Shown in pieces: positions 1-64,000 of a DNA stretch of 64,000 nucleotides. Below the pieces are notes generated by a model. The model was not told the DNA's origin. It saw nothing but the letters and a program-made list of their open reading frames with translations, and made no database searches. The DNA lies in the NCBI RefSeq assembly GCF_008369195.1, contig NZ_VOBC01000001.1:992001-1056000 (forward strand). The letters are read 5' to 3'. The DNA is from Sporosarcina sp. ANT_H38 (GTDB lineage: Bacteria > Bacillota > Bacilli > Bacillales_A > Planococcaceae). The first letter of the stretch is position 1. Each line of letters opens with the position of its first letter. A program made the position numbers and the translations under genes.

Positions 1-2
1 TT

Positions 3-749
3 GGCATTGAAAAACGATGTAAAGAAATTGGTATGAAGCCAGAAGTATACTTTTTCAATAATATTAAGGATATTAAAGCAGCTGAAATAGAAGGTATTAT
101 TGCTGTTGGTAAATTTAGTGATCAACAAGTAAAAGAATTAACAACTATTAATCCAATAGTTGTCTTTGTCGATTACAGTCCTAATGAAGATAAATATGAT
201 GCCATTGTTATTGATTTTGAAAAAGCAACTAAGAAAATAATCGATTTTTTCCTTTCCACGGGTCATAGTGAAATTGGATTTATTGGTGGGAGAGAGCTAC
301 TAAAAGGTAAATCAGAACCTATAGAAGATTTGCGGGAAAAGAAGTTTCAATCATATATGAGGGAAAATGGGCTATTTGATGAACGATTTGTCTATGTTGG
401 CTCATTTTCAGTTGAAGAAGGCTACAATTTAATGAAACAAGCTATAGAAGACTTAGGAGAAGACTTACCAACTGCCTTTTTTATGAGTAGTGATGTCATG
501 GCGATTGGCAGTTTAAGAGCACTTCATGAGGCCAATATAGCAATCCCAGACCGGGTGAGCATCATAGGAATAAATGACATGACAGTTTCAAAATATATGT
601 ACCCATCATTAAGTACGATAAGAGTTTATACGGAAGTTATGGGAGAAACAGCTGTAGACACAATATTAGAGCGATTAGAAGGTAGGAAAATCGCGAAGAA
701 AATAGTGGTTTCGACTAAACTCGTTATCCGAGACAGTGTAAAAAAATAA
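3..749 (+). CDS. LacI-family transcriptional repressor, 5' end cut by window
   Basis: The reading frame is open from base 3, so the ATG at 33 is internal and the gene starts before the window. What is visible is the periplasmic-binding-protein-like sugar-sensing domain of the LacI/GalR family: an effector-domain stretch with 'GHSEIGFIGG' at about residues 79-88 of the visible part, 'TAFFMSSDVMAIGSLRAL' and 'SIIGINDM' in the second lobe, and the C-terminal 'LVIRDSV' strand typical of the family. The helix-turn-helix DNA-binding domain would lie upstream. By position it probably controls the following amino-sugar/tagatose genes or genes left of the window; the effector cannot be told from sequence. 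The family call is firm, the target is inference. Confidence 0.85.
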   Translation, partial: GIEKRCKEIGMKPEVYFFNNIKDIKAAEIEGIIAVGKFSDQQVKELTTINPIVVFVDYSPNEDKYDAIVIDFEKATKKIIDFFLSTGHSEIGFIGGRELLKGKSEPIEDLREKKFQSYMRENGLFDERFVYVGSFSVEEGYNLMKQAIEDLGEDLPTAFFMSSDVMAIGSLRALHEANIAIPDRVSIIGINDMTVSKYMYPSLSTIRVYTEVMGETAVDTILERLEGRKIAKKIVVSTKLVIRDSVKK

Positions 750-770
750 GGAAAGCATCTATTTGGAGGT

Positions 771-880
771 CTATATGTTGGACAAATGAATACCTACTTA
801 AACTGAGCGAAGGCGCCTTACAAGGGGGGCTGAAGCGGATTCAATGGGATTCTTTATTTCAACCTATCTAGTAATAAAGT
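771..880 (+). repeat. Leader element, copy A (upstream of agaS-like gene)
   Basis: A stretch of about 110 bases resembles two other places in the window (46037-46200 and 56741-56812). Shared blocks are 'ATGAATACCTA', 'ACTGAGCGAAGGC' and the 3' block 'ATTCTTTATTTCAA' followed by a TAT-rich run. Copy A holds the palindrome AAGGCGCCTT. It ends about 60 bases before the TTG start at 940. I do not recognise it. It could be a 5' leader RNA, a protein-binding region, or the decayed 3' end of a duplicated gene. Confidence 0.6.
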
Positions 881-939
881 TACTGGATCAGACGGCATGA
901 CCAAGTATGTTATATATTTTAAAAAATGGAGGCGTACAA

Positions 940-2115
940 TTGTTTAATCTAACATCAGAACAAATTAATGACAACAATGCGGTACATACAACAAGGGAAA
1001 TTCACCAACAGCCAGCTGTATGGCAGGAATTAGTTACAGGTTTATTGGAGCAACAAGAAACATTCAAAGAATTTCTTACATCCATTTACAAAAAACATGA
1101 TACTGTTCGAGTGATTTTAACGGGTGCCGGTACATCTGCATTTGTTGGTGACACGTTAGTGCCGGAATTAGCACGACAAAATCAACAAAATGTCCAATTT
1201 ACATCAATTCCGACAACAGATATTGTCTCAAACCCAACGGCCTATTTGTTTAAGGATACACCAACCATTTTAGTGTCATTTGCACGGTCTGGAAATAGTC
1301 CTGAAAGCGTTGCAACTGTCACATTAGGACAAGAAATAGTTACTGACTTTTATCAAGTTGTTATCACATGTAATAAAGACGGACAACTAGCAAAGAATAT
1401 CCAAGGTGATGCCAACAGCATTACACTGTTAATGCCTGAAAAAGCTAATGACCAATCATTAGCAATGACAAGCAGCTTTACGAGTATGATCATCGCTGCA
1501 TACACGTTGTTTACTGAAGACGTTTTTACAACAGATGTAGCAAAACAAGTGATTGCTAGCGCTGAACGCCTAATTGAACAAGTAGGTGACCCAATCGATG
1601 GAGTACTTGGTTTCGATTTTGAACGAATTGTTTATTTAGGATCAGGTTTACTTGCTCAATTAGCACATGAATCAGCTTTAAAAATGCTTGAACTCTCTGG
1701 TGGACAAGTTGTTGCAATTCATGAATCATCACTTGGGTTTCGACATGGGCCGAAATCGATTTTGAATGATAAATCAGCTGTGGTTTTATTTATGTCACAA
1801 GATCCATATACAAGAAAATATGATCTTGATATTTTACGGGAATTAGCGGCAGCGAAATCTGGTATGAAAATCGTAGTACTTACTGAAACAAAGGATGAAG
1901 AAGTTGAGAAACTAGCTGATTGGGTTGTTTCAGTTAATGCGGGAACAAAACCACTATCAAACGATTTCCATCTGGCGCTAGTATATATCATTTTTGCACA
2001 AGCTTTAGCATTGAAAAAGTCAATTCAATTAGGAATTAAACCAGACAATCCAAGTCCGGATGGAGCGATTAGCCGTGTCGTTAAAGGTGTAACTATTTAC
2101 GACTATAAAAAATAA
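940..2115 (+). CDS. agaS: SIS-domain sugar isomerase/deaminase, AgaS-like
   Basis: Two SIS (sugar isomerase) domains: the first with 'GAGTSAFVG' near residue 62 and 'SFARSGNSPES' near 113, the second with 'YLGSGLLAQLAHESALK' in the C-terminal half followed by 'GFRHGPKS'. This architecture and length (391 residues) match AgaS, the galactosamine-6-phosphate deaminase/isomerase that yields tagatose-6-phosphate in GalNAc/galactosamine use. The TTG at 940 is chosen because GGAGG at 928-932 sits 7 bases upstream; the ATG at 907 has no such site. It heads a run of genes that would complete the tagatose-6-phosphate route (aldolase, kinase, deacetylase). A leader element repeated elsewhere in the window lies just upstream. 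A general aldose/ketose isomerase role is the alternative. Confidence 0.85.
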   Translation: MFNLTSEQINDNNAVHTTREIHQQPAVWQELVTGLLEQQETFKEFLTSIYKKHDTVRVILTGAGTSAFVGDTLVPELARQNQQNVQFTSIPTTDIVSNPTAYLFKDTPTILVSFARSGNSPESVATVTLGQEIVTDFYQVVITCNKDGQLAKNIQGDANSITLLMPEKANDQSLAMTSSFTSMIIAAYTLFTEDVFTTDVAKQVIASAERLIEQVGDPIDGVLGFDFERIVYLGSGLLAQLAHESALKMLELSGGQVVAIHESSLGFRHGPKSILNDKSAVVLFMSQDPYTRKYDLDILRELAAAKSGMKIVVLTETKDEEVEKLADWVVSVNAGTKPLSNDFHLALVYIIFAQALALKKSIQLGIKPDNPSPDGAISRVVKGVTIYDYKK

Positions 2116-2172
2116 GTAATCCAGCAATCAAATCGATTCAATTCATTAATGGAATAACTAGGGGGAAAAGTG

Positions 2173-3030
2173 ATGGGATACGTACAAAACACGAAAGAAA
2201 TGCTCATTAAAGCTAGAAAAGAAGGGTATGCTGTTCCTGCTTTTAATATTCATAATCTAGAAACAATCCAAGTGGTCATAGAGGCAGCAGTTGAATTAAG
2301 ATCGCCCGTCATCCTAGCGGCGACTCCTGGAACGATGGCTTATGGTGGACGTGAATACATTCAAGCAATTGCTGAAGTAGCAGCAAAGAGCAATGATATA
2401 CCAATTGCATTGCACTTAGATCATCATGAAACAGTTGAATCGATTGTAGAATCGCTTGAGTTAGGCGTAAAAGCTGTCATGGTGGATGGATCACATGGTA
2501 CTTTCGAAGAAAATATTGCGCTCTCTAAAAAAGTAGTAGATGAAGCTCATAAATATGGAGCGACTGTCGAAGCTGAACTAGGGAAATTAGTTGGGCAAGA
2601 AGATGATATTATTGTTGAAGCAGCAGATGCAGCGTTTACAGATCCGGATACTGTACAAGAATTTATTGAGCGAACAGGTATTGACTCACTAGCTGTTGCA
2701 ATTGGTACAGGTCATGGTCTTTATGAGACTAAACCGGATCTTGACTTTGATCGTTTAGAAAAGATAAAAAAATTAGTAGAAATTCCAATCGTGCTTCATG
2801 GTGCTTCGGGAATTTCCCAAGAGGATGTCCGGAAATGTATTTCACTTGGTTGTGCAAAAGTAAATATTTCGACGGAGCTAAAGATCCCGTTCTCTGATGC
2901 GTTGCGCACGTATTTAATAGAAAACCCAAATGAAACAGATACAAGAAAGTATATGAAACCAGCAAAAGACGCTATGAGGAACGCGGTTAAAGAGAAAATA
3001 ATCATGTGTATGAGTGACGGAAAAGCATAA
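2173..3030 (+). CDS. kbaY: Class II tagatose-1,6-bisphosphate aldolase (KbaY/GatY type)
   Basis: Class II (zinc) fructose/tagatose-bisphosphate aldolase of about 285 residues. Visible signatures are 'PAFNIHNLET' at the N-terminus, the zinc-binding 'ALHLDHHE' near residue 80, 'VMVDGSH' near 105, 'VEAELGKLVGQED' near 135, 'AIGTGHGLY' near 177 and 'LHGASGI' near 207. The product splits tagatose- (or fructose-) 1,6-bisphosphate into DHAP and glyceraldehyde-3-phosphate. The gene sits between the AgaS-like isomerase and the LacC-like kinase, which favours the tagatose substrate; sequence alone does not exclude FbaA-type activity. AGGGGG lies upstream of the ATG at 2173; a GTG immediately before it (2170) is an alternative start. 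Confidence 0.87.
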   Translation: MGYVQNTKEMLIKARKEGYAVPAFNIHNLETIQVVIEAAVELRSPVILAATPGTMAYGGREYIQAIAEVAAKSNDIPIALHLDHHETVESIVESLELGVKAVMVDGSHGTFEENIALSKKVVDEAHKYGATVEAELGKLVGQEDDIIVEAADAAFTDPDTVQEFIERTGIDSLAVAIGTGHGLYETKPDLDFDRLEKIKKLVEIPIVLHGASGISQEDVRKCISLGCAKVNISTELKIPFSDALRTYLIENPNETDTRKYMKPAKDAMRNAVKEKIIMCMSDGKA

Positions 3031-3035
3031 CAATG

Positions 3036-3060
3036 TGGAGTGAGAGAATATTCTCACTCC
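3036..3060 (+). other. Perfect hairpin between aldolase and kinase genes
   Basis: GGAGTGAGA and TCTCACTCC form a perfect 9-bp inverted repeat around GAATAT. No T-tract follows, so it is more likely an mRNA stability or attenuation hairpin than a full terminator. Confidence 0.5.
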
Positions 3061-3117
3061 ATTTGAGTGTACAGGGGTAAACTTTGTGATGTATTATTGA
3101 GGATGGAGTGGTATACG

Positions 3118-4056
3118 ATGATATTAACGATTACATTAAATCCGGCAGTAGATATTAGTTATAAGCTTGATTACTTGTCGCTTGACACTGTAAACAGGAT
3201 TGAAGATGTATCTAAAACTGCGGGTGGCAAAGGGTTGAATGTAGCACGGGTATTGCAACAACTAGGCGAAGATGTCGCTGCATCTGGCTTTTTAGGTGGT
3301 AGCTTAGGAGATTTCATTCGTACGCAGCTTGCGGTAATCGGAATTCAAGACTTTTTTGTTCCCATAGATGGTGAAACACGCAATTGCATAGCTGTGATCC
3401 ATGAAGGAAAACAGACGGAGATATTAGAAAGTGGTCCAGTAATATCAGCAAGTGAAGCGGCACTCTTTTTAAATAAATTTACTGAATATACAGAACAAAT
3501 TAAGATTGTAACACTATCTGGAAGTCTGCCAAAAGGCTTGCCGACGGATTTTTATGTGGAATTAGTGAAGATTTCCAACCAATATGATACCCAGGTTTTA
3601 CTAGATTCGAATGGGGCATTATTAACAGCACTAATAGCAAGTGAACATAAGCCTTATTTAATCAAACCGAATGAGGAAGAACTTGCAGATTTACTTGGTC
3701 AAAAGTCTCTTGATGAAACACAAATAATGGAAGCGCTAGAATCAGCGCTGTTCGCAGATATCCCTTGGGTTGTTGTCACGCTAGGAGCAGATGGCGCGAT
3801 TGTGAAAAAAAACAAGATCCTTTACAGAGCAAGGGCCCCTAAGATTCAAGCGATTAATCCTGTAGGTTCTGGTGATTCCGTTATAGCGGGGTTTGCTGCG
3901 GGAATAGCCCGTGGTTTAGAAGATGAAGCATTAATCAAATTTGGACTATCGATGGGTGTTCTCAATGCACTGGAAGAAAAAACGGGTCACATTAATGCGG
4001 AAAAAATAGAGTGGGCTCTTGAGCAGATGGTGGTCGATAGAATCGAAAGAGGATAA
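3118..4056 (+). CDS. lacC: PfkB-family kinase, tagatose-6-phosphate kinase / 1-phosphofructokinase type
   Basis: PfkB (ribokinase-like) sugar kinase of 312 residues with the N-terminal 'TLNPAVD' and 'GGKGLNVARVL' motifs and the C-terminal anion-hole signature 'NPVGSGDSVIAGFAAG', whose Asp is the catalytic base in this family. It is of the LacC/FruK subgroup; LacC phosphorylates tagatose-6-phosphate to the 1,6-bisphosphate. The start at 3118 follows GGATGGAG and gives the family's usual 'MILTITLNPAVD' opening; an in-frame ATG at 3067 would add 17 unlikely residues. Neighbouring AgaS- and KbaY-like genes support tagatose-6-phosphate as substrate, but 1-phosphofructokinase remains possible. Confidence 0.85.
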   Translation: MILTITLNPAVDISYKLDYLSLDTVNRIEDVSKTAGGKGLNVARVLQQLGEDVAASGFLGGSLGDFIRTQLAVIGIQDFFVPIDGETRNCIAVIHEGKQTEILESGPVISASEAALFLNKFTEYTEQIKIVTLSGSLPKGLPTDFYVELVKISNQYDTQVLLDSNGALLTALIASEHKPYLIKPNEEELADLLGQKSLDETQIMEALESALFADIPWVVVTLGADGAIVKKNKILYRARAPKIQAINPVGSGDSVIAGFAAGIARGLEDEALIKFGLSMGVLNALEEKTGHINAEKIEWALEQMVVDRIERG

Positions 4057-4130
4057 GTGTGATTGTGCATATTTGATGGGTGTTGATTTATATTGCAATA
4101 ATGGACTAAACGTATGGAAGGAAGTTATTC

Positions 4131-5324
4131 TTGGGAAACTTATATTTAATTAACGCTACACTTGTTTTGGAAGATAGTGTCATGCACGAAGGATTTATAC
4201 ATATTAAAGAAGAAAAAATCGAGTCTATTGGTGAGATGAGAGATTTCCCCTCTTTGGCTACGGCGGATCGAGTAATCGATTGTAAAGGGAAACAATATGT
4301 GATTCCAGGCATGATTGATATTCATGTTCATGGCGCGGCAGGATTCGACTTTATGGATGGTAAACAGGAAGCTTTTCAAGGAATTGCGCTTGCTCTAGCG
4401 AAAGAGGGGACGACCTCTTTCCTGGCAACAACCATAACGAACCCAGTCTCTTATACTAGTGATACGCTAAAAAGTTTAGGGAGATATCGAGCAGAAAGTA
4501 ATGATCCAGGAGCCGCGGAAATGATAGGTATTCATTTAGAAGGCCCTTTTATTAATAAAGCACAAAAAGGGGCCCAACCAGAAAATGCCATTATTACGCC
4601 GGATGCCAATCTATTTAAAGAATGGCAGGAGTTGTCTGGAGATGCTATTAAAATCATCACATATGCGCCGGAGTTGGACAACGATTTTGAACTTCTAACT
4701 GAACTTAACAAAACCAACGTGATTCCATCGATGGGTCATACAAATGCATCCTATGATGAATCTATTCATGCCATAACTAACGGTGTTACGCATGCAACAC
4801 ATTTGTTTAATGGTATGAAGGGAATGCATCATCGTGATCCTGGAGTTGTTGGGGCTGTTCTTTTACATGACGATGTCCATGTTGAAATTATTCCGGATGG
4901 GATTCATTTTCATCCCGATTTATTGAAACTCATAGTCAAGATGAAAGGGCTTGAAAACGTACTCGTAATAACTGATGGGATGCGTGCGAAAGGGATGCCT
5001 GATGGTGAGTATGATTTGGGTGGCCAGCAAGTAACCGTGCGCGACGGAAAATGTTTATTAACGTCATCTGGTTCTTTGGCTGGGAGTATAGTGACGATGA
5101 ATAGCGCTAGATTGAATCTTGCAAATTGGCTTGAACTATCTATACATGAACAAATACAAATCACTTCAACGAACCAAGCTAATCGTTTAGGATTGTCAAA
5201 CCGAAAAGGATCTATAAAGACTGGTAAAGATGCAGATATTGTTGTAGTCGGTCAAGATGGTGGAATTGAGTTGACAATCTGTAGAGGTTCTATCGCTTTT
5301 GAACGTAGTGGTGCATTCAAATAA
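4131..5324 (+). CDS. nagA: N-acetylhexosamine-6-phosphate deacetylase
   Basis: Amidohydrolase-superfamily enzyme of 397 residues that removes acetate from GlcNAc-6-P or GalNAc-6-P in the cytosol. Metal and catalytic motifs are all present: 'DIHVHG' (His65, His67), 'HLEGPF' (Glu137), 'GHTNAS' (His203), 'THATHLFNGM' (His221/His224) and 'ITDGM' (Asp282), the catalytic acid/base. The start is TTG at 4131 after GGAAGG with 7-9 bases of spacing. Placement downstream of agaS-, kbaY- and lacC-like genes suggests the GalNAc-6-P version (AgaA role), but NagA and AgaA are not separable by eye. Confidence 0.9.
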   Translation: MGNLYLINATLVLEDSVMHEGFIHIKEEKIESIGEMRDFPSLATADRVIDCKGKQYVIPGMIDIHVHGAAGFDFMDGKQEAFQGIALALAKEGTTSFLATTITNPVSYTSDTLKSLGRYRAESNDPGAAEMIGIHLEGPFINKAQKGAQPENAIITPDANLFKEWQELSGDAIKIITYAPELDNDFELLTELNKTNVIPSMGHTNASYDESIHAITNGVTHATHLFNGMKGMHHRDPGVVGAVLLHDDVHVEIIPDGIHFHPDLLKLIVKMKGLENVLVITDGMRAKGMPDGEYDLGGQQVTVRDGKCLLTSSGSLAGSIVTMNSARLNLANWLELSIHEQIQITSTNQANRLGLSNRKGSIKTGKDADIVVVGQDGGIELTICRGSIAFERSGAFK

Positions 5325-5345
5325 TATTTTCGGGAGGTCATTCAT

Positions 5346-7079
5346 ATGACATGGAAAGTTGAAGCAACAAAGTGGCTTAATCAAGGGGATTTAGAGGTTA
5401 GACTTAAGCAGCAACTTTTGAACGAAGAAAATAATATAGAATTACTGGAAGATTGTTTTTATAAAAACCTTTCATTTGGCACGGCTGGTCTGCGTGGGGA
5501 GCTTGGATTTGGTACAAATCGGATGAATATCTATACGGTAAGAAAGGCGGCGCTTGGGCTTACTTCCTATATTAATAGCTGTGGGGAGGCTGCTCGAAAT
5601 AGAGGCGTTGTAATTGCTTATGATTCAAGGCATCAATCTGCGGAATTTGGCCTTGAAGTTGCGAAAGTTCTTGGATTTAATGGCATTCGTTGTTATTTGT
5701 TTGACGAACTTCAATCTACTCCATTGTTGTCCTTTGCAGTACGAGAGTTGAATACGTTTTCGGGTATTGTCATTACGGCAAGCCATAATCCGTCAGAATA
5801 CAATGGACTAAAGGTGTACGGAGAAGATGGTGGACAAGTCACTTTTGAAGCTGCAAATGCGATTACTGCTCACACAGAGAGTATCGACGATTTATTTTCC
5901 ATAGAGGTCGGGAAAGAGGCTAATCTCTTAAAGGAGGGACTACTTACTTATTTGAATCATGAAATGAGCGACCGTTATGTATTGCATTTGGCTGGAATAC
6001 ATTTAGGTGGAGATCTTGATAAAAGTCTATCAATTGTTTATTCCCCACTTCATGGGGCGGGTGGTAAATTAGTGTCTAGAGGACTAGAGGAAGCAGGCTT
6101 CTCGAACGTAACTATCGTCAATGAACAGGCAATTCCAGATCCGAATTTTACGACCGTCAAGTATCCAAACCCTGAAGAACAACAAGCTTTTGAAATGGCG
6201 CTTACATATGGTCATAAAGTGAAAGCGGATTTACTCATAGCTACTGACCCGGATGCAGACCGTATGGGTTTGGCAGTTCGGGATTTAGAAGGCGAATATG
6301 TCTTTTTAACAGGAAATCAGATTGGTTCATTACTCGTAAATGCAATGTTGAAAGATAAGGCGGATCGTGATGCAATGCCGGAAAATGGTGTTATCTTAAA
6401 AACAATTGTCACATCAGAACTTGGTAGAGCAATCGCGGACAAGTATGGCGTTAAAACGATGGACGTATTGACAGGATTTAAATTTATCAGTGAAAAAATC
6501 TTGGAATTTGAAGATGCAGAGTCAACTTTCTTATTTGGCTATGAGGAGAGCTATGGCTACTTGATAGGCGATTTCGTACGGGATAAAGATGCTGTCCAAG
6601 CATCGGTATTAATTGCTGAAGTAGCCGCTCGTTATAAAGCAAACGGCCAAACATTATTGGATGGGCTACATGCATTGTATGAGGAACACGGATTTTATCA
6701 AGAAAGTTTGGAATCGATAACGCTAAAAGGGAAGACTGGAATGGCGAAAATTCATGAAACCGTGAATTATTTCCGTTCGGCTTCATTTGTAAAAGAGTTT
6801 ACCCAACCTCTTTCAATCATTGAAGATTATTCATCTGGACTTTCTGTTACCGTTGAAACGGGAGATCGACGTCCACTCGATTTACCTATTGCGAATGTGC
6901 TTAAATTCAAGTTATCAAATGGTGCGTGGTTTGCCATCCGCCCATCTGGAACAGAACCGAAAATCAAGTTCTACTTTGGAGTGCAGGGCGTGACAAAAGT
7001 TGAAAGTGATGAGCTTTTAGCAGCATTAAAAGAAGCTGTCATGTCGATTGTTGAAAGGTTAACTTCTGACATATTATAA
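5346..7079 (+). CDS. pgcA: Alpha-D-phosphohexomutase (phosphoglucomutase/phosphomannomutase)
   Basis: Full-length (577 residues) four-domain phosphohexomutase interconverting hexose-1- and hexose-6-phosphates. It shows the phosphoserine loop 'TASHNPSEYNG' (Ser146), the Mg-binding 'TDPDADRMG' loop (Asp301, 303, 305), the sugar-binding 'GYEESYG' motif and the C-terminal phosphate-binding 'RPSGTEPKIKFYF' motif. Length and motifs match Bacillus PgcA. The ATG at 5346 follows GGGAGG. It closes the amino-sugar/tagatose gene run and could feed glucose-1-phosphate or glucosamine-phosphate metabolism. The gene is followed by a pgi remnant, so sugar-phosphate interconversion genes once clustered here. 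Confidence 0.9.
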   Translation: MTWKVEATKWLNQGDLEVRLKQQLLNEENNIELLEDCFYKNLSFGTAGLRGELGFGTNRMNIYTVRKAALGLTSYINSCGEAARNRGVVIAYDSRHQSAEFGLEVAKVLGFNGIRCYLFDELQSTPLLSFAVRELNTFSGIVITASHNPSEYNGLKVYGEDGGQVTFEAANAITAHTESIDDLFSIEVGKEANLLKEGLLTYLNHEMSDRYVLHLAGIHLGGDLDKSLSIVYSPLHGAGGKLVSRGLEEAGFSNVTIVNEQAIPDPNFTTVKYPNPEEQQAFEMALTYGHKVKADLLIATDPDADRMGLAVRDLEGEYVFLTGNQIGSLLVNAMLKDKADRDAMPENGVILKTIVTSELGRAIADKYGVKTMDVLTGFKFISEKILEFEDAESTFLFGYEESYGYLIGDFVRDKDAVQASVLIAEVAARYKANGQTLLDGLHALYEEHGFYQESLESITLKGKTGMAKIHETVNYFRSASFVKEFTQPLSIIEDYSSGLSVTVETGDRRPLDLPIANVLKFKLSNGAWFAIRPSGTEPKIKFYFGVQGVTKVESDELLAALKEAVMSIVERLTSDIL

Positions 7080-7165
7080 GGTTACTTATAAATGAGGGGT
7101 GTTGAAATGGTATCACTGATTACACTTACTTAATTACTTTTTACAACAAGTGACTTGGAGAAAAA

Positions 7166-7438
7166 GTGACTAAATTTCATATTGAAATGGAGAATGGCAC
7201 GTCTACAGGTACTGAGTTTTTAGGCTGAATTGATGTTGGAGGATCTAATATAGGTGCAAAAGCAGTTCAAGATGCGCTTTCACTCTATTTCGAAAAAAAG
7301 CAGAAGGTCCTGAAGAATTCTTTGTTTGTCAGAATTTACTTACTGGGTATAAATCCTTTTGAGCAGCCAGGCGTTGAGAAGTATAAGGAGAATATATTAA
7401 GAATGCTGAAAAAAATAGGGTTTGTTGAAGAGGAGTAA
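7166..7438 (+). pseudogene. pgi: Glucose-6-phosphate isomerase (pgi) remnant
   Basis: One frame reads like a collapsed phosphoglucose isomerase: 'GTEFLG' then a TGA where family members have Trp, then '[18 protein letters not shown]' (the 'GGSYLGARA' motif of Pgi), then directly the extreme C-terminal signature '[16 protein letters not shown]' ending at 7438. Most of the roughly 450-residue protein is missing through internal deletions, so this cannot encode an active enzyme. It presumably descends from a paralogous pgi that followed the phosphohexomutase. Identification rests on the two motifs and their order. Confidence 0.75.
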
Positions 7439-7454
7439 GAATGAAAATAAAGTG

Positions 7455-7493
7455 AGTCCCTTTGCACCAATTATGGTGTTAGGGACTTTTATA
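7455..7493 (+). terminator. Rho-independent terminator after pgi remnant
   Basis: AGTCCCT...AGGGACT stem with an inner GCACC/GGTGT pairing around AATTAT, followed by TTTTATATT. It would end the 0.9-7.4 kb transcription unit. Confidence 0.8.
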
Positions 7494-7704
7494 TTGTCTA
7501 AAAGAGTATTCTATCGTTGCGTGAAAATAATATGAAATTGTCAAGCAAAGTATATAATCCATTTTATGGGTAAAATGATAAAATGAAAAACCTATTAGGA
7601 TAAGGGTAATTCTGTATAAATCCAAAACTATAAAGAGATACCAAAGGCAAGATATATAACCGGAAATTAAAAATAGAGCGCTAGAAAGACAACAACTTAA
7701 TCAT

Positions 7705-8009
7705 TATAATATGGTTTGCTAAGAATTGATGCATCGCTTTAGTTGTTACGTAACAGAGTTGTCAGAGCAAGTGATAGGACGCCAACGTATTTCAGGGATC
7801 TACCAGAGTATTAAGCGGTGTTAAATCGAATGAATATTAATAGGCAATTACTCAAAATAGAAGCAGCAGTAACGGGTAAGAAAGAACATATTTATCATGT
7901 GGTTATGCTGGATCCACATACTTCAGTCGAATTGTTCATTGATAATATTGTTGCATTATGTGTTGAGCTTATTAAAGTACATTGAGATTGGTTCCCGAAG
8001 TATAAATGA
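7705..8009 (+). pseudogene. GH4 alpha-galactosidase (melA-like) remnant
   Basis: Two blocks of a GH4 (MelA-type) enzyme survive. The first reads 'ELMHRFSCYVTELSE' (family 'RRFGYYVTESSE'). The second, from about 7827, reads 'LNRMNINRQLLKIEAAVTG', then 'VVMLDPHTSVEL' and 'DWFPKYK', the C-terminal part of the family. Stops interrupt it (for example TGA before 'DWFPKYK') and the middle is lost. A second, better preserved GH4 remnant lies at 55933-56442 and an intact GH4 gene at 56824, so this family has been duplicated and lost repeatedly here. The stretch 7494-7704 holds nothing I can recognise. Confidence 0.75.
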
Positions 8010-8085
8010 AAAAGTGCTTCAAATAAACTAAAGAAAACCTGGAAATCGAATGAAAGAATTCAATGTCCAAGTTTTTCGATTTCTT

Positions 8086-9018
8086 TTATATGGTGCGAAG
8101 GTCGAGCCACTTAATTTCATCTTCTGTTAAGGATATTTCAGCAGCAGCTCTACATGAAAGCATCTCTGCATGATTTTGTGGTCCGATAATTGCTGCTGTT
8201 GGAAATGGTTGATTTAAGACATATGCTAAGCTGATTTGAATTGTTTCGACATTTTTTTCTTTGGCCAATTGCTCTGCTCTTCGGTAGCGTTCCCAGTTAT
8301 CGTCATTGTAGAATACCCGAACTAAATCATTGTTAGTTCTGTCTTCTGGTGTAAAACGGCCGGTGAAAAATCCACGTGCTTGTGAAGACCAAGAAAGAAT
8401 AGGTAGATTCGATTTTTCGTGCCAGGCAAGAATTGAATCGTCAACTGATACACAATCAGGCCAATAAGGTGACTGTGCTTTTGCTAGGCTTAAGTTAGGA
8501 CTGCTAAATGAAAAACCTATTAAGCCATGACTCTCTGCATAGTCATTTGCTTCTTGAAGTCGTTCAATTGACCAATTGGAACCTCCAAAAGTGCCAATCC
8601 TACCTGCTTCTACATGCTCATTTAATATTTCTAGTATTTCGCCTACATGCACAGTAGGGTCATCACGATGAAGTGCATAGAGCTCAACATAGTCTGTTCT
8701 AAGTCTTTCCAAGCTGATTTTTAGTTCTTCACCGATTGCTTGTTTATTTATTTGTGAGCCTTCTCGATTGGGGTGACCGCCTTTTGTCAGTAGTAAGACA
8801 TCGGCACGACGTTTGTTTTCTTCCATCCAGATACCTATTGCTTGTTCGCTTTTTCCACCTGCATAAACAAATGCTGTGTCGAGGATGTTCCCACCGATAT
8901 TAATATAATTATCTAGTATCTCGGTAACTTTATCAATAATATCTAGTGTGAAGTAATCAGTTCCCATTACGAGCCCAGTTGTGGTTTTCTCTAGTTTCCC
9001 AATTTGAATATTTCGCAT
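8086..9018 (-). CDS. Aldo/keto reductase
   Basis: NADPH-type aldo/keto reductase of 310 residues. The catalytic tetrad can be read: Asp and Tyr in 'NILDTAFVYAGG', Lys in 'LLLTKGGH', His in 'YALHRDD'. It belongs to the AKR subgroup often found in sugar-catabolism clusters, acting on aldoses or keto-sugars; the substrate cannot be told. On the minus strand it lies 17 bases downstream of the Gfo/Idh/MocA gene and probably shares its transcript. A GGGGGA Shine-Dalgarno lies just upstream of the ATG at 9018. Confidence 0.85.
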   Translation of the reverse strand: MRNIQIGKLEKTTTGLVMGTDYFTLDIIDKVTEILDNYINIGGNILDTAFVYAGGKSEQAIGIWMEENKRRADVLLLTKGGHPNREGSQINKQAIGEELKISLERLRTDYVELYALHRDDPTVHVGEILEILNEHVEAGRIGTFGGSNWSIERLQEANDYAESHGLIGFSFSSPNLSLAKAQSPYWPDCVSVDDSILAWHEKSNLPILSWSSQARGFFTGRFTPEDRTNNDLVRVFYNDDNWERYRRAEQLAKEKNVETIQISLAYVLNQPFPTAAIIGPQNHAEMLSCRAAAEISLTEDEIKWLDLRTI

Positions 9019-9035
9019 TTTAAATCCCCCAATCT

Positions 9036-10028
9036 TTATATTAAAAGAATTCTTTCTTGTTTTTCTGCGGAAACCAGTGCACCTTTTATTGCTTTTATAT
9101 TGCCAATTATATCTTCATTCGTGAATTTATTGGGTTTCCCATCAAGTACACTTGCTGCAAAATTGTCAGCCTGTAATGCATAAGGATTAATGTTATCATC
9201 AAGGATTTTGTTCGTTTGTCCATCTTTGATAATTTCGTATGATTGATCTCCAAGGAATGCGGTCTTCATCACGATTCTTCCCTTCGAACCAAGAATCTCA
9301 AGCTCATTCCGAAATTCAGCCCACATACCACAATCAAATGTCAAGGCAACACCATTAGAAAACTCCATCATTCCAGAAGCCATCATATCGACATTACCAT
9401 GATCTGATGAGAAAAAGGCATGAGTAGTTACCGCTGAAGGCTCTTCATCTAGCAATAATCTAGCAGCACTAATAGGATAACATCCTACATCATAAATTGA
9501 TCCACCACCCCATTCTTTTCTAAACCGAATGTTACCTGCATCCCCAGCCCCATTAAATGTAAATACACCATGAATACTCCGAACATCTCCGATTTCACCA
9601 TTATCAATCCGGATTCTAATATCTTCATATCTTTTTTGATGGCGATACATAAATGCTTCTGCTAGGATAACACCTGCTTTTGTACAAGCATCTACCATTT
9701 CTTTCGCTTCTGTTTCATCTAATGCAATTGGCTTTTCACATAAAATATGCTTTCCAGCCTTAGCGGCTTTAAGTGTCCACTCTTTATGTAAATGATTTGG
9801 AAGAGGAATGTACACTGCATCAATTGAGGGATCATTTAGTAATTCCTCATAGCTACCATAAGCTTTTTGAATTCCTAATTCATCTGCAAATGCTTGAGCA
9901 TTTTCCAAAGAACGGCTTGCAACTGCCACGACTACATTTCTTTTTGACTCCTGTATACCTGGTATTACAGACCGCTTTCCAATACTTGCTGTGCTAATAA
10001 TGCCCCATCGAACTTTGTTTCCTGCCAT
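9036..10028 (-). CDS. Gfo/Idh/MocA-family oxidoreductase
   Basis: NAD(P)-dependent sugar dehydrogenase of 330 residues: N-terminal Rossmann fold ('GIISTASIGKRSVIPGI') and the family motif 'ILCEKPIALDETEA' with the conserved EKP near residue 98, then the C-terminal dimerisation/substrate domain containing 'GGSIYDVGCYPI' near 175. Members oxidise or dehydrate sugars and cyclitols; no substrate can be assigned. It is first in a two-gene minus-strand unit with the aldo/keto reductase and is transcribed divergently from the yesN-like regulator. GAGGAGG precedes the start. Confidence 0.85.
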   Translation of the reverse strand: MAGNKVRWGIISTASIGKRSVIPGIQESKRNVVVAVASRSLENAQAFADELGIQKAYGSYEELLNDPSIDAVYIPLPNHLHKEWTLKAAKAGKHILCEKPIALDETEAKEMVDACTKAGVILAEAFMYRHQKRYEDIRIRIDNGEIGDVRSIHGVFTFNGAGDAGNIRFRKEWGGGSIYDVGCYPISAARLLLDEEPSAVTTHAFFSSDHGNVDMMASGMMEFSNGVALTFDCGMWAEFRNELEILGSKGRIVMKTAFLGDQSYEIIKDGQTNKILDDNINPYALQADNFAASVLDGKPNKFTNEDIIGNIKAIKGALVSAEKQERILLI

Positions 10029-10256
10029 TATTTATCGCCTCCTCAGATTAAAAACAGTATAACATTAGTTATATAAAATGAAAGAGTTAATATCTTAAAT
10101 ATTCAGGTTATAATTTCGAGGATTAATTCCCCATAACAATCTTGTTTTTACAAGTGATTGTCGTTTTTAATAGAATGAAAATTCAGTTAGAAGTGATATA
10201 GTTGAGTAGAGATAAATATATTATCATGTTGTTGCTTTGCAAGAGGGGGATGGATT
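10029..10256. promoter_or_regulatory. Divergent intergenic region between oxidoreductase and response regulator
   Basis: About 228 AT-rich bases between divergent genes must hold promoters for both. AGAGGGGG at 10242-10249 is the ribosome binding site of the response regulator. I see no convincing -35/-10 pair, cre or AraR box. Confidence 0.4.
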
Positions 10257-11840
10257 ATGTCGGTACATAAATGGTGTAAAGTATTGATTGTTGACGACGA
10301 ACTTCTAATTCGAAAAGGAATTAAACATTCTATTAATTGGGAAAAAGAGGGCTTTCAAATTATCGGTGAAGCAACGAATGGTGAAGAGGCACTCGATTTA
10401 ATTGAAACTTTTCGTCCACATATAGTAATCTCAGACATGGTGATGCCGGTTATGGATGGAGTAGAATTGACAAAAGCAATCAAGGAGGATTATCCACAAA
10501 TTGAAATTATTATCTTGAGCAGCTTTGGAGATTTTAATTATGTACGTTCTACATTTCAGCTTGGTATATCCGATTATATACTTAAACCACAATTGGAAGG
10601 CGCTGACCTACTAAAGACACTTAAACAAGCAGCTTATAAAATTCCGGGAGTTGTATTAGTTGATAATAGTGGTGGGGATGTGACAGTTTCAATTGAGAAT
10701 ATCATAGATAGAGTGATGACGGGTTTTGGATTAGACGAAGATCCGGGACTTATAGGAAACATTTTTACACACAGTCACTTCTGTTTACTAGGGATTGACA
10801 TTAGAGCTCACACAAATCATAAAAAAAGTATGATTCGGCCATTAATTGAGGAAATTGAAGAAAGAGTGAAAAGTGATTTTACGCATATTGAAATACATCG
10901 ATTACCAGTCAATTTAAACATTATGGCTTTTATGTTTAATTTCGAACTGAATCAATTACATTCAATTAAGGAATTTATTAAGATGTTATCTATGTCACTT
11001 ACATTTGTTGATACTAAAGTTGGCTGGGCATTAACAGAGCCTTTCATTGATTTTCTTGAGTTAAAGCAAGTTTATCAAGAGAAATTACTACCTCTTATTC
11101 AATATCATTTTTACTTACCAGATACATTGTTAATGATTTATGATGAAATCCCGAGCGTTCGACAAGTTAATGAGCCTTTTCAATTAACGAAGTTCACTAA
11201 ATTATTTCAACGTCAACAGTTTGAGGCGGCATTTTTATATTTGGAGGCGTACATTGAAGACCTTGCTCACCAATATACAACAGATGAGTTCTCATTTAAG
11301 TCCTTGGTAGGGAATATCATTTTCAATGTAACGATTCTTTTTGGAAATATGGAGAATAACAGCAGAAGCTTGGAAGAGGAAAAGTATTCTTATATATCCT
11401 CAATTGAGGGTGCATTGAATGTAAAAGAAGCTTTATCATTATTAGATGAATTTTTAACGAAAGCAAAAGCTGCGATTGAACTAACACTAACCAATCCGAA
11501 TCAGAATAATATGAAAAAGTTATTAGATTATATTAATGAAAATTACGCAGAATCACTTAATTTAACAGATATGGGAAAAAAATTCCATTACAATCCATCG
11601 TATTTATCAAATTACTTTAGTGAAAATAACAATCAAAGTTTTAGTGAATATTTAAAACAAGTACGGATTGAAAAATCTATTGAACTGTTGCAAAAGGAAG
11701 AGGTTTCAATAGCTAAAATTAGTATGCTAGTGGGCTACTCTGATCATAGCTATTTTTGTAGAGTGTTTAAAAGTTCTATAGGTGTTTCACCAAGTAGCTA
11801 TCGCAGACAATATTCCAGTACGAAGAAGAGGGGAAAATGA
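10257..11840 (+). CDS. YesN-type response regulator, REC + AraC DNA-binding domain
   Basis: Response regulator of 527 residues. N-terminal receiver domain: acidic pair Asp13/Asp14 ('VDDELLIRKG'), phospho-acceptor Asp60 in 'VISDMVMPVMDG', Lys in 'YILKP' near 115. A long linker follows, then a C-terminal AraC-type double helix-turn-helix (from about residue 420: 'LNLTDMGKKF', 'SEYLKQVRIEKSIELL', 'VGYSDHSYFCRVFKSSIGVSPSSYRR'). It overlaps the histidine kinase gene by 4 bases (ATGA), so the two are co-translated. Pairs of this kind usually sense extracellular oligosaccharides and activate a neighbouring ABC importer; the importer at 13.8-16.9 kb is the likely target. Confidence 0.92.
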   Translation: MSVHKWCKVLIVDDELLIRKGIKHSINWEKEGFQIIGEATNGEEALDLIETFRPHIVISDMVMPVMDGVELTKAIKEDYPQIEIIILSSFGDFNYVRSTFQLGISDYILKPQLEGADLLKTLKQAAYKIPGVVLVDNSGGDVTVSIENIIDRVMTGFGLDEDPGLIGNIFTHSHFCLLGIDIRAHTNHKKSMIRPLIEEIEERVKSDFTHIEIHRLPVNLNIMAFMFNFELNQLHSIKEFIKMLSMSLTFVDTKVGWALTEPFIDFLELKQVYQEKLLPLIQYHFYLPDTLLMIYDEIPSVRQVNEPFQLTKFTKLFQRQQFEAAFLYLEAYIEDLAHQYTTDEFSFKSLVGNIIFNVTILFGNMENNSRSLEEEKYSYISSIEGALNVKEALSLLDEFLTKAKAAIELTLTNPNQNNMKKLLDYINENYAESLNLTDMGKKFHYNPSYLSNYFSENNNQSFSEYLKQVRIEKSIELLQKEEVSIAKISMLVGYSDHSYFCRVFKSSIGVSPSSYRRQYSSTKKRGK

Positions 11841-13624
11841 CGAAACTTATTGAGCGAATAAATAATTATGGGTTATTAACCAAGATATTTCTTGTAATGT
11901 TCATTAGTATTATTGCGATTACGATTACGATTACATTTAGTACATTTCAGATGTCGAAAAAGTTATTTACAGAAACGTTTAGCATAACAAATTCAAAAGT
12001 ACTCGCAACAATCCAGGAGAGTGTGGAAAACTTTAATTATTCTGTTGTGAATACAATTAATAATATTGAACAAAGTGGGACAGTTAAAAAGTTCCTTACT
12101 GAAAGTGATACCAATACCCTCGAAATGTCGGAGTCCTATTTCAATATGAGTGTGCAGATGAATCGAATTCGGACTCACTTAGATACTTACGATACCGGAA
12201 TTACAGTGTTGGGTGTAAATGGGCGTAACTTTTCCACCAATCGTATATATTGGTCAATCACAGAAAAGGCACTACCAGATCATAGAATCACACTAAATGC
12301 ACTTGATAATCCAAAAGTATTGTCATATCACTATGATGATCTATATACGGATTCATTAAAAAAACCAGCAATTATTGCTTCGAAAGCGCTGATAGATAGA
12401 AATAGTGGAGAAATCTATGGAGTCATGTATATTACTATGCAGGAACTTGAATTCCGACAATTTTATACAAGCTATACAAGTCAAGGCAACGATGTTGCGA
12501 TTATAAATGGAGCAGGAATGATTGTTTCGAGCAATCGTACGGAGTTAATTGGACAAAAAGAACTCGGATTACTCAATCATGCACAAGAGATTGAGAAACT
12601 CGATTTGAATTATAAGGATATTGAGTTCTTAGAAAGAGAACAGATTGTGCTGACTGAATATCTACCATCACTGGATTTATATTTGGTCAACTTAATAGAT
12701 CGAAAACTTGTTATGGATAAAATCATTGATAAGAAATCAATAGTTCTCATCAGTATTTTAACCGCCAGTATTGCTTCGCTATTTATTTATTTTATTTCCA
12801 GGAGACTAACAAGATCACTAACGGGTCTTGTTAATCAAATTAATAATATTGCGAAATCCAATTTTGATCATTATGTCACCGTTTCAGGTAGTTATGAAAC
12901 GAAACAGGTCGGGACTGCGTTTAATTTTATGCTTGATGAACTTCATGAATATGTTAGGGAATTGATTGCAACTCAAAAAAAGCAACGTAATGCGGAGTTA
13001 GCTGCACTACAGCAACAAATTAATCCGCATTTTTTATATAATACGCTGGCATCCATAAAGATTATGGTAAAACAAGGGGATAAAGAGAAGGCAGCCGAAA
13101 TGATTAATAAACTTATTTCCTTATTGCAAAATACAATAGGAAATATTAGTGAGACGAATACAGTGGAACAGGAATTAACAAATATGAAAGACTACACGTT
13201 CATTAATCAGGCCCGGTATGGGGAACAGATTAGGGTTAATTACTACATAACTCCCGATTGTTTATCTTACCAACTTCCAAAGTTAATCATTCAGCCTTTT
13301 ATTGAAAATGCATTTTTTCATGCATTTAATAAAAAAAATTCGGGATTTATTCATATAATGATTGGACGAGAGCGAGATTCGCTTATCTGTGAAATTGTTG
13401 ATAATGGCGATGGAATGGAGACAAATCTTGAAAAACAGATGCCCAGCTACAAAAGTAAGCGACAATTATTTAGTGGTATCGGAGTGAAAAATGTCAATGA
13501 AAGGATTAAATTATTGTATGGAGAAACATACGGTGTGGAAATAACCAGTCCGTTAGGGGAAGGAACAAAGGTTAGGATTCGTTTACCAATTATAGAATCT
13601 AGAAATAATCCTAATTTACAATGA
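11837..13624 (+). CDS. YesM-type sensor histidine kinase
   Basis: Membrane sensor kinase of 595 residues: TM1 at about 17-35, an extracellular dCache-like sensor of about 260 residues, TM2 at about 301-320, a HAMP linker, then the His_kinase (LytS/YesM) domain with His398 in 'QQQINPHFLYN' and a HATPase domain with 'QPFIENAFFHAF' (N box) and 'DNGDGM' (G1 box). It overlaps the response regulator by 4 bases. Family knowledge plus the adjacent importer suggest it senses a galactoside or arabinogalactan oligosaccharide, which is inference. Confidence 0.92.
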   Translation: MTKLIERINNYGLLTKIFLVMFISIIAITITITFSTFQMSKKLFTETFSITNSKVLATIQESVENFNYSVVNTINNIEQSGTVKKFLTESDTNTLEMSESYFNMSVQMNRIRTHLDTYDTGITVLGVNGRNFSTNRIYWSITEKALPDHRITLNALDNPKVLSYHYDDLYTDSLKKPAIIASKALIDRNSGEIYGVMYITMQELEFRQFYTSYTSQGNDVAIINGAGMIVSSNRTELIGQKELGLLNHAQEIEKLDLNYKDIEFLEREQIVLTEYLPSLDLYLVNLIDRKLVMDKIIDKKSIVLISILTASIASLFIYFISRRLTRSLTGLVNQINNIAKSNFDHYVTVSGSYETKQVGTAFNFMLDELHEYVRELIATQKKQRNAELAALQQQINPHFLYNTLASIKIMVKQGDKEKAAEMINKLISLLQNTIGNISETNTVEQELTNMKDYTFINQARYGEQIRVNYYITPDCLSYQLPKLIIQPFIENAFFHAFNKKNSGFIHIMIGRERDSLICEIVDNGDGMETNLEKQMPSYKSKRQLFSGIGVKNVNERIKLLYGETYGVEITSPLGEGTKVRIRLPIIESRNNPNLQ

Positions 13625-13730
13625 AAGTCCAAATTATTAATGGCTGATAATTAAGAAAACTGTAAAAAGTGCGATTTCAGATAGATATTATCCTAACAGT
13701 CCCTATTTTTTATGTGTAAAATTGATTGTA

Positions 13731-13746
13731 GAAAGCGCTTTCAACT
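13731..13746 (+). promoter_or_regulatory. cre-like (CcpA) site upstream of binding lipoprotein
   Basis: The palindrome GAAAGCGCTTTC fits the cre consensus at 13 of 14 positions by eye and lies about 25 bases before the lipoprotein start. It suggests carbon catabolite repression of the importer/lacZ genes. Confidence 0.65.
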
Positions 13747-13768
13747 ATAGCAGGGGAGGGTTAGGGCA

Positions 13769-15058
13769 ATGAAAAAGATATTCATGTTATTTTTAATTAG
13801 TATATTATTGGTAGCTTGTTCTTCATCACCGGATTCAAAAGGAAGTGAAAGTAAAGGTGGAAATGAAGATACTGATGAAGTTACAGTATGGGCATGGGAT
13901 CCCAAATTTAACATTGCCGCGTTAGAAATTGCAAAAGAAACTTACAAACAAGAAAATCCAGATCTTACTGTCAAAATTATTGAAAATGCACAAGATGATA
14001 TTATTCAAAAATTAAATACAGCATTAGGTTCAGGTACAACGAAAGGATTACCTAATATTGTTTTAATTGAAGATTACCGGGCACAAAGTTTCTTAAAGTC
14101 TTTCCCTGATTTGTTTTATGAATTAACAGATTCATTTAATGCATCAGACTTTGCAGAATATAAAATTGCCCCAACAAGTTCTGAGGGTAAAAACTATGGC
14201 CTTCCTTTTGATACGGGTGTAACTGGTTTGTACGTTCGTACTGATTACTTGAAGGAAGCGGGTTATTCAGTAGAAGACTTAGAAGGAATTGATTGGAGAG
14301 AATATATCGAGATTGGGAAAAAGGTGAAAGAAGTTACAGGGAAAACATTCCTTACTATAGATCCTAATGATCTTGGTCTTATCCGAGTCATGATTCAATC
14401 AGCAGGCTCTTGGTATGTGAAAGAAGATGGTGTAACGCCTAACCTTGTAGATAATGCAGCACTAAAAGAGGCATTTGAAGTTTATAAAGAAATGATAGAC
14501 ACAAATATCTTAAAGCCGCACTCTGATTGGAACCAATTTCTAACAGGCTTTAATAGTGGAGATGTAGTTACTGTACCAACAGGAAATTGGATTACACCTT
14601 CAATAAAGGCTGAGGAATCGCAATCTGGAAAATGGGCAGTTGTCCCAATACCTAAATTAAATGTTCCTGGTGGAGTAAATGCTTCGAATTTGGGAGGAAG
14701 TTCATGGTATGTGCTAAATATCCCGGGTGCCGAGCAAGCAGCTGATTTCTTAGGTAAAACATTTGGCTCTAATAGTGAGATGTATGAAAAGCTTGTGAGT
14801 GAAGTTGGCGCAATTGGTACGTACAAACCTGCAGCAGAAAATGATGCTTATGCTGCAGAAGACAAATTCTTTAGTGGACAGAAAACAATTGCAAACTTTG
14901 CGTCGTGGATGGAAGAAATCCCAGGTATTAACTATGGAATGCACACGTATGCAATTGACGATATTATTACTGTTGAAATGCAAAACTACTTAAATGGTAA
15001 AGATATTGACTCTGTCTTGAGTAACGCTCAGAAACAGGCAGAGGCACAACTTAATTAA
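13769..15058 (+). CDS. Sugar ABC importer, substrate-binding lipoprotein
   Basis: Family-1 extracellular solute-binding protein of 429 residues. A short signal peptide ends in the lipobox 'LLVAC' (Cys17 lipidated), followed by a Ser/Gly/Glu-rich linker and the binding fold ('VWAWDPKFN', 'LPNIVLIEDYRAQSF', 'YGLPFDTGVTGLYVRTDYL'). It tethers to the outer face of the membrane and delivers sugar to the two permeases that follow. It is LacE/AraN-like; adjacency to the GH2 beta-galactosidase suggests beta-galactosides. A cre-like box lies just upstream and a hairpin separates it from the permease genes. The ATPase is not in this operon; MsmX at 59.7 kb is the likely partner. Confidence 0.9.
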   Translation: MKKIFMLFLISILLVACSSSPDSKGSESKGGNEDTDEVTVWAWDPKFNIAALEIAKETYKQENPDLTVKIIENAQDDIIQKLNTALGSGTTKGLPNIVLIEDYRAQSFLKSFPDLFYELTDSFNASDFAEYKIAPTSSEGKNYGLPFDTGVTGLYVRTDYLKEAGYSVEDLEGIDWREYIEIGKKVKEVTGKTFLTIDPNDLGLIRVMIQSAGSWYVKEDGVTPNLVDNAALKEAFEVYKEMIDTNILKPHSDWNQFLTGFNSGDVVTVPTGNWITPSIKAEESQSGKWAVVPIPKLNVPGGVNASNLGGSSWYVLNIPGAEQAADFLGKTFGSNSEMYEKLVSEVGAIGTYKPAAENDAYAAEDKFFSGQKTIANFASWMEEIPGINYGMHTYAIDDIITVEMQNYLNGKDIDSVLSNAQKQAEAQLN

Positions 15059-15077
15059 TATGTAAAAAAACGATAAG

Positions 15078-15147
15078 CCTTAAGCAATTGATTGCTAAAA
15101 CGGTCCAATTTAAACGACCTGTTCAGATCAATTGTTTAAGGTTTTCA
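15078..15147 (+). terminator. Hairpin/partial terminator between binding protein and permease genes
   Basis: CCTTAAGCAATTGAT pairs with ATCAATTGTTTAAGG (one G-U), with an inner GGTC/GACC stem, and is followed by TTTTCATTC. Leaky termination here would give more binding protein than permease, a common arrangement in ABC sugar importers. Confidence 0.65.
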
Positions 15148-15171
15148 TTCTAAATAAGGAAGTGATTTAAA

Positions 15172-16044
15172 GTGAAAGGTAGAACTAAAACCAAATTGAC
15201 TGGGTGGACATTTGTTGGGATTTCTACTTTTATGATCAGTGTGTTTTATTTTTATCCGATGATTCAGGCATTCATCCTCTCACTCCAATCGGGGGCAGGC
15301 ACAAATTTAAGCTTTGTAGGGTTAGCTAACTATAAACGCGTCTTTTCCGATCCTACATTTATTGCTGCTTTTAAAAACACTTTTATTTTTCTAATAGTGC
15401 AAGTTCCTATAATGATTCTATTAGGATTATTTTTATCTGTTCTCTTAAATGATCCAAAATTAAAATTTAAAAGTTTTTTCCGTATCGCAATATTTTTACC
15501 TTGCGTTACATCGCTTGTTGCATATTCTGTCATCTTTAAAGATTTATTTGCGGTAGATGGAATCATAAACAAACTATTACTTAATTTATCAATCGTACCA
15601 GAGGGAATTAATTGGTTGACGGATCCATTATGGGCAAAGGTCGCAATTATTATTGCGATTACATGGCGATGGACAGGCTATAATATGATTTTTTATTTAT
15701 CTGGTCTACAAAATATTGATCATTCAATATATGAAGCAGCAAGAATTGATGGAGCTTCCTCGTTTCAACAGTTTTTCAAAATTACAATACCAATGTTGAA
15801 ACCAATCATTTTATTTACATCAATTACATCAACAATAGGGACGTTACAGATATTTGATGAAGTAATGAACATTACGAAAGGTGGTCCAGGTAATTCGACC
15901 ACATCAATATCTCAATATATTTATAATCTCTCCTTTAAGTATACACCAGACTTTGGCTATGCTGCGACGGTCTCTTACTTTGTGGTTGTGATTATCGTAC
16001 TATTTGCCGCTCTACAGTTTAAGTTAGCAGGTGATAAAAAATGA
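15172..16044 (+). CDS. Sugar ABC importer permease (LacF/AraP-like)
   Basis: Six-helix permease of 290 residues with the ABC-contact EAA loop 'EAARIDGASSFQQFFKITIPML' near residues 187-208. It belongs to the CUT1 (MalF-type) permease family and forms a heterodimer with the next gene product. The start is GTG at 15172 after AAGGAAGTG. It overlaps the second permease gene by 4 bases. It serves the lipoprotein at 13769 and is presumably energised by MsmX. Confidence 0.92.
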   Translation: MKGRTKTKLTGWTFVGISTFMISVFYFYPMIQAFILSLQSGAGTNLSFVGLANYKRVFSDPTFIAAFKNTFIFLIVQVPIMILLGLFLSVLLNDPKLKFKSFFRIAIFLPCVTSLVAYSVIFKDLFAVDGIINKLLLNLSIVPEGINWLTDPLWAKVAIIIAITWRWTGYNMIFYLSGLQNIDHSIYEAARIDGASSFQQFFKITIPMLKPIILFTSITSTIGTLQIFDEVMNITKGGPGNSTTSISQYIYNLSFKYTPDFGYAATVSYFVVVIIVLFAALQFKLAGDKK

Positions 16045-16865
16045 AGAATGTAAAAAGAATATTTACATATCTATTTTTAACATGTGCCGCGATTATTTCT
16101 ATTTTCCCGTTTTTCTGGATGATTATCAGTGCGACAAATAAGTCGGTTGAGGTGTCAAAAGGTAGATTATTTCCTGGAAGCCACTTACTTGAAAACTTTA
16201 AAAACTTAATTGAAACGGTTGATATTGCTCAAGCATTAACAAATTCAGCAATCATCTCGGTGTCAACAACAGTCCTGTCATTGATAATAGCCTCATTAGC
16301 TGGTTATGGCTTTGAAGTATATCGCAGTAAGGCAAAGGACATTGTATTTAATATTTTATTAATATCAATGATGATTCCATTTGCTGCATTGATGGTTCCG
16401 TTATACCGGATGTTCGGTTCGCTATCACAAGTAGCGCCTTTCATAGGAATGGACACATTAGTATCTGTTATGTTGCCTACGATAACAACTGCATTTCTTA
16501 TTTTCTTTTTCAGGCAAAATACTAAAATGTTCTCCAGGGAATTGATTGAAGCTGGCAGAATTGATGGTTTGAGTGAACTAGGTATATTCTTCCGTATATA
16601 TATGCCAACAATGAAAACGACGTATGCTGCTGCTGCTATTATTACTTTTATGAATAGCTGGAATAATTACTTGTGGCCGCTAGTTGTTTTACAATCACCT
16701 GAGAAACAAACAATTCCATTACTTATATCTAACTTGGGTTCAAGTTATGCACCTGATTACGGTGTAATTATGTTAACAATTGTAATTGCAACATTACCGA
16801 CGGCACTGATCTTTTTCGTGATGCAGAAACACTTTGTGGCTGGAATGATGGGGTCAGTGAAGTAA
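16041..16865 (+). CDS. Sugar ABC importer permease (LacG/AraQ-like)
   Basis: CUT1 (MalG-type) permease of 274 residues, with a TM helix at the N-terminus ('FPFFWMIISATNKS' after it), and the EAA loop 'EAGRIDGLSELGIFFRIYMPTM' near residues 174-195. Its ATG overlaps the stop of the preceding permease gene (ATGA), indicating translational coupling. The beta-galactosidase gene follows after 28 bases, so import and hydrolysis are coupled in one transcription unit. Confidence 0.92.
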   Translation: MKNVKRIFTYLFLTCAAIISIFPFFWMIISATNKSVEVSKGRLFPGSHLLENFKNLIETVDIAQALTNSAIISVSTTVLSLIIASLAGYGFEVYRSKAKDIVFNILLISMMIPFAALMVPLYRMFGSLSQVAPFIGMDTLVSVMLPTITTAFLIFFFRQNTKMFSRELIEAGRIDGLSELGIFFRIYMPTMKTTYAAAAIITFMNSWNNYLWPLVVLQSPEKQTIPLLISNLGSSYAPDYGVIMLTIVIATLPTALIFFVMQKHFVAGMMGSVK

Positions 16866-16893
16866 TCAATTATAGATAAGGAGTGTACATTTA

Positions 16894-19800
16894 ATGAAGA
16901 AACCAAGTATAGATTGGCTTACAGATGTAGAAGTATTTGCTGTTAATCGCGTAACCGCGCATTCAGATCATCAGTATTATGCCACGATGGAGGAGGCACG
17001 AAAAAAAGGGGAAATGAATTTCCGACATAGTTTAAATGGAACGTGGAAATTTAGTTACGCTGTTAATCCCAGGAGTCGTATAGAACAATTTTACGAATCC
17101 GATTATGATGCTAAAGGATGGAATACGATTCAAGTTCCAGGACATATTCAATTACAAGGATTTGGACGACCACACTATGTAAACACAATGTATCCATGGG
17201 ATGGCTATGATGAAATTCGTCCACCTGAGATCCCTGTTGATGATAACCCAGTAGGTAGTTATTTGAAAACATTTACAGTACCTGAAAACATGCAAGATCA
17301 ACCCTTGTTCATTTCTTTTCAAGGTGTTGAGACAGCATTTTATGTATGGCTAAATGGAGAGTTTGTTGGCTATAGTGAAGATAGTTTTACACCAGCAAAT
17401 TTTGAACTTACACCATATTTACAGGTAGGTGGAAACAAATTAGCTGTTGAAGTCTATCAGAGAAGTACGGGAAGTTGGTTAGAAGACCAAGATTTTTGGC
17501 GTTTTTCAGGAATTTTTAGAGACGTATATCTATATAGCAAACCCTCTATACATGCAGATGATGTGCATGTGCATACTCATCTTGATGATACCTATACAAA
17601 TGCGGTTTTAGAAATAGATCTCAAAGTTGCTACTGACCAAGATATAAGAGTATCGCTTGAATTAGAGGATGCGGATCATAAAGTTATAGAAGTAGTCGAT
17701 CAAACACAATTTAGTACGAGTGGTTCATTGAAGTTGTCTGTTGAAAATCCACTGTTATGGAGTGCAGAAAATCCATATTTATATCAAGTTTATATTAAGC
17801 TTTATGATCAATTAGGAACATTAATAGAAGTCATTCCTCAAAATGTTGGATTCCGTCGTTTTGAAATGAAGAATAAAATTATGCAATTAAATGGTAAGCG
17901 GATTCTGTTTAAGGGTGTCAATCGGCATGAGTTTAATTGTCATAGCGGGAGAGTAGTGACAAAACAAGATATGCTTTGGGACATTAAAACGCTCAAACAA
18001 AATAATATTAATGCAGTTAGAACAGCTCATTATCCAAATCAAAGTTATTGGTACGAACTTTGTGATCAATACGGTATTTATGTAATTGATGAAATGAACT
18101 TAGAAACACATGGAACTTGGCAGAAAATGAATGTAATCGAACCTTCTTGGCTGATCCCGGGTAATCTTCCGGAATGGCAAAACATTGTAATGGATAGGGC
18201 GGTTTCAATGTTCGAACGTGATAAAAATCACCCTTCGATTTTGATTTGGTCATGTGGTAATGAATCACATGCTGGTGAAGTCATACTGAATGTGACACGC
18301 TATTTTAAAGAAGTTGATGAAAGTCGATTAGTTCATTATGAAGGTGTATTTTATGATCGGAATTACAGTGAGACAAGTGACATGGAAAGCCAAATGTATA
18401 CAAAACCAGCTGATATTGAGAAGTATTTATTGAATAACCCAGATAAACCGTATATCAGCTGTGAATATATGCATGCGATGGGGAACTCACTTGGTGGGAT
18501 GAACAAATATACAGATCTCGAACGTAAATATCCGATGTATCAAGGTGGATTCATTTGGGATTATATTGACCAAGGCCTTGTAATAAAGGACCGTTATGGA
18601 CAGGAATTCTTGGCGTATGGTGGTGATTTTGGTGATAGACCAACAGATTATAACTTCTGTTTTAATGGTATTATTTATGCGAATCGCGAACTGTCACCTA
18701 AAATGCAAGAAGTACGCTTTTTATACCAAGATATAAAGCTTATACCTGATCGTAATGGTGTGAAAATCATCAATGATCGATTATTCCAAGATACAAGTGA
18801 TTTAGTATTGGAATATCGTTTAACATTTGAAGGACAGCAATTATACCGTGCTCAAAAACAAGTGAATATTGAGCCAGGAAGCGAAGAGTACATTGAATTA
18901 GATTTTCCATCAGAATTGAATATGAATGGTGAATATGTGATTCAGACTGCACTTTTATTGAAAAACAAGACAATTTGGGCAGATCAAGACTTTGAACTTT
19001 CTTTTGGAGAGCATATATTTCAAGAAGGTAAACGAGACTTTATTATTCCAAAGGGGATAGTAAATGTAGTCAAAGGCGACGTTAATATTGGTGTCCATGG
19101 AGAAAGTTTCAGTGCTATATTCTCACTTAAAATGGCATCACTTATTTCACTCAAATATGCCGGCAAGGAAATGATTGAGCAAGCGCCTGCTCCGCTATTT
19201 TGGCGAGCGCTCACGGACAATGACCGGGGCAATCAAACAGGCTTTGAAATGAGTGAATGGTATGCAGCTAGTCTAGGTCGAAAATGTATTGGATTCAATG
19301 TACAAGATGAGAAAACATATGCAACTATTAGTTTTGATTATGCATTGGCAATAGATTCGGCTATAAAAATCAAAGTTTCTTACACAGTTTATGCCGACGG
19401 ACTTATTAAAGTATGTTCATCCTATCAGGGGGTCACTGGGTTGCCAGACATGCCGCTATTTGGAATTTCATTTAAAATGTCTGCTGATTATCATGAGCTT
19501 GACTGGTATGCGAATGGTCCAGAAGAAAATTATGTCGATCGTGCAAATGGTGTTAGATTAGGGGTATTTGGAAATAAGGTGTCAGCTAATATAGCTGCTT
19601 ATGCGACTCCGCAAGAATCGGGTAATAGGACTGGTGTCCGCAGGGTAGATGTAACCAATAACGAAGGAGTTGGCATCAGGATTTCATCTACAGATAAACC
19701 AATTGAATGCAATATTTCACCTTATACAGCGTTTGAATTAGAAAATGCTTCTCATCATTATGAATTGCCAACTATTCATTACACAGTCGTTACCATCGCT

Positions 19801-19914
19801 GGTAAACAAATGGGGGTGGGTGGTGATGATAGTTGGGGCGCACCTGTACATGAAGAATATAGAATTAATGCAGAAAAAGAAATATACTTTGAGTTCATGA
19901 TTGAACCTAAATAA
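16894..19914 (+). CDS. lacZ: GH2 beta-galactosidase
   Basis: Full-length (1006 residues) LacZ-type GH2 enzyme: N-terminal jelly-roll ('DGYDEIRPPEIP', 'GSYLKTFTVPE'), Ig-like domains, TIM barrel, then the C-terminal beta-sandwich. The acid/base is Glu457 in 'WSCGNESHAG' and the nucleophile Glu524 in 'YISCEYMHAMGN'. No signal peptide, so it acts in the cytosol on imported beta-galactosides. AAGGAG lies upstream of the ATG. It follows the importer genes directly. Possible natural substrates are lactose or galactan side-chain oligosaccharides from pectin; the plant-polysaccharide context favours the latter. Confidence 0.93.
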   Translation: MKKPSIDWLTDVEVFAVNRVTAHSDHQYYATMEEARKKGEMNFRHSLNGTWKFSYAVNPRSRIEQFYESDYDAKGWNTIQVPGHIQLQGFGRPHYVNTMYPWDGYDEIRPPEIPVDDNPVGSYLKTFTVPENMQDQPLFISFQGVETAFYVWLNGEFVGYSEDSFTPANFELTPYLQVGGNKLAVEVYQRSTGSWLEDQDFWRFSGIFRDVYLYSKPSIHADDVHVHTHLDDTYTNAVLEIDLKVATDQDIRVSLELEDADHKVIEVVDQTQFSTSGSLKLSVENPLLWSAENPYLYQVYIKLYDQLGTLIEVIPQNVGFRRFEMKNKIMQLNGKRILFKGVNRHEFNCHSGRVVTKQDMLWDIKTLKQNNINAVRTAHYPNQSYWYELCDQYGIYVIDEMNLETHGTWQKMNVIEPSWLIPGNLPEWQNIVMDRAVSMFERDKNHPSILIWSCGNESHAGEVILNVTRYFKEVDESRLVHYEGVFYDRNYSETSDMESQMYTKPADIEKYLLNNPDKPYISCEYMHAMGNSLGGMNKYTDLERKYPMYQGGFIWDYIDQGLVIKDRYGQEFLAYGGDFGDRPTDYNFCFNGIIYANRELSPKMQEVRFLYQDIKLIPDRNGVKIINDRLFQDTSDLVLEYRLTFEGQQLYRAQKQVNIEPGSEEYIELDFPSELNMNGEYVIQTALLLKNKTIWADQDFELSFGEHIFQEGKRDFIIPKGIVNVVKGDVNIGVHGESFSAIFSLKMASLISLKYAGKEMIEQAPAPLFWRALTDNDRGNQTGFEMSEWYAASLGRKCIGFNVQDEKTYATISFDYALAIDSAIKIKVSYTVYADGLIKVCSSYQGVTGLPDMPLFGISFKMSADYHELDWYANGPEENYVDRANGVRLGVFGNKVSANIAAYATPQESGNRTGVRRVDVTNNEGVGIRISSTDKPIECNISPYTAFELENASHHYELPTIHYTVVTIAGKQMGVGGDDSWGAPVHEEYRINAEKEIYFEFMIEPK

Positions 19915-19926
19915 TTTGCTGGTAAT

Positions 19927-19959
19927 ATTGCCCTGCAGACTGTGATTATGCAGGGCAAT
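19927..19959 (+). other. Hairpin after lacZ
   Basis: ATTGCCCTGCA and TGCAGGGCAAT form a perfect 11-bp stem with an 11-base loop 12 bases after the lacZ stop. There is no T-run, so it may be an mRNA 3'-end stabilising structure or a weak terminator. Confidence 0.5.
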
Positions 19960-20028
19960 ACGTATGGAATTTGTTAATGATAAAATCAAAAATAGAAATG
20001 AACTATAAAATTTAAAAGGAGGAAAAAC

Positions 20029-20784
20029 ATGCGAAACATAGGTTTACAATTTTGGTCGATTCGTGAAGAAGTGGAAAAGGATTTATTGGGGATGATTGAA
20101 AAGGTAGCGAAGATGGGCTATACAGGTATACAATTTGCTGGATTCTTCGATCATACGGCCGAAGAAGTGAAAGGCAAATTGGTTGAAGTAGGGATTAAAG
20201 TTGCTGGTGCCCATGTTCAAATTGAACAACTTGAAAATAACCTTGAAGAAACATTGAAATACCATGAAACAATCGAAAATGATTTAATTATCATTCCTTT
20301 TTTACAGGAAAATATGCGATTGACTGAAGATGATTACAAACGAACGGCGAAACGACTAAATGACATAGGCCGAAAAGTTCATGCTGCAGGATTTACATTA
20401 GCCTATCATAACCATGACTTTGAATTTGATGTGTTTGATGGGAAAACTGGTTTTGATATTCTATTTGAGAATACTGCTGAAGAACATTTGAAAATAGAGT
20501 TGGATTGTTTCTGGGCGGCTTGTACAGAAAATAATCCATTAGAAATTATCGAGAAGTATGCTGAACGTGTTGTTTCTTTGCATATTAAAGATATGAAAGT
20601 TGTAGACAATGAGCATATTTCTACGGAGCTTGGTACGGGAACACTGCCGCTACCCGAGTACATTCAAAAAGGGAAAGCGCACAACGTAAAGTGGTTTATT
20701 GCTGAACAAGAACATTTCACACAAGATCCAGTAGAAAGTGCAACACAAAATGCAAAGGAAATGTGTGCGATGTTCGATAAGTAA
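20029..20784 (+). CDS. Sugar phosphate isomerase/epimerase (AP-endonuclease-2-like TIM barrel)
   Basis: Xylose-isomerase-like TIM barrel of 251 residues. Metal-ligand motifs are visible: 'YHNHDFEF' near 125, 'IELDCFWAA' near 160, 'SLHIKDMK' near 185 and 'FIAEQEHF' near 225. The family includes hexulose epimerases and keto-sugar isomerases/dehydratases. It is 30 bases before a Gfo/Idh/MocA dehydrogenase, and such pairs often interconvert 3-keto-sugars and sugars. GGAGG is 7 bases upstream of the ATG. The exact substrate is unknown. Confidence 0.82.
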   Translation: MRNIGLQFWSIREEVEKDLLGMIEKVAKMGYTGIQFAGFFDHTAEEVKGKLVEVGIKVAGAHVQIEQLENNLEETLKYHETIENDLIIIPFLQENMRLTEDDYKRTAKRLNDIGRKVHAAGFTLAYHNHDFEFDVFDGKTGFDILFENTAEEHLKIELDCFWAACTENNPLEIIEKYAERVVSLHIKDMKVVDNEHISTELGTGTLPLPEYIQKGKAHNVKWFIAEQEHFTQDPVESATQNAKEMCAMFDK

Positions 20785-20814
20785 TATGACTTGGATACGG
20801 GGAGGAAATTGGAT

Positions 20815-21840
20815 ATGGGTAAACTGAAAATAGGTGTAATTGGATGTGGGAGTATTGCTAAGTTCCGTCATCTTCCGGAGTATTCGACAAATGAAAAAGT
20901 AGAAATTGTTGCAGTTTGTGACATAGTGGAAGATCGGGTGAATGAAGTAGCAGAAAGGTATAATGCGAAAGCATATAAAAATTATGAAGATTTACTTGCC
21001 GATGAGAGTATTGATGCAGTAAGTGTTTGTTTACCAAACTATTTGCATGCACCTGTTTCGATTGCCGCATTAAATACAGGCAAGCATGTATTATGCGAAA
21101 AACCTATGGCTACCTCTTATGAAGAGGGAAAACAGATGATTGAAGCAGCAAGTAATAATAATAAAAAGCTTATGATTGGACATAATCAACGCTTTGTTTC
21201 TTCCCATGAGAAAGCGAAGGCACTCATTGTAAGTGGAGAATTAGGTAAGATTTACAGTTTCCGTACTGCATTTGGTCATCCGGGGCCAGAAAGATGGAGC
21301 ATAGATGGACGTGAAAGTTGGTTTTTTAATAAAGATAAAGCGTTTATTGGGGCGATGGGTGATTTAGGTGTCCATAAAACAGATTTGATGCGCTATATCT
21401 TGGGTGAGGAAATTATTGAAGTAGCTGGATTTGTTGAAACAAATGCAAAAAAAGATACAGATATTGATGATAACGCTGTTTGTATCTTAAAGACTGAATC
21501 GGGAATTATAGGTACACTAACAGCAAGTTGGGCGTACACAGCGGAATCAGATAATTCAACGATTATTTACGGAGAAAAAGCAATTCTGCGATTGGAAGAT
21601 GATCCAAAGTATTCGCTTATCGTACAATATACAAAGGGTGAAGTTGTAAATTATGAATTAGGAGCCATTCAAACAAATGAAGAAGGTGGGCAACATACTT
21701 CGCATGTGATTGATCATTTTGTATCAGCGGTCCTGAATGATACAGAGGTGCCCGTGTCTGGAGAAGAAGGATTAAAATCATTAGAAGTTGTTTTGGCAGT
21801 TTTAAGGTCTAGTGAAAGTAAAAAGATTGTAAGGGTTTGA
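20815..21840 (+). CDS. Gfo/Idh/MocA-family oxidoreductase
   Basis: NAD(P)-dependent dehydrogenase of 341 residues with Rossmann motif 'GVIGCGSIAKFRH' at the N-terminus, 'VLCEKPMATSYEEG' near residue 95 and 'GAMGDLGVHKTDL' near 180 (conserved catalytic His/Asp region). The ATG at 20815 has GGGGAGG 8 bases upstream and is preferred over an in-frame TTG at 20791. It forms a probable operon with the TIM-barrel isomerase before it and a decayed second isomerase after it. Substrate unknown; not closely similar by eye to the minus-strand paralogue at 9036. Confidence 0.85.
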   Translation: MGKLKIGVIGCGSIAKFRHLPEYSTNEKVEIVAVCDIVEDRVNEVAERYNAKAYKNYEDLLADESIDAVSVCLPNYLHAPVSIAALNTGKHVLCEKPMATSYEEGKQMIEAASNNNKKLMIGHNQRFVSSHEKAKALIVSGELGKIYSFRTAFGHPGPERWSIDGRESWFFNKDKAFIGAMGDLGVHKTDLMRYILGEEIIEVAGFVETNAKKDTDIDDNAVCILKTESGIIGTLTASWAYTAESDNSTIIYGEKAILRLEDDPKYSLIVQYTKGEVVNYELGAIQTNEEGGQHTSHVIDHFVSAVLNDTEVPVSGEEGLKSLEVVLAVLRSSESKKIVRV

Positions 21841-21871
21841 AGTATATCTAGTTAATAAGAAAGGTTTATCA

Positions 21872-22794
21872 ATGAATTTAAGCGTTTTCGCAGTTTTGTT
21901 TTCTAAAAAGCCATTTGAAGAAATGCTAGATTATGTACAAGCAGCGGGTCTACAAGTTATTGAAATTAGGACAGGTGGCAAACCAGGAGATGCCCATTGT
22001 AATATCGATGAGCTTCTTGCGAGCGGAGACAAACGTAAGGAATATTTAGGCAAATTACAATCATGTGACTTAACAATTAGTGCCTTTAGCTGTCATTATA
22101 AAATGGTTTGACCATACTAAACAAGTGGCACAATATGAGCATGAAACACTTGTGAAAAAGATTAAACTTGCATAGTTACTAGATGTACCCGTTGTTAACA
22201 CATTTTCAGGAACACCGGGCTCGCATGAAGAATCTAAACAGTCGAACTGGCCAATTTATCCATGGCTGACTGAGTACTCGGATATTTACAACTACCAATA
22301 GGTACAAAACTCTTTCCTTTTTGAAAAGACGTAGGCAAGTTCATAGAAGATTACGGTGTGAAAATCGGATTTGAATTACATGGTGGATTCTCAGTACACA
22401 CACCATTTACATTGTTGAAATTAAGAGAAGCAACTTCGCCGGCAATTGGTGCGAACCTAGATCCAAGTCATCTTTAATGGCAAGGGATCGACCCAGTCGC
22501 AACGATTAAGATAGTAGGAAAAGAAAATATCATTCATTACAATATGAATGCTTTAACATATATGCAGCCTTACGGAGATGTGCAATCATGTACATTCCCT
22601 TCTGTTGGTTGCGGTATAGTATTCAAGAGTGGTCAGATATGATGAGTACTTTGCGCACTTATTGCTATGAATAAGTTGTGTGCATTGAACATGAAGATCC
22701 ATTGATGTCCGTAGACGAATGATTTTCTCGTGCCGTCACTAATCTAAAGACAGTTCTAATAAAAGATCAACCTGCGGATATGTGGTGGGTGTAA
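21872..22794 (+). pseudogene. Sugar phosphate isomerase/epimerase, frameshifted
   Basis: An intact N-terminal segment of 79 residues (21872-22111) ends at a stop. The frame is then broken several times, yet family-like segments continue in order: 'VVNTFSGTPGSHEESKQSNWP' (22189-22251), 'VKIGFELHGGFSVHTPFTLLKL' (22359-22425), 'ANLDPSHL' and the C-terminal 'QPADMWWV' ending at 22794. This is the TIM-barrel isomerase family with the 'PADMWW' tail, about 305 residues when whole. Multiple frameshifts and stops make it a true pseudogene. It was probably once co-transcribed with the oxidoreductase 31 bases upstream. Confidence 0.85.
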
Positions 22795-22805
22795 AGCAAA
22801 TAAGT

Positions 22806-22850
22806 AGTTGCGATATATGAATTTATTGTTCATGAATCGCAACTTTTTTG
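22806..22850 (+). terminator. Terminator after isomerase pseudogene
   Basis: AGTTGCGAT pairs with ATCGCAACT, with an inner ATGAA/TTCAT stem, followed by TTTTTTG. It would end the 20.0-22.8 kb unit. Confidence 0.8.
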
Positions 22851-22889
22851 ATGAAAAATTAGTCAATAGAAAACTGTGTCAGACCGAAT

Positions 22890-23204
22890 CATGAGAGAGT
22901 ATATCTTGCTTTACTTGTTGTTATTATTGCTGTATTTATCGGGCATTATACTAGATTTGGGCGTAATATGTATGCTACTGGTGGGAGTGAGCAGTCTGCT
23001 GTGTTAATAGGACTACCGATAGGGAAAACAAAAATAGTGATCTATACAATCAGCGGTTTTTGTGCGTCGCTTAGTGGTTTAGTCTTCACTTTTTATATGT
23101 TGTTAGGGTATGGACTGCATGCTAATGGGTCATTGTCATTAGAAGTAATGCTAAAAAAATACAATCTCGGAACAATAATAAATCATGTCACGATGGATCA
23201 ATAA
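22890..23204 (+). pseudogene. YjfF-like sugar ABC permease remnant
   Basis: The frame reads 'GHYTRFGRNMYATGGSEQSAVLIGLPIGKTK' and 'TISGFCASLSGLVFTFYMLLGYGLHA', characteristic of the RbsC-like permease YjfF of galactofuranose importers. Only the central-to-C-terminal part survives; the N-terminal two-thirds are missing and the normal continuation after 'GYGLHA' is lost. The longest open piece starts at an internal Met (22968). It is a relic of a CUT2-type importer that no longer exists here. Confidence 0.75.
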
Positions 23205-23291
23205 GTTGGATTTACGAATAGAGTCGATAGTGAATAGGTTGTTATTGATAGTGAGACAGCGGTTGGAAAATAAAGAATAGATTCATTCAAT

Positions 23292-23322
23292 GACTTGCCT
23301 GAATACTGGCGAGTCTTTATTT
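23292..23322 (+). terminator. Terminator after permease remnant
   Basis: GACTTGCC pairs with GGCGAGTC (one G-U) around TGAATACT, followed by TTTATTTATT. Confidence 0.65.
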
Positions 23323-23408
23323 ATTATTTAGGGAGAGGAGTGTTTGTGGTAGGTATTGAATAATTCCAATAAATTAAACCGAAGTGATAATATTATAAAT
23401 AAGAATAG

Positions 23409-23520
23409 TGTGATAAAAAGGGCTTTAAAATCAAAAGTTATTGATAGACATGTACTCTCAATCATAAAATTAGTTCTGTGAGTGAATTAATAAATGAAAG
23501 AATTGGCATGAAGCCGCCAC
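23409..23520 (+). pseudogene. GntR/AraR-like regulator N-terminal remnant
   Basis: The bases encode 'ALKSKVID' and, after a one-base frameshift, 'KISSVSELINE', matching the winged-helix start of the intact araR in this window ('SIKSKVLE...KISSESELMEE'). At DNA level the segment near 23475 matches araR at about 21 of 24 bases. The last bases (coding 'ERIGMKP') instead resemble the LacI-type gene at the window start. It is only about 110 bases long, cannot be functional, and sits just before the AraR-like operators of the araDBA operon. The stretch 23323-23408 holds nothing recognisable. Confidence 0.5.
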
Positions 23521-23572
23521 ACGGATAGACAAGCAACGCCTCTATTAAATTTATATTTTTCAAAAAAACGTT

Positions 23573-23629
23573 GATTGTACGTACGTTTTATATTAACATG
23601 AAGATAGATGCGACGACATGTACGTATAT
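23573..23629 (+). promoter_or_regulatory. Paired AraR-like operators in front of araD
   Basis: Box 1 TTGTACGTACGT is centred at 23580.5 and box 2 ATGTACGTATAT at 23623.5. Both fit the AraR consensus (ATTTGTACGTACAAAT) around the TACGTA core. The 43-bp centre distance is close to four helical turns, as in cooperative AraR binding at the B. subtilis ara operon. A possible -35 TTGATT overlaps box 1. L-arabinose is expected to relieve repression. Confidence 0.8.
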
Positions 23630-23655
23630 ATAAAATCAGAAAGGTGGATGTGAAT

Positions 23656-24348
23656 ATGCTAGAAGATTTGAAGCAAAAGGTGCTAGATGCAAATTTAGCA
23701 TTACCCAGACATAATCTAGTTACTCTTACATGGGGGAATGTAAGCGGTATCAGCAGGCGGGACAATCTTATTGTCATCAAACCAAGTGGGGTACCTTATG
23801 ATGAGTTGAAAAAAGAAGATATGGTTGTTGTTGATTTTGATGGCAAGATTGTAGAAGGAAAATTAAAACCATCGTCTGATACGCCAACTCATCTTGTCTT
23901 ATATAAAAACTTTCCTGACATTGGTGGAGTTGTTCATACGCATGCACCATGGTCAACAAGTTGGGCTCAAGCGGGAAGAAGTTTACCAGCTTTAGGTACG
24001 ACCCATGCGGATTACTTTTACGGCACAATTCCCTGTACGCGGGTAATGACTGAGGACGAAATAAATGGGGCCTATGAATATGAAACGGGAAATGTAATTA
24101 TTGAGACTTTTAAAGAAATCAATCCAAATGAAGTACCAAGTGTGCTTGTACATAGTCATGCACCTTTTTCTTGGGGGAAAGACCCTGAAGAAGCGGTGCA
24201 TAATGCAGTTGTGTTAGAAGAAGTGTCAAAAATGGCTTTACAAATGTATCAATTGAATCCGAACACACCTGATATGGACCAAACGCTTTTGGATAAACAT
24301 TATCTTAGAAAACATGGAGCAAAGGCTTATTATGGACAAAAGAACTAA
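23656..24348 (+). CDS. araD: L-ribulose-5-phosphate 4-epimerase
   Basis: Class II aldolase/adducin-fold epimerase of 230 residues that converts L-ribulose-5-P to D-xylulose-5-P, the last step of arabinose entry into the pentose-phosphate pathway. Visible motifs: '[11 protein letters not shown]' near 27, '[10 protein letters not shown]' near 44, zinc-ligand '[14 protein letters not shown]' near 95, '[11 protein letters not shown]' near 170. The ATG at 23656 follows AAGGTGG and gives the standard length; an in-frame ATG at 23608 would start inside the operator region. It is first gene of araD-araB-araA, an order different from B. subtilis araABD. Confidence 0.95.
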
Positions 24349-24360
24349 GGGGGCTAATAA

Positions 24361-26031
24361 ATGACTGAAAAGTATGCAATTGGTGTTGATTATGGTACTC
24401 AATCTGGTCGTGCAGTGCTTGTTTCATTAGAAAACGGGCGAGAAATTGCTGACCATGTAACACCTTATCGTCATGGTGTAATAGATGAAAAGTTGCCTGG
24501 AACGGATATTGAATTAGACTATGAATGGGCTTTACAACATCCACAAGACTATCTAGAGGTATTAGAGAACTCAATTCCTGCTGTTTTACAACAATCGGGC
24601 GTTAATCCAGATGATATTGTTGGGCTGGGCATCGATTTTACTGCGTGCACGATGCTACCGATTGATGGAGAAGGAGAGCCTTTATCGAATAATCCGGCGT
24701 TAAAAGACAATCCGCATAGTTGGCTAAAGTTATGGAAACACCATGCGGCACAAGATGAAGCCAACAAGTTGAATGCCATTGCAGAACAAAGAGGAGAAGC
24801 CTTTTTACAAAGATATGGAGGAAAGATTTCCTCAGAGTGGATGATAGCTAAAATTTGGCAAATCTTAAATGAAGCACCAGATATATATGAGCAAACTGAT
24901 CGCTTTGTTGAAGCAACTGATTGGGTGACCTCAAAGCTGACGGGCAATTTAGTTCGCAATAGCTGTACGGCGGGTTATAAATCAATCTGGCATAAAAAAG
25001 ATGGTTATCCAAGTAAGGAATTCTTTAAAGCGCTTGATCCTCGTTTAGAAAATCTAACGGATACGAAACTTCGTGGTGAGGTTGTGTCGATTGGAACGAA
25101 AGCGGGCGGGCTGACTGCAGAAATGGCCGAGCTCATTGGATTGAATGTTGGAATGGCGGTATCCGTCGGCAATGTCGATGCGCATGTCTCTGTCCCGGCA
25201 ATGGGTGTAGCTGAGCCTGGAAAACTTGTTATGACAATGGGTACTTCCATTTGTTCTTTGCTGTTAGGGGAACAAGAGAAAGAAGTAGAAGGCATGTGTG
25301 GGGTCGTTGAAGACGGAATTATTCCAGGGTTCTATGGTTATGAGGCAGGTCAGTCTGCAGTCGGAGATATCTTTGAATGGTATGTCAATCAAGCTGTACC
25401 AGAATATGTTGAGCTAGCGGCTAAAGAAGAAGGACTTAATGTTCATCAGTGGTTAGAGAAAAATGCCTCAAACTATCAACCTGGTGAAACTGGATTATTG
25501 GCATTGGATTGGTGGAATGGCAATCGTTCCACTTTAGTAGATACTGATCTTAGTGGGCTGCTGCTTGGAATCACTTTGCAAACAAAGCCAGAAGAAATTT
25601 ACCGAACACTACTTGAAGCAACGGCATTTGGAACGCGTAAAATTGTGGATGCCTTCACCAATAGTGGTTTAGCTGTCAATGAATTATATGTTTGTGGAGG
25701 ATTACCTCATAAAAATAAACTATTAATGCAAATCTATGCGGATGTCACGAATCGAGTTATTAAAGTAGCAGACTCGTTCCAAACGCCAGCATTAGGAGCT
25801 GCGATGTTTGGGGCAGTTGCTGCTGGAGCTGCAAATGGAGGATTTGACTCCATATTAGATGCAACAAAGAAAATGGCGCGTATAAAAGATCAAGTAATTA
25901 CACCAATCCCTGAAAATGTAGTTGTTTATGACAAAATCTATCAAGAGTATTCGATTCTACATGAGTATTTTGGTCGTGGAGAAAATGATGTGATGAAACG
26001 GTTACGCGCTATTCGATCTGAAGTAAAGTAA
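24361..26031 (+). CDS. araB: L-ribulokinase
   Basis: FGGY-family kinase of 556 residues phosphorylating L-ribulose to L-ribulose-5-P. N-terminal '[15 protein letters not shown]' (phosphate-1 loop), '[13 protein letters not shown]' and '[15 protein letters not shown]' are distinctive for AraB rather than other FGGY kinases; the C-terminal '[23 protein letters not shown]' and '[13 protein letters not shown]' form the second ATP-binding part. It lies 12 bases after araD with AAGGGGG as ribosome binding site. Length and motifs are normal. Confidence 0.96.
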
Positions 26032-26053
26032 TCTACTAATTGGAGGAATAATT

Positions 26054-27538
26054 ATGCTAGCTATTAAACCTTATGAATTTTGGTTTTTAACAGGAAGTCA
26101 GGACCTTTATGGTGAAGAAACACTGCTGGAAGTGGAAAATAACTCAAAAGAAATTACTAAACAACTAAATAAAAATGGAAATCTTCCATATAATATTGCG
26201 TTTAAAACGATTTTAACGAATGCGAATGATATCCGGAAAATAATGTTGGAAGCGAATAGTGATGAAAATTGTGCTGGTGTGATCACGTGGATGCATACAT
26301 TTTCTCCGGCAAAAATGTGGATTGCTGGTCTTGCTGCATTGCAAAAGCCGCTTCTCCATTTGAATACGCAATTTAATCGCGATATTCCTTGGCAAGCTAT
26401 TGATATGGACTTTATGAATACCAATCAATCTGCACATGGTGACCGTGAATACGGTTTTATCGGAACACGTATGAACATCTCGCGTAAAGTAATCGTCGGG
26501 CACTGGTCAAATAAAGATGTTACAGAGAAGATAGCTAGCTGGATGAACACGGCAGTAGCTGTTACGGAAGGCACGAATATTAGAGTGGCGCGTTTTGGTG
26601 ATAACATGCGTAATGTCGCTGTGACTGATGGCGACAAAGTCGAAGCACAAATTAAATTTGGTTGGACAGTAGATTATTATGGTATTGGCGATCTCGTAGA
26701 AGAAATGGCAATAGTATCGAATGATGCCATTGAGAGTCTATATAAAGAATATGAGACGTTGTATGAGCTACCAGCGGAAGCGAATGAACCGGGTCCAGTA
26801 AGAGATTCAATCTTAGAGCAGGCTCGCATTGAATTAGGATTAAAGTCATTTTTGTCAGCTAGAAATTATAATGCATTTACCACTAATTTTGAGGATCTAC
26901 ACGGCATGAAACAGCTGCCGGGATTAGCAGCTCAACGTCTAATGGCGGAAGGTTATGGTTTTGCGGGGGAAGGGGACTGGAGAACAGCGGCATTGTTGCG
27001 CATGATGAAAATAATTGCCAATAATCAAGGGACTTCGTTTATGGAAGATTATACGTACCACTTGGAGCCGGGCAATGAAATGGCATTAGGCTCGCATATG
27101 CTAGAAATTTGCCCAACAATCGCAGCAACGAAACCGCGTATTGTTGTTCAACCTCTTGGTATTGGCGGCAAAGAGGATCCAGCCCGCCTAGTGTTTGATG
27201 GACAAGTGGGGAGTGCGGTTGTTGCTTCGTTAATTGAATTAGGCGGCAGATATCGTCTCGTTGTCAATGCGGTTCAAGCCCAACATTCAATGGAGGAGAC
27301 ACCAAATTTACCAGTGGCAAAGGTATTATGGAAACCGGAACCTTCGCTAGGTGAAGCTACTGAATCTTGGATTTATGCTGGTGGAGCGCACCACACGGTA
27401 TTTTCTTTAAACGTTACAACAGATCAATTATATGAGTTTGCGGATATGGCTAATATTGAATGTATTGTGATTGATAAAGATACGAACGTTAGACAGTTGA
27501 GAAATCAATTGAAGTTAGGTGAGGCTGTTTGGCAGTAA
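26054..27538 (+). CDS. araA: L-arabinose isomerase
   Basis: AraA of 494 residues, converting L-arabinose to L-ribulose (Mn-dependent). The N-terminal 'YEFWFLTGSQDLYGEETL' and 'GVITWMHTFSPAKMWI' are hallmarks, as is the central 'TNFEDLHGMKQLPGLAAQRLM' with a catalytic Glu/His region and 'GEGDWRTAALLR' downstream. TGGAGG precedes the ATG. It ends the three-gene pathway set; an acetyltransferase gene follows after about 80 bases in the same orientation. Confidence 0.96.
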   Translation: MLAIKPYEFWFLTGSQDLYGEETLLEVENNSKEITKQLNKNGNLPYNIAFKTILTNANDIRKIMLEANSDENCAGVITWMHTFSPAKMWIAGLAALQKPLLHLNTQFNRDIPWQAIDMDFMNTNQSAHGDREYGFIGTRMNISRKVIVGHWSNKDVTEKIASWMNTAVAVTEGTNIRVARFGDNMRNVAVTDGDKVEAQIKFGWTVDYYGIGDLVEEMAIVSNDAIESLYKEYETLYELPAEANEPGPVRDSILEQARIELGLKSFLSARNYNAFTTNFEDLHGMKQLPGLAAQRLMAEGYGFAGEGDWRTAALLRMMKIIANNQGTSFMEDYTYHLEPGNEMALGSHMLEICPTIAATKPRIVVQPLGIGGKEDPARLVFDGQVGSAVVASLIELGGRYRLVVNAVQAQHSMEETPNLPVAKVLWKPEPSLGEATESWIYAGGAHHTVFSLNVTTDQLYEFADMANIECIVIDKDTNVRQLRNQLKLGEAVWQ

Positions 27539-27616
27539 AGGCCATCATGGAATGAATGCTAATGATATAAGTGTTCTCAATCTATAACATGTATGTTCTG
27601 GGGAGGTAATTTTACT

Positions 27617-28387
27617 ATGCATACAACAGATAGTTTAATACAGCAGCTAGAGGAAATGGGTATTGACCGGAATGGAACAGTTATCGTTCATTCTTCAATG
27701 AAAAGTATTGGTGATGTAGAAGACGGCGCAGATACAGTACTTGATGCATTGTCCGCTTTTATGGCAAAAGGTCTACTCGTTTTCCCTACGCATACATGGC
27801 AATATATCAACAAAGATAATCCGAAGTTTTATGTAGAAAGCTCGCCTTCGCATATAGGGATATTAACTGAGAAGTTTAGGAAGCGCCCAAAAGTTATTCG
27901 TTCTTTACATCCGACACATTCAGTAGCGGCGCTAGGGGAGGATGCATTAACGTTTACTGCTGATAATGAAAATTTTGATACTCCTTGCGCGAGAGAATCA
28001 TCGTGGGGCAAACTGTTAGACCGTGAAGCGAAGATATTGTTAATAGGTGTCGATTTACGGCGGAATACATTTATCCACGGGGTGGAGGAGTGGCTTGGAA
28101 TACCCAACCGGGTGACTGATGCTTATGAACAATTATTCACTGTGCTTTCAAATGGAATGGAAATATCTGTACCATCTCGAAGACACTATGGTTTAGATTG
28201 GTCAGCACACTATTGGAAGGTTGAGGGTATATTGGCAAAAAAAGGAACAATTCAGTATGGGGAATTTGGCGATGCTACCGTGCTTGTTTGCGACACTGTT
28301 AAGCTAACCCGGTATATAACTGAAATGTTGACTATTAATCCGGAGTTGTTTTCTGATAATGAACCATTAGCAGAGGTACTAATCTAA
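27617..28387 (+). CDS. AAC(3)-family acetyltransferase-like protein
   Basis: COG2746 (aminoglycoside 3-N-acetyltransferase fold) protein of 256 residues: 'VIVHSSMKSIG' near the N-terminus, 'FPTHTW' near 57, 'RSLHPTHSVAALG' near 95 and 'SSWGKLLDREAKILLIGV' near 130. The ATG at 27617 has GGGGAGG upstream. It is the last gene of the araDBA unit, before a strong terminator. Genomic members of this family in sugar operons are not known to give drug resistance; acetylating an amino-sugar or sugar intermediate is a plausible but untested role. Family call firm, function unknown. Confidence 0.8.
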   Translation: MHTTDSLIQQLEEMGIDRNGTVIVHSSMKSIGDVEDGADTVLDALSAFMAKGLLVFPTHTWQYINKDNPKFYVESSPSHIGILTEKFRKRPKVIRSLHPTHSVAALGEDALTFTADNENFDTPCARESSWGKLLDREAKILLIGVDLRRNTFIHGVEEWLGIPNRVTDAYEQLFTVLSNGMEISVPSRRHYGLDWSAHYWKVEGILAKKGTIQYGEFGDATVLVCDTVKLTRYITEMLTINPELFSDNEPLAEVLI

Positions 28388-28391
28388 TTAT

Positions 28392-28432
28392 AAAAACACA
28401 GGGCCGTATTTTAATATAACCCTGTGTTTTTC
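28392..28432 (+). terminator. Terminator of the araDBA operon
   Basis: AAAAACACAGGG pairs perfectly with CCCTGTGTTTTT around a 16-base loop. The A/T-flanked stem can work in both directions. Confidence 0.85.
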
Positions 28433-28513
28433 TGTACAAAGGAATGTTAACGATAGCACTTATACAAATTTAAAAAATGAATTTCTTCAAATCAGTTTTG
28501 GTACCTAAGCTGT

Positions 28514-28529
28514 ATTTGTATGTTCAACA
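28514..28529 (+). promoter_or_regulatory. AraR-like box before surface GH43 gene
   Basis: ATTTGTATGTTCAACA matches the AraR consensus at about 12 of 16 positions and lies 32 bases before the start. Half-sites (GTACAAA at 28434, ATACAAAT near 28462) lie upstream. Weaker than the araD and abfA boxes. Confidence 0.45.
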
Positions 28530-28560
28530 AATAAATAAAATCTATTAGTCGGAGGAGAAC

Positions 28561-30108
28561 ATGGAAAAGAAAATCACGGTTTTTCTGGTGGTATTGTGTG
28601 CACTTGTATCATTTACGATGATTGCCCATGCGGATAATCCTATTATTAAAGATCGTTTCTCTGCTGATCCAGCTGCATTGGTCCATGATGGTAAGGTTTA
28701 TCTATATACGGGTCATGATGAAGCAAGACCTAGTGGAAACACCTTTATGATTAAAGAATGGAATGTATTTTCTTCCGATGACCTTGTGAACTGGGAGCTT
28801 GAAGGTCAATTACCTCGGACGGAATTTAAGTGGGCTCGCAGGGATAGTGCTTGGGCTTCCCAAGCGATTGAAAGAGATGGTCAATTTTATTGGTATGTAA
28901 CAGTATTGAACGGAGATCCGGCTGACCCGGGTTATTCAATTGGTGTTGCACAATCGGATCATCCGGCGAAGGGATTTAAAGATGTACTCGGCGGCCCGCT
29001 TATTACACCGAGCATGACTACAGATCCAGAATATATGGGAACAGTGCCATGGGATGATATTGATCCGTCTGTTTTTATCGATAAAGGTGGTCAGGCTTAT
29101 CTCTATTGGGGAAATACGCATCTTTATTATGTGAAATTGAACGACAATATGATCGAACTGGATGGTGTTATTGAGCGTGTAGAAATCGCAAATATGCCAG
29201 TTGGTTATACGGAAGCACCTTGGCTTCATGAATACGATGGGCAGTATTACTTGACCTATGCAATGAATTATCCAGAAGAGATTGGTTATGCGATGAGTGA
29301 CAGTCCTGAAGGTCCGTGGACATATAAGGGCAAGTTGATGGATAAATTGCCGGGAAGTTCGACAAGCCATCCTGCTATTATTGAGTTTGAAGAGCAATGG
29401 TATTTTATCTATCATGCGGCTACTTTACCTACAGGTGGCGAGTTTAGGCGCTCGACTTCGATAGAAAAAATGTATTATAACCCAGATGGAACCATTCGAA
29501 AAATAATGCCAACTGTATCTGGTGTAAGTGATCATAGTTATTTAATGCAAGCTTATAGCGATGCGGATCGCTATGTGCGTCATATGGGAATTGGACTCCA
29601 AGTGACATCTTTAAAAAAGGATAACACGAATTATAAATGGCATGTCGTACCTGGGTTAGCAGATAATCATGAAACATATCTGTCTTTTCAATCGGATAGT
29701 AAGCCAGGTTTTTATATGAAGAGAAAAGACCAGCAAATAGTGATGGCTAAGAATGACGGAATAGATAGTTTTAAAGAAGCAGCAACATTTCAAGTTGTTC
29801 CGGGTTTAGCTGATAAAAAAGCATCCTCCTATCAGGCATACGGCGATGATTTATATTTGTATCACGATGAGGATAATCAATTGACGTTAACAATGATGAA
29901 CGCAACAAGAGATAGCGAACGTGCAACTTTTCGACTGGAGGGCGTAAAGCTGAAAGCGGATAAGGATGAAGTAACTGTAGAAGCAATTAATGTGGATGAA
30001 ATACCTGTGCCTGCTAGTCGAATTTATGTACCTGTAGGCATCATTGTCCTTGGATTAGCTATAACAACTACACTGTATGCGACGAGAAGGAAAAATAAGA
30101 GTAGATAA
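28561..30108 (+). CDS. Membrane-anchored GH43 arabinan-degrading enzyme with AbfB-like (CBM42) domain
   Basis: Secreted GH43 five-bladed propeller of 515 residues. Signal peptide at residues 1-24 ('MIAHADN' cleavage region). Catalytic triad: Asp36 in 'SADPAAL', Asp168 in 'DIDPSVF', Glu218 in 'YTEAPWL'. From about 330 to 470 there is an AbfB-like (CBM42, arabinofuranose-binding) beta-trefoil: the repeats 'VVPGLADNHETYLSFQS' and 'VVPGLADKKASSYQA' are typical. The C-terminus has one TM helix (about 488-507) followed by 'RRKNKSR', so the enzyme is tethered outside the membrane rather than by LPXTG or lipid. It probably trims arabinan or arabinosylated chains at the cell surface; exact linkage preference is not readable. 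Confidence 0.85.
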   Translation: MEKKITVFLVVLCALVSFTMIAHADNPIIKDRFSADPAALVHDGKVYLYTGHDEARPSGNTFMIKEWNVFSSDDLVNWELEGQLPRTEFKWARRDSAWASQAIERDGQFYWYVTVLNGDPADPGYSIGVAQSDHPAKGFKDVLGGPLITPSMTTDPEYMGTVPWDDIDPSVFIDKGGQAYLYWGNTHLYYVKLNDNMIELDGVIERVEIANMPVGYTEAPWLHEYDGQYYLTYAMNYPEEIGYAMSDSPEGPWTYKGKLMDKLPGSSTSHPAIIEFEEQWYFIYHAATLPTGGEFRRSTSIEKMYYNPDGTIRKIMPTVSGVSDHSYLMQAYSDADRYVRHMGIGLQVTSLKKDNTNYKWHVVPGLADNHETYLSFQSDSKPGFYMKRKDQQIVMAKNDGIDSFKEAATFQVVPGLADKKASSYQAYGDDLYLYHDEDNQLTLTMMNATRDSERATFRLEGVKLKADKDEVTVEAINVDEIPVPASRIYVPVGIIVLGLAITTTLYATRRKNKSR

Positions 30109-30303
30109 ATTTTCAAGGTGGCAAATTCAACTTATACGTTCAATTCTGGTATATACGAATAATTAAACAATGATTATAATAAATTAATCTATTGAAAACT
30201 TAGTAACGAAGGTGAGAAATTCATGAATAGTGAATATATTGGGATAATAAGAGCTGAATACCATTGACAACCAATAATTTAACTACTATAATTTAAAATA
30301 AAG

Positions 30304-30350
30304 TGACGTACGTACAAGTTATACGCTGGATTGCACTCAGATACGTACAT
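30304..30350 (+). promoter_or_regulatory. Paired AraR-like operators before the composite transport operon
   Basis: Box 1, ACGTACGTACAAGT, is centred at 30311.5; box 2, GATACGTACATC, at 30344.5. Both contain the TACGTAC core of AraR sites. The 33-bp centre spacing is about three helical turns. This ties the transporter to arabinose control. Confidence 0.72.
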
Positions 30351-30394
30351 CTGAAAAGAAGTAATAATAACGTTTGGTATATTTTTACTATTTA

Positions 30395-30408
30395 TGAAAG
30401 CGCTTAAA
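30395..30408 (+). promoter_or_regulatory. cre-like (CcpA) site before the composite transport operon
   Basis: TGAAAGCGCTTAAA agrees with the cre consensus at 13 of 14 positions and lies about 75 bases before the start at 30482. Confidence 0.7.
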
Positions 30409-30481
30409 CTTAAGGCGCATATTACACGCTATAATAAGCGCCAATTAAAAATTGACTAGTGAAAAATTTGGAGGTGATATT

Positions 30482-33394
30482 TTGAGCACAATGAATATGA
30501 AGAAAATAGGGATTGTTGGTGTTATTTTAGCATTAGTCATTTTTCAACATCCAAATCCGGCTATTCTTGCACAAGATGATAAAGATAAATCAAAAGGAAA
30601 TACCGTTGTAGAGGGTGCAGCATCTATCCTTGAGAGCAAATACAGTTCATACATAAAAGAACATCGAGGGAAGTCCTATCAGGGGAACGATATAGTTTTG
30701 GATAAACCGGAAAATTGGGTGACGGATACATCTTTATTGACTTCCAATGATGAAAAGACTGCTTTGAGAATAAAGCAAAATGATGAAGCGAACATAACCA
30801 TCCAGGCTCCAGAAACGGCATCTTATTTAATCGGATTACAGTATTCCACTGAGGGAGATAACATATTACCCACGCAACTTGAAATGAAGGTCAATGGACA
30901 ATTTCCTTTTTATGAATTAAGAAACTTAATCTTTGAAAGTAGATGGGAAGTACCTAACGAAACGCTGAAAGATAAGTACGGTAATGAAATTGTTCCGCAA
31001 CCGAACAAGGTAAAGGAATGGCAAGAAAAATTTATTAGCGATGCAAGTTATCGTAGTAGTGAACCTTTTTATATCGAGTTACAAAAAGGAGATAATGAGA
31101 TTACTTTTCGTACGATCGAAGGTAATATCTTAATTCAATCTATCATTCTTGCTTCGGTAGATGAGCTACCTGGTTATCCGGAAGGTAAGGTAGCAGGTAA
31201 TGAATTTATAGTCTTAGAAGCAGAAAGTAGTACCTATAAAAATGATTCCTCTATCCGGGCTAGTTCACTCTATAATATTGATTTGACACCGTATAGTGCC
31301 GGAAAACGAGTAATGAATTATTTAGATAGTGATTCATTTAAAAAACCAGGTCACAAGGTCGAATATGAATTTGAAATAGAAAAATCCGGCTACTATTATA
31401 TGGGAATGAATTACCGTCAAAATGTCAAGATAGATTTCCCGGTATTTGTAAACTTGGCGATTGATGGTGACATCCCATTTAAACAATATAAAAATTATCC
31501 GTTTGACTATACGCCTGAATTTACGCATACGACAATCCGTGACCCCGAAAAGGGCGTGGATATACCGATTTACCTTGAAGCTGGAAAACATACAATCAGT
31601 TTGACAATCAGCTTAGATCATATAAAGTCGACGATTGAAAAAGTCGAACATTTAACGAAAGAAATTCAAACATTATCATTAGAACTCACTAAATTGACAG
31701 GTCCTAGTATTGACCGCAACCGTGATATTGATGTAGAAAAATATATACCCGGTATTACCAAGCAGTTGCAAACTTGGACAGATGAAATGAGTGACCTTTA
31801 TGAAGGGGTTAAAAAGTATAATCCTAATGTAGCAGAGATAGGGGCATTTTCATCTCTTAATATAGCAGAAAAACAATTGAAAAGTCTTTCGAAAAATGTT
31901 GATAAGTTAATTGTGAGAAAAAATGAATTATCAACGGGAACGAACTCTATTACTGCACATTTAGGGAATTTACTGCAAGAAATTATCAATAACGGCTTAG
32001 CTGTCGATAAATTGTATTTCTATCAAGATGCTGAAGATGTTCCAGAAAAAAAAGGGTTTATGAAGAAACAGTTGGCCAAAGTGGAACGTTTGTCGAAGTC
32101 GTTTGGTGAACAAGATTATGCAATTGATACTGTAAATCCAGATCACCTACAAGTTTGGGTTAACAGGCCAAGACAATATATTGAAATCATGCAACAACTA
32201 ATTGACGAACAGTTTACACCATCAACAGGTATTCAGGTCGATATTTCACTAATGCCGGATGAAAATAAGCTTATTTTGTCGAATGCTTCAGGAGATGCTC
32301 CAGACGTAGCAGTTGGCGTCAATTATGCACTTCCTTTTGAAATAGCTATAAGAGGAGCCTTACAAGATCTAACGGAATTCGATGATTTTGATGAAGTGAA
32401 GAAGAGGTTTCCTGAAGGCTTACATGTTCCTGCCGCAGTGAAAAATGGCATTTATGCTTTGCCAGATACGATGAATTTTTGGGTGTTATTTTACCGTAAG
32501 GACATTTTAGATTCACTAGGCCTACCTGTCCCTGATACACTCGAACAAGTGAAATCCTATCTTCCAGAGTTGCAAAGAAAAGGGATGAACTTCTTTTATC
32601 CGACAGCAGGTATGGCGGGTCTAAAGACCTTTGCTAGTACAATGCCAATTATTTATCAAAATGGTGGTAATTTTTACGGAGATACCATTGGTCGAACGGC
32701 ATTAAATGAAGAAGAATCCATTGAAGGTATGCGGCAATTGACAGAACTGTTCACGATTTACAATATGCCCTATGAAGTTCCTAGTTTTTATCAGCAATTT
32801 AGGGACACGTCATTACCAATCGGTATATCAGATTATTTCATGTACAATCTGATATTAAATGCAGCACCAGAAATAGCGAATACTTGGGATATTGCATTGA
32901 TGCCTGGTATTGAAAATGAAGATGGAGAGATTGAAAGATGGTCTGCAGGTGGAGCTGAAAGTAATGTGATTTTTGAGGATTCTGCGAAAAAAGAAGAATC
33001 ATGGGAGTTCTTGAAATGGTGGTCTAGTACAGACGTACAGATCGCATTTGGTAATAATCTTCAAACGACATATGGTAAAGAATATATTTGGAACACAGCA
33101 AATATAGAAGCCTTTGAAGGACTGCCTTGGGTTACAAATCATAAAAATGTAATTTTAGAGCAAACAGAGTGGGTCACAGAAGTACCAAGAGTTCCAGGAA
33201 GTTACATGCTTGAAAGAGAAATTAGTAATGCTTATAACTCTATTGTGTTAGATGGAGCAAACTTTAGAACAGCTATTGACTTGGCAAGTAAACGTATCAA
33301 TCGTGAAACTTTTAGGAAGTTGGAGGAATTTGGCTTTATGAAAAATGGCGAGACTATAGAGCCTTATCCAAATCCAGAGTTTACTAACGAGTAA
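30482..33394 (+). CDS. Very large extracellular sugar-binding protein with N-terminal extension
   Basis: About 970 residues, more than twice a normal solute-binding protein. Start is TTG at 30482 with GGAGGTGAT 7 bases upstream. Signal peptide about 1-32 ('[12 protein letters not shown]'), with no lipobox Cys, so retention at the membrane must be by other means. Residues about 60-390 look like two carbohydrate-binding-type beta-sandwiches ('[20 protein letters not shown]', '[11 protein letters not shown]', '[13 protein letters not shown]'). About 390-550 is a helical/coiled-coil spacer. About 550-950 is a family-1 binding domain ('[20 protein letters not shown]', '[16 protein letters not shown]', '[19 protein letters not shown]', 'WEFLKWWSS'). 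It is the first gene of the transport operon under AraR- and cre-like sites. Ligand probably arabino-oligosaccharide (inference). Confidence 0.82.
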
Positions 33395-33408
33395 CGGAGG
33401 GCAAGTGT

Positions 33409-34290
33409 ATGCAAAAAGACAAAAAGAATCCATATCTCTTTTTGCTTCCATATGTATTATTATTTTCAGTGTTTATCATCATCCCGATTGTAATGGCCAT
33501 TTACCTATCATTTACGAATTTTAATACCATTGAAACACCTAACTTTATCGGGTTTTTAAACTATCTTAACTTGTTAACGCAGGATGAAATATTTATGCAA
33601 TATGTCTTGCCTAACACTGTATTGTTTGCGGTAATTGTTGGACCGGGAGGATATATATTATCCTTCCTGTTGGCCTGGAGCTTATCACAATTAACAAGAG
33701 TGCCGCGTATGATCTTGGCATTAATTTTCTATTCACCATCTATGACATCGGGTGTAGCAATGGTTGTTGTTTGGAAAGTCTTGTTTAGTGGTAATCAGGC
33801 TGGTTATGTAAATAGCATATTGATGAAATTTGGTATTCTCACAGAACCACTGATATTTTTACAGGATACTAGATTTATCATGTTAATTATGATTATTGTA
33901 GCCCTTTGGGGAAGTATGGGTGTTGGATTCTTAGCTATGCTTGCAGGTGTTCTAAATGTAGATGAAACACTCTATGAGGCGGGCGCTATTGATGGTATTC
34001 GAAATCGCTTCCAAGAGCTATTTTACATTACGATTCCATCAATGAAACCACAAATGTTGTTTGGTGCAGTAATGGCTATTGTCGGAACTTTTTCTACCGG
34101 AGTTATTGGTGTGGCACTGACAGGATCGAACCCCACACCCTCATATGCGGGACAATTAATTGTTAACCATATTGAAGACTATGGATTTATTCGATTTGAA
34201 ATGGGTTATGCAGCAGCACTTTCAGTTGTATTATTGCTGATTATTTTCTTGTTTTCTTATATCTCGAAAAAGCTGTTTAGCGAATCCTAA
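33409..34290 (+). CDS. Sugar ABC permease, first pair, subunit 1
   Basis: CUT1 MalF-type permease of 293 residues: N-terminal '[30 protein letters not shown]', six TM helices, EAA loop '[23 protein letters not shown]' near residues 189-211. It lies 14 bases after the giant binding protein gene and 15 before the partner permease, so the three form an importer. There is no ATPase gene nearby; MsmX at 59658 is the presumed partner. Confidence 0.92.
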
Positions 34291-34305
34291 GAGAGGAAAG
34301 ATTCT

Positions 34306-35175
34306 ATGGCCTTAAAAGTTAGTGGTAATAATCCAAGTAAATTTAATAGGAGTCAAATTAAGTTTTATGTATTTTTAATACCCTTTGCATTGTTCATGAT
34401 GCTTCCGATTCTCTTTATCATCAATCATGCCTTTAAACCATTAGATGAACTATTTGCGTTTCCACCGCGATTTTTCGTCAATGCACCAACATTTGATAAC
34501 TTTAGGAATTTGTTTGATTTGGCGAATACGTCCGGAATCCCTTTAAGTAGATATGTGTTGAACAGTTTAATTGTCACAGTTGCAGTTGTATTCTTTTCTA
34601 TCATTATTTCTGCGATGGCAGGGTTTGTTCTATCGAAAAAGCAATTTAGAGGAAAAAAAGCACTATTTGAAATCAATAATGTTGCCTTGATGTTTGTACC
34701 AATTGCAGTTACCATCCCTAGATTTTTAACGATTTCATTCTTAGGGATTGATGATACATTTTTTGCTCATATTTTGCCATTGCTTGCTATGCCAGTAGGG
34801 CTGTTTTTGATCAAACAGTTTATTGATCAGATTCCGGATGCCTTAATTGAAGCGGCCATTGTTGATGGGGCAAATGATTTTCAAATCTTTTGGAAAATTA
34901 TTCTGCCGCTCATCAAACCAGCGTTGGCAACAGCTGCTATTTTAGTATTCCAAGTAGTATGGAATAACGTAGAAACATCAACGTTGTTTACGACAAGTGA
35001 AAATATGCGTACGTTAGCATTCTTTATGAATACACTTGCAGTAAATACGAATGTTGTCGTTGGACAAGGTATGGCGGCCGTTGCATCCCTTATTATGTTT
35101 ATTCCGAACTTAGTTTTATTTATTATTTTACAAAGTAGTGTAATGAACACGATGTCACATTCAGGGTTAAAGTAG
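34306..35175 (+). CDS. Sugar ABC permease, first pair, subunit 2
   Basis: CUT1 MalG-type permease of 289 residues with EAA loop '[22 protein letters not shown]' near 184-205 and a hydrophobic N-terminal helix ('[26 protein letters not shown]'). It pairs with the permease encoded just before. The next gene (NHL/Yip1-like protein) starts 8 bases after its stop, which suggests that protein acts with this importer. Confidence 0.92.
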
Positions 35176-35183
35176 GTGTAAAA

Positions 35184-37226
35184 ATGTTGGGTAAGAAAAG
35201 GTATATATCATTTTTGATTAGCATTGCACTCTTCTTCTTTATCAATCAAAATGTGATATTTGCAGGTACAGCATATAAGACATTTACAGAAGATGGTTAC
35301 GGAAATTATGTAGAAACGCAATCTGCCTACACAGTTTCTAATACCATTGTAAAATTTGGTGATGAACTTTTCTCGCAGCCATCTGATCTAGCGATTGGTG
35401 ATGATCAACTTCTCTATGTCTCTGATACTGGAAATCATCGAATTCTGGTCGGTGATAAACAAGGAAATCTAATCCGTATCATTGGTGAAGAAGTGTTAAA
35501 GAAACCGAATGGTATTTTTCTATCGGAGGATAACAAATTATATGTAGCTGATGAGACAGCGGCAAAAGTATTTGTATTCTCTTTAGAAGGGGAGTTACTA
35601 GCGGAATTTGGTAAGCCTGATAGTATCTTATTTGGTGAAAAAGCTAACTTTGTCCCTGAGAAACTTGCTGTAGATCGTCGTGATAATATTTACATTATTT
35701 CTCGTGGTAATTCAAATGGTATTATTCAAATTAATGCTAATAACGGAGAGTTTATCGGTTATTTTGCACCGAATAAGACCATGGTTACGCCGCTAACTGT
35801 TTTTAGAAAAGCAATATTTACAGATGAACAGCTTAGCAAAATGATTGATACAATCCCTTCGACAGCTAAGAATCTTAACCTCGATGACAAAGGTCTTGTC
35901 TACACCGTGTCTCAAGGTGAACAAATAGAAGCAATCAAGAAATTGAATATGGCGGGAAAAAATATTATTGGAACAGATCTTTTTGACGCTTTTCCAGTGT
36001 CAATTGATGTTGGATCACTAGAAAATGTTTTTGTCGCAGGTGAGAATGGTTTTATCTATGAGTACACCAGTGAAGGGAACTTGCTATTCGTGTTTGGAGG
36101 GCAAGATGATGGACGGCAGCGTGTAGGTCTTTTCAATAAAATTTCAGCCATTGCATTGGATGAAAATGATTCGATTTTCGCATTAGACTCTGAGAAAAAA
36201 CAAATTCAAGTATTCGAACCCACGGAATTTGCAAGTTTAGTCCATAAAGCATTAACACTTTATCAAAATGGAGACTATGAAGGTAGTAAAGCACCGTGGC
36301 AAGAAGTTATTAAGCTAAATAGTTTATTCGATTTTGCAAATCTAGGACTTGGTGAAGCGTATTTTAAAGATGAAAATTATGTGGATGCTTTAGCGTCATT
36401 TAAACTAGCAAAATATAAACCGGGTTATTCTGATTCGTATTGGGAACTTCGTAATAAATGGATGCGTGAAAATATCATTGCATTACTGTTTATAATTATT
36501 GCATTATTTATTATTAACAAAGTAATTAGTAGAATTGAAAAAAAGTATCAATTCTGGTCTGAGTTTAAAACGAAGATAGATAATAAGTACAATCTTAAGT
36601 TAATGAAAGATCTTGCTTTTGTGAAAAATTTTATACGTCATCCGCTGGATAGCTTTTACAGCATTAAATATGAAAATAAGACAAGCATTCTATCATCGAC
36701 TATTTTAATGTTTGTGTTCTTTATCATTTATTTATTAGAAAAGTACTATTCAGGTTTCATTTTTGGGACTATTGAAGAAGGAGATTTTGCGCTTGGTTCT
36801 GATTTTGCCCTAGTGTTTGGCGCGCTGCTGTTAGTGATTATTTCAAACTACCTCATTTGTACGATAAATGATGGTGAAGGGCGCTTTAGGCATATCTATA
36901 GTGGTTTTATCTATTCTTTTGCCCCCTATTTTATCATCAAACCGTTTGTCATCATTGCAAGTAATTTCTTAACTTTTAATGAAGCTTACTTATTGAGTCT
37001 AACAAACGTTATTATTTATGTTTGGGTAGCTATATTACTCGTTATCATGATTAAAGATATCAATGATTATTCAATAAAAGAAACGATTAAAATCATCTTT
37101 TTGACGATGTTTACGATATTAATAGCTGTCTTACTTATCTTTATTGTTTATGTATTAATTTCACAATTGATATCATTTGTGATGTCAATAATTAATGAGG
37201 GGGTGTATCGAATTGAAAATGGTTAA
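35184..37226 (+). CDS. Membrane protein with extracellular NHL propeller, TPR-like pair and Yip1-like domain
   Basis: 680 residues. Signal peptide about 1-27; NHL-type beta-propeller about 45-340 (repeats such as 'QPSDLAIGDDQLLYVSDTGNHRILV', 'KPNGIFLSEDNKLYVADE', 'KISAIALDENDSIFALD'); TPR-like pair about 350-415 ('ALTLYQNGDYEGSKAPWQEVIKLN', 'GEAYFKDENYVDALASFKLA'); a TM helix about 430-450; then a Yip1-like domain of about five TM helices to the C-terminus. It is wedged between permease and DUF5696-like genes and overlaps the latter by 14 bases, so it is translated with the transporter. Function unknown; a scaffold or oligosaccharide-handling role at the membrane is plausible from the architecture. 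Confidence 0.75.
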   Translation: MLGKKRYISFLISIALFFFINQNVIFAGTAYKTFTEDGYGNYVETQSAYTVSNTIVKFGDELFSQPSDLAIGDDQLLYVSDTGNHRILVGDKQGNLIRIIGEEVLKKPNGIFLSEDNKLYVADETAAKVFVFSLEGELLAEFGKPDSILFGEKANFVPEKLAVDRRDNIYIISRGNSNGIIQINANNGEFIGYFAPNKTMVTPLTVFRKAIFTDEQLSKMIDTIPSTAKNLNLDDKGLVYTVSQGEQIEAIKKLNMAGKNIIGTDLFDAFPVSIDVGSLENVFVAGENGFIYEYTSEGNLLFVFGGQDDGRQRVGLFNKISAIALDENDSIFALDSEKKQIQVFEPTEFASLVHKALTLYQNGDYEGSKAPWQEVIKLNSLFDFANLGLGEAYFKDENYVDALASFKLAKYKPGYSDSYWELRNKWMRENIIALLFIIIALFIINKVISRIEKKYQFWSEFKTKIDNKYNLKLMKDLAFVKNFIRHPLDSFYSIKYENKTSILSSTILMFVFFIIYLLEKYYSGFIFGTIEEGDFALGSDFALVFGALLLVIISNYLICTINDGEGRFRHIYSGFIYSFAPYFIIKPFVIIASNFLTFNEAYLLSLTNVIIYVWVAILLVIMIKDINDYSIKETIKIIFLTMFTILIAVLLIFIVYVLISQLISFVMSIINEGVYRIENG

Positions 37227-39564
37227 CATTAAAACCGTTATCAAACCCATCCTTTTTATAGTCTTGTTATTGGCTGTAATAATCTATTTGTTTACGGGAA
37301 AAGAATCAAAAGAAATTGTAGGTCCGCCGAAAGTGCCTGAACCAACTGTTACTGAAGGTTCGAATGAAGAAGAGGGGTCTAGTGAAGGTGTAACACAGCC
37401 TGAAGTAGCTGCACCTGAGCAACTAGGTAAAGATGATAAAACACCGGAAAATAGGGCGGGATTTTACGATGTAACACAACAAGAAATTGATGGTCATCGA
37501 TTTGTCGTAGCGAATGATCAACAAGAAATGTACATGAAGGAAGAAAATTTATCCATCATTATGAGGGATAAAAATACGGGTGCAGTTATGTATTCAACGG
37601 TTGACAAGCCGGTGAAAAGTAATGAGGAATGGACGAACTTCATGAGATCGTCCATTGTTCTGGAGTATCTTGTAGGTACCAATATTGTTGTTTATCGTGC
37701 AGATATGTATTCAGGAAATCCAGAAAAGAAAATAACCTATACAACAGATGGTTTTGTAGCAAATATCTATTATCCGGAGCTAGAAATTTCTTATGAAGTG
37801 CAAGTACTTTTAACAGATGAAGGCTTTAAAGTGGAAATTCCTCAAGATAAAATTACAGAGGATAATAGTAAGTACAAAGTGGCAGGCGTATATGTCTATC
37901 CTTTCTTAGGTTACTCAAAGCTAGATGATCGAGAAGGTTATATGTTCATACCTGATGGTTCTGGGGCTTTGATTCGATTGAAAGATAACGATGGCAAATT
38001 TAAACAACCCTATTCTGAAATGGTTTACGGTTCCAATGTGGGGATAGATGATTCATATGTTTTATCCCTATTTAATCAAATGAATCCTTTTAATAAACCA
38101 GAACGTATTTTGGCTCCAGTGTTTGGTATGGTTCAAACAGATTTAGCAATGGGCTATTTAGGGATTATTGAAGAAGGTCAATTTAGTGCAAAGGTTGAAG
38201 CGTATCCAAGCGGTGCAATTATCCCGTATAACTGGATTACAGCTAAGTTTATTTATCGTCAGGTGTATAACCAACCAACGAGTAAGGATTCCGGAACGAT
38301 GGTTGTACGTCAAAAGAATATGAATAACTTTGACATTAAGGTTCGTTATGATTTTGTTTCTGAAGACAAAGCGGATTATGTAGGTTTGGCTGGAAAATAT
38401 CGTACATATTTACTGTCCAATAAATTGATTACTGAAAAGGGCAATGAATTTAAAGTACGAGTGGATTTATTGGGTTCAGATATAGAAAAAGGGTTAGTCT
38501 TTAACAAGGATATACCGATGACTACTTTTGAACAGGCAAGTGAAATTTTCAATGGTTTGCAAGACAATGGTGTAAAAGATATTTTGTCTATTTATAAGGG
38601 CTGGCAAGATAATGGCTACTACGCAAGTTTACCCGTTCGATCCTTTAAAACAGAATCGAAGTTAAGTGATGAAATGACAATACAGGACTTAATGCAGGAG
38701 ACGAAAGATAAAAGTATCGACCTGTACCTTGGTCACGACGCATTGAGAATTAACGGAGAAGAACAAGGAAATACGAAATATAAAGTAATGAAAAAGTACA
38801 ATAAGCAAGCTTATAATGAAAACGTTTATGGTAAAGTTTACAATTCCTTTGGTTACTTAAATCCTCAATCTTCTGCAGATATTATGGAAAAGATGAAAAA
38901 GGAATATAAGGATAATGACGTTGATAATATTATGATTAGTGGAATTTCGAATGAGCTTTTTTCTTACAGTGAGGGCAGTAAAGAATTTGATCGGATTAAG
39001 ACCAAAGAATACTATGAGTCGATTGTGGCTGATTATAGTGACAACTTTAATATATTATTAGAGCAGCCATTTTCTTATCTATGGGATTATACTAACAAAG
39101 TTGTTGACCTTCCGATGAAGTCATCTAATTACGTGTTTACAGATGAGGAGATTCCGTTTTTAGCGCTAACGTTGAGAGGAATTGTTCCATTATATTCGGA
39201 GTATACCAATTTTCAGGCAAACCAAAAAGAGTTTTTCTTACAGCTAGTGGAACAAGGGTTGAATCCATCTTTCTATATCACGCACGAAGACCCGTCAGAA
39301 TTGCTGAACACCAATTCTTCACATATTTATAGTTCAAAATATGACCGTTACGATGAAATGATACAAGCTTACTACCAGGAGTTAAAGGAAGTCTACGAGC
39401 AAACAGAGGGTTCTATCATTCAGGATTATAGTCGTTTAAATGGCGTTACCAAAGTAACTTATGGCAACGGTACAATCATTTATGTCAACTATCAGCAACA
39501 AGACGTCCAGTTCGACGGACTAACCATTAAGGGCTTGTCATATAAGGTGGTGCAAGACCATTGA
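37213..39564 (+). CDS. DUF5696-like membrane-anchored protein
   Basis: 783 residues from TTG 37213 (GAGGGGG 9 bases upstream; it overlaps the previous gene by 14 bases). One N-terminal TM helix about 8-28 ('IKPILFIVLLLAVIIYLF'), an acidic Pro/Glu/Ser-rich spacer about 30-80 facing outside, then a large extracellular domain of about 700 residues. This matches the DUF5696 proteins that accompany CUT1 permeases in Paenibacillus-type sugar operons. The second half may be a TIM-barrel-like fold ('GVKDILSIYKGWQDNGYY', 'LYLGHDALRING', 'NILLEQPFSYLWDYTN'), which would fit a glycoside-hydrolase-like ancestor; this is inference. No catalytic residues can be assigned by eye. The next permease gene overlaps its stop. 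Confidence 0.7.
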   Translation: MKMVNIKTVIKPILFIVLLLAVIIYLFTGKESKEIVGPPKVPEPTVTEGSNEEEGSSEGVTQPEVAAPEQLGKDDKTPENRAGFYDVTQQEIDGHRFVVANDQQEMYMKEENLSIIMRDKNTGAVMYSTVDKPVKSNEEWTNFMRSSIVLEYLVGTNIVVYRADMYSGNPEKKITYTTDGFVANIYYPELEISYEVQVLLTDEGFKVEIPQDKITEDNSKYKVAGVYVYPFLGYSKLDDREGYMFIPDGSGALIRLKDNDGKFKQPYSEMVYGSNVGIDDSYVLSLFNQMNPFNKPERILAPVFGMVQTDLAMGYLGIIEEGQFSAKVEAYPSGAIIPYNWITAKFIYRQVYNQPTSKDSGTMVVRQKNMNNFDIKVRYDFVSEDKADYVGLAGKYRTYLLSNKLITEKGNEFKVRVDLLGSDIEKGLVFNKDIPMTTFEQASEIFNGLQDNGVKDILSIYKGWQDNGYYASLPVRSFKTESKLSDEMTIQDLMQETKDKSIDLYLGHDALRINGEEQGNTKYKVMKKYNKQAYNENVYGKVYNSFGYLNPQSSADIMEKMKKEYKDNDVDNIMISGISNELFSYSEGSKEFDRIKTKEYYESIVADYSDNFNILLEQPFSYLWDYTNKVVDLPMKSSNYVFTDEEIPFLALTLRGIVPLYSEYTNFQANQKEFFLQLVEQGLNPSFYITHEDPSELLNTNSSHIYSSKYDRYDEMIQAYYQELKEVYEQTEGSIIQDYSRLNGVTKVTYGNGTIIYVNYQQQDVQFDGLTIKGLSYKVVQDH

Positions 39565-40415
39565 GAATAAAAAGAAAAACGATTTACGGTTATTTATTTA
39601 TCATGCCATGGCTAATAGGTTTTTTATTATTAGTACTATGGCCGTTGATCCAATCTTTTTATTTTAGCTTAAATAATATGAGGATCACGCCAATTGGATT
39701 AAAGTTTAAATTCGTGGGTTTTAATAATTACTTGGATGTCTGGCTGAAAGATATGTTTTTCATCCAAGAATTATTGCAATTCCTTGTGAATACGGCACTA
39801 AGGGTACCCGTTATTGTTGTATTTGCTTTGATTATTGCCATGCTATTAAATGAAAAGGTTAAATTTAAAGGAGCTTTTAGAACAATTTTCTTTTTGCCTG
39901 TTATTGTAGCAAGTGGACCTGTCATTGATCAGCTAATTGGTCAAGGTGCAGCAACTATTCCGCTGGCTGACCAAGAGGTTATTATTACAACTTTACATCA
40001 GTTCCTGCCTATGTGGTTTGCACAGGTGATTGGTGAATTATTTAATCAAATCATTATCATTTTATGGAACTCAGGTGTACAGATTTTGCTCTTTCTTGCT
40101 GTGTTGCAAAAGATTGATCCGCAGCTATATGAGGCGGCGAAAATTGATGGAGGTTCTGGTTGGGAATGTTTTTGGAAAATCACACTACCAACCATCAAGC
40201 CAATTATTTTGATCAATTTAATTTACACACTTGTGGCATTGGCCAATAGTAATCAGAATCCAATCATTAACTTGATATATTCAAATATGTTTTCGGCAAC
40301 GAGAGGCTATGGTTTTGCGTCTGCAATGGCCTGGATGTATTCAATTGTTACAACAATATTATTGATTATTATTTTCTTGATTTTCCGAGATAAAAAACCT
40401 AAAAGAATACTATAG
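39561..40415 (+). CDS. Sugar ABC permease, second pair, subunit 1
   Basis: CUT1 MalF-type permease of 284 residues; start TTG at 39561 overlaps the stop of the DUF5696-like gene, with AAGGTGG 11 bases upstream. N-terminal 'IYGYLFIMPWLIGFLLLVLWPLIQSFYFSL' and EAA loop 'EAAKIDGGSGWECFWKITLPTI' near 191-212. It is the second MalF-type permease in this operon, so the operon encodes two complete permease pairs. Confidence 0.92.
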   Translation: MRIKRKTIYGYLFIMPWLIGFLLLVLWPLIQSFYFSLNNMRITPIGLKFKFVGFNNYLDVWLKDMFFIQELLQFLVNTALRVPVIVVFALIIAMLLNEKVKFKGAFRTIFFLPVIVASGPVIDQLIGQGAATIPLADQEVIITTLHQFLPMWFAQVIGELFNQIIIILWNSGVQILLFLAVLQKIDPQLYEAAKIDGGSGWECFWKITLPTIKPIILINLIYTLVALANSNQNPIINLIYSNMFSATRGYGFASAMAWMYSIVTTILLIIIFLIFRDKKPKRIL

Positions 40416-40429
40416 AAAGGAGGCAAACC

Positions 40430-41431
40430 ATGTCATTGCAAAAATCAAAAGGTTTTTCTTCAGTAATGAAAAATCCCGCTATTAGCAACAAAGAGAAATT
40501 TAGAGTGGTCAAAGGAAAGGCATTTCGATTTCTCTTTGGTTTCAATGATAGAAGGGGGTTTGTTTTAAAACTACTTACATACACATTGCTCATTAGTATT
40601 GGTTTTGTGTACTTATATCCAATGTTACATATGTTTGTAACGAGTATTAAATCATTAGAAGATTTGCTTGATATGTCGATTAAGTGGTTACCTTCTACTA
40701 TCTATACAAGTAATTACGAACAAGCCTATTCTGTAATGAATATAAAATCGGCTTTTAAAGGGAGTTTACTACTTGCCTTACTACCAACTATTTGCCAGGT
40801 GGTGGTCGCTTCCCTTGTAGGATTTGGCTTAGCTAGATACAACTTCCCGTTGAAGAAACTGTTTTTTGGATTGATGATTTTCAGTTTTATCATCCCACCA
40901 CAAATTTTGATGATGCCGATGTATCGGTTATTAAGTGCATTGGAATTAACTGGATCAATAAATGCTTTTATTGTTCCGGCTCTATTAGGACAGGGGTTAA
41001 ATAGTACAATTTTCATTTTGATTTTCTATCAATTTTTCAAACAAACACCAGAAACATTATATGAGGCGGCGGAGGTAGATGGTGCTAACCAATTTACCAT
41101 TTTCTTTAAAATTGCTATCCCAATGGCAGTCCCGGCCTTTATCGTATCCTTCTTATTCTCATTTGTTTGGTATTGGAATGAAACCTATTTAACGACCCTT
41201 TATCTAACGAGTCGATCAACGGATATAACGACAATCTTATTACAATTACAGCAATTTGAACAAAATTACGAGGCCATGTATCCTGTCACAGCAAATAGCC
41301 CGAATAAAATTAATGAAGGCATTAAAATGGCGGGGACGGTGATTAGTATTTTACCATTACTAATCGTTTACTTTTTTCTACAAAGATACTTTGTTGAAAG
41401 TGTCGACAAAAGTGGTATTACTGGTGAGTAA
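40430..41431 (+). CDS. Sugar ABC permease, second pair, subunit 2
   Basis: CUT1 MalG-type permease of 333 residues, longer than usual because of a 40-residue cytosolic N-terminal extension before the first TM helix ('LLTYTLLISIGFVYLYPMLHMFV'). The EAA loop is 'EAAEVDGANQFTIFFKIAIPMA' near 207-228. AAAGGAGG precedes the ATG by 7 bases. It is partner of the permease just before and is followed by a second binding lipoprotein gene. Confidence 0.92.
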   Translation: MSLQKSKGFSSVMKNPAISNKEKFRVVKGKAFRFLFGFNDRRGFVLKLLTYTLLISIGFVYLYPMLHMFVTSIKSLEDLLDMSIKWLPSTIYTSNYEQAYSVMNIKSAFKGSLLLALLPTICQVVVASLVGFGLARYNFPLKKLFFGLMIFSFIIPPQILMMPMYRLLSALELTGSINAFIVPALLGQGLNSTIFILIFYQFFKQTPETLYEAAEVDGANQFTIFFKIAIPMAVPAFIVSFLFSFVWYWNETYLTTLYLTSRSTDITTILLQLQQFEQNYEAMYPVTANSPNKINEGIKMAGTVISILPLLIVYFFLQRYFVESVDKSGITGE

Positions 41432-41472
41432 TCACCTTGATATAATTTTTTCATTATAAAGGGGGAACTATT

Positions 41473-42918
41473 ATGAAGCGAAAATCACTAGCTGGTCTTG
41501 TATGTGTACTGTTGTTAATGTTACTGATGGTAGTTGGTTGTTCGAATGATGAAAAACCATCAGGTGGAGAAAAAGAGGGCGACAAAGAGACTGAAGATGG
41601 TGCTAAAGAGTTGTCTCTAGAACCTATGACAACAGAAGACATTACATTGACGTATGCATCTTGGGCTAATGGTGCCCTCAATCAGGAGTTAGCTAATAAG
41701 TTTATGGAGCTGTATCCAAATATTACAGTTGAGCTCGTTCAGTTAGAACAAGAAGGTTGGAACGATCACTTAACAAATCTAGCAAGTACAGGTGAATTAC
41801 CAGATGTATTTTGGTATTTAGGAAATGTAGACATTGCTGTTCGAAATAGCTGGCTAGGAGACATGACAGAGTACTTTGAAAATGACCCGGAGTCTGAAAC
41901 TGTTTTATCGACATTAAAGGACCAAGGCTATTTTGATGGTGAAAGAAAACTGGCTGCACCTGTTGCTTACCAACCCTATACAATCTTTTTAGATGAAAAC
42001 CTATTCAATAAGATGAATAAGGATATGCCTTCAGCTGATTGGACGTATAGTGAAATGATTGATTTAATGAAAGAAATGACCGTGCCAGAACAAGGGATTT
42101 ACGGTTATAATTCATATACAAAATTACTAACAATGGCACCAATCGTTAATGCTGATGGTAATGGAGAATTCGGTTGGGATGGAGAGAAATACGATCTTAC
42201 AAAGGATTGGGCAGATGCGACAACCCAACATGCCGAACTAGTGAGGAGTGGTGTACATGCTCCGCTATTCGATACCGATGAAGCTGAAGCTGCTTTCGGT
42301 GATCGCTTGCTGTGGGCGGCAAATACTGGCCGTTTAGCAATGCAATTAGATGCATGGTGGTCAGTTGGATTGTTCTCACAACCTGAATTTATGGAAAAGG
42401 GAATGAAGTGGGTTCCATATGTTGTTCCAAAAGGAGATACTGCAGAAACATTGCATAAACCAGCTTTTATTGACTTCGGTTCATTCTCTTCTGCTACAGA
42501 GCATCCACGTGAAGCGTATGAGTTGTTGAAATTCTTTGGATGGGGTAAAGAAGGATGGGAAACAAAATTACAGGCATTTAAAACATTGGAAAATGAAGAC
42601 GGTTCATTACTATTTAAGCATCCGGATGGATTACCATTAATCGAGGATGAAAAAATTTGGAGTGAATTAAGAGCGTTACTGCCAGAATCTCAGTATTACA
42701 CTGATTTCTTAGAACGAGCAAAAGAACCAATTCCATTAGGAGGAGCTTCACAACCTGGATTCCAAACATTCTTGGATGAAGTTTACTTTGGTGGAGAATA
42801 TGGGGATGTTGAAGCGGCTATTATGAATGGGGATGTAAACGCCCATGACATTGCTGAGGATTTAACAGAAAAGATCAATCAGTACAGAGAAGATGCATTA
42901 GCTGAATTGTTTTTTTGA
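41473..42918 (+). CDS. Sugar ABC importer, second substrate-binding lipoprotein
   Basis: Family-1 solute-binding lipoprotein of 481 residues. Lipobox 'LMVVGC' with Cys23, an acidic linker (about 24-55), then binding domain ('ITLTYASWANGALNQELANKFMELYPNITVELVQ', 'LPDVFWYLGNVD', 'APVAYQPYTIFLDENLFNK', 'GRLAMQLDAWWSVGL'). It has a standard size unlike the giant binding protein at the head of the operon. It presumably serves the permease pair directly upstream. AAGGGGG precedes the ATG. A hairpin after the gene separates it from the GH43 arabinanase. Confidence 0.9.
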   Translation: MKRKSLAGLVCVLLLMLLMVVGCSNDEKPSGGEKEGDKETEDGAKELSLEPMTTEDITLTYASWANGALNQELANKFMELYPNITVELVQLEQEGWNDHLTNLASTGELPDVFWYLGNVDIAVRNSWLGDMTEYFENDPESETVLSTLKDQGYFDGERKLAAPVAYQPYTIFLDENLFNKMNKDMPSADWTYSEMIDLMKEMTVPEQGIYGYNSYTKLLTMAPIVNADGNGEFGWDGEKYDLTKDWADATTQHAELVRSGVHAPLFDTDEAEAAFGDRLLWAANTGRLAMQLDAWWSVGLFSQPEFMEKGMKWVPYVVPKGDTAETLHKPAFIDFGSFSSATEHPREAYELLKFFGWGKEGWETKLQAFKTLENEDGSLLFKHPDGLPLIEDEKIWSELRALLPESQYYTDFLERAKEPIPLGGASQPGFQTFLDEVYFGGEYGDVEAAIMNGDVNAHDIAEDLTEKINQYREDALAELFF

Positions 42919-42958
42919 TAAATAAATAAATGAATGAAGGATAGTTTGTTCGATTGGT

Positions 42959-43010
42959 TGGCAGGTGAAATTCTTGTAAGTAAAGAATTTACCTGCCTCT
43001 CTTTAATATC
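42959..43010 (+). terminator. Hairpin between binding lipoprotein and arabinanase genes
   Basis: GGCAGGTGAAATTCTT pairs with AAGAATTTACCTGCC (one bulged G) and is followed by TCTCTTTAAT. It may be a partial terminator, so the GH43 gene is probably expressed by read-through. Confidence 0.6.
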
Positions 43011-43029
43011 AGTAGAAAGGTGTGAAAAG

Positions 43030-44331
43030 ATGATACCTCTACATAATATTCCAAAAGACAGAGAGCATGATGAAAGAATACAGCAAGACGAATCGCTTTG
43101 GGCAACTCATAATGTACATGATCCATCTATTTATAAAGAGGGGGATTGGTATTATGTATTCTCAACAGATGCTCAAGAAGGTGGAACATTCAAAGCGGGC
43201 ATCCAAATTAGAAAGTCGAAGGACTTAGTCAATTGGCAATGGGTAGGACGTGCATTTACAGAAGTACCAGGACCTGCAAAGAATTGGACTGGTGCAGTTG
43301 GTTTGTGGGCACCAGATGTTACGAAGTTTGGTGATACTTATTATCTATACTATGCTGCATCACAGTTTGGTAAGACACAATCCTTCATAGGTGTTGCAAC
43401 GAGTACTCATATTGAAGGTCCTTGGATTGACAAGGGTGAAGTCGTCAAGACTGAACAAGATGAAGGCCCGAATGCAATTGATCCTAATATAAGTATTGAT
43501 GAAAAAGGGGATCCGTGGATGGTATATGGGTCGTTTTTTGGTGGGATTTTCTTAGCTAGAATTAATAGCGCAACGGGTAAATTTGCTGAAGAGGGAAAGG
43601 GGACGCTGATAGCTAGACGACATGCAAGTGTTGAAGGTGCTATCGAAGGTCCCTATATCGTTTATAATCCCCATTTTGATTATTATTACTTATTCGTCTC
43701 CTATGATTCTCTATTTTCTTCGTACCATATAAGAGTGGCGCGTTCTAAACATATTGAAGGCCCCTATGTTGACAGTAAGGGGCATGAAATGACAAATACT
43801 GAACTTCCCCCAAATGATGTTGGGATGAAAGTACTTGGGAGTTATCAATTTGATGGTGGTCCCGCTTGGATAGCTCCTGGTCATAATTCTATATTAAAGG
43901 ATCAAGAGGATTATTATGTTGTCCATCATGTTCGTATGGAAGGCAAGAAAGGGCATTATCTACATATCCGGAAAATTGGGTGGACAGAGGATGGTTGGCC
44001 ACTTGTGTCACCACAACGATATGCAGGAGAACAAGATAAAGTGGTGAATATTGATGATGTACTGGGAAATTGGGAATGTATTTATTTTGATAAAGATAAT
44101 AATGGTAAGATGAATGCCTTGAATATTTGCATTACTACCCATCATAATGATCCTAATGCCTATGTAGTGGAACAACACGCTGATAATTATTTTTCGTTAT
44201 TTTCTTCTCGACATCCATCAATAGACGGAATTATGATCCAGGGATGGGATTGGGAGCAATGGATTGAAACTATTGTATTTATGGGGAAGGATAGCGAGGG
44301 CAATGTTTTGGTTGGAAAGCGAAGGGAATAG
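43030..44331 (+). CDS. Intracellular GH43 endo/exo-arabinanase
   Basis: GH43 enzyme of 433 residues without signal peptide, so cytosolic. Catalytic triad: Asp31 in 'VHDPSI', Asp151 in 'AIDPNI', Glu206 in 'IEGPYI'. These motifs and 'LWAPDV' and 'APGHNSI' match the arabinanase subfamily (AbnA/Abn2/AbnB). A C-terminal beta-barrel-like extension (about 325-433) resembles that of Abn2-type enzymes. The ATG at 43030 follows GAAAGG; an earlier in-frame ATG (42934) lies within the hairpin region and is unlikely. As last gene of the transport operon it should shorten imported arabino-oligosaccharides. Confidence 0.87.
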   Translation: MIPLHNIPKDREHDERIQQDESLWATHNVHDPSIYKEGDWYYVFSTDAQEGGTFKAGIQIRKSKDLVNWQWVGRAFTEVPGPAKNWTGAVGLWAPDVTKFGDTYYLYYAASQFGKTQSFIGVATSTHIEGPWIDKGEVVKTEQDEGPNAIDPNISIDEKGDPWMVYGSFFGGIFLARINSATGKFAEEGKGTLIARRHASVEGAIEGPYIVYNPHFDYYYLFVSYDSLFSSYHIRVARSKHIEGPYVDSKGHEMTNTELPPNDVGMKVLGSYQFDGGPAWIAPGHNSILKDQEDYYVVHHVRMEGKKGHYLHIRKIGWTEDGWPLVSPQRYAGEQDKVVNIDDVLGNWECIYFDKDNNGKMNALNICITTHHNDPNAYVVEQHADNYFSLFSSRHPSIDGIMIQGWDWEQWIETIVFMGKDSEGNVLVGKRRE

Positions 44332-44449
44332 GCCATTGTAACTTGCGATAAGAATGTAGTATATCCTTCACTCGTACGGTCTAATATGCCGTTTTCGGAA
44401 TATATATTCGCGAAGTGAAGTACTGCATGTTATTATAGTAATAATGAAA

Positions 44450-44470
44450 GATACTTGTACGTTCAATTCA
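44450..44470 (+). promoter_or_regulatory. AraR-like box before araR (autoregulation)
   Basis: ACTTGTACGTTCAATT, centred at 44460.5, matches the AraR consensus at 13 of 16 positions and lies 44 bases before the araR start. A weaker box, CTCGTACGGT, is centred near 44377.5. Autorepression of araR is known in B. subtilis and is likely here. Confidence 0.7.
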
Positions 44471-44503
44471 ATTAAAAGAGAGAAAGCTGCCAGGGGTGTG
44501 AAA

Positions 44504-45622
44504 ATGAAAACCAAATATAGTATCGTAAAGGACTCTATTAAGTCAAAAGTTTTAGAAGGAACGTACCAGCCTAACCAAAAAATTAGTTCTGAAAGTGAAT
44601 TAATGGAAGAGTTCGGCGTTAGTCGACATACCGTTAGACTCGCGATTGGTGACTTGGTGATCGAAGGGTGGTTATATAGGGAGCAAGGTTCCGGGACTTT
44701 TTGTGCGGACCGAACAGAAAATGCATCAAAAATTACTGGAGAGAAATCTAAGAATATCGCTATCATTACGACGTATATTTCAGATTATATTTTCCCTTCT
44801 ATTATAAGAGGTGCAGAAAAACATCTAAGTGAAAATGGTTATAATGTTATGTTATTCAGTACGAATAATAATCATGAAACCGAAAAAAATGTACTGGAAA
44901 CGATTCTTTCACAAAAGTTTGATGGTGTCATTGTTGAACCGACAAAAAGTGCGATTGCCAATCCAAATATTAATTATTATTTGAATTTGGAGAACCAAAA
45001 CATTCCATATATCATGATTAACTCTTATTATGACGAGCTAGATCCCGTTAGTATTACGTTAAATGATGAAAAGGGAGGATATCTTCAAACGGCCCATTTG
45101 ATGGAATTGGGGCACAAGAATATTGTCGGTTTTTTTAAAACGGATGATAAACAAGGCTCAAAACGAATGAAGGGCTATTTAAAAGCTCATCGTGACAATC
45201 ATATAACGATAATTCCTAATAATATCATTGCCTACAAAACGGATGAAATGATGACTAAGCCGTTAGAAGAATTTGAAAGAGTTTTATCGTTGACTAATAT
45301 CGAATGGCCAACTGCAATTATTTGCTATAATGATCAACTAGCTATGAAGTTATTGGATATTATTCGAGAGCGAAAGTTAAAAGTTCCGGAAGATATTTCA
45401 ATCGTTGGATTTGATAATTCTTTTTTAGCGAGCATATCTGAAGTGAAGTTGACAACGATTCAACACCCCCAAAGCGAATTAGGTGCAACAGCAGCAAAAC
45501 TAATTTTAGATTTGATAAATGATAAAAAAGGTGAACATAAAAAAGAAGATCACAAGATAGAATCGGTCATTTTTGAGCCGACATTAGTTGTGCGGAATTC
45601 GACAAAGAAGCTTGATGCATAG
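44504..45622 (+). CDS. araR: Arabinose-responsive repressor, GntR-type HTH with LacI-type effector domain
   Basis: 372 residues with the chimeric AraR architecture: N-terminal GntR winged helix (about 1-70: 'IKSKVLEGTYQPNQKISSE', 'FGVSRHTVRLAIGDLV', 'GSGTF') and a LacI/GalR-type sugar-binding domain (about 85-370: 'NIAIITTYISDYIFPSIIRGAE', 'FDGVIVEPT', 'AIICYNDQLAMKLLDIIRE', 'DISIVGFDNS', 'LVVRNS'). The ATG at 44504 follows AGGGGTG; an earlier in-frame ATG at 44444 lies inside the operator. It lies between the transport operon and the abfA operon and should bind the AraR-like boxes found at five promoters in the window. L-arabinose as effector is inferred from family. Confidence 0.93.
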   Translation: MKTKYSIVKDSIKSKVLEGTYQPNQKISSESELMEEFGVSRHTVRLAIGDLVIEGWLYREQGSGTFCADRTENASKITGEKSKNIAIITTYISDYIFPSIIRGAEKHLSENGYNVMLFSTNNNHETEKNVLETILSQKFDGVIVEPTKSAIANPNINYYLNLENQNIPYIMINSYYDELDPVSITLNDEKGGYLQTAHLMELGHKNIVGFFKTDDKQGSKRMKGYLKAHRDNHITIIPNNIIAYKTDEMMTKPLEEFERVLSLTNIEWPTAIICYNDQLAMKLLDIIRERKLKVPEDISIVGFDNSFLASISEVKLTTIQHPQSELGATAAKLILDLINDKKGEHKKEDHKIESVIFEPTLVVRNSTKKLDA

Positions 45623-45631
45623 GAATATGGA

Positions 45632-45701
45632 CAGAAGCTTAAGTGAATACAATCCACTACAAAAAGATACCTGTTTTAGGTATCTTTTTTGTAGTGGATT
45701 G
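45632..45701 (+). terminator. araR terminator (first copy of a duplicated unit)
   Basis: A 22-bp stem, CAATCCACTAC plus AAAAAGATACC pairing with GGTATCTTTTTTGTAGTGGATTG around TGTTTTA. The core GATACC/GGTATC plus T6 is a standard terminator. The preceding bases CAGAAGCTTAAGTGAATAC are repeated 156 bases downstream. Confidence 0.85.
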
Positions 45702-45787
45702 CCCAATTACACCGCATGTTTTGTTGGGGAAATATGATGTTTCTTGTGGGGAATATTATTAGATGATGCTCTTGCATAGGGGGTGTT

Positions 45788-45847
45788 CAGAAGCTTAAGT
45801 GAATACAATTCACTATTAAAAGATACCTTTTAAAGGTATCTTTTTTT
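45788..45847 (+). terminator. Second, duplicated copy of the araR terminator
   Basis: CAGAAGCTTAAGTGAATACAAT recurs here, and GATACCTTTTAAAGGTATC followed by T7 forms a terminator. The outer stem arm is no longer matched as in copy one. It is a tandem duplication of about 156 bases. Confidence 0.8.
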
Positions 45848-45869
45848 ATGCAATATTACAAAATTAATC

Positions 45870-45955
45870 TTGACAATTCTCTAATAATTCTTTAGCATTG
45901 ATATACGTACAACTTAAGTGTTTTTAATAGTAAATATTAAACTTGTACGTCCCAC
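45870..45955 (+). promoter_or_regulatory. Promoter with paired AraR-like operators before abfA operon
   Basis: -35 TTGACA (45870-45875), 17-bp spacer, -10 TAGCAT (45893-45898). AraR-like box 1 ATATACGTACAA is centred at 45906.5, over the expected transcription start; box 2 TTGTACGTCC is centred at 45948.5. The 42-bp spacing matches the cooperative arrangement known for B. subtilis AraR. Confidence 0.82.
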
Positions 45956-45999
45956 TAGGGGACGGTGCAGAGACTCTGCTTTGCCTCTTGCTATCATCA

Positions 46000-46013
46000 T
46001 GAAAGCGGTTAAC
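46000..46013 (+). promoter_or_regulatory. cre-like site within abfA leader
   Basis: TGAAAGCGGTTAAC fits cre at 12 of 14 positions; it lies about 95 bases after the predicted transcription start, where CcpA can act as roadblock. Confidence 0.5.
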
Positions 46014-46036
46014 GTTATTCTGAAGTGCGTAATGAC

Positions 46037-47740
<1,704 letters not shown>

Positions 47741-47753
47741 ATGAGGTGTCATG

Positions 47754-49244
47754 ATGGAAAACAATCAAGTTATTATTAATACAGATATCGAAGAAGGAAC
47801 GATTAATAAAAATATTTATGGGCATTTTGCTGAGCATCTTGGCAGAGGTATTTACGAAGGGATTTGGGTTGGTGAAGACTCCCCGATTCCTAATACAAAT
47901 GGAATTCGAAATGATATTGTCGAAGCGTTAAAAAACATTAGTATTCCGGTTATTAGATGGCCTGGAGGCTGCTTTGCTGATGAGTATCATTGGAAAGATG
48001 GTATTGGGCCTCGAGAAGGGCGAAAACGTATGGTCAATACGCATTGGGGTGGCCTTGTAGAAAATAATCATTTTGGGACACATGAATTTATGATGTTGTG
48101 CGATATGTTGGGGACTGAACCTTATATATGTGGCAATGTAGGGAGTGGAACTGTCCAGGAAATGTCAGAGTGGGTTGAATACATGACATTTGATGGTGAA
48201 TCACCGATGGTCAATTGGCGACAGGAAAACGGACGACAAGAGCCATGGAAAGTAAAATATTTTGGTGTTGGTAATGAAAACTGGGGCTGTGGTGGAAATA
48301 TGCGCCCTGAATATTATGCAGACCTTTATCGCCGCTATCAAACCTATGTACGGAATTATGGTGACAATAAGCTGTATAAAATTGCTGGTGGTGCCAATGT
48401 CGATGATTACAATTGGACGGAAGTGTTGATGCGCGAAGCGGGTCATTTGATGGATGGTTTAAGCATTCACTATTACACAATTCCGGGTGACTTTTGGACA
48501 GGCAAAGGTTCTGCAACTGATTTTACTGAAGATGAGTGGACAATTACGATGCAAAGAGTACTTCATACGGAAGAGTTAATTAAAAATCATAGCATAATTA
48601 TGGATAAATATGATCCTGATAAGCGAGTAGGAATGATTATTGATGAGTGGGGGACTTGGTTTGATGCAGAGCCGGGCACGAATCCAGGTTTCCTTTATCA
48701 GCAGAATACAATTCGTGATGCCCTCGTTGCAGGTGTGTCATTAAATATCTTTAACAATCATTGTGATCGCGTGCAAATGGCGAATATTGCACAAACGGTA
48801 AATGTCTTACAAGCAATGATTTTAACAGATGGCGCTAAAATGATTCTGACACCAACGTATCATGTGTTTGAAATGTATAAAGTGCATCAGGATGCTAAAA
48901 AGCTAGCTGTTGAAATCAATGTAGACTCGATTACAAGTGGAGGGGCTGTTATTCCTCAAGTAAGTGTGTCTGCATCTAAAGATAAGGATGGAAAGGTTCA
49001 TATTAGCTTATGTAATTTAGATAATCATGCTGATGCTACGATTACGCTGAACTTACGTGGCATTGTTGATCCAATCCATGTTGCTGGACGAATTTTAACA
49101 TCAGAGCAGATGGATGCACGTAATACTTTTGAAGCGCCAAATACTGTTGAACCAACTGCATTTACAGGATTTACAGTTGATGGTCATAATCTTCGTATTT
49201 CTTTACCTTCTAAATCGGTCACAATGCTAGCAATTGAATCATAA
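47754..49244 (+). CDS. abf2: GH51 alpha-L-arabinofuranosidase, second paralogue
   Basis: GH51 enzyme of 496 residues, cytosolic. Acid/base Glu175 in '[11 protein letters not shown]', nucleophile Glu298 in 'IIDEWGTWF'; N-terminal '[22 protein letters not shown]' and '[22 protein letters not shown]'. It differs clearly from the neighbour upstream and resembles the Abf2/XsaA branch, so the pair probably splits linkage preferences (alpha-1,5 versus alpha-1,2/1,3), as in B. subtilis AbfA/Abf2; that is inference. The ATG at 47754 is better spaced from GAGGTG than the ATG at 47751. Confidence 0.93.
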
Positions 49245-49259
49245 ATCATGAATTATGAG

Positions 49260-49296
49260 TAAAAAAATGGTGGCAGTATATGCTACCATTTTTTTG
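49260..49296 (+). terminator. Terminator-like hairpin between abf2 and GH127-type gene
   Basis: AAAAAATGGTGGCA pairs with TGCTACCATTTTTT (one bulged G) around GTATA, followed by T-rich sequence. It may partly end transcription; no clear promoter is seen before the next gene. Confidence 0.75.
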
Positions 49297-49311
49297 AAAG
49301 GGGACTAAAAT

Positions 49312-51594
49312 ATGGCTGATAATACAAAGTTATTAACTGGGTTATTCAAGCAATCTGAAGACAAGGGTAAAGAATACTTACTCTATTTGGATATTGATAG
49401 GCTACTAGCACCGTGTTATGAAGCTGTTTGTCAAACACCCAAAAAACCTCGATATGGAGGATGGGAATCAACGGAAATCGCTGGCCATTCTGTTGGTCAT
49501 TGGCTTTCCGCAGCTGCTGCTATGTATGCGGTTACAGAAGATAGAGAACTCAAGCAAAAGATTGATTATGCAGTTGAAGAACTAGAACAAATTCAAAAAT
49601 ATGATGGAGAGGGCTATGTCAGTGGCTTTTCCCGCACCTGCTTTGATAACGTTTTTAGTGGAGACTTCCAAGTAGATAATTTTAGCTTAGGGGGTTCATG
49701 GGTTCCCTGGTACAGTATCCATAAGATTTATGCAGGTTTAATAGATGTCTATACAATTTTAAGGGACGTTAAAGCACTTGAAATTGTCTTGAAATTAGCA
49801 AGTTGGGCAAAGGCGGGTTTAGATAAGCTTTCAGATGAACAATTTGAGAGAATGCTTATCTGTGAACACGGTGGTATGAATGAAGTAATGGCAGATCTTT
49901 ATATCATTACTGGTAAACAAGGCTATCTTGACCTGGCTAAACGTTTTTGTCATCAGGCAATACTTCAGCCACTCTCTCAATCGATTGATGACCTAGAAGG
50001 TAAGCATGCCAATACACAGATACCTAAAGTGATTGGTGCAGCGAAATTATATGACATCACAGGCGATTTGAAATACAAAGAGATGGCTGTTTTCTTTTGG
50101 CAGCAAGTTACGAATTATCGCTCCTATGTAATCGGTGGTAATAGTATCGGAGAGCACTTTGGACCAAGTGATCAGGAACAACTCGGGGTTACATCAGCAG
50201 AGACTTGTAATACGCATAATATGTTAAAGCTGACTGAGTATTTATATCGCTGGTCACATAAGTCGGTGTATATGGATTACTACGAAAGAGCACTTTACAA
50301 TCATATTCTGGCATCGCAAGATCCAGATTCAGGTATGACGACATACTTTGTATCTACCCAACCTGGACATTTTAAAGTATATTGTTCGCCAGAAGATTCA
50401 TTTTGGTGTTGTACAGGTACTGGTATGGAAAATCCAGCACTTTATACAAGAAATATCTATTACCAAGAACAAGATCAATTGTATGTGAATCTATTTATTG
50501 CTTCAGAATTAACAGTGGCAGAAAAACAGCTAAAGATTAGCCAGGAAACTTCATTTCCGGCGTCTAATCGTTCTACACTCGTTTTTAAAGAAGCCAATCA
50601 CGAGAAACTAACAGTCCATATTCGTGTTCCCTATTGGGGTGTAGGAGCAGTGACTGCGACTATCAATGGAACTGAAGTATTTACACATGCGAAGAATGGC
50701 TATTTAACAATTAATAGGGAGTGGAAATCTGGGGACTGTGTTGAAATAGAACTTCCAATGAATTTACATAGATATGTCTCAAGTGACAATCCCCAAAAGC
50801 AAGCGATCATGTACGGACCTATTGTATTGGCAGGCGCATTAGGAAAAGAGCATTTCCCAGAAACAGATATACTTGAAGATCATATGAAGCTCGATAATCA
50901 TCCTTTAATTGATGTTCCAGTCTTAGTGGCTGATACAGAAGATCTAAATCACTGGATAAGACCAATTGAAAATTCAATATTACGATTTGAAACTTTAGCA
51001 GTGGGTCAGTCAGGGAATCAGAAGATTACGCTTATCCCTTTTTACCAATTACATCATCAACGCTACACCATTTATTGGAACATTATGAACGAAGCAGCCT
51101 ATCACAATTTCCATGACGGGGAGGAAGAAGAGCTTCGGAGAAAAAGAGACATTACCGTTGATTATGTTAATCCAAATGAGCAGCAGCCTGAAATTGAACA
51201 TCATCTTTCATCAAGCAATTCAAATTCAGGTTATCTAAATATTGTTCATAAAGGATGGAGAGATTGTCGCGATGAAGGAATTTTTAGTTATGAAATGGCT
51301 GTACAATCGACTAAACAAATGTATTTAGTGGTTACATACTTTGGCAGTGATTCTACTTTATATGTGGATGGACAAGCATATAATCGTGAATTTGACATTG
51401 TGGTGGACGGTACAGTTATCGTGAATCAGAAACTGGAAGCCATTCATCCAGGTAAACTTTTTGATGTTTGTTATGAAATTCCAAGAGTATTGACAAAAGA
51501 GAAAGAGCGGGTTGAGATTAAGTTTTCATCCAAACCAGGTACAGTTGCGGGTGGGGTTTATGGAGTCCGGATCATTAATGAAAGAGTCTATTAA
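49312..51594 (+). CDS. GH127/GH146-type beta-L-arabinofuranosidase (DUF1680 fold)
   Basis: 760-residue enzyme with (alpha/alpha)6 barrel and C-terminal beta-sandwich. The zinc/catalytic residues of the family can be read: Glu297 and Cys299 in 'SAETCNTHNM', and Cys366/Cys367 in 'SFWCCTGTGMEN', where one Cys is the nucleophile. N-terminal 'GGWESTEIAGHSVGHWLSA' is also characteristic. No signal peptide, so it acts in the cytosol on imported oligosaccharides. Beta-L-arabinofuranose occurs in extensin-like glycoproteins and RG-II/arabinan tips, which would widen the substrate range of this operon. The GH127 versus GH146 assignment is uncertain. Confidence 0.88.
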   Translation: MADNTKLLTGLFKQSEDKGKEYLLYLDIDRLLAPCYEAVCQTPKKPRYGGWESTEIAGHSVGHWLSAAAAMYAVTEDRELKQKIDYAVEELEQIQKYDGEGYVSGFSRTCFDNVFSGDFQVDNFSLGGSWVPWYSIHKIYAGLIDVYTILRDVKALEIVLKLASWAKAGLDKLSDEQFERMLICEHGGMNEVMADLYIITGKQGYLDLAKRFCHQAILQPLSQSIDDLEGKHANTQIPKVIGAAKLYDITGDLKYKEMAVFFWQQVTNYRSYVIGGNSIGEHFGPSDQEQLGVTSAETCNTHNMLKLTEYLYRWSHKSVYMDYYERALYNHILASQDPDSGMTTYFVSTQPGHFKVYCSPEDSFWCCTGTGMENPALYTRNIYYQEQDQLYVNLFIASELTVAEKQLKISQETSFPASNRSTLVFKEANHEKLTVHIRVPYWGVGAVTATINGTEVFTHAKNGYLTINREWKSGDCVEIELPMNLHRYVSSDNPQKQAIMYGPIVLAGALGKEHFPETDILEDHMKLDNHPLIDVPVLVADTEDLNHWIRPIENSILRFETLAVGQSGNQKITLIPFYQLHHQRYTIYWNIMNEAAYHNFHDGEEEELRRKRDITVDYVNPNEQQPEIEHHLSSSNSNSGYLNIVHKGWRDCRDEGIFSYEMAVQSTKQMYLVVTYFGSDSTLYVDGQAYNREFDIVVDGTVIVNQKLEAIHPGKLFDVCYEIPRVLTKEKERVEIKFSSKPGTVAGGVYGVRIINERVY

Positions 51595-51618
51595 GAGTTA
51601 CTCACTTGAGGTGATTAA

Positions 51619-54015
51619 ATGCTACTTATAAAAGATATTAATAAGTTAATCAAAGAAGTGAAAGCAGAAGAGATTACTGTCCCAGAAATTTTCATTGAAC
51701 AGAAAGCATTATGGTTGATCCCAACTTATTTAAGATCGAAAAAGCTTAAGAAAATCGTTCTTGTCGTCGATGAAAATACGCGTAAGGCGGCAGGGGATAA
51801 GTTGGGAAATTTGTTGGTCAAAGATGAATTTCAAATGACAATCATAGAGTTAAAACCAAATAAACATGAACAGGTTATTGCTAATGAACAAACGTTAATT
51901 AAATTATTTCTTGATATGCCAAATGATACAGATATTATTGTGGCTGTTGGTACTGGAACAATTCATGATGTTGTACGCTTCGTTAGTTATAAAATGGCTA
52001 TCCCATTTATTTCGGTACCTACTGCCGCCTCAGTTGATGGTTTTACATCTAAGGGTGCACCTTTAATAATTCAAGGATTTAAAAATACATTTCAAACAGT
52101 ATCACCTATCGCTGTGTTTGCAGATATCGACGTTCTTAAAGAAGCGCCACATGAGATGACTGCGGCTGGGTTTGGAGACATAATTGGCAAATATACATCT
52201 CTTCTTGATTGGAAGATTTCTAGTTTAATTGCGGATGAACCATACAACCAATTAGCAGCAGATCTGACAAAACAATCATTAGAAGCATGTGTAAATAATG
52301 TACAAGAAATAGCCAACAGAAGTGATTATGGGTTAACAATTCTAATGCAGTCATTGATTGAATCTGGCTTGGTTATGCTGGTGTTAGACTATTCAAGACC
52401 AGCCTCTGGAAGTGAGCATCATTTATCTCATTACTGGGAAATGGACCTATTGAAAAAAGATGCTAAACAATTATTACATGGGGAAAAGGTCGGTGTGGCT
52501 GTATCGATAATAATTGATTTATATAAACAACTTATTATCAATTTAGATGTGAAAAAGATTGCACATGATTCAAGTTTTATTAATAGTTTCATTGGAAACT
52601 GGGATCAAATAAAAGCAGCAATCAATGAGTTGCCAAACTCAAATTATATAAGATATCTACTTAAAACGGTTGGTGGAGCTACAACACCTAAAGAATTAAA
52701 TATAGGAGATAAGCTAGTTGTTGAAAGCTTAAATGAAGCATTTCATTTAAGAAATCGTTGTACGGGTTTATTTCTAATTAATCAATTTAAAAAAGAGAAT
52801 ATAAAATATCCGCTAGAAAATATCGTGTATAAAAAAGGGGCGAATAATTTAATGAACATTGCTAAGGTAGAAAATATCGAAGTAAGAACAAATATCGGAA
52901 ACAAACCAGATTTACCCGAGGTGATTGCTGTTGAATTGAAAAATGGTACACATTTAAACTTGAATGTCTCTTGGAATGCTCTCACAGTAGAACAATACGG
53001 TGAAATTGGGACTTATACTGTTGAAGGTGAAATTCAGCTTCAAGAATATCCAAACCCTTTAGTAGAGCAAAGAGCAGATCCATATATTTATAAACATACA
53101 GATGGTTATTACTATTTCACAGGGTCTTATCCTGAATATGATCGAATTGTAATAAGAAGAGCAAAGTCAATTAAGGATCTTTCGCATGCTGAAGAAACAG
53201 TCATATGGCGTAAACCTGAGAAAGGTATTATGTCCAAGCACATTTGGGCACCTGAACTCCATTTTATTGATGATAAATGGTACGTTCACTATGCTGCTGG
53301 GGATACTGATAATGTCTGGGCAATTCGACCATATGTGTTGGAATGTAGTGCTGATAATCCTTTACAAGGTGAGTGGCTAGAAAAAGGACAAGTCAACACA
53401 GATTTTCAAAGTTTTTCATTGGATGCGACAACATTTGAAAATAAGGGAAAGAGATACTTAGTGTGGGCACAAAAAGTAGATGATGATACAGTATCTAACT
53501 TATACATCGCTGAAATGAGTAATCCATGGACAATCAAAGGTGGACAAACGGTATTATCGACACCAGATTTGGAGTGGGAACAGCAAGGGTTTTATGTTAA
53601 TGAAGGCGCAGCTGTCATAAAACGTAATGGCAAAGTGTTTATCACGTATTCTGCTAGCGCGACGGATGATCGTTATGTTATGGGCTTATTAAGTGCTTCT
53701 GAAGACAGTGATTTAGTCAATCCTGCTTCGTGGACAAAATCAGTAGAGCCTATTTTTGCGACGAATGAGAAGGCTGAGGAATACGGACCGGGTCATAATA
53801 GTTTCACAGTCGCAGAAGATGGGACAACAGATCTACTTGTTTATCATGCTCGTCCGTACAAGGAAATTGAAGGTAATTCGCTGTACGATCATAACCGTCA
53901 TGCGCGTGTACAACAACTTTTTTGGGATCAAAATGGAAATCCATATCTCGGTTCCCCAGGACAAATTATTGATAGATCTGAAAAGAAAGTGATTGCTACA
54001 GTTATTGTTCAATAA
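51619..54015 (+). CDS. Fusion: AraM-type glycerol-1-phosphate dehydrogenase + Ig-like domain + GH43
   Basis: 798 residues in one unbroken frame. Residues 1 to about 400 are an AraM/EgsA-type NAD-dependent (Ni/Zn) glycerol-1-phosphate dehydrogenase: 'IVAVGTGTIHDVVRFVSYK' near 112, 'SVPTAASVDGFTSKGAPL' near 134, 'SGSEHHLSHYWE' near 261 and 'HGEKVGVAVSI' near 290 carry the metal ligands. About 415-472 is a Big_4-like (bacterial Ig) domain. From 485 a GH43 domain follows with Asp487 ('RADPYI'), Asp602 ('SLDATT') and Glu662 ('NEGAAV'). No signal peptide, although Big_4-GH43 proteins are usually secreted. An internal ATG at 52852 (residue 412) is preceded by AAGGGG and could yield a separate Big_4-GH43 protein. 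B. subtilis araM is a stand-alone gene in its ara operon. Confidence 0.85.
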   Translation: MLLIKDINKLIKEVKAEEITVPEIFIEQKALWLIPTYLRSKKLKKIVLVVDENTRKAAGDKLGNLLVKDEFQMTIIELKPNKHEQVIANEQTLIKLFLDMPNDTDIIVAVGTGTIHDVVRFVSYKMAIPFISVPTAASVDGFTSKGAPLIIQGFKNTFQTVSPIAVFADIDVLKEAPHEMTAAGFGDIIGKYTSLLDWKISSLIADEPYNQLAADLTKQSLEACVNNVQEIANRSDYGLTILMQSLIESGLVMLVLDYSRPASGSEHHLSHYWEMDLLKKDAKQLLHGEKVGVAVSIIIDLYKQLIINLDVKKIAHDSSFINSFIGNWDQIKAAINELPNSNYIRYLLKTVGGATTPKELNIGDKLVVESLNEAFHLRNRCTGLFLINQFKKENIKYPLENIVYKKGANNLMNIAKVENIEVRTNIGNKPDLPEVIAVELKNGTHLNLNVSWNALTVEQYGEIGTYTVEGEIQLQEYPNPLVEQRADPYIYKHTDGYYYFTGSYPEYDRIVIRRAKSIKDLSHAEETVIWRKPEKGIMSKHIWAPELHFIDDKWYVHYAAGDTDNVWAIRPYVLECSADNPLQGEWLEKGQVNTDFQSFSLDATTFENKGKRYLVWAQKVDDDTVSNLYIAEMSNPWTIKGGQTVLSTPDLEWEQQGFYVNEGAAVIKRNGKVFITYSASATDDRYVMGLLSASEDSDLVNPASWTKSVEPIFATNEKAEEYGPGHNSFTVAEDGTTDLLVYHARPYKEIEGNSLYDHNRHARVQQLFWDQNGNPYLGSPGQIIDRSEKKVIATVIVQ

Positions 54016-54034
54016 TTTAGGGAGGCAAAACAAT

Positions 54035-55891
54035 ATGAGAAGTAGTTTTTTTGTTAAATATGTCATGTTATTTTTAATAACTACCTTACTCATACCCTCT
54101 AGTGCATCTGCAGACGGAAAAGATGTTAAAGTACCTACTTTTACTGAAGCATCTGTCCATGATCCTTCAGTCATCAAAGTAGATGATATGTATTATGTGT
54201 TCGGTTCGCACTTAGGAGTGGCCAAAACAAAGGATTTTATGAACTGGACCACTGTTGCGGCAGGTGTGAATCCGAATAATCCATTGTTTGATAATGTCGT
54301 AGAAGAACTAGAGGAAGCATTAGAATGGGCAGAAACAGATACGTTATGGGCGCCAGATGTGATTGAATTGAACGGTAAGTTTTACATGTATTACAATGCA
54401 TGTGAAGGTGGTTCGCCACTCTCAGCAATGGGAGTAGCTGTAGCGGATCATATCGAAGGTCCTTATAAAGATAAAGGTATTTTCCTGAAATCTGGCATGT
54501 GGAATCAAGCTAGTGAAGATGGAAAAATATATAATGCGACAATCCATCCTAATGTCGTTGACCCACAGGCATTCTTGGATAAGGACGGCAAACTTTGGAT
54601 GGTTTATGGGTCATACTCTGGTGGTATTTTCATATTACAAATGGATGCTACAACAGGACTTCCACTTGATGGTCAAGGATATGGTACCAAGTTAATGGGG
54701 GGGAACCATAGTCGAATGGAAGGCCCCTATATTCAATATGTCCAAGAGACAGGCTACTACTATTTATATATAACATTCGGTGGTCTTGGTGCAGATGGTG
54801 GCTATAATATGCGCGTCGTTCGTTCGAAGAATCCTGATGGGCCATATGTTGATGCAGAAGGTAATGATATGACTACCGTTCGCGGAGCCAATGGAACTTT
54901 TTTCGATGACAAGTCGATTGAGCCATATGGTGTGAAATTGATGGGGAACTATTTATTTGAGAATATGACGAGTAAATCGACAGTAAGTACAGGAATAGGT
55001 TATGTATCTCCAGGACATAACTCCGTGTATTATGATGAAGCTACAGGCAAGCAATTATTACTATTTCATAGTCGATTTCCGCAAAGAGGAGAACAACATG
55101 AGATTCGAGTCCATCAGCTATTTATGAATGATGATGGATGGCCGGTTGTAGCACCTTATCGATATGCTGGGGAAGAATTAGCGAAGGTTTCTCCGGAGGG
55201 GGTTAGTGGTAACTATAAATTTATTAATCATGGTAAAGAAATTACAGAGAAAGTAAAAAAATCGGTTGTTATTACGTTACTTGCTGATGGTACTATTGCT
55301 GGGGATGTTAATGGGACATGGGCGGTTGAAGGAGACAACAAAGCGAATCTGGTCATTGATAATTATGCTTATCAGGGTGTTTTTCTAAAACAATGGGATC
55401 CGATTTCTAAAAGCGAAGTGATGACATTTACAGCTGTATCGGAACAAGGAATGTCAATTTGGGGGAGTCAACTTGAAGAGCTGTCTGATGAAGACACTGT
55501 GGCATACGTGAAAAACACATTGAAACTTGGCAATACAAGAGCCGTTATTGCCGATGTATCACTTCCCAAAGCCAGTACTTTTGATACTAAAATTTCATGG
55601 AAGTCTTCAGATCCTTCGATTGTTTCTAAAAAGGGGGCTGCCAAGAGACCTTACTCAGAACAAGATACTACAATTACGTTAACAGCTACTATCAGTAAAA
55701 ATGAGACTACAGCTACAAAGAGTTTTAAATTGGTTGTATTGCCGAGTGAAGAGGCTGAAGTTGAAGGCGAAGGAAATGCAGAAGTGAAGGCAGTCGATCA
55801 GACAACAAATCTAGTGGTATGGATCGTCCTAGTGTCGCTGTTACTTGTTTTAGTTGCTTTTTTTGCCATCAGAAGAAAACGGAATAATTAA
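54035..55891 (+). CDS. Membrane-anchored extracellular GH43 endo-1,5-alpha-L-arabinanase
   Basis: 618 residues. Signal peptide about 1-27 ('LLIPSSASADG'). GH43 triad: Asp43 ('VHDPSV'), Asp176 ('VVDPQA'), Glu229 ('MEGPYI'); 'LWAPDV' and 'SPGHNS' as in AbnA/Abn2 arabinanases. After the propeller come a lipocalin-like C-terminal domain (about 385-480) and an atypical Ig-like domain (about 485-570, 'KISWKSSDPSIVSKKG'), then an acidic linker and one TM helix ending in 'IRRKRNN'. This places an endo-arabinanase on the outer membrane face with a short cytosolic tail. The ATG at 54035 follows GGGAGG. It is the last gene of the arabinan operon and supplies oligosaccharides to the importer. Confidence 0.88.
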   Translation: MRSSFFVKYVMLFLITTLLIPSSASADGKDVKVPTFTEASVHDPSVIKVDDMYYVFGSHLGVAKTKDFMNWTTVAAGVNPNNPLFDNVVEELEEALEWAETDTLWAPDVIELNGKFYMYYNACEGGSPLSAMGVAVADHIEGPYKDKGIFLKSGMWNQASEDGKIYNATIHPNVVDPQAFLDKDGKLWMVYGSYSGGIFILQMDATTGLPLDGQGYGTKLMGGNHSRMEGPYIQYVQETGYYYLYITFGGLGADGGYNMRVVRSKNPDGPYVDAEGNDMTTVRGANGTFFDDKSIEPYGVKLMGNYLFENMTSKSTVSTGIGYVSPGHNSVYYDEATGKQLLLFHSRFPQRGEQHEIRVHQLFMNDDGWPVVAPYRYAGEELAKVSPEGVSGNYKFINHGKEITEKVKKSVVITLLADGTIAGDVNGTWAVEGDNKANLVIDNYAYQGVFLKQWDPISKSEVMTFTAVSEQGMSIWGSQLEELSDEDTVAYVKNTLKLGNTRAVIADVSLPKASTFDTKISWKSSDPSIVSKKGAAKRPYSEQDTTITLTATISKNETTATKSFKLVVLPSEEAEVEGEGNAEVKAVDQTTNLVVWIVLVSLLLVLVAFFAIRRKRNN

Positions 55892-55932
55892 AATATGGAA
55901 ATTATGTAAAATTGCTAAAAACACATTTTTAG

Positions 55933-56442
55933 GTGCAGGAAGTACTATTTCCGCAAAAAAAGAGTTACCCAGAATTAATCGAACAATTTAACATACCGTT
56001 GGATGAATATCTAAGACGTTGCGTCCATCAAATTGATGATTGGAAAAGAATGCGCGAGGATTTAGTTAATGACAAAAATCTAACACATGAGCGTAATTCT
56101 GAGTATGGCTCTTATATTATTGAAGCAATGGAGACCAATGAACCGTTTAAAATTGGAGGAAATGTATTAAACACGGGTCGTTTGATTAGTAATCTATCAG
56201 AAAAAGCTTGTGTAGAGGTGCCTTGATTAGTTGATGCGAGTGGTGTGACACCGACATACGTCGGAGATTTACCTGAACAGTTAGCTGCCCTTAATCGGAC
56301 GAATATTAATACACAGTTACTGACTATTGAGGCGGCAATGCTAGATCCACATACTGCAGCAGAGCTATCAATCGATGATATTGTGGAAATGTGTGATGAG
56401 CTAATCGAAGCGCATGGCGATTATTTGCCTAAATTCAAGTAA
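55933..56442 (+). pseudogene. GH4 alpha-galactosidase (melA-like), truncated and interrupted
   Basis: C-terminal half of a MelA-type GH4 enzyme: 'FNIPLDEYLRRCVHQI', 'EYGSYIIEAMETNEPFKIGGNVLNTG', 'ACVEVP' then TGA in place of the conserved Cys, then 'LVDASGVTPTYVGDLPEQLAALNRTNIN'. The N-terminal NAD-binding half is absent, and about 15 residues are missing before 'MLDPHTAAEL' (present in the other remnant at 7.9 kb). Loss of the N-terminus plus the stop make it non-functional. The intact GH4 gene 380 bases downstream is a different, divergent paralogue. Confidence 0.85.
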
Positions 56443-56475
56443 TTAGCGGTATTTGTATCATAAAAAAGGTAAAGG

Positions 56476-56733
56476 ATGAGGAAAGTGGCATGTAAAGGTT
56501 GCTCACAATCAGTCATCGTCTCGGACGATAAAATCCAGCAACTTGTCAATGAGCAACTTCAATACGAGATTGATATTGTTGAGGATGATCTCTATAATAA
56601 CAGATTGGAAATATGTAAAACCTGTCCCTCGCTTGTTTACGATACTACTTGTGGTTACTGCGGCTGCTTTGTACAGTTCAGAGCCAAGTTAACGTACAAG
56701 CATTGCCCGGACCCAGGAAGTCCAAAGTGGTAA
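56476..56733 (+). CDS. Small Cys-rich protein, DUF6171-like
   Basis: 85-residue protein with three Cys clusters: 'CKGC' near 6-9, 'CKTC' near 47-50, and 'CGYCGCF' near 59-65, plus a further Cys near the end ('HCPDP'). The pattern suggests zinc binding and looks like the DUF6171 family, small proteins of unknown function in Bacilli. AAAGG lies close to the ATG. No functional link to the sugar genes is evident. Confidence 0.65.
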   Translation: MRKVACKGCSQSVIVSDDKIQQLVNEQLQYEIDIVEDDLYNNRLEICKTCPSLVYDTTCGYCGCFVQFRAKLTYKHCPDPGSPKW

Positions 56734-56740
56734 TATTTTG

Positions 56741-56812
56741 ATGTGTTGACTACGGGTATAAACTGAGCTTAGGAGCATTAAAAGAGTTCATTATTTCAAT
56801 CTATGTAGAAGG
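56741..56812 (+). repeat. Leader element, copy C (upstream of GH4 gene)
   Basis: Shortest, most diverged copy: TAAACTGAGC, AGGAGCATTA, and the 3' block TTCATTATTTCAATCTAT are shared with copies A and B. It ends 12 bases before the GH4 start and overlaps the likely ribosome binding site region. Confidence 0.45.
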
Positions 56813-56823
56813 GAGTTATTTCT

Positions 56824-58326
56824 ATGTCATTTAAAATAGCTTTTATTGGTGCTGGTAGTATTGGGTTTACGAGATCATTGCTTCGAGATCTATTAGCTGT
56901 TCCAGAATTTAAAGATATTGAAGTAGCATTTACTGATATTAACGCTAGCAACTTAGAGATGGTGACGCAGTTATGTCAACGTGATATCGCAGAAAATGGA
57001 TTATCTATTTCGATTCAAGCAACGACTGAGCGTAAAATGGCATTAAAAGGGGCTAAATACATTTTTAACGTTGTTCGAATCGGTGGATTGGAAGCGTTTA
57101 AAACAGATATTGAAATTCCGCTAAAATATGGAGTCGATCAATGTGTAGGTGATACATTAAGCGCTGGTGGCATTATGTATGGTCAACGAGGTATCGCAGA
57201 GATGCTGGCGATTTGTAAAGATATAAGGGAAGTTGCAGCAGAGGATTGTTTGCTTCTTAACTATGCAAATCCAATGGCCATGATTACATGGGCTTGCAAT
57301 AAATACGGTGGGGTAAAAACAATTGGATTATGTCATGGTGTTCAACATGGCCTTCAACAACTTGCCGATGTATTTAATCTAGACAAAGAAGAAGTTGATA
57401 TTGTTTGTGCGGGCATTAATCATCAAACCTGGTATATCCAAGTGAAACATAATGGTGTTGATTTAACCGATAAAGTATTGGAAGCATTTGAGAAGCATCC
57501 GGAGTTTCCGAAAACGGAAAAAGTACGGATTGATATGCTAAAAAGATTTGGTTACTATAGTACAGAATCCAATGGGCATCTAAGTGAATACGTCCCCTGG
57601 TATAGAAAAAATCCAGATGAAATTCTTGATTGGATCGATCTAGGGGTATGGATTAACGGTGAAACAGGTGGTTATTTACGTGTTTGTACAGAAGGACGAA
57701 ATTGGTTTGACATTGATTTTCCGAACTGGATGAAAGAACCAGCAATGGAATATAGACAGGAAAACCGAAGTGAAGAGCATGGATCGTATATTATAGAAGG
57801 ATTAGAGACTGGGAGAGTCTATAGAGGGCATTTTAATGTCATCAATAATGGTATTATTGCTAATTTACCTAATGACTCTATTATTGAAGCCCCTGGATAT
57901 ATAGATCATAATGGAATTAACATGCCTATGATTGGGGATTTACCACTTGGTTGTGCAGCCGTCTGTAATGTTAGTATCTCGGTGCAAAGACTTGCTATCG
58001 AAGCTGCTGTCCAAGGTGATGATATGTTGTTAAGACAGGCTATGATGATGGACCCACTTGTAGGAGCTGTTTGTAATCCAAATGAAATTTGGCAAATGGT
58101 CGATGAAATGTTAGTAGCGCAAAGTGAGTGGTTGCCACAATATAAGGAAGCAGTGAAAGAAGCGGCATATAGATTAGAAAATAATGAATTGGTCCCAACC
58201 CAAGAGAATAAAGGTGCAGCACGTCTCAATGTGAAAACGGTGGAAGAAATGGCTCTTGATCGGGATGAGGCGAATATTAATGCTGGAGAAGCTGACAAAG
58301 CTAAAGTACGTCCAGCTAGTAAGTGA
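56824..58326 (+). CDS. GH4 alpha-galactosidase/alpha-glucosidase family enzyme
   Basis: Cytosolic NAD- and Mn-dependent GH4 enzyme of 500 residues. N-terminal nucleotide-binding motif 'IAFIGAGSIGFTR', metal ligands Cys170 ('GLCHGVQHG') and His200 ('AGINHQTWY'). It resembles the MelA side of GH4 ('YYSTESNGHLSEYVPWY', 'EHGSYIIEGLETG') but is longer than a typical 430-residue MelA, with a charged C-terminal tail of about 50 residues. GH4 enzymes vary widely in substrate (alpha-galactosides, alpha-glucosides, galacturonides), so the substrate is open. AGAAGGGAG precedes the ATG. Leader element copy C sits just upstream. Confidence 0.88.
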   Translation: MSFKIAFIGAGSIGFTRSLLRDLLAVPEFKDIEVAFTDINASNLEMVTQLCQRDIAENGLSISIQATTERKMALKGAKYIFNVVRIGGLEAFKTDIEIPLKYGVDQCVGDTLSAGGIMYGQRGIAEMLAICKDIREVAAEDCLLLNYANPMAMITWACNKYGGVKTIGLCHGVQHGLQQLADVFNLDKEEVDIVCAGINHQTWYIQVKHNGVDLTDKVLEAFEKHPEFPKTEKVRIDMLKRFGYYSTESNGHLSEYVPWYRKNPDEILDWIDLGVWINGETGGYLRVCTEGRNWFDIDFPNWMKEPAMEYRQENRSEEHGSYIIEGLETGRVYRGHFNVINNGIIANLPNDSIIEAPGYIDHNGINMPMIGDLPLGCAAVCNVSISVQRLAIEAAVQGDDMLLRQAMMMDPLVGAVCNPNEIWQMVDEMLVAQSEWLPQYKEAVKEAAYRLENNELVPTQENKGAARLNVKTVEEMALDRDEANINAGEADKAKVRPASK

Positions 58327-58627
58327 TATTGGAGCCTTCAAGTATTAGTAAATACTATCACAATGTTCCCGATACTAAATTAAATTAAGGAAAGGGCTGC
58401 AAGAAATTTCTATGCTAGTCCAACAAAATCATTTATATAATACATTAGTCATATCAAAACGCCAAAGGGGAGAGTCCCTAGGCGTTTTTACATTAGTTGA
58501 TTTAGGTAGTTGCCAAAAATAAGATCGTCTAATCGCAAGACGAATATAAGAATTATTGTGGTACTATTATTTTGGACACAATAATCTAAATTGAAAAAGC
58601 TTTTCGAAAAAAGAAAGAGGTGTTTTG
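58327..58627 (+). other. Intergenic region before PucR-type regulator
   Basis: Holds the terminator at 58456-58490 and the AGAGG ribosome binding site near 58616. Otherwise I see no gene, repeat or operator. Confidence 0.5.
58456..58490 (+). terminator. Terminator after GH4 gene
   Basis: AAAACGCC and GGCGTTTTT form the outer stem, with an inner GGG/CCC pair around GAGAGT. Confidence 0.8.
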
Positions 58628-59512
58628 ATGATCAATCAATTACGTAAAATTTATTCTTCACTTCTTGTATATTCAGAGGGAAGTGATAACTTAGACCGTA
58701 CATATAAGTGGTTTGTGACGGATGAAAATGAGATTATTGGTATCAATGAAGAAGAATTAACATCCAAAGATTTATCGTTATTAGCTACTTTTTTATTGCC
58801 ATATAATACAAATTTACCAATACCTACCGATGAAGAACGAAAATGGAGAAATGCTATTCATTCGACTGAATCAAGTGCTAACTTTGAAATTAATAATCCT
58901 TATCGATTTATCTACTTTTCAATTAAAAAAAATCAAATTGACCCTATAATGTTTAAAGATGCCATTCATGAGCTTTTTGCAAATCAAGTACCTATTCTCT
59001 GGGGAAATGGGCATGAAGGTATTATTATAGAAGAACAGACAATATATGAAGATAGTATCTCATTTGAAGAGATAAAAGACATATTCATGAGTGATTTATC
59101 TGTGAAAATCAACTTCTTTATTGGATCTTATAAGGAAGGTTTGGAGGACATCTCTCAGTATTATCACTCCTTAACAAATGCGGCTAAGAAAGTATTTATA
59201 TATACGAATAAGACTGTAGTAACTTATATTGATGCTGTGCCTTATTTACTCATTAGTGAAACAGAACCTGACGTACGTTCCGATATTGGTAAAACTATTT
59301 TACAAGAATACATTAATGATGAAGAAACATTAAAAACAATAGAAACGTTTCTTCAATGCAATTTAAATATATCGGAGACTGCAAAAGTACTGCATATGCA
59401 CCGCAATAGCCTACAATATCGCTTGGATCGTTTTTTTGAAAAGACGGGAATAGATGTCCGCCAATTTCATCATGCAATGACAGTTTATCTAGCACTTTTA
59501 GCAAGAAAGTAA
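58628..59512 (+). CDS. PucR/CdaR-type transcriptional regulator
   Basis: 294 residues. The C-terminus has the PucR-type helix-turn-helix (HTH_30): 'TIETFLQCNLNISETAKVLHMHRNSLQYRLDRF' near 237-270. The N-terminal two-thirds has no recognisable ligand domain. ATG 58628 is preferred over TTG 58625; AGAGGTG lies upstream. The gene sits 145 bases before msmX in the same orientation, an arrangement seen in other Bacillales, and may regulate it. The effector is unknown. Confidence 0.82.
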   Translation: MINQLRKIYSSLLVYSEGSDNLDRTYKWFVTDENEIIGINEEELTSKDLSLLATFLLPYNTNLPIPTDEERKWRNAIHSTESSANFEINNPYRFIYFSIKKNQIDPIMFKDAIHELFANQVPILWGNGHEGIIIEEQTIYEDSISFEEIKDIFMSDLSVKINFFIGSYKEGLEDISQYYHSLTNAAKKVFIYTNKTVVTYIDAVPYLLISETEPDVRSDIGKTILQEYINDEETLKTIETFLQCNLNISETAKVLHMHRNSLQYRLDRFFEKTGIDVRQFHHAMTVYLALLARK

Positions 59513-59625
59513 CTCTATTTTTTGGAAACTAAATTCATAGTAAATGTGCACGAACACTATCCAGATCTTTGTGCATATTCACCATTACTAGAATAGTATA
59601 AATAATGTATGCTATTAGTAGTTAA

Positions 59626-59639
59626 TGAAAGCACTTACA
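59626..59639 (+). promoter_or_regulatory. cre-like (CcpA) site before msmX
   Basis: TGAAAGCACTTACA fits cre at 13 of 14 positions and lies 18 bases before the ATG at 59658. Catabolite control of the shared ATPase would switch all dependent importers together. Confidence 0.68.
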
Positions 59640-59657
59640 TACTTTGGAGGGAATATA

Positions 59658-60755
59658 ATGGCAGACTTGAAATTGGTAAATATAAGAAAAGTATATGACA
59701 AAGATGTAGTTTCCGTTAAAGATTTTAGTTTGGAAATTAGAGATAAAGAGTTTTTAGTATTAGTTGGTCCATCTGGTTGCGGAAAATCAACAACACTTAG
59801 AATGATTGCAGGTTTGGAAGAAATTTCAGGGGGCGATCTTTTCATCGGGGGAAAAAGAGTGAACGACGTCCCACCAAAAGATCGTGACATCGCAATGGTT
59901 TTCCAAAACTATGCACTGTATCCCCATATGGATGTTTACAATAATATGGCATTTGGTTTGAAGCTTCGTAAATTTAAAAAAGACGAAATAAAAAAACGTG
60001 TTGATAATGCCGCTAAGATTTTGGGACTTGAGGACCTCTTAACTCGAAAACCTAAGGCCCTCTCAGGTGGACAGCGTCAGCGTGTTGCTTTAGGACGTGC
60101 TATTGTCCGAGATGCTGAAGTATTCTTAATGGATGAGCCATTATCTAACTTAGATGCTAAGTTACGTGTACAAATGCGTGCGGAGATTCAAAAGTTACAC
60201 AGACGCCTGCAAACAACAACAGTTTATGTAACCCACGATCAGACTGAAGCAATGACAATGGCAACACGGCTTGTTGTAATGAAAGATGGACTCATCCAGC
60301 AAGTAGGAGCACCTAAAGAAGTTTATGATGAACCTAATAATGTTTTTGTTGGTGGTTTTATCGGTTCTCCTGCAATGAACTTCTTAAACGGTAAAATTGA
60401 AGGTAATTATTTCGTTATGGATGATATAAAAGTTCTTATTCCTGAGGGTAAGATGAAATATCTTCGTGAGCAAAACTATGTCGGTAAAGATATCATTCTT
60501 GGAATTCGTCCAGAAGATATTCATGATGAACCGGTATTTCTTGATTTTTCTCCTGAAACAAAAATCAGAGCCTCGATTGAAGTTGCTGAATTAATGGGTG
60601 CAGAAATCATTCTTTATTCTAAAGTAAATGACCAAGACTTTGTTGCTCGTGTTGATGCGCGTTTCAACGTTGTGGCTGGCGAAACGATTGACTTAGCATT
60701 CGATCTTAATAAAGCGCACTTTTTCGATAATGAAACAGAATTACGAATTAAATAA
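59658..60755 (+). CDS. msmX: Shared ABC sugar importer ATPase, MsmX/UgpC type
   Basis: CUT1-family ATPase of 365 residues: Walker A '[12 protein letters not shown]' near 37-48, Q-loop '[10 protein letters not shown]' near 80, signature 'LSGGQRQR' near 135, Walker B '[14 protein letters not shown]' near 155, and a C-terminal MalK-type regulatory OB domain ('[13 protein letters not shown]'). The ATG at 59658 with GGAGGG upstream gives the family length; an in-frame ATG at 59625 lies in the cre site. It is the only sugar importer ATPase in the window, while three CUT1 permease pairs lack one. MsmX in B. subtilis is known to energise several importers, including AraNPQ, so it is the expected partner here. 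Confidence 0.93.
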
Positions 60756-60766
60756 GATTATATAGT

Positions 60767-60805
60767 AAAGCCGCTAAGGGAATTTATTTTCCTTTAGCGG
60801 TTTTC
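60767..60805 (+). terminator. Terminator after msmX
   Basis: CCGCTAAGGGAA pairs with TTCCTTTAGCGG (one G-U) and is followed by TTTTC. Confidence 0.87.
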
Positions 60806-60968
60806 TATATGGATTCTTTTGGGATGAAAGCGTTTGGCGAACAGGTGCTGACTTAATTATGTGATTTACAATTCTTATGAGTGTCAGAGGTCTTTAACTG
60901 TGCTTAAAAACTAAAATACTTGGACAAACTGAATGATCAAGATATGAAAAGGGAGAGGAGGTATAGCA

Positions 60969-61121
60969 ATGAATGAGAAGAAGTCTCCACACCAGGAAAT
61001 GACCGAAAAAAACAATGGATTGTCTTCGGCACAAGAAGTACTGTATCAGGAAGAATACAAAAAAGCAGATAATGTAGTAAAAAAAGCAGATAAAGATAGT
61101 GATAATAACAAAAAAGGCTGA
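60969..61121 (+). CDS. Small hydrophilic protein, 50 residues, unknown
   Basis: A 50-residue Lys/Asp/Asn/Glu-rich frame starting at 60969 behind a strong GGGAGAGGAGG site and followed 70 bases later by a terminator. No TM segment or known motif; the C-terminal half repeats 'KKADNVVKKADKD'. The ribosome binding site and separate terminator support a real gene. Function unknown. Confidence 0.55.
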   Translation: MNEKKSPHQEMTEKNNGLSSAQEVLYQEEYKKADNVVKKADKDSDNNKKG

Positions 61122-61190
61122 ATTAGTCAGATAGAACATACCGAGAAATAAGCAAACTCTTCTTAGTAATAACATAATCTAATTGAAATT

Positions 61191-61221
61191 AAACGGTTGC
61201 ATATAGAATGCAACCGTTTTT
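61191..61221 (+). terminator. Terminator after small ORF
   Basis: AAACGGTTGCAT pairs with ATGCAACCGTTTTT around a short loop. Confidence 0.82.
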
Positions 61222-61396
61222 GGTATTGAGAAATATTTTTTCTAAGTTGAATTTTAGTGATTTTCCTTAGTTTTAAGGTTTTTTTGATTTACTAATATGT
61301 CATCGATAATGTTTTGGCCGACAGATGATACCAAAAGAAAACCTTTCATTAAACTTTCGCTATATGTCAATTTAACATCATAAATACAGACATTAT

Positions 61397-62215
61397 TTAG
61401 TATTGGTGATTATAAAACTCATCGATTGGAACAAATAATCCTACTTTCCCATGCGTTTCATGATCTAATGTAGCGAAAACAATGCCAATTACTAGCCCCT
61501 TACTATTTAGTACGGGGCTACCGCTATTTCCCCTATAAACCGGTGCTTTCATCATAACGACAGGTACATCCCAATCGCTGAGTTGGATATAATCAATAAT
61601 CGTCCCTTCATTTGCAATACCCTTAAAACTTAAAGGATTACCTATAAAGTTAATCGCTTCATTATCTACAAAAGTCGTTTTTTTACTGAGTTCTAAATAG
61701 GGTAGGTCTTTGCCATTTACTTTTAATACAGCGAGGTCTACTGAAGGATATGAATGCACAACGTCTGCCGTAAAACGCCCTTCGTCTGGGAAAAAGATAT
61801 TAACAGTGTCGCTTCCCTCGACAACATGATAGTTTGTTAGAATGGTTCCGTCACTCGAAATAGAGAAACCAGTGCCTTTACTATCAGCTGTCTGAATAAC
61901 AACAACGGATTTTTTATAGTCAGCAATGTTTTCTTGCTTCGATAATTTTGAGGAAGTTTTTAAGAATTCAATGGCTGGGATTGAATAAACTTCAAAAATA
62001 ACTGCAAATGTATTGAATACCATCACAATGGAGATAAGCCAAAATAGCCATTTTGGAAATGGACGTTTCGTTTTATGTTTTGTTTTTTCTTGCGCCTCTA
62101 TAAAAAGAGCCTCCCGATGTGCTTCTAATACCAGTTCCTGCAATTCTTCATCATCAAGTTCAGCATTTAAATCTATGTCTTTCAAATTAGGCGGTTGTTT
62201 TTCATTCGAATCCAT
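61397..62215 (-). CDS. Membrane-anchored trypsin-like serine protease (S1C-like), no PDZ domain
   Basis: 272 residues. An acidic cytosolic N-terminus (about 1-50) and one TM helix (about 55-80) are followed by an extracellular trypsin-like domain with catalytic His in 'TNYHVVEG', Asp in 'YPSVDLAVLK' and Ser in 'YRGNSGSPVLN'. It resembles HtrA-type proteases but ends after the protease domain without PDZ. Such proteins in Bacillales act in surface protein quality control or signalling; the substrate is unknown. Transcribed divergently from the secreted repeat protein gene. Confidence 0.82.
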   Translation of the reverse strand: MDSNEKQPPNLKDIDLNAELDDEELQELVLEAHREALFIEAQEKTKHKTKRPFPKWLFWLISIVMVFNTFAVIFEVYSIPAIEFLKTSSKLSKQENIADYKKSVVVIQTADSKGTGFSISSDGTILTNYHVVEGSDTVNIFFPDEGRFTADVVHSYPSVDLAVLKVNGKDLPYLELSKKTTFVDNEAINFIGNPLSFKGIANEGTIIDYIQLSDWDVPVVMMKAPVYRGNSGSPVLNSKGLVIGIVFATLDHETHGKVGLFVPIDEFYNHQY

Positions 62216-62304
62216 GCAATCACATCCTAACTTTTAAATACATAACGTTATAGTTCATTATAACAAAGGAGAGTAAACAAAGATTTCTAAATTTAACCCG
62301 TAAT

Positions 62305-62327
62305 AATCAGTTAGACACCAACTGATT
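62305..62327. other. Hairpin in divergent intergenic region
   Basis: AATCAGTT and AACTGATT form an 8-bp inverted repeat with a 7-base spacer between the divergent protease and secreted-protein genes. It could be a regulator binding site. Nothing else is recognised in 62216-62464. Confidence 0.4.
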
Positions 62328-62464
62328 GAAGAATACTAGATTTCTTTGTCATTATTATTTTGTAAGGACATATAATGAACAGTCCAAAGATTTTAAATGC
62401 AAGAATGAATATTGTTCGTGCGTCTTCTTATTAAACAATTATATATTTTAAAGGGGAATGAGCT

Positions 62465-63553
62465 ATGAGTAGGAAAAAGCAAAGGATGTTCGTCGTTGCT
62501 ATTGCGTTGGCACTCGGACTTGGTGGAGTAATGCCTTCTTATACATCCGCTGCGGTGGGAGAAATTGAATCACATGTTCAAATTGGACAGATTGTTAAAG
62601 GCACAGTCGTAGAAAATTGGAACAACGAAATCATCATTAAGAGTGATGAAGGTAAACGTTATCATGTCGGATTGCATACATTTAGCGAGGAACAAATTCA
62701 GGCGATGAATATTTCAATCGGGGCTTCGGTACAAATCGAAGGAGAAATACTTGAAAGTTTTGCAGATTTTTATGACTTTGCCTATTTCGTGAAAAATCTG
62801 CCACCTGGAGTAACAGTGGATGAAATCAAAAAGCTAGAAGTTCTTTACAATAAAGCAATGGCTTTAGAAAAGGAGGAATTATGGGAGGAATCCGGAGAGA
62901 TATGGATGAAAATTAATCAAATAACGAATCCCCATTATCTTGCTAATTGGGAGCCTGAATCATTTGATGTTTATATAAGTATGTTTGAGTATAAGTTTAC
63001 AACTGATGACCTGTTACGGTTGGAAGAACTTTATAATCAATGGATTTCACTTTCTAAAAGTGGAGAGGAGAAAGAATCTGGCGCGAAGATAGATCAGTTT
63101 TATGAAATAGTTAATAAATATTATGTAGAACCTACATTTGATGAGTATATTGTAGATGTAGGCATTACTATTTCCAAAGTGGATTATCCGGTGATTAAAA
63201 AATTATATGAGGCTGCTCGCCAGGCTAATATCGATGGTGACGAGCAACTCGAGATGGATAAATGGCAGGCATTTGATTTTGCAATGCGGCCGTATTATCG
63301 AGCCGCCTATCCAATGCCAATATTTGAAGAACAAATGGCTTATTATGATTTTGAAGTAACAAAGGAAGACCTTTCTAAACTACGAAAAATTTATAAGGGC
63401 ATTATTAATTTAGAACAAAAGGGTAAATATGAGCAAGTAGATAGTCAATGGGAGTCTTTTTACAGCATTTTAGAGCCGTATTTCGCACTGAATGTAAGTA
63501 TCCCATTGCGTGCTTCACAAGTAATAACAAGGGGTAAGACTTTTCAAGGATAA
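62465..63553 (+). CDS. Secreted protein with four degenerate helical repeats, unknown
   Basis: 362 residues. Signal peptide about 1-30 ('GLGGVMPSYTSAAVGE'). Residues about 35-110 form a small beta-rich domain ('GQIVKGTVVENWNNEIIIKSDEG', 'VQIEGEI'). Then four helical units of about 65 residues recur, each opening with a 'VTxDEIKKLExLYNKA'-like helix: 'VTVDEIKKLEVLYNKAM', 'FTTDDLLRLEELYNQW', 'ISKVDYPVIKKLYEAA', 'VTKEDLSKLRKIYKGI'. No Cys anchor or LPXTG. I do not recognise the family. GGGGAATG lies upstream of the ATG. A clean terminator follows. Confidence 0.7.
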   Translation: MSRKKQRMFVVAIALALGLGGVMPSYTSAAVGEIESHVQIGQIVKGTVVENWNNEIIIKSDEGKRYHVGLHTFSEEQIQAMNISIGASVQIEGEILESFADFYDFAYFVKNLPPGVTVDEIKKLEVLYNKAMALEKEELWEESGEIWMKINQITNPHYLANWEPESFDVYISMFEYKFTTDDLLRLEELYNQWISLSKSGEEKESGAKIDQFYEIVNKYYVEPTFDEYIVDVGITISKVDYPVIKKLYEAARQANIDGDEQLEMDKWQAFDFAMRPYYRAAYPMPIFEEQMAYYDFEVTKEDLSKLRKIYKGIINLEQKGKYEQVDSQWESFYSILEPYFALNVSIPLRASQVITRGKTFQG

Positions 63554-63563
63554 AGCTTATGTT

Positions 63564-63595
63564 AAAATGCCTATCGTTTCGGTAGGCATTTTTGT
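63564..63595 (+). terminator. Terminator after secreted repeat protein
   Basis: AAAATGCCTA pairs with TAGGCATTTT (stem ATGCCTA/TAGGCAT) around TCGTTTCGG, followed by T's. Confidence 0.82.
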
Positions 63596-63687
63596 GTTGG
63601 ATTAATTATTGCTGCACCTTGCGGGCGATAATTTGAATATAATGTGACGATTAAGACCATATTGATAAGTAAAATTACATTTTTCAT
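63571..63687 (-). CDS. Possible 38-residue hydrophobic peptide
   Basis: On the minus strand a frame starts 'MKNVILLINMVLIVTLYSN' (one hydrophobic helix) with AAAGGTG about 11 bases upstream. It ends inside the neighbouring terminator. Only the hydrophobic segment and weak ribosome binding site support it. Confidence 0.25.
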   Translation of the reverse strand: MKNVILLINMVLIVTLYSNYRPQGAAIINPTQKCLPKR

Positions 63688-63783
63688 CGCGTTATAAACA
63701 CCTTTAAGAAATTCTCTTAAAATGCATTATCGCTTACAATAATAGTCTGTTTTCACTATAAGCAGTATTCATAGGGGGCCTCC

Positions 63784-64000
63784 ATGAAAAGTATAGTCAG
63801 GGTAACCAATGTAGAAATAACCAATTTAAAAAACGTGAAAAAGGGTGAGTTTCATACAAACTCAACTTTCAACACGTTAGAAAAAGCTGATGTAATAGGA
63901 TTCTATGGTCAAAATGGTTCTGGAAAAACAGCTGCTGTGGAAGCGTTCAATCTGCTGAAAACATTATTATCAGCCAATAATGACGCTCCACTACCTAAGA
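63784..64000 (+). CDS. AAA-type ATPase, 5' part only
   Basis: The frame opens at 63784 behind AGGGGGCC and is open to the window end (72 codons seen). It contains the Walker A motif 'GFYGQNGSGKTAAVEAF' near residues 42-58, in the arrangement of AAA_15/21-type ATPases (RecF/OLD-like), several of which act in phage defence or abortive infection. Nothing further can be seen. It is unrelated to the sugar cluster. Confidence 0.7.
   Translation, partial: MKSIVRVTNVEITNLKNVKKGEFHTNSTFNTLEKADVIGFYGQNGSGKTAAVEAFNLLKTLLSANNDAPLPK

Follow-up and report, generated by a model that had tools for sequence, protein, structure and literature searches.

How glycans longer than a few units are taken up by bacteria that have no outer membrane is poorly understood. 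CUT1 importers are usually pictured as one binding protein with one permease pair. The locus described here lies within a 64,000-nucleotide stretch of the Sporosarcina sp. ANT_H38 genome (contig NZ_VOBC01000001.1, positions 992,001 to 1,056,000), henceforth referred to as the window, and raises the question of what two permease pairs, two binding proteins and two large further proteins do together. To judge from sequence, seven of its genes probably encode a single machine in the membrane that imports long sugar chains; with moderate confidence, the block is read as a single specialised importer of the CUT1 type that takes up long soluble glycans.

Gene content of the locus

Nine genes between positions 30482 and 44331 lie on the forward strand, with neighbours either no more than 41 nt apart or overlapping slightly (Table 1). 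A broken or merged gene set was considered, but the window copies of the block genes are open, full-length reading frames. The ORF layout and Pfam content confirmed two permease pairs, a giant binding protein and two large membrane-anchored proteins; together with the cross-genome co-occurrence described below, they bore out the initial annotation of the locus as a composite transport operon.

Table 1 Features of the locus and its surroundings (window positions).
Feature	Positions	Strand	Evidence
Exported GH43 with AbfB domain and C-terminal membrane anchor, directly upstream of block	28561..30108	+	PF04616 147.6 bits, PF05270 76 bits
Operator-like site ACTTATACGTTCAATT	30130..30145	+	Differs by one base from site upstream of araR-like gene
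Sigma-A-type promoter TTGACA-17-TATAAT	30264..30292	+	12/12 matches
cre-like site	30395..30408	+	1 mismatch vs consensus
Giant binding protein, 970 aa	30482..33394	+	Pfam, structure model, profile comparison; TTG start after GGAGGT
Permease A1	33409..34290	+	PF00528; EAA loop EAGAIDG
Permease A2	34306..35175	+	PF00528; EAA loop EAAIVDG
NHL propeller, TPR-like part, membrane segment, Yip1 membrane domain, 680 aa	35184..37226	+	Pfam
DUF5696 protein, N-terminal membrane anchor and outer GH129-like fold	37219..39564	+	Pfam, fold
Permease B1	39561..40415	+	PF00528; EAA loop EAAKIDG
Permease B2	40430..41431	+	PF00528; EAA loop EAAEVDG
Ordinary solute-binding lipoprotein, 481 aa, lipobox VVGC	41473..42918	+	PF01547
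GH43 without export signal, endo-arabinanase-like	42934..44331	+	Glyco_hydro_43; NCBIfam models below cut-offs
Operator-like site ACTTGTACGTTCAATT at araR-like gene	44453..44468	+	Pattern match
AraR-like regulator, GntR and Peripla_BP_3	44444..45622	+	Pfam
Two alpha-L-arabinofuranosidase-type genes	46166-47740, 47751-49244	+	PF06964 in both
MalK/MsmX-type ATPase	59625..60755	+	PF00005, PF17912, PF08402

The four BPD_transp_1 permeases have intact EAA loops, as in the two-permease heterodimer of CUT1 importers; among relatives, a stricter EAA pattern missed 21 of 98 B1 proteins, two of which were checked and read EASKMEG. The sugar-type solute-binding domain PF01547 is present in both the giant protein and the lipoprotein. 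The tabulated MalK/MsmX-type ATPase is the probable shared motor of the block, and a weaker second one is encoded elsewhere in the genome. In the 680-aa protein NHL and Yip1 exceed the Pfam cut-offs and TPR_16 falls under its own; most Paenibacillus-type loci encode it in two ORFs that lie side by side.

The start of the giant protein is plausible, the TTG lying six bases downstream of GGAGGT. As annotated, the protein is composed of a signal sequence, two CBM35-like sandwiches, a helical part and a CUT1-type solute-binding part. In the predicted structure (mean pLDDT 85.8, pTM 0.84), beta-sandwiches at about residues 60-220 and 238-373 and a helical part at 375-500 precede a maltose-binding-protein-like part from about residue 547; the Pfam search confined SBP_bac_1 to residues 565-849 (numbered from 30494) and named neither N-terminal sandwich. 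Similarity to the CBM35 region of cycloisomaltooligosaccharide glucanotransferase was found for the second sandwich (E 9.5e-8), and the first gave a single weak hint (E 0.032). The earlier description of N-terminal sandwiches without a lipobox holds; among relatives, a loose pattern placed a lipobox in 7 of 94 giant proteins, several of these matches looking spurious. All structure predictions are of single chains, and absence from a fold-search list was not taken as absence of likeness.

Conservation of the seven-gene block

The seven roles from the giant protein to permease B2 were compared at 104 loci for their order and strand only, irrespective of any genes between them. These loci comprise 80 relatives, the best of 581 confirmed, and 24 chosen from 41 class-sample copies. 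Every role that the contig reaches was present in the same order and strand at 104 of 104 loci, which were gathered by DUF5696 rather than by permease pairs and include 24 loci that seeded the role profiles. Six stretches around weak matches (L057-L062) were excluded from the 104; those tested among them, L057-L061, carry GH129 proteins. The order is kept from Bacilli (e.g. Paenibacillus) to Chloroflexota.

Among 299 class genomes, the giant protein, the NHL-Yip1 protein and DUF5696 were confined to the same 24, only a few candidates (3 to 6, or 4) being scored per genome, which leaves room for an extra lone copy. Outside these 24 genomes, the matches listed for the NHL-Yip1 protein, a list that ends at weak matches, comprised many weak ones with generic NHL propellers (best E 5e-21), and the other non-DUF5696 part gave two short matches (E 7e-8 and 1e-6). 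A chance neighbourhood was rejected by the fixed order and shared genomes, which uphold NHL-Yip1 and DUF5696 as operon members; the converse pattern, in which both occur mostly without sugar permeases elsewhere, was looked for in these loci and genomes and not found. Strict order could also stem from co-transfer instead of a complex.

Of 90 loci, 79 have an ordinary solute-binding protein as the immediate neighbour of the block; some of the 11 without one at the block are ORF-calling artefacts, and one binding-protein cluster representative (L074) had no Pfam match. Since the EAA loops are also intact in each permease pair, each pair could own a receptor, and the block could comprise two ordinary, independent CUT1 importers that are merely co-transcribed, one pairing the giant protein with A1A2 and the other the lipoprotein with B1B2, while NHL-Yip1 and DUF5696 would be uncomplexed accessories. 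This alternative is considered unlikely, although it is the strongest of those weighed: as far as the contigs reach, neither pair was found alone with its partner set at any of the 104 DUF5696-sampled loci, and two unusual genes sit between the permease pairs.

The AraNPQ-MsmX system of Bacillus subtilis shares with the block CUT1-type uptake of arabino-oligosaccharides, predicted here, the separate multipurpose ATPase and the arabinose-gene neighbourhood but is described with a single binding protein and a single permease pair, without a giant protein, NHL-Yip1 or DUF5696 (PMC5730181). With its doubled permease pairs and binding proteins and two further proteins, the window block goes beyond this simple AraNPQ/Sopn-type plan. 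By sequence profile, the binding part is nearest to Lin1841 of Listeria innocua (5ysb), whose sophoro-oligosaccharide importer appears, in the accessible text of two reports, as a standard ABC importer without mention of extra proteins (PMC8861115, PMC12369401). No description of the block was found in a literature search; the block suggests an importer architecture absent from the literature found, and DUF5696 offers a marker of long-glycan uptake in genomes and metagenomes.

Fold and catalytic columns of DUF5696

The DUF5696 match (PF18952) scored 585 bits, over the cut-off, and spans profile positions 1-612 of 612. Along its whole length the protein has the overall GH129 fold, resembling GH129 NagBb (5wzn) and GH129-like ZGAL_3152 (5opq), and its profile is akin to PF11308 proteins of Bacilli. 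Its catalytic pair is not conserved and, in contrast to both enzymes, it carries a membrane or lipid anchor and is encoded alongside importer genes; it is a membrane-anchored protein outside the cell with a glycosidase fold. A loose pattern found a lipobox in 16 of 104 DUF5696 proteins, several matches again looking spurious, and 2 of 41 class-sample copies are in two pieces (G298 and G258). The term "DUF5696" was absent from the literature searched.

E478 is the second catalytic residue of NagBb. Its other catalytic residue is D435 (PMC5698469). The corresponding columns in DUF5696, placed by alignment at 11% identity, are both acidic in 2 of 104 loci and not in the window protein, which has S574 and E615 (M572 in an alternative hhalign register), and catalysis has probably been lost. 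That DUF5696 is instead an active glycosidase at the surface, working through a different catalytic arrangement and with the NHL protein as scaffold in an enzyme-plus-importer set, is improbable given these columns. Such activity would accord with the GH129 fold, with acidic residues at D246 (104 of 104 loci), 678 (103 of 104) and 643 (96 of 104), and with the related ZGAL_3152, which also deviates from the NagBb pair yet is active (PMC5698469). That NHL-Yip1 and DUF5696 are surface sensors that read glycan load, gating the importers or signalling to the cell rather than handling chains, is very improbable, since Pfam found no signalling domain in the block proteins, although pseudo-enzyme and propeller architectures suit sensing and the Yip1 part lies in the membrane as an integral domain.

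Proposed mechanism, cargo and regulation

In the favoured single-importer reading, the CBM35-like modules of the giant protein would catch a chain and then pass its end to the protein's own binding lobes. DUF5696 would act as an outer, membrane-anchored holder of GH129 fold, and the NHL propeller would sit on a TPR stalk fixed in the membrane via the Yip1 domain; together these two would form a platform keeping the chain and the binding proteins above the permeases. Two heterodimers, A1A2 and B1B2, would both be powered by the shared MsmX-type ATPase. The previously proposed surface handling complex is upheld in part by the outside anchor of DUF5696 and its glycosidase fold lacking the conserved catalytic pair; the complex itself is predicted.

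A more tentative and rather doubtful proposal is that single-membrane bacteria have a utilisome, a stable assembly in the membrane whose single surface platform would serve two ABC translocators and bring polysaccharide-length glycans into the cytoplasm. If true, the pseudo-GH129 holder, the NHL/TPR stalk on its Yip1 base and the CBM-armed binding protein would be the platform, the cargo would be beta-1,2-glucan, other beta-glucans and arabinan, and endo-enzymes would act in the cytoplasm. The analogy to the Bacteroidetes outer-membrane utilisome lies in surface glycan-binding parts on a long-chain transporter; that system is an outer-membrane SusCD barrel with a lid (PMC7618045), whereas the block has cytoplasmic-membrane ABC permeases, and homology between them was not found. 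No SusC barrel or SusD lid Pfam domain occurs in the block proteins, and the suggested SusCD analogue stands as an analogy only.

In this genome the module may be adapted to arabinan. The upstream GH43 has hydrophobic segments at residues 1 and 481 of 515 and is, on sequence grounds, a probable surface arabinan-degrading enzyme; it would cut arabinan, long arabino-oligosaccharides would enter through the block, and breakdown would be completed inside by GH43, arabinofuranosidases, GH127 and AraABD-type enzymes. A hydrophobic segment is absent from the N-terminus of the last GH43, in agreement with its annotation as an intracellular arabinanase.

Arabino-oligosaccharides as cargo fit the window's genes but do not generalise. 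Relatives' loci far more often adjoin GH144 and GH35 than arabinan genes, and GH3 also lies beside many of them with GH35 and GH144, each neighbour cluster being named from one Pfam-tested representative; an arabinan system as a general rule was rejected on these flanks. Within flanks of up to 10 kb (blastp 1e-25), matches to the window's arabinofuranosidases were found only beside L069 and matches to its GH43 proteins only beside L069 and L120; other GH43 genes lie beside L084 and L116. The nearest relatives examined (L063-L068 and L084; DUF5696 57-66% identical) have few or no arabinan genes in their flanks. At 10 or more of 31 loci the GH144 is itself an exported protein, and therefore the cargo may be cut before uptake. 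With the block, DUF5696 gains a fold, a genomic place, a testable role and a tie to beta-1,2-glucan and arabinan use.

The proposal of AraR- and cre-like sites at the operon head was retained in part. With one mismatch allowed, 14 cre-like sites were found on both strands of the window against 2.15 expected. The operator-like pattern ACTTRTACGTTCAATT is seen at 30130 as well as beside the araR-like gene (44453), a post hoc match because the pattern was drawn from those two sites. The B. subtilis AraR consensus was not enriched in the window (2 found, 0.71 expected), and the strict consensus was rejected as support. Promoters of the class seen at the head, a 12/12 match, are not enriched either (72 found against 76.2 in shuffles), and an Rfam scan of 28000-46500 gave no match. 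The true start of the AraR-like regulator is probably the ATG at 44504 rather than 44444.

Distribution and order of the block

Within the family to which the window belongs, DUF5696 was rare, exceeding the cut-off in 1 of 101 genomes and in 0 of the 8 other genomes listed from its genus. Across the class sample, 26 of 299 genomes scored above the cut-off. Two of these (G292 and G272; loci L059 and L058) carry GH129 proteins that match over a short stretch only, and the number of genomes with a full DUF5696 protein is therefore 24. Surroundings were fetched by DUF5696 alone for 24 loci of the class sample and 80 named loci, the latter being the best 80 of 581 relatives. The complete order of giant binding protein-A1-A2-NHL(-Yip1)-DUF5696-B1-B2, where A1/A2 and B1/B2 denote the two permease pairs, was observed on one strand in 90 of the 104 loci, and Yip1 was found in every one of them (90/90). 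The parts missing from the remaining 14 loci were only those lying past a contig end. Gene order was constant even though DUF5696 identity drops to 22%. Among the best 80 of the 581 relatives are members of Bacillota, Chloroflexota, Haloplasma, Izemoplasma, Acholeplasmatales and a Halanaerobiales bin. NHL-TPR and Yip1 are encoded as two adjacent ORFs in most Paenibacillus-type loci.

When the same 299 genomes were searched with an NHL-Yip1 profile, strong matches (E < 1e-90 over the propeller) were confined to the 24 genomes that carry full DUF5696 and occurred in all of them. A profile built from the giant protein's N-terminal part gave strong matches in precisely the same set. DUF5696, NHL-Yip1 and the giant protein were each present in 41 copies, as counted from listed rows with few candidates scored per genome, so that lone extra copies are possible. 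In genomes G171 and G322 the genes for DUF5696, NHL and the giant protein were each detected three times, suggesting that every copy has a glycan of its own. Two DUF5696 copies were recovered in two pieces, one as a split frame in G298 (L052, G298:C1:2968324-2970137) and one spread over two contigs in G258.

Permeases, membrane proteins and the nature of the block

The EAA-loop glycine, scored with the window included, was kept in 96/96 A1, 97/97 A2, 98/99 B1 and 97/97 B2 sequences; because of this conservation, A1/A2 and B1/B2 are each expected to engage an ATPase. For 102 of the 104 loci, the DNA retrieved around the block held no MsmX-like ATPase. This scarcity fits a shared motor, a role known for MsmX (PMC5730181). 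The block would work like a CUT1 importer, and the CUT1 features tested were present, but it differs from a simple importer of that class in not being of the one-pair kind. With moderate confidence, it is read as a single importer that takes up long soluble glycans and has a platform at the cell surface; the likeness to SusCD drawn in the initial annotation is one of functional analogy only. An ordinary binding protein adjoined the block in 79 of 90 loci (upstream in 71 and downstream in 12, 4 of which had one on both sides). That the block instead encodes two independent importers is rather unlikely.

The DUF5696 protein has a GH129 fold. The catalytic test for GH129 was negative despite this fold, and the protein was for that reason not filed as a GH129 enzyme; that it is an active enzyme is judged improbable. 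Bacilli GH129 (PF11308) proteins at L058-L061 exceed the DUF5696 cut-off through their C-terminal part, and weak DUF5696 annotations may therefore represent GH129 enzymes. The NHL-Yip1 protein begins with one signal-like segment, followed by an NHL-type propeller (designed propellers of this type are the top matches among solved structures), a TPR-like stretch (residues 356-411), a membrane segment near residue 425 and a Yip1 part with six hydrophobic windows. A sensor role for the NHL-Yip1 and DUF5696 proteins is judged very unlikely.

Neighboring enzymes and substrates

Among the glycosidases, GH35 was a neighbor of 32 loci, GH144 of 31 and both together of 27, followed by GH3 (11), GH16 (8), GH2 (7) and GH30 (4). 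Pairing of GH144 with GH35 is described for beta-1,2-glucan clusters (PMC8861115, PMC12369401). As to an N-terminal hydrophobic segment, the count for GH35 was 0 of 39, and 23 of 39 GH144 copies lacked one; on the basis of these counts, chain cutting seems to be intracellular. Exported GH144 in at least 10 loci counts, however, against purely intracellular cutting, and some GH144 enzymes are exo-acting (PMC8861115). Arabinan use is probably a local adaptation, since L069 alone among the loci compared shares the window's arabinofuranosidases.

The operon and its surroundings in the window

Pfam assigned the eight operon genes to two binding proteins, four permeases, one NHL/Yip1 protein and one DUF5696 protein. 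Features of the window are collected in the table.

Features of the operon and its surroundings
Feature	Position	Remarks
Eight-gene operon	30482-42918	One strand; neighboring genes overlap slightly or lie no more than 41 nt apart; GH43 gene next downstream
Sigma-A-type promoter	30264-30292	Perfect match; ahead of operon
cre-like site		Ahead of operon
Site common to operon head and araR-like gene	30130 and 44453	
Arabinose isomerase gene and sugar kinase gene		Around operon
araD-like gene		Aldolase-type; around operon
GH43 with AbfB domain		Exported and anchored; around operon
Two arabinofuranosidase-type genes		Around operon
GH127 gene		Around operon
araR-like regulator gene		Around operon
MalK-type ATPase gene	59625	Around operon
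PF02522 gene	27593-28387	Aminoglycoside 3-N-acetyltransferase-type; between araA and exported GH43
Second, simple CUT1 importer	13769-19914	Binding protein and two permeases, with LacZ-type GH2 gene
cre-like site	13730	By second CUT1 importer
Single 798-aa open frame	51619-54015	AraM-like N half (Fe-ADH_2), Big_4/GH43 C half

The 798-aa AraM-like/GH43 frame is an unusual fusion. A 331-aa ORF of L069 matches it at 52%.
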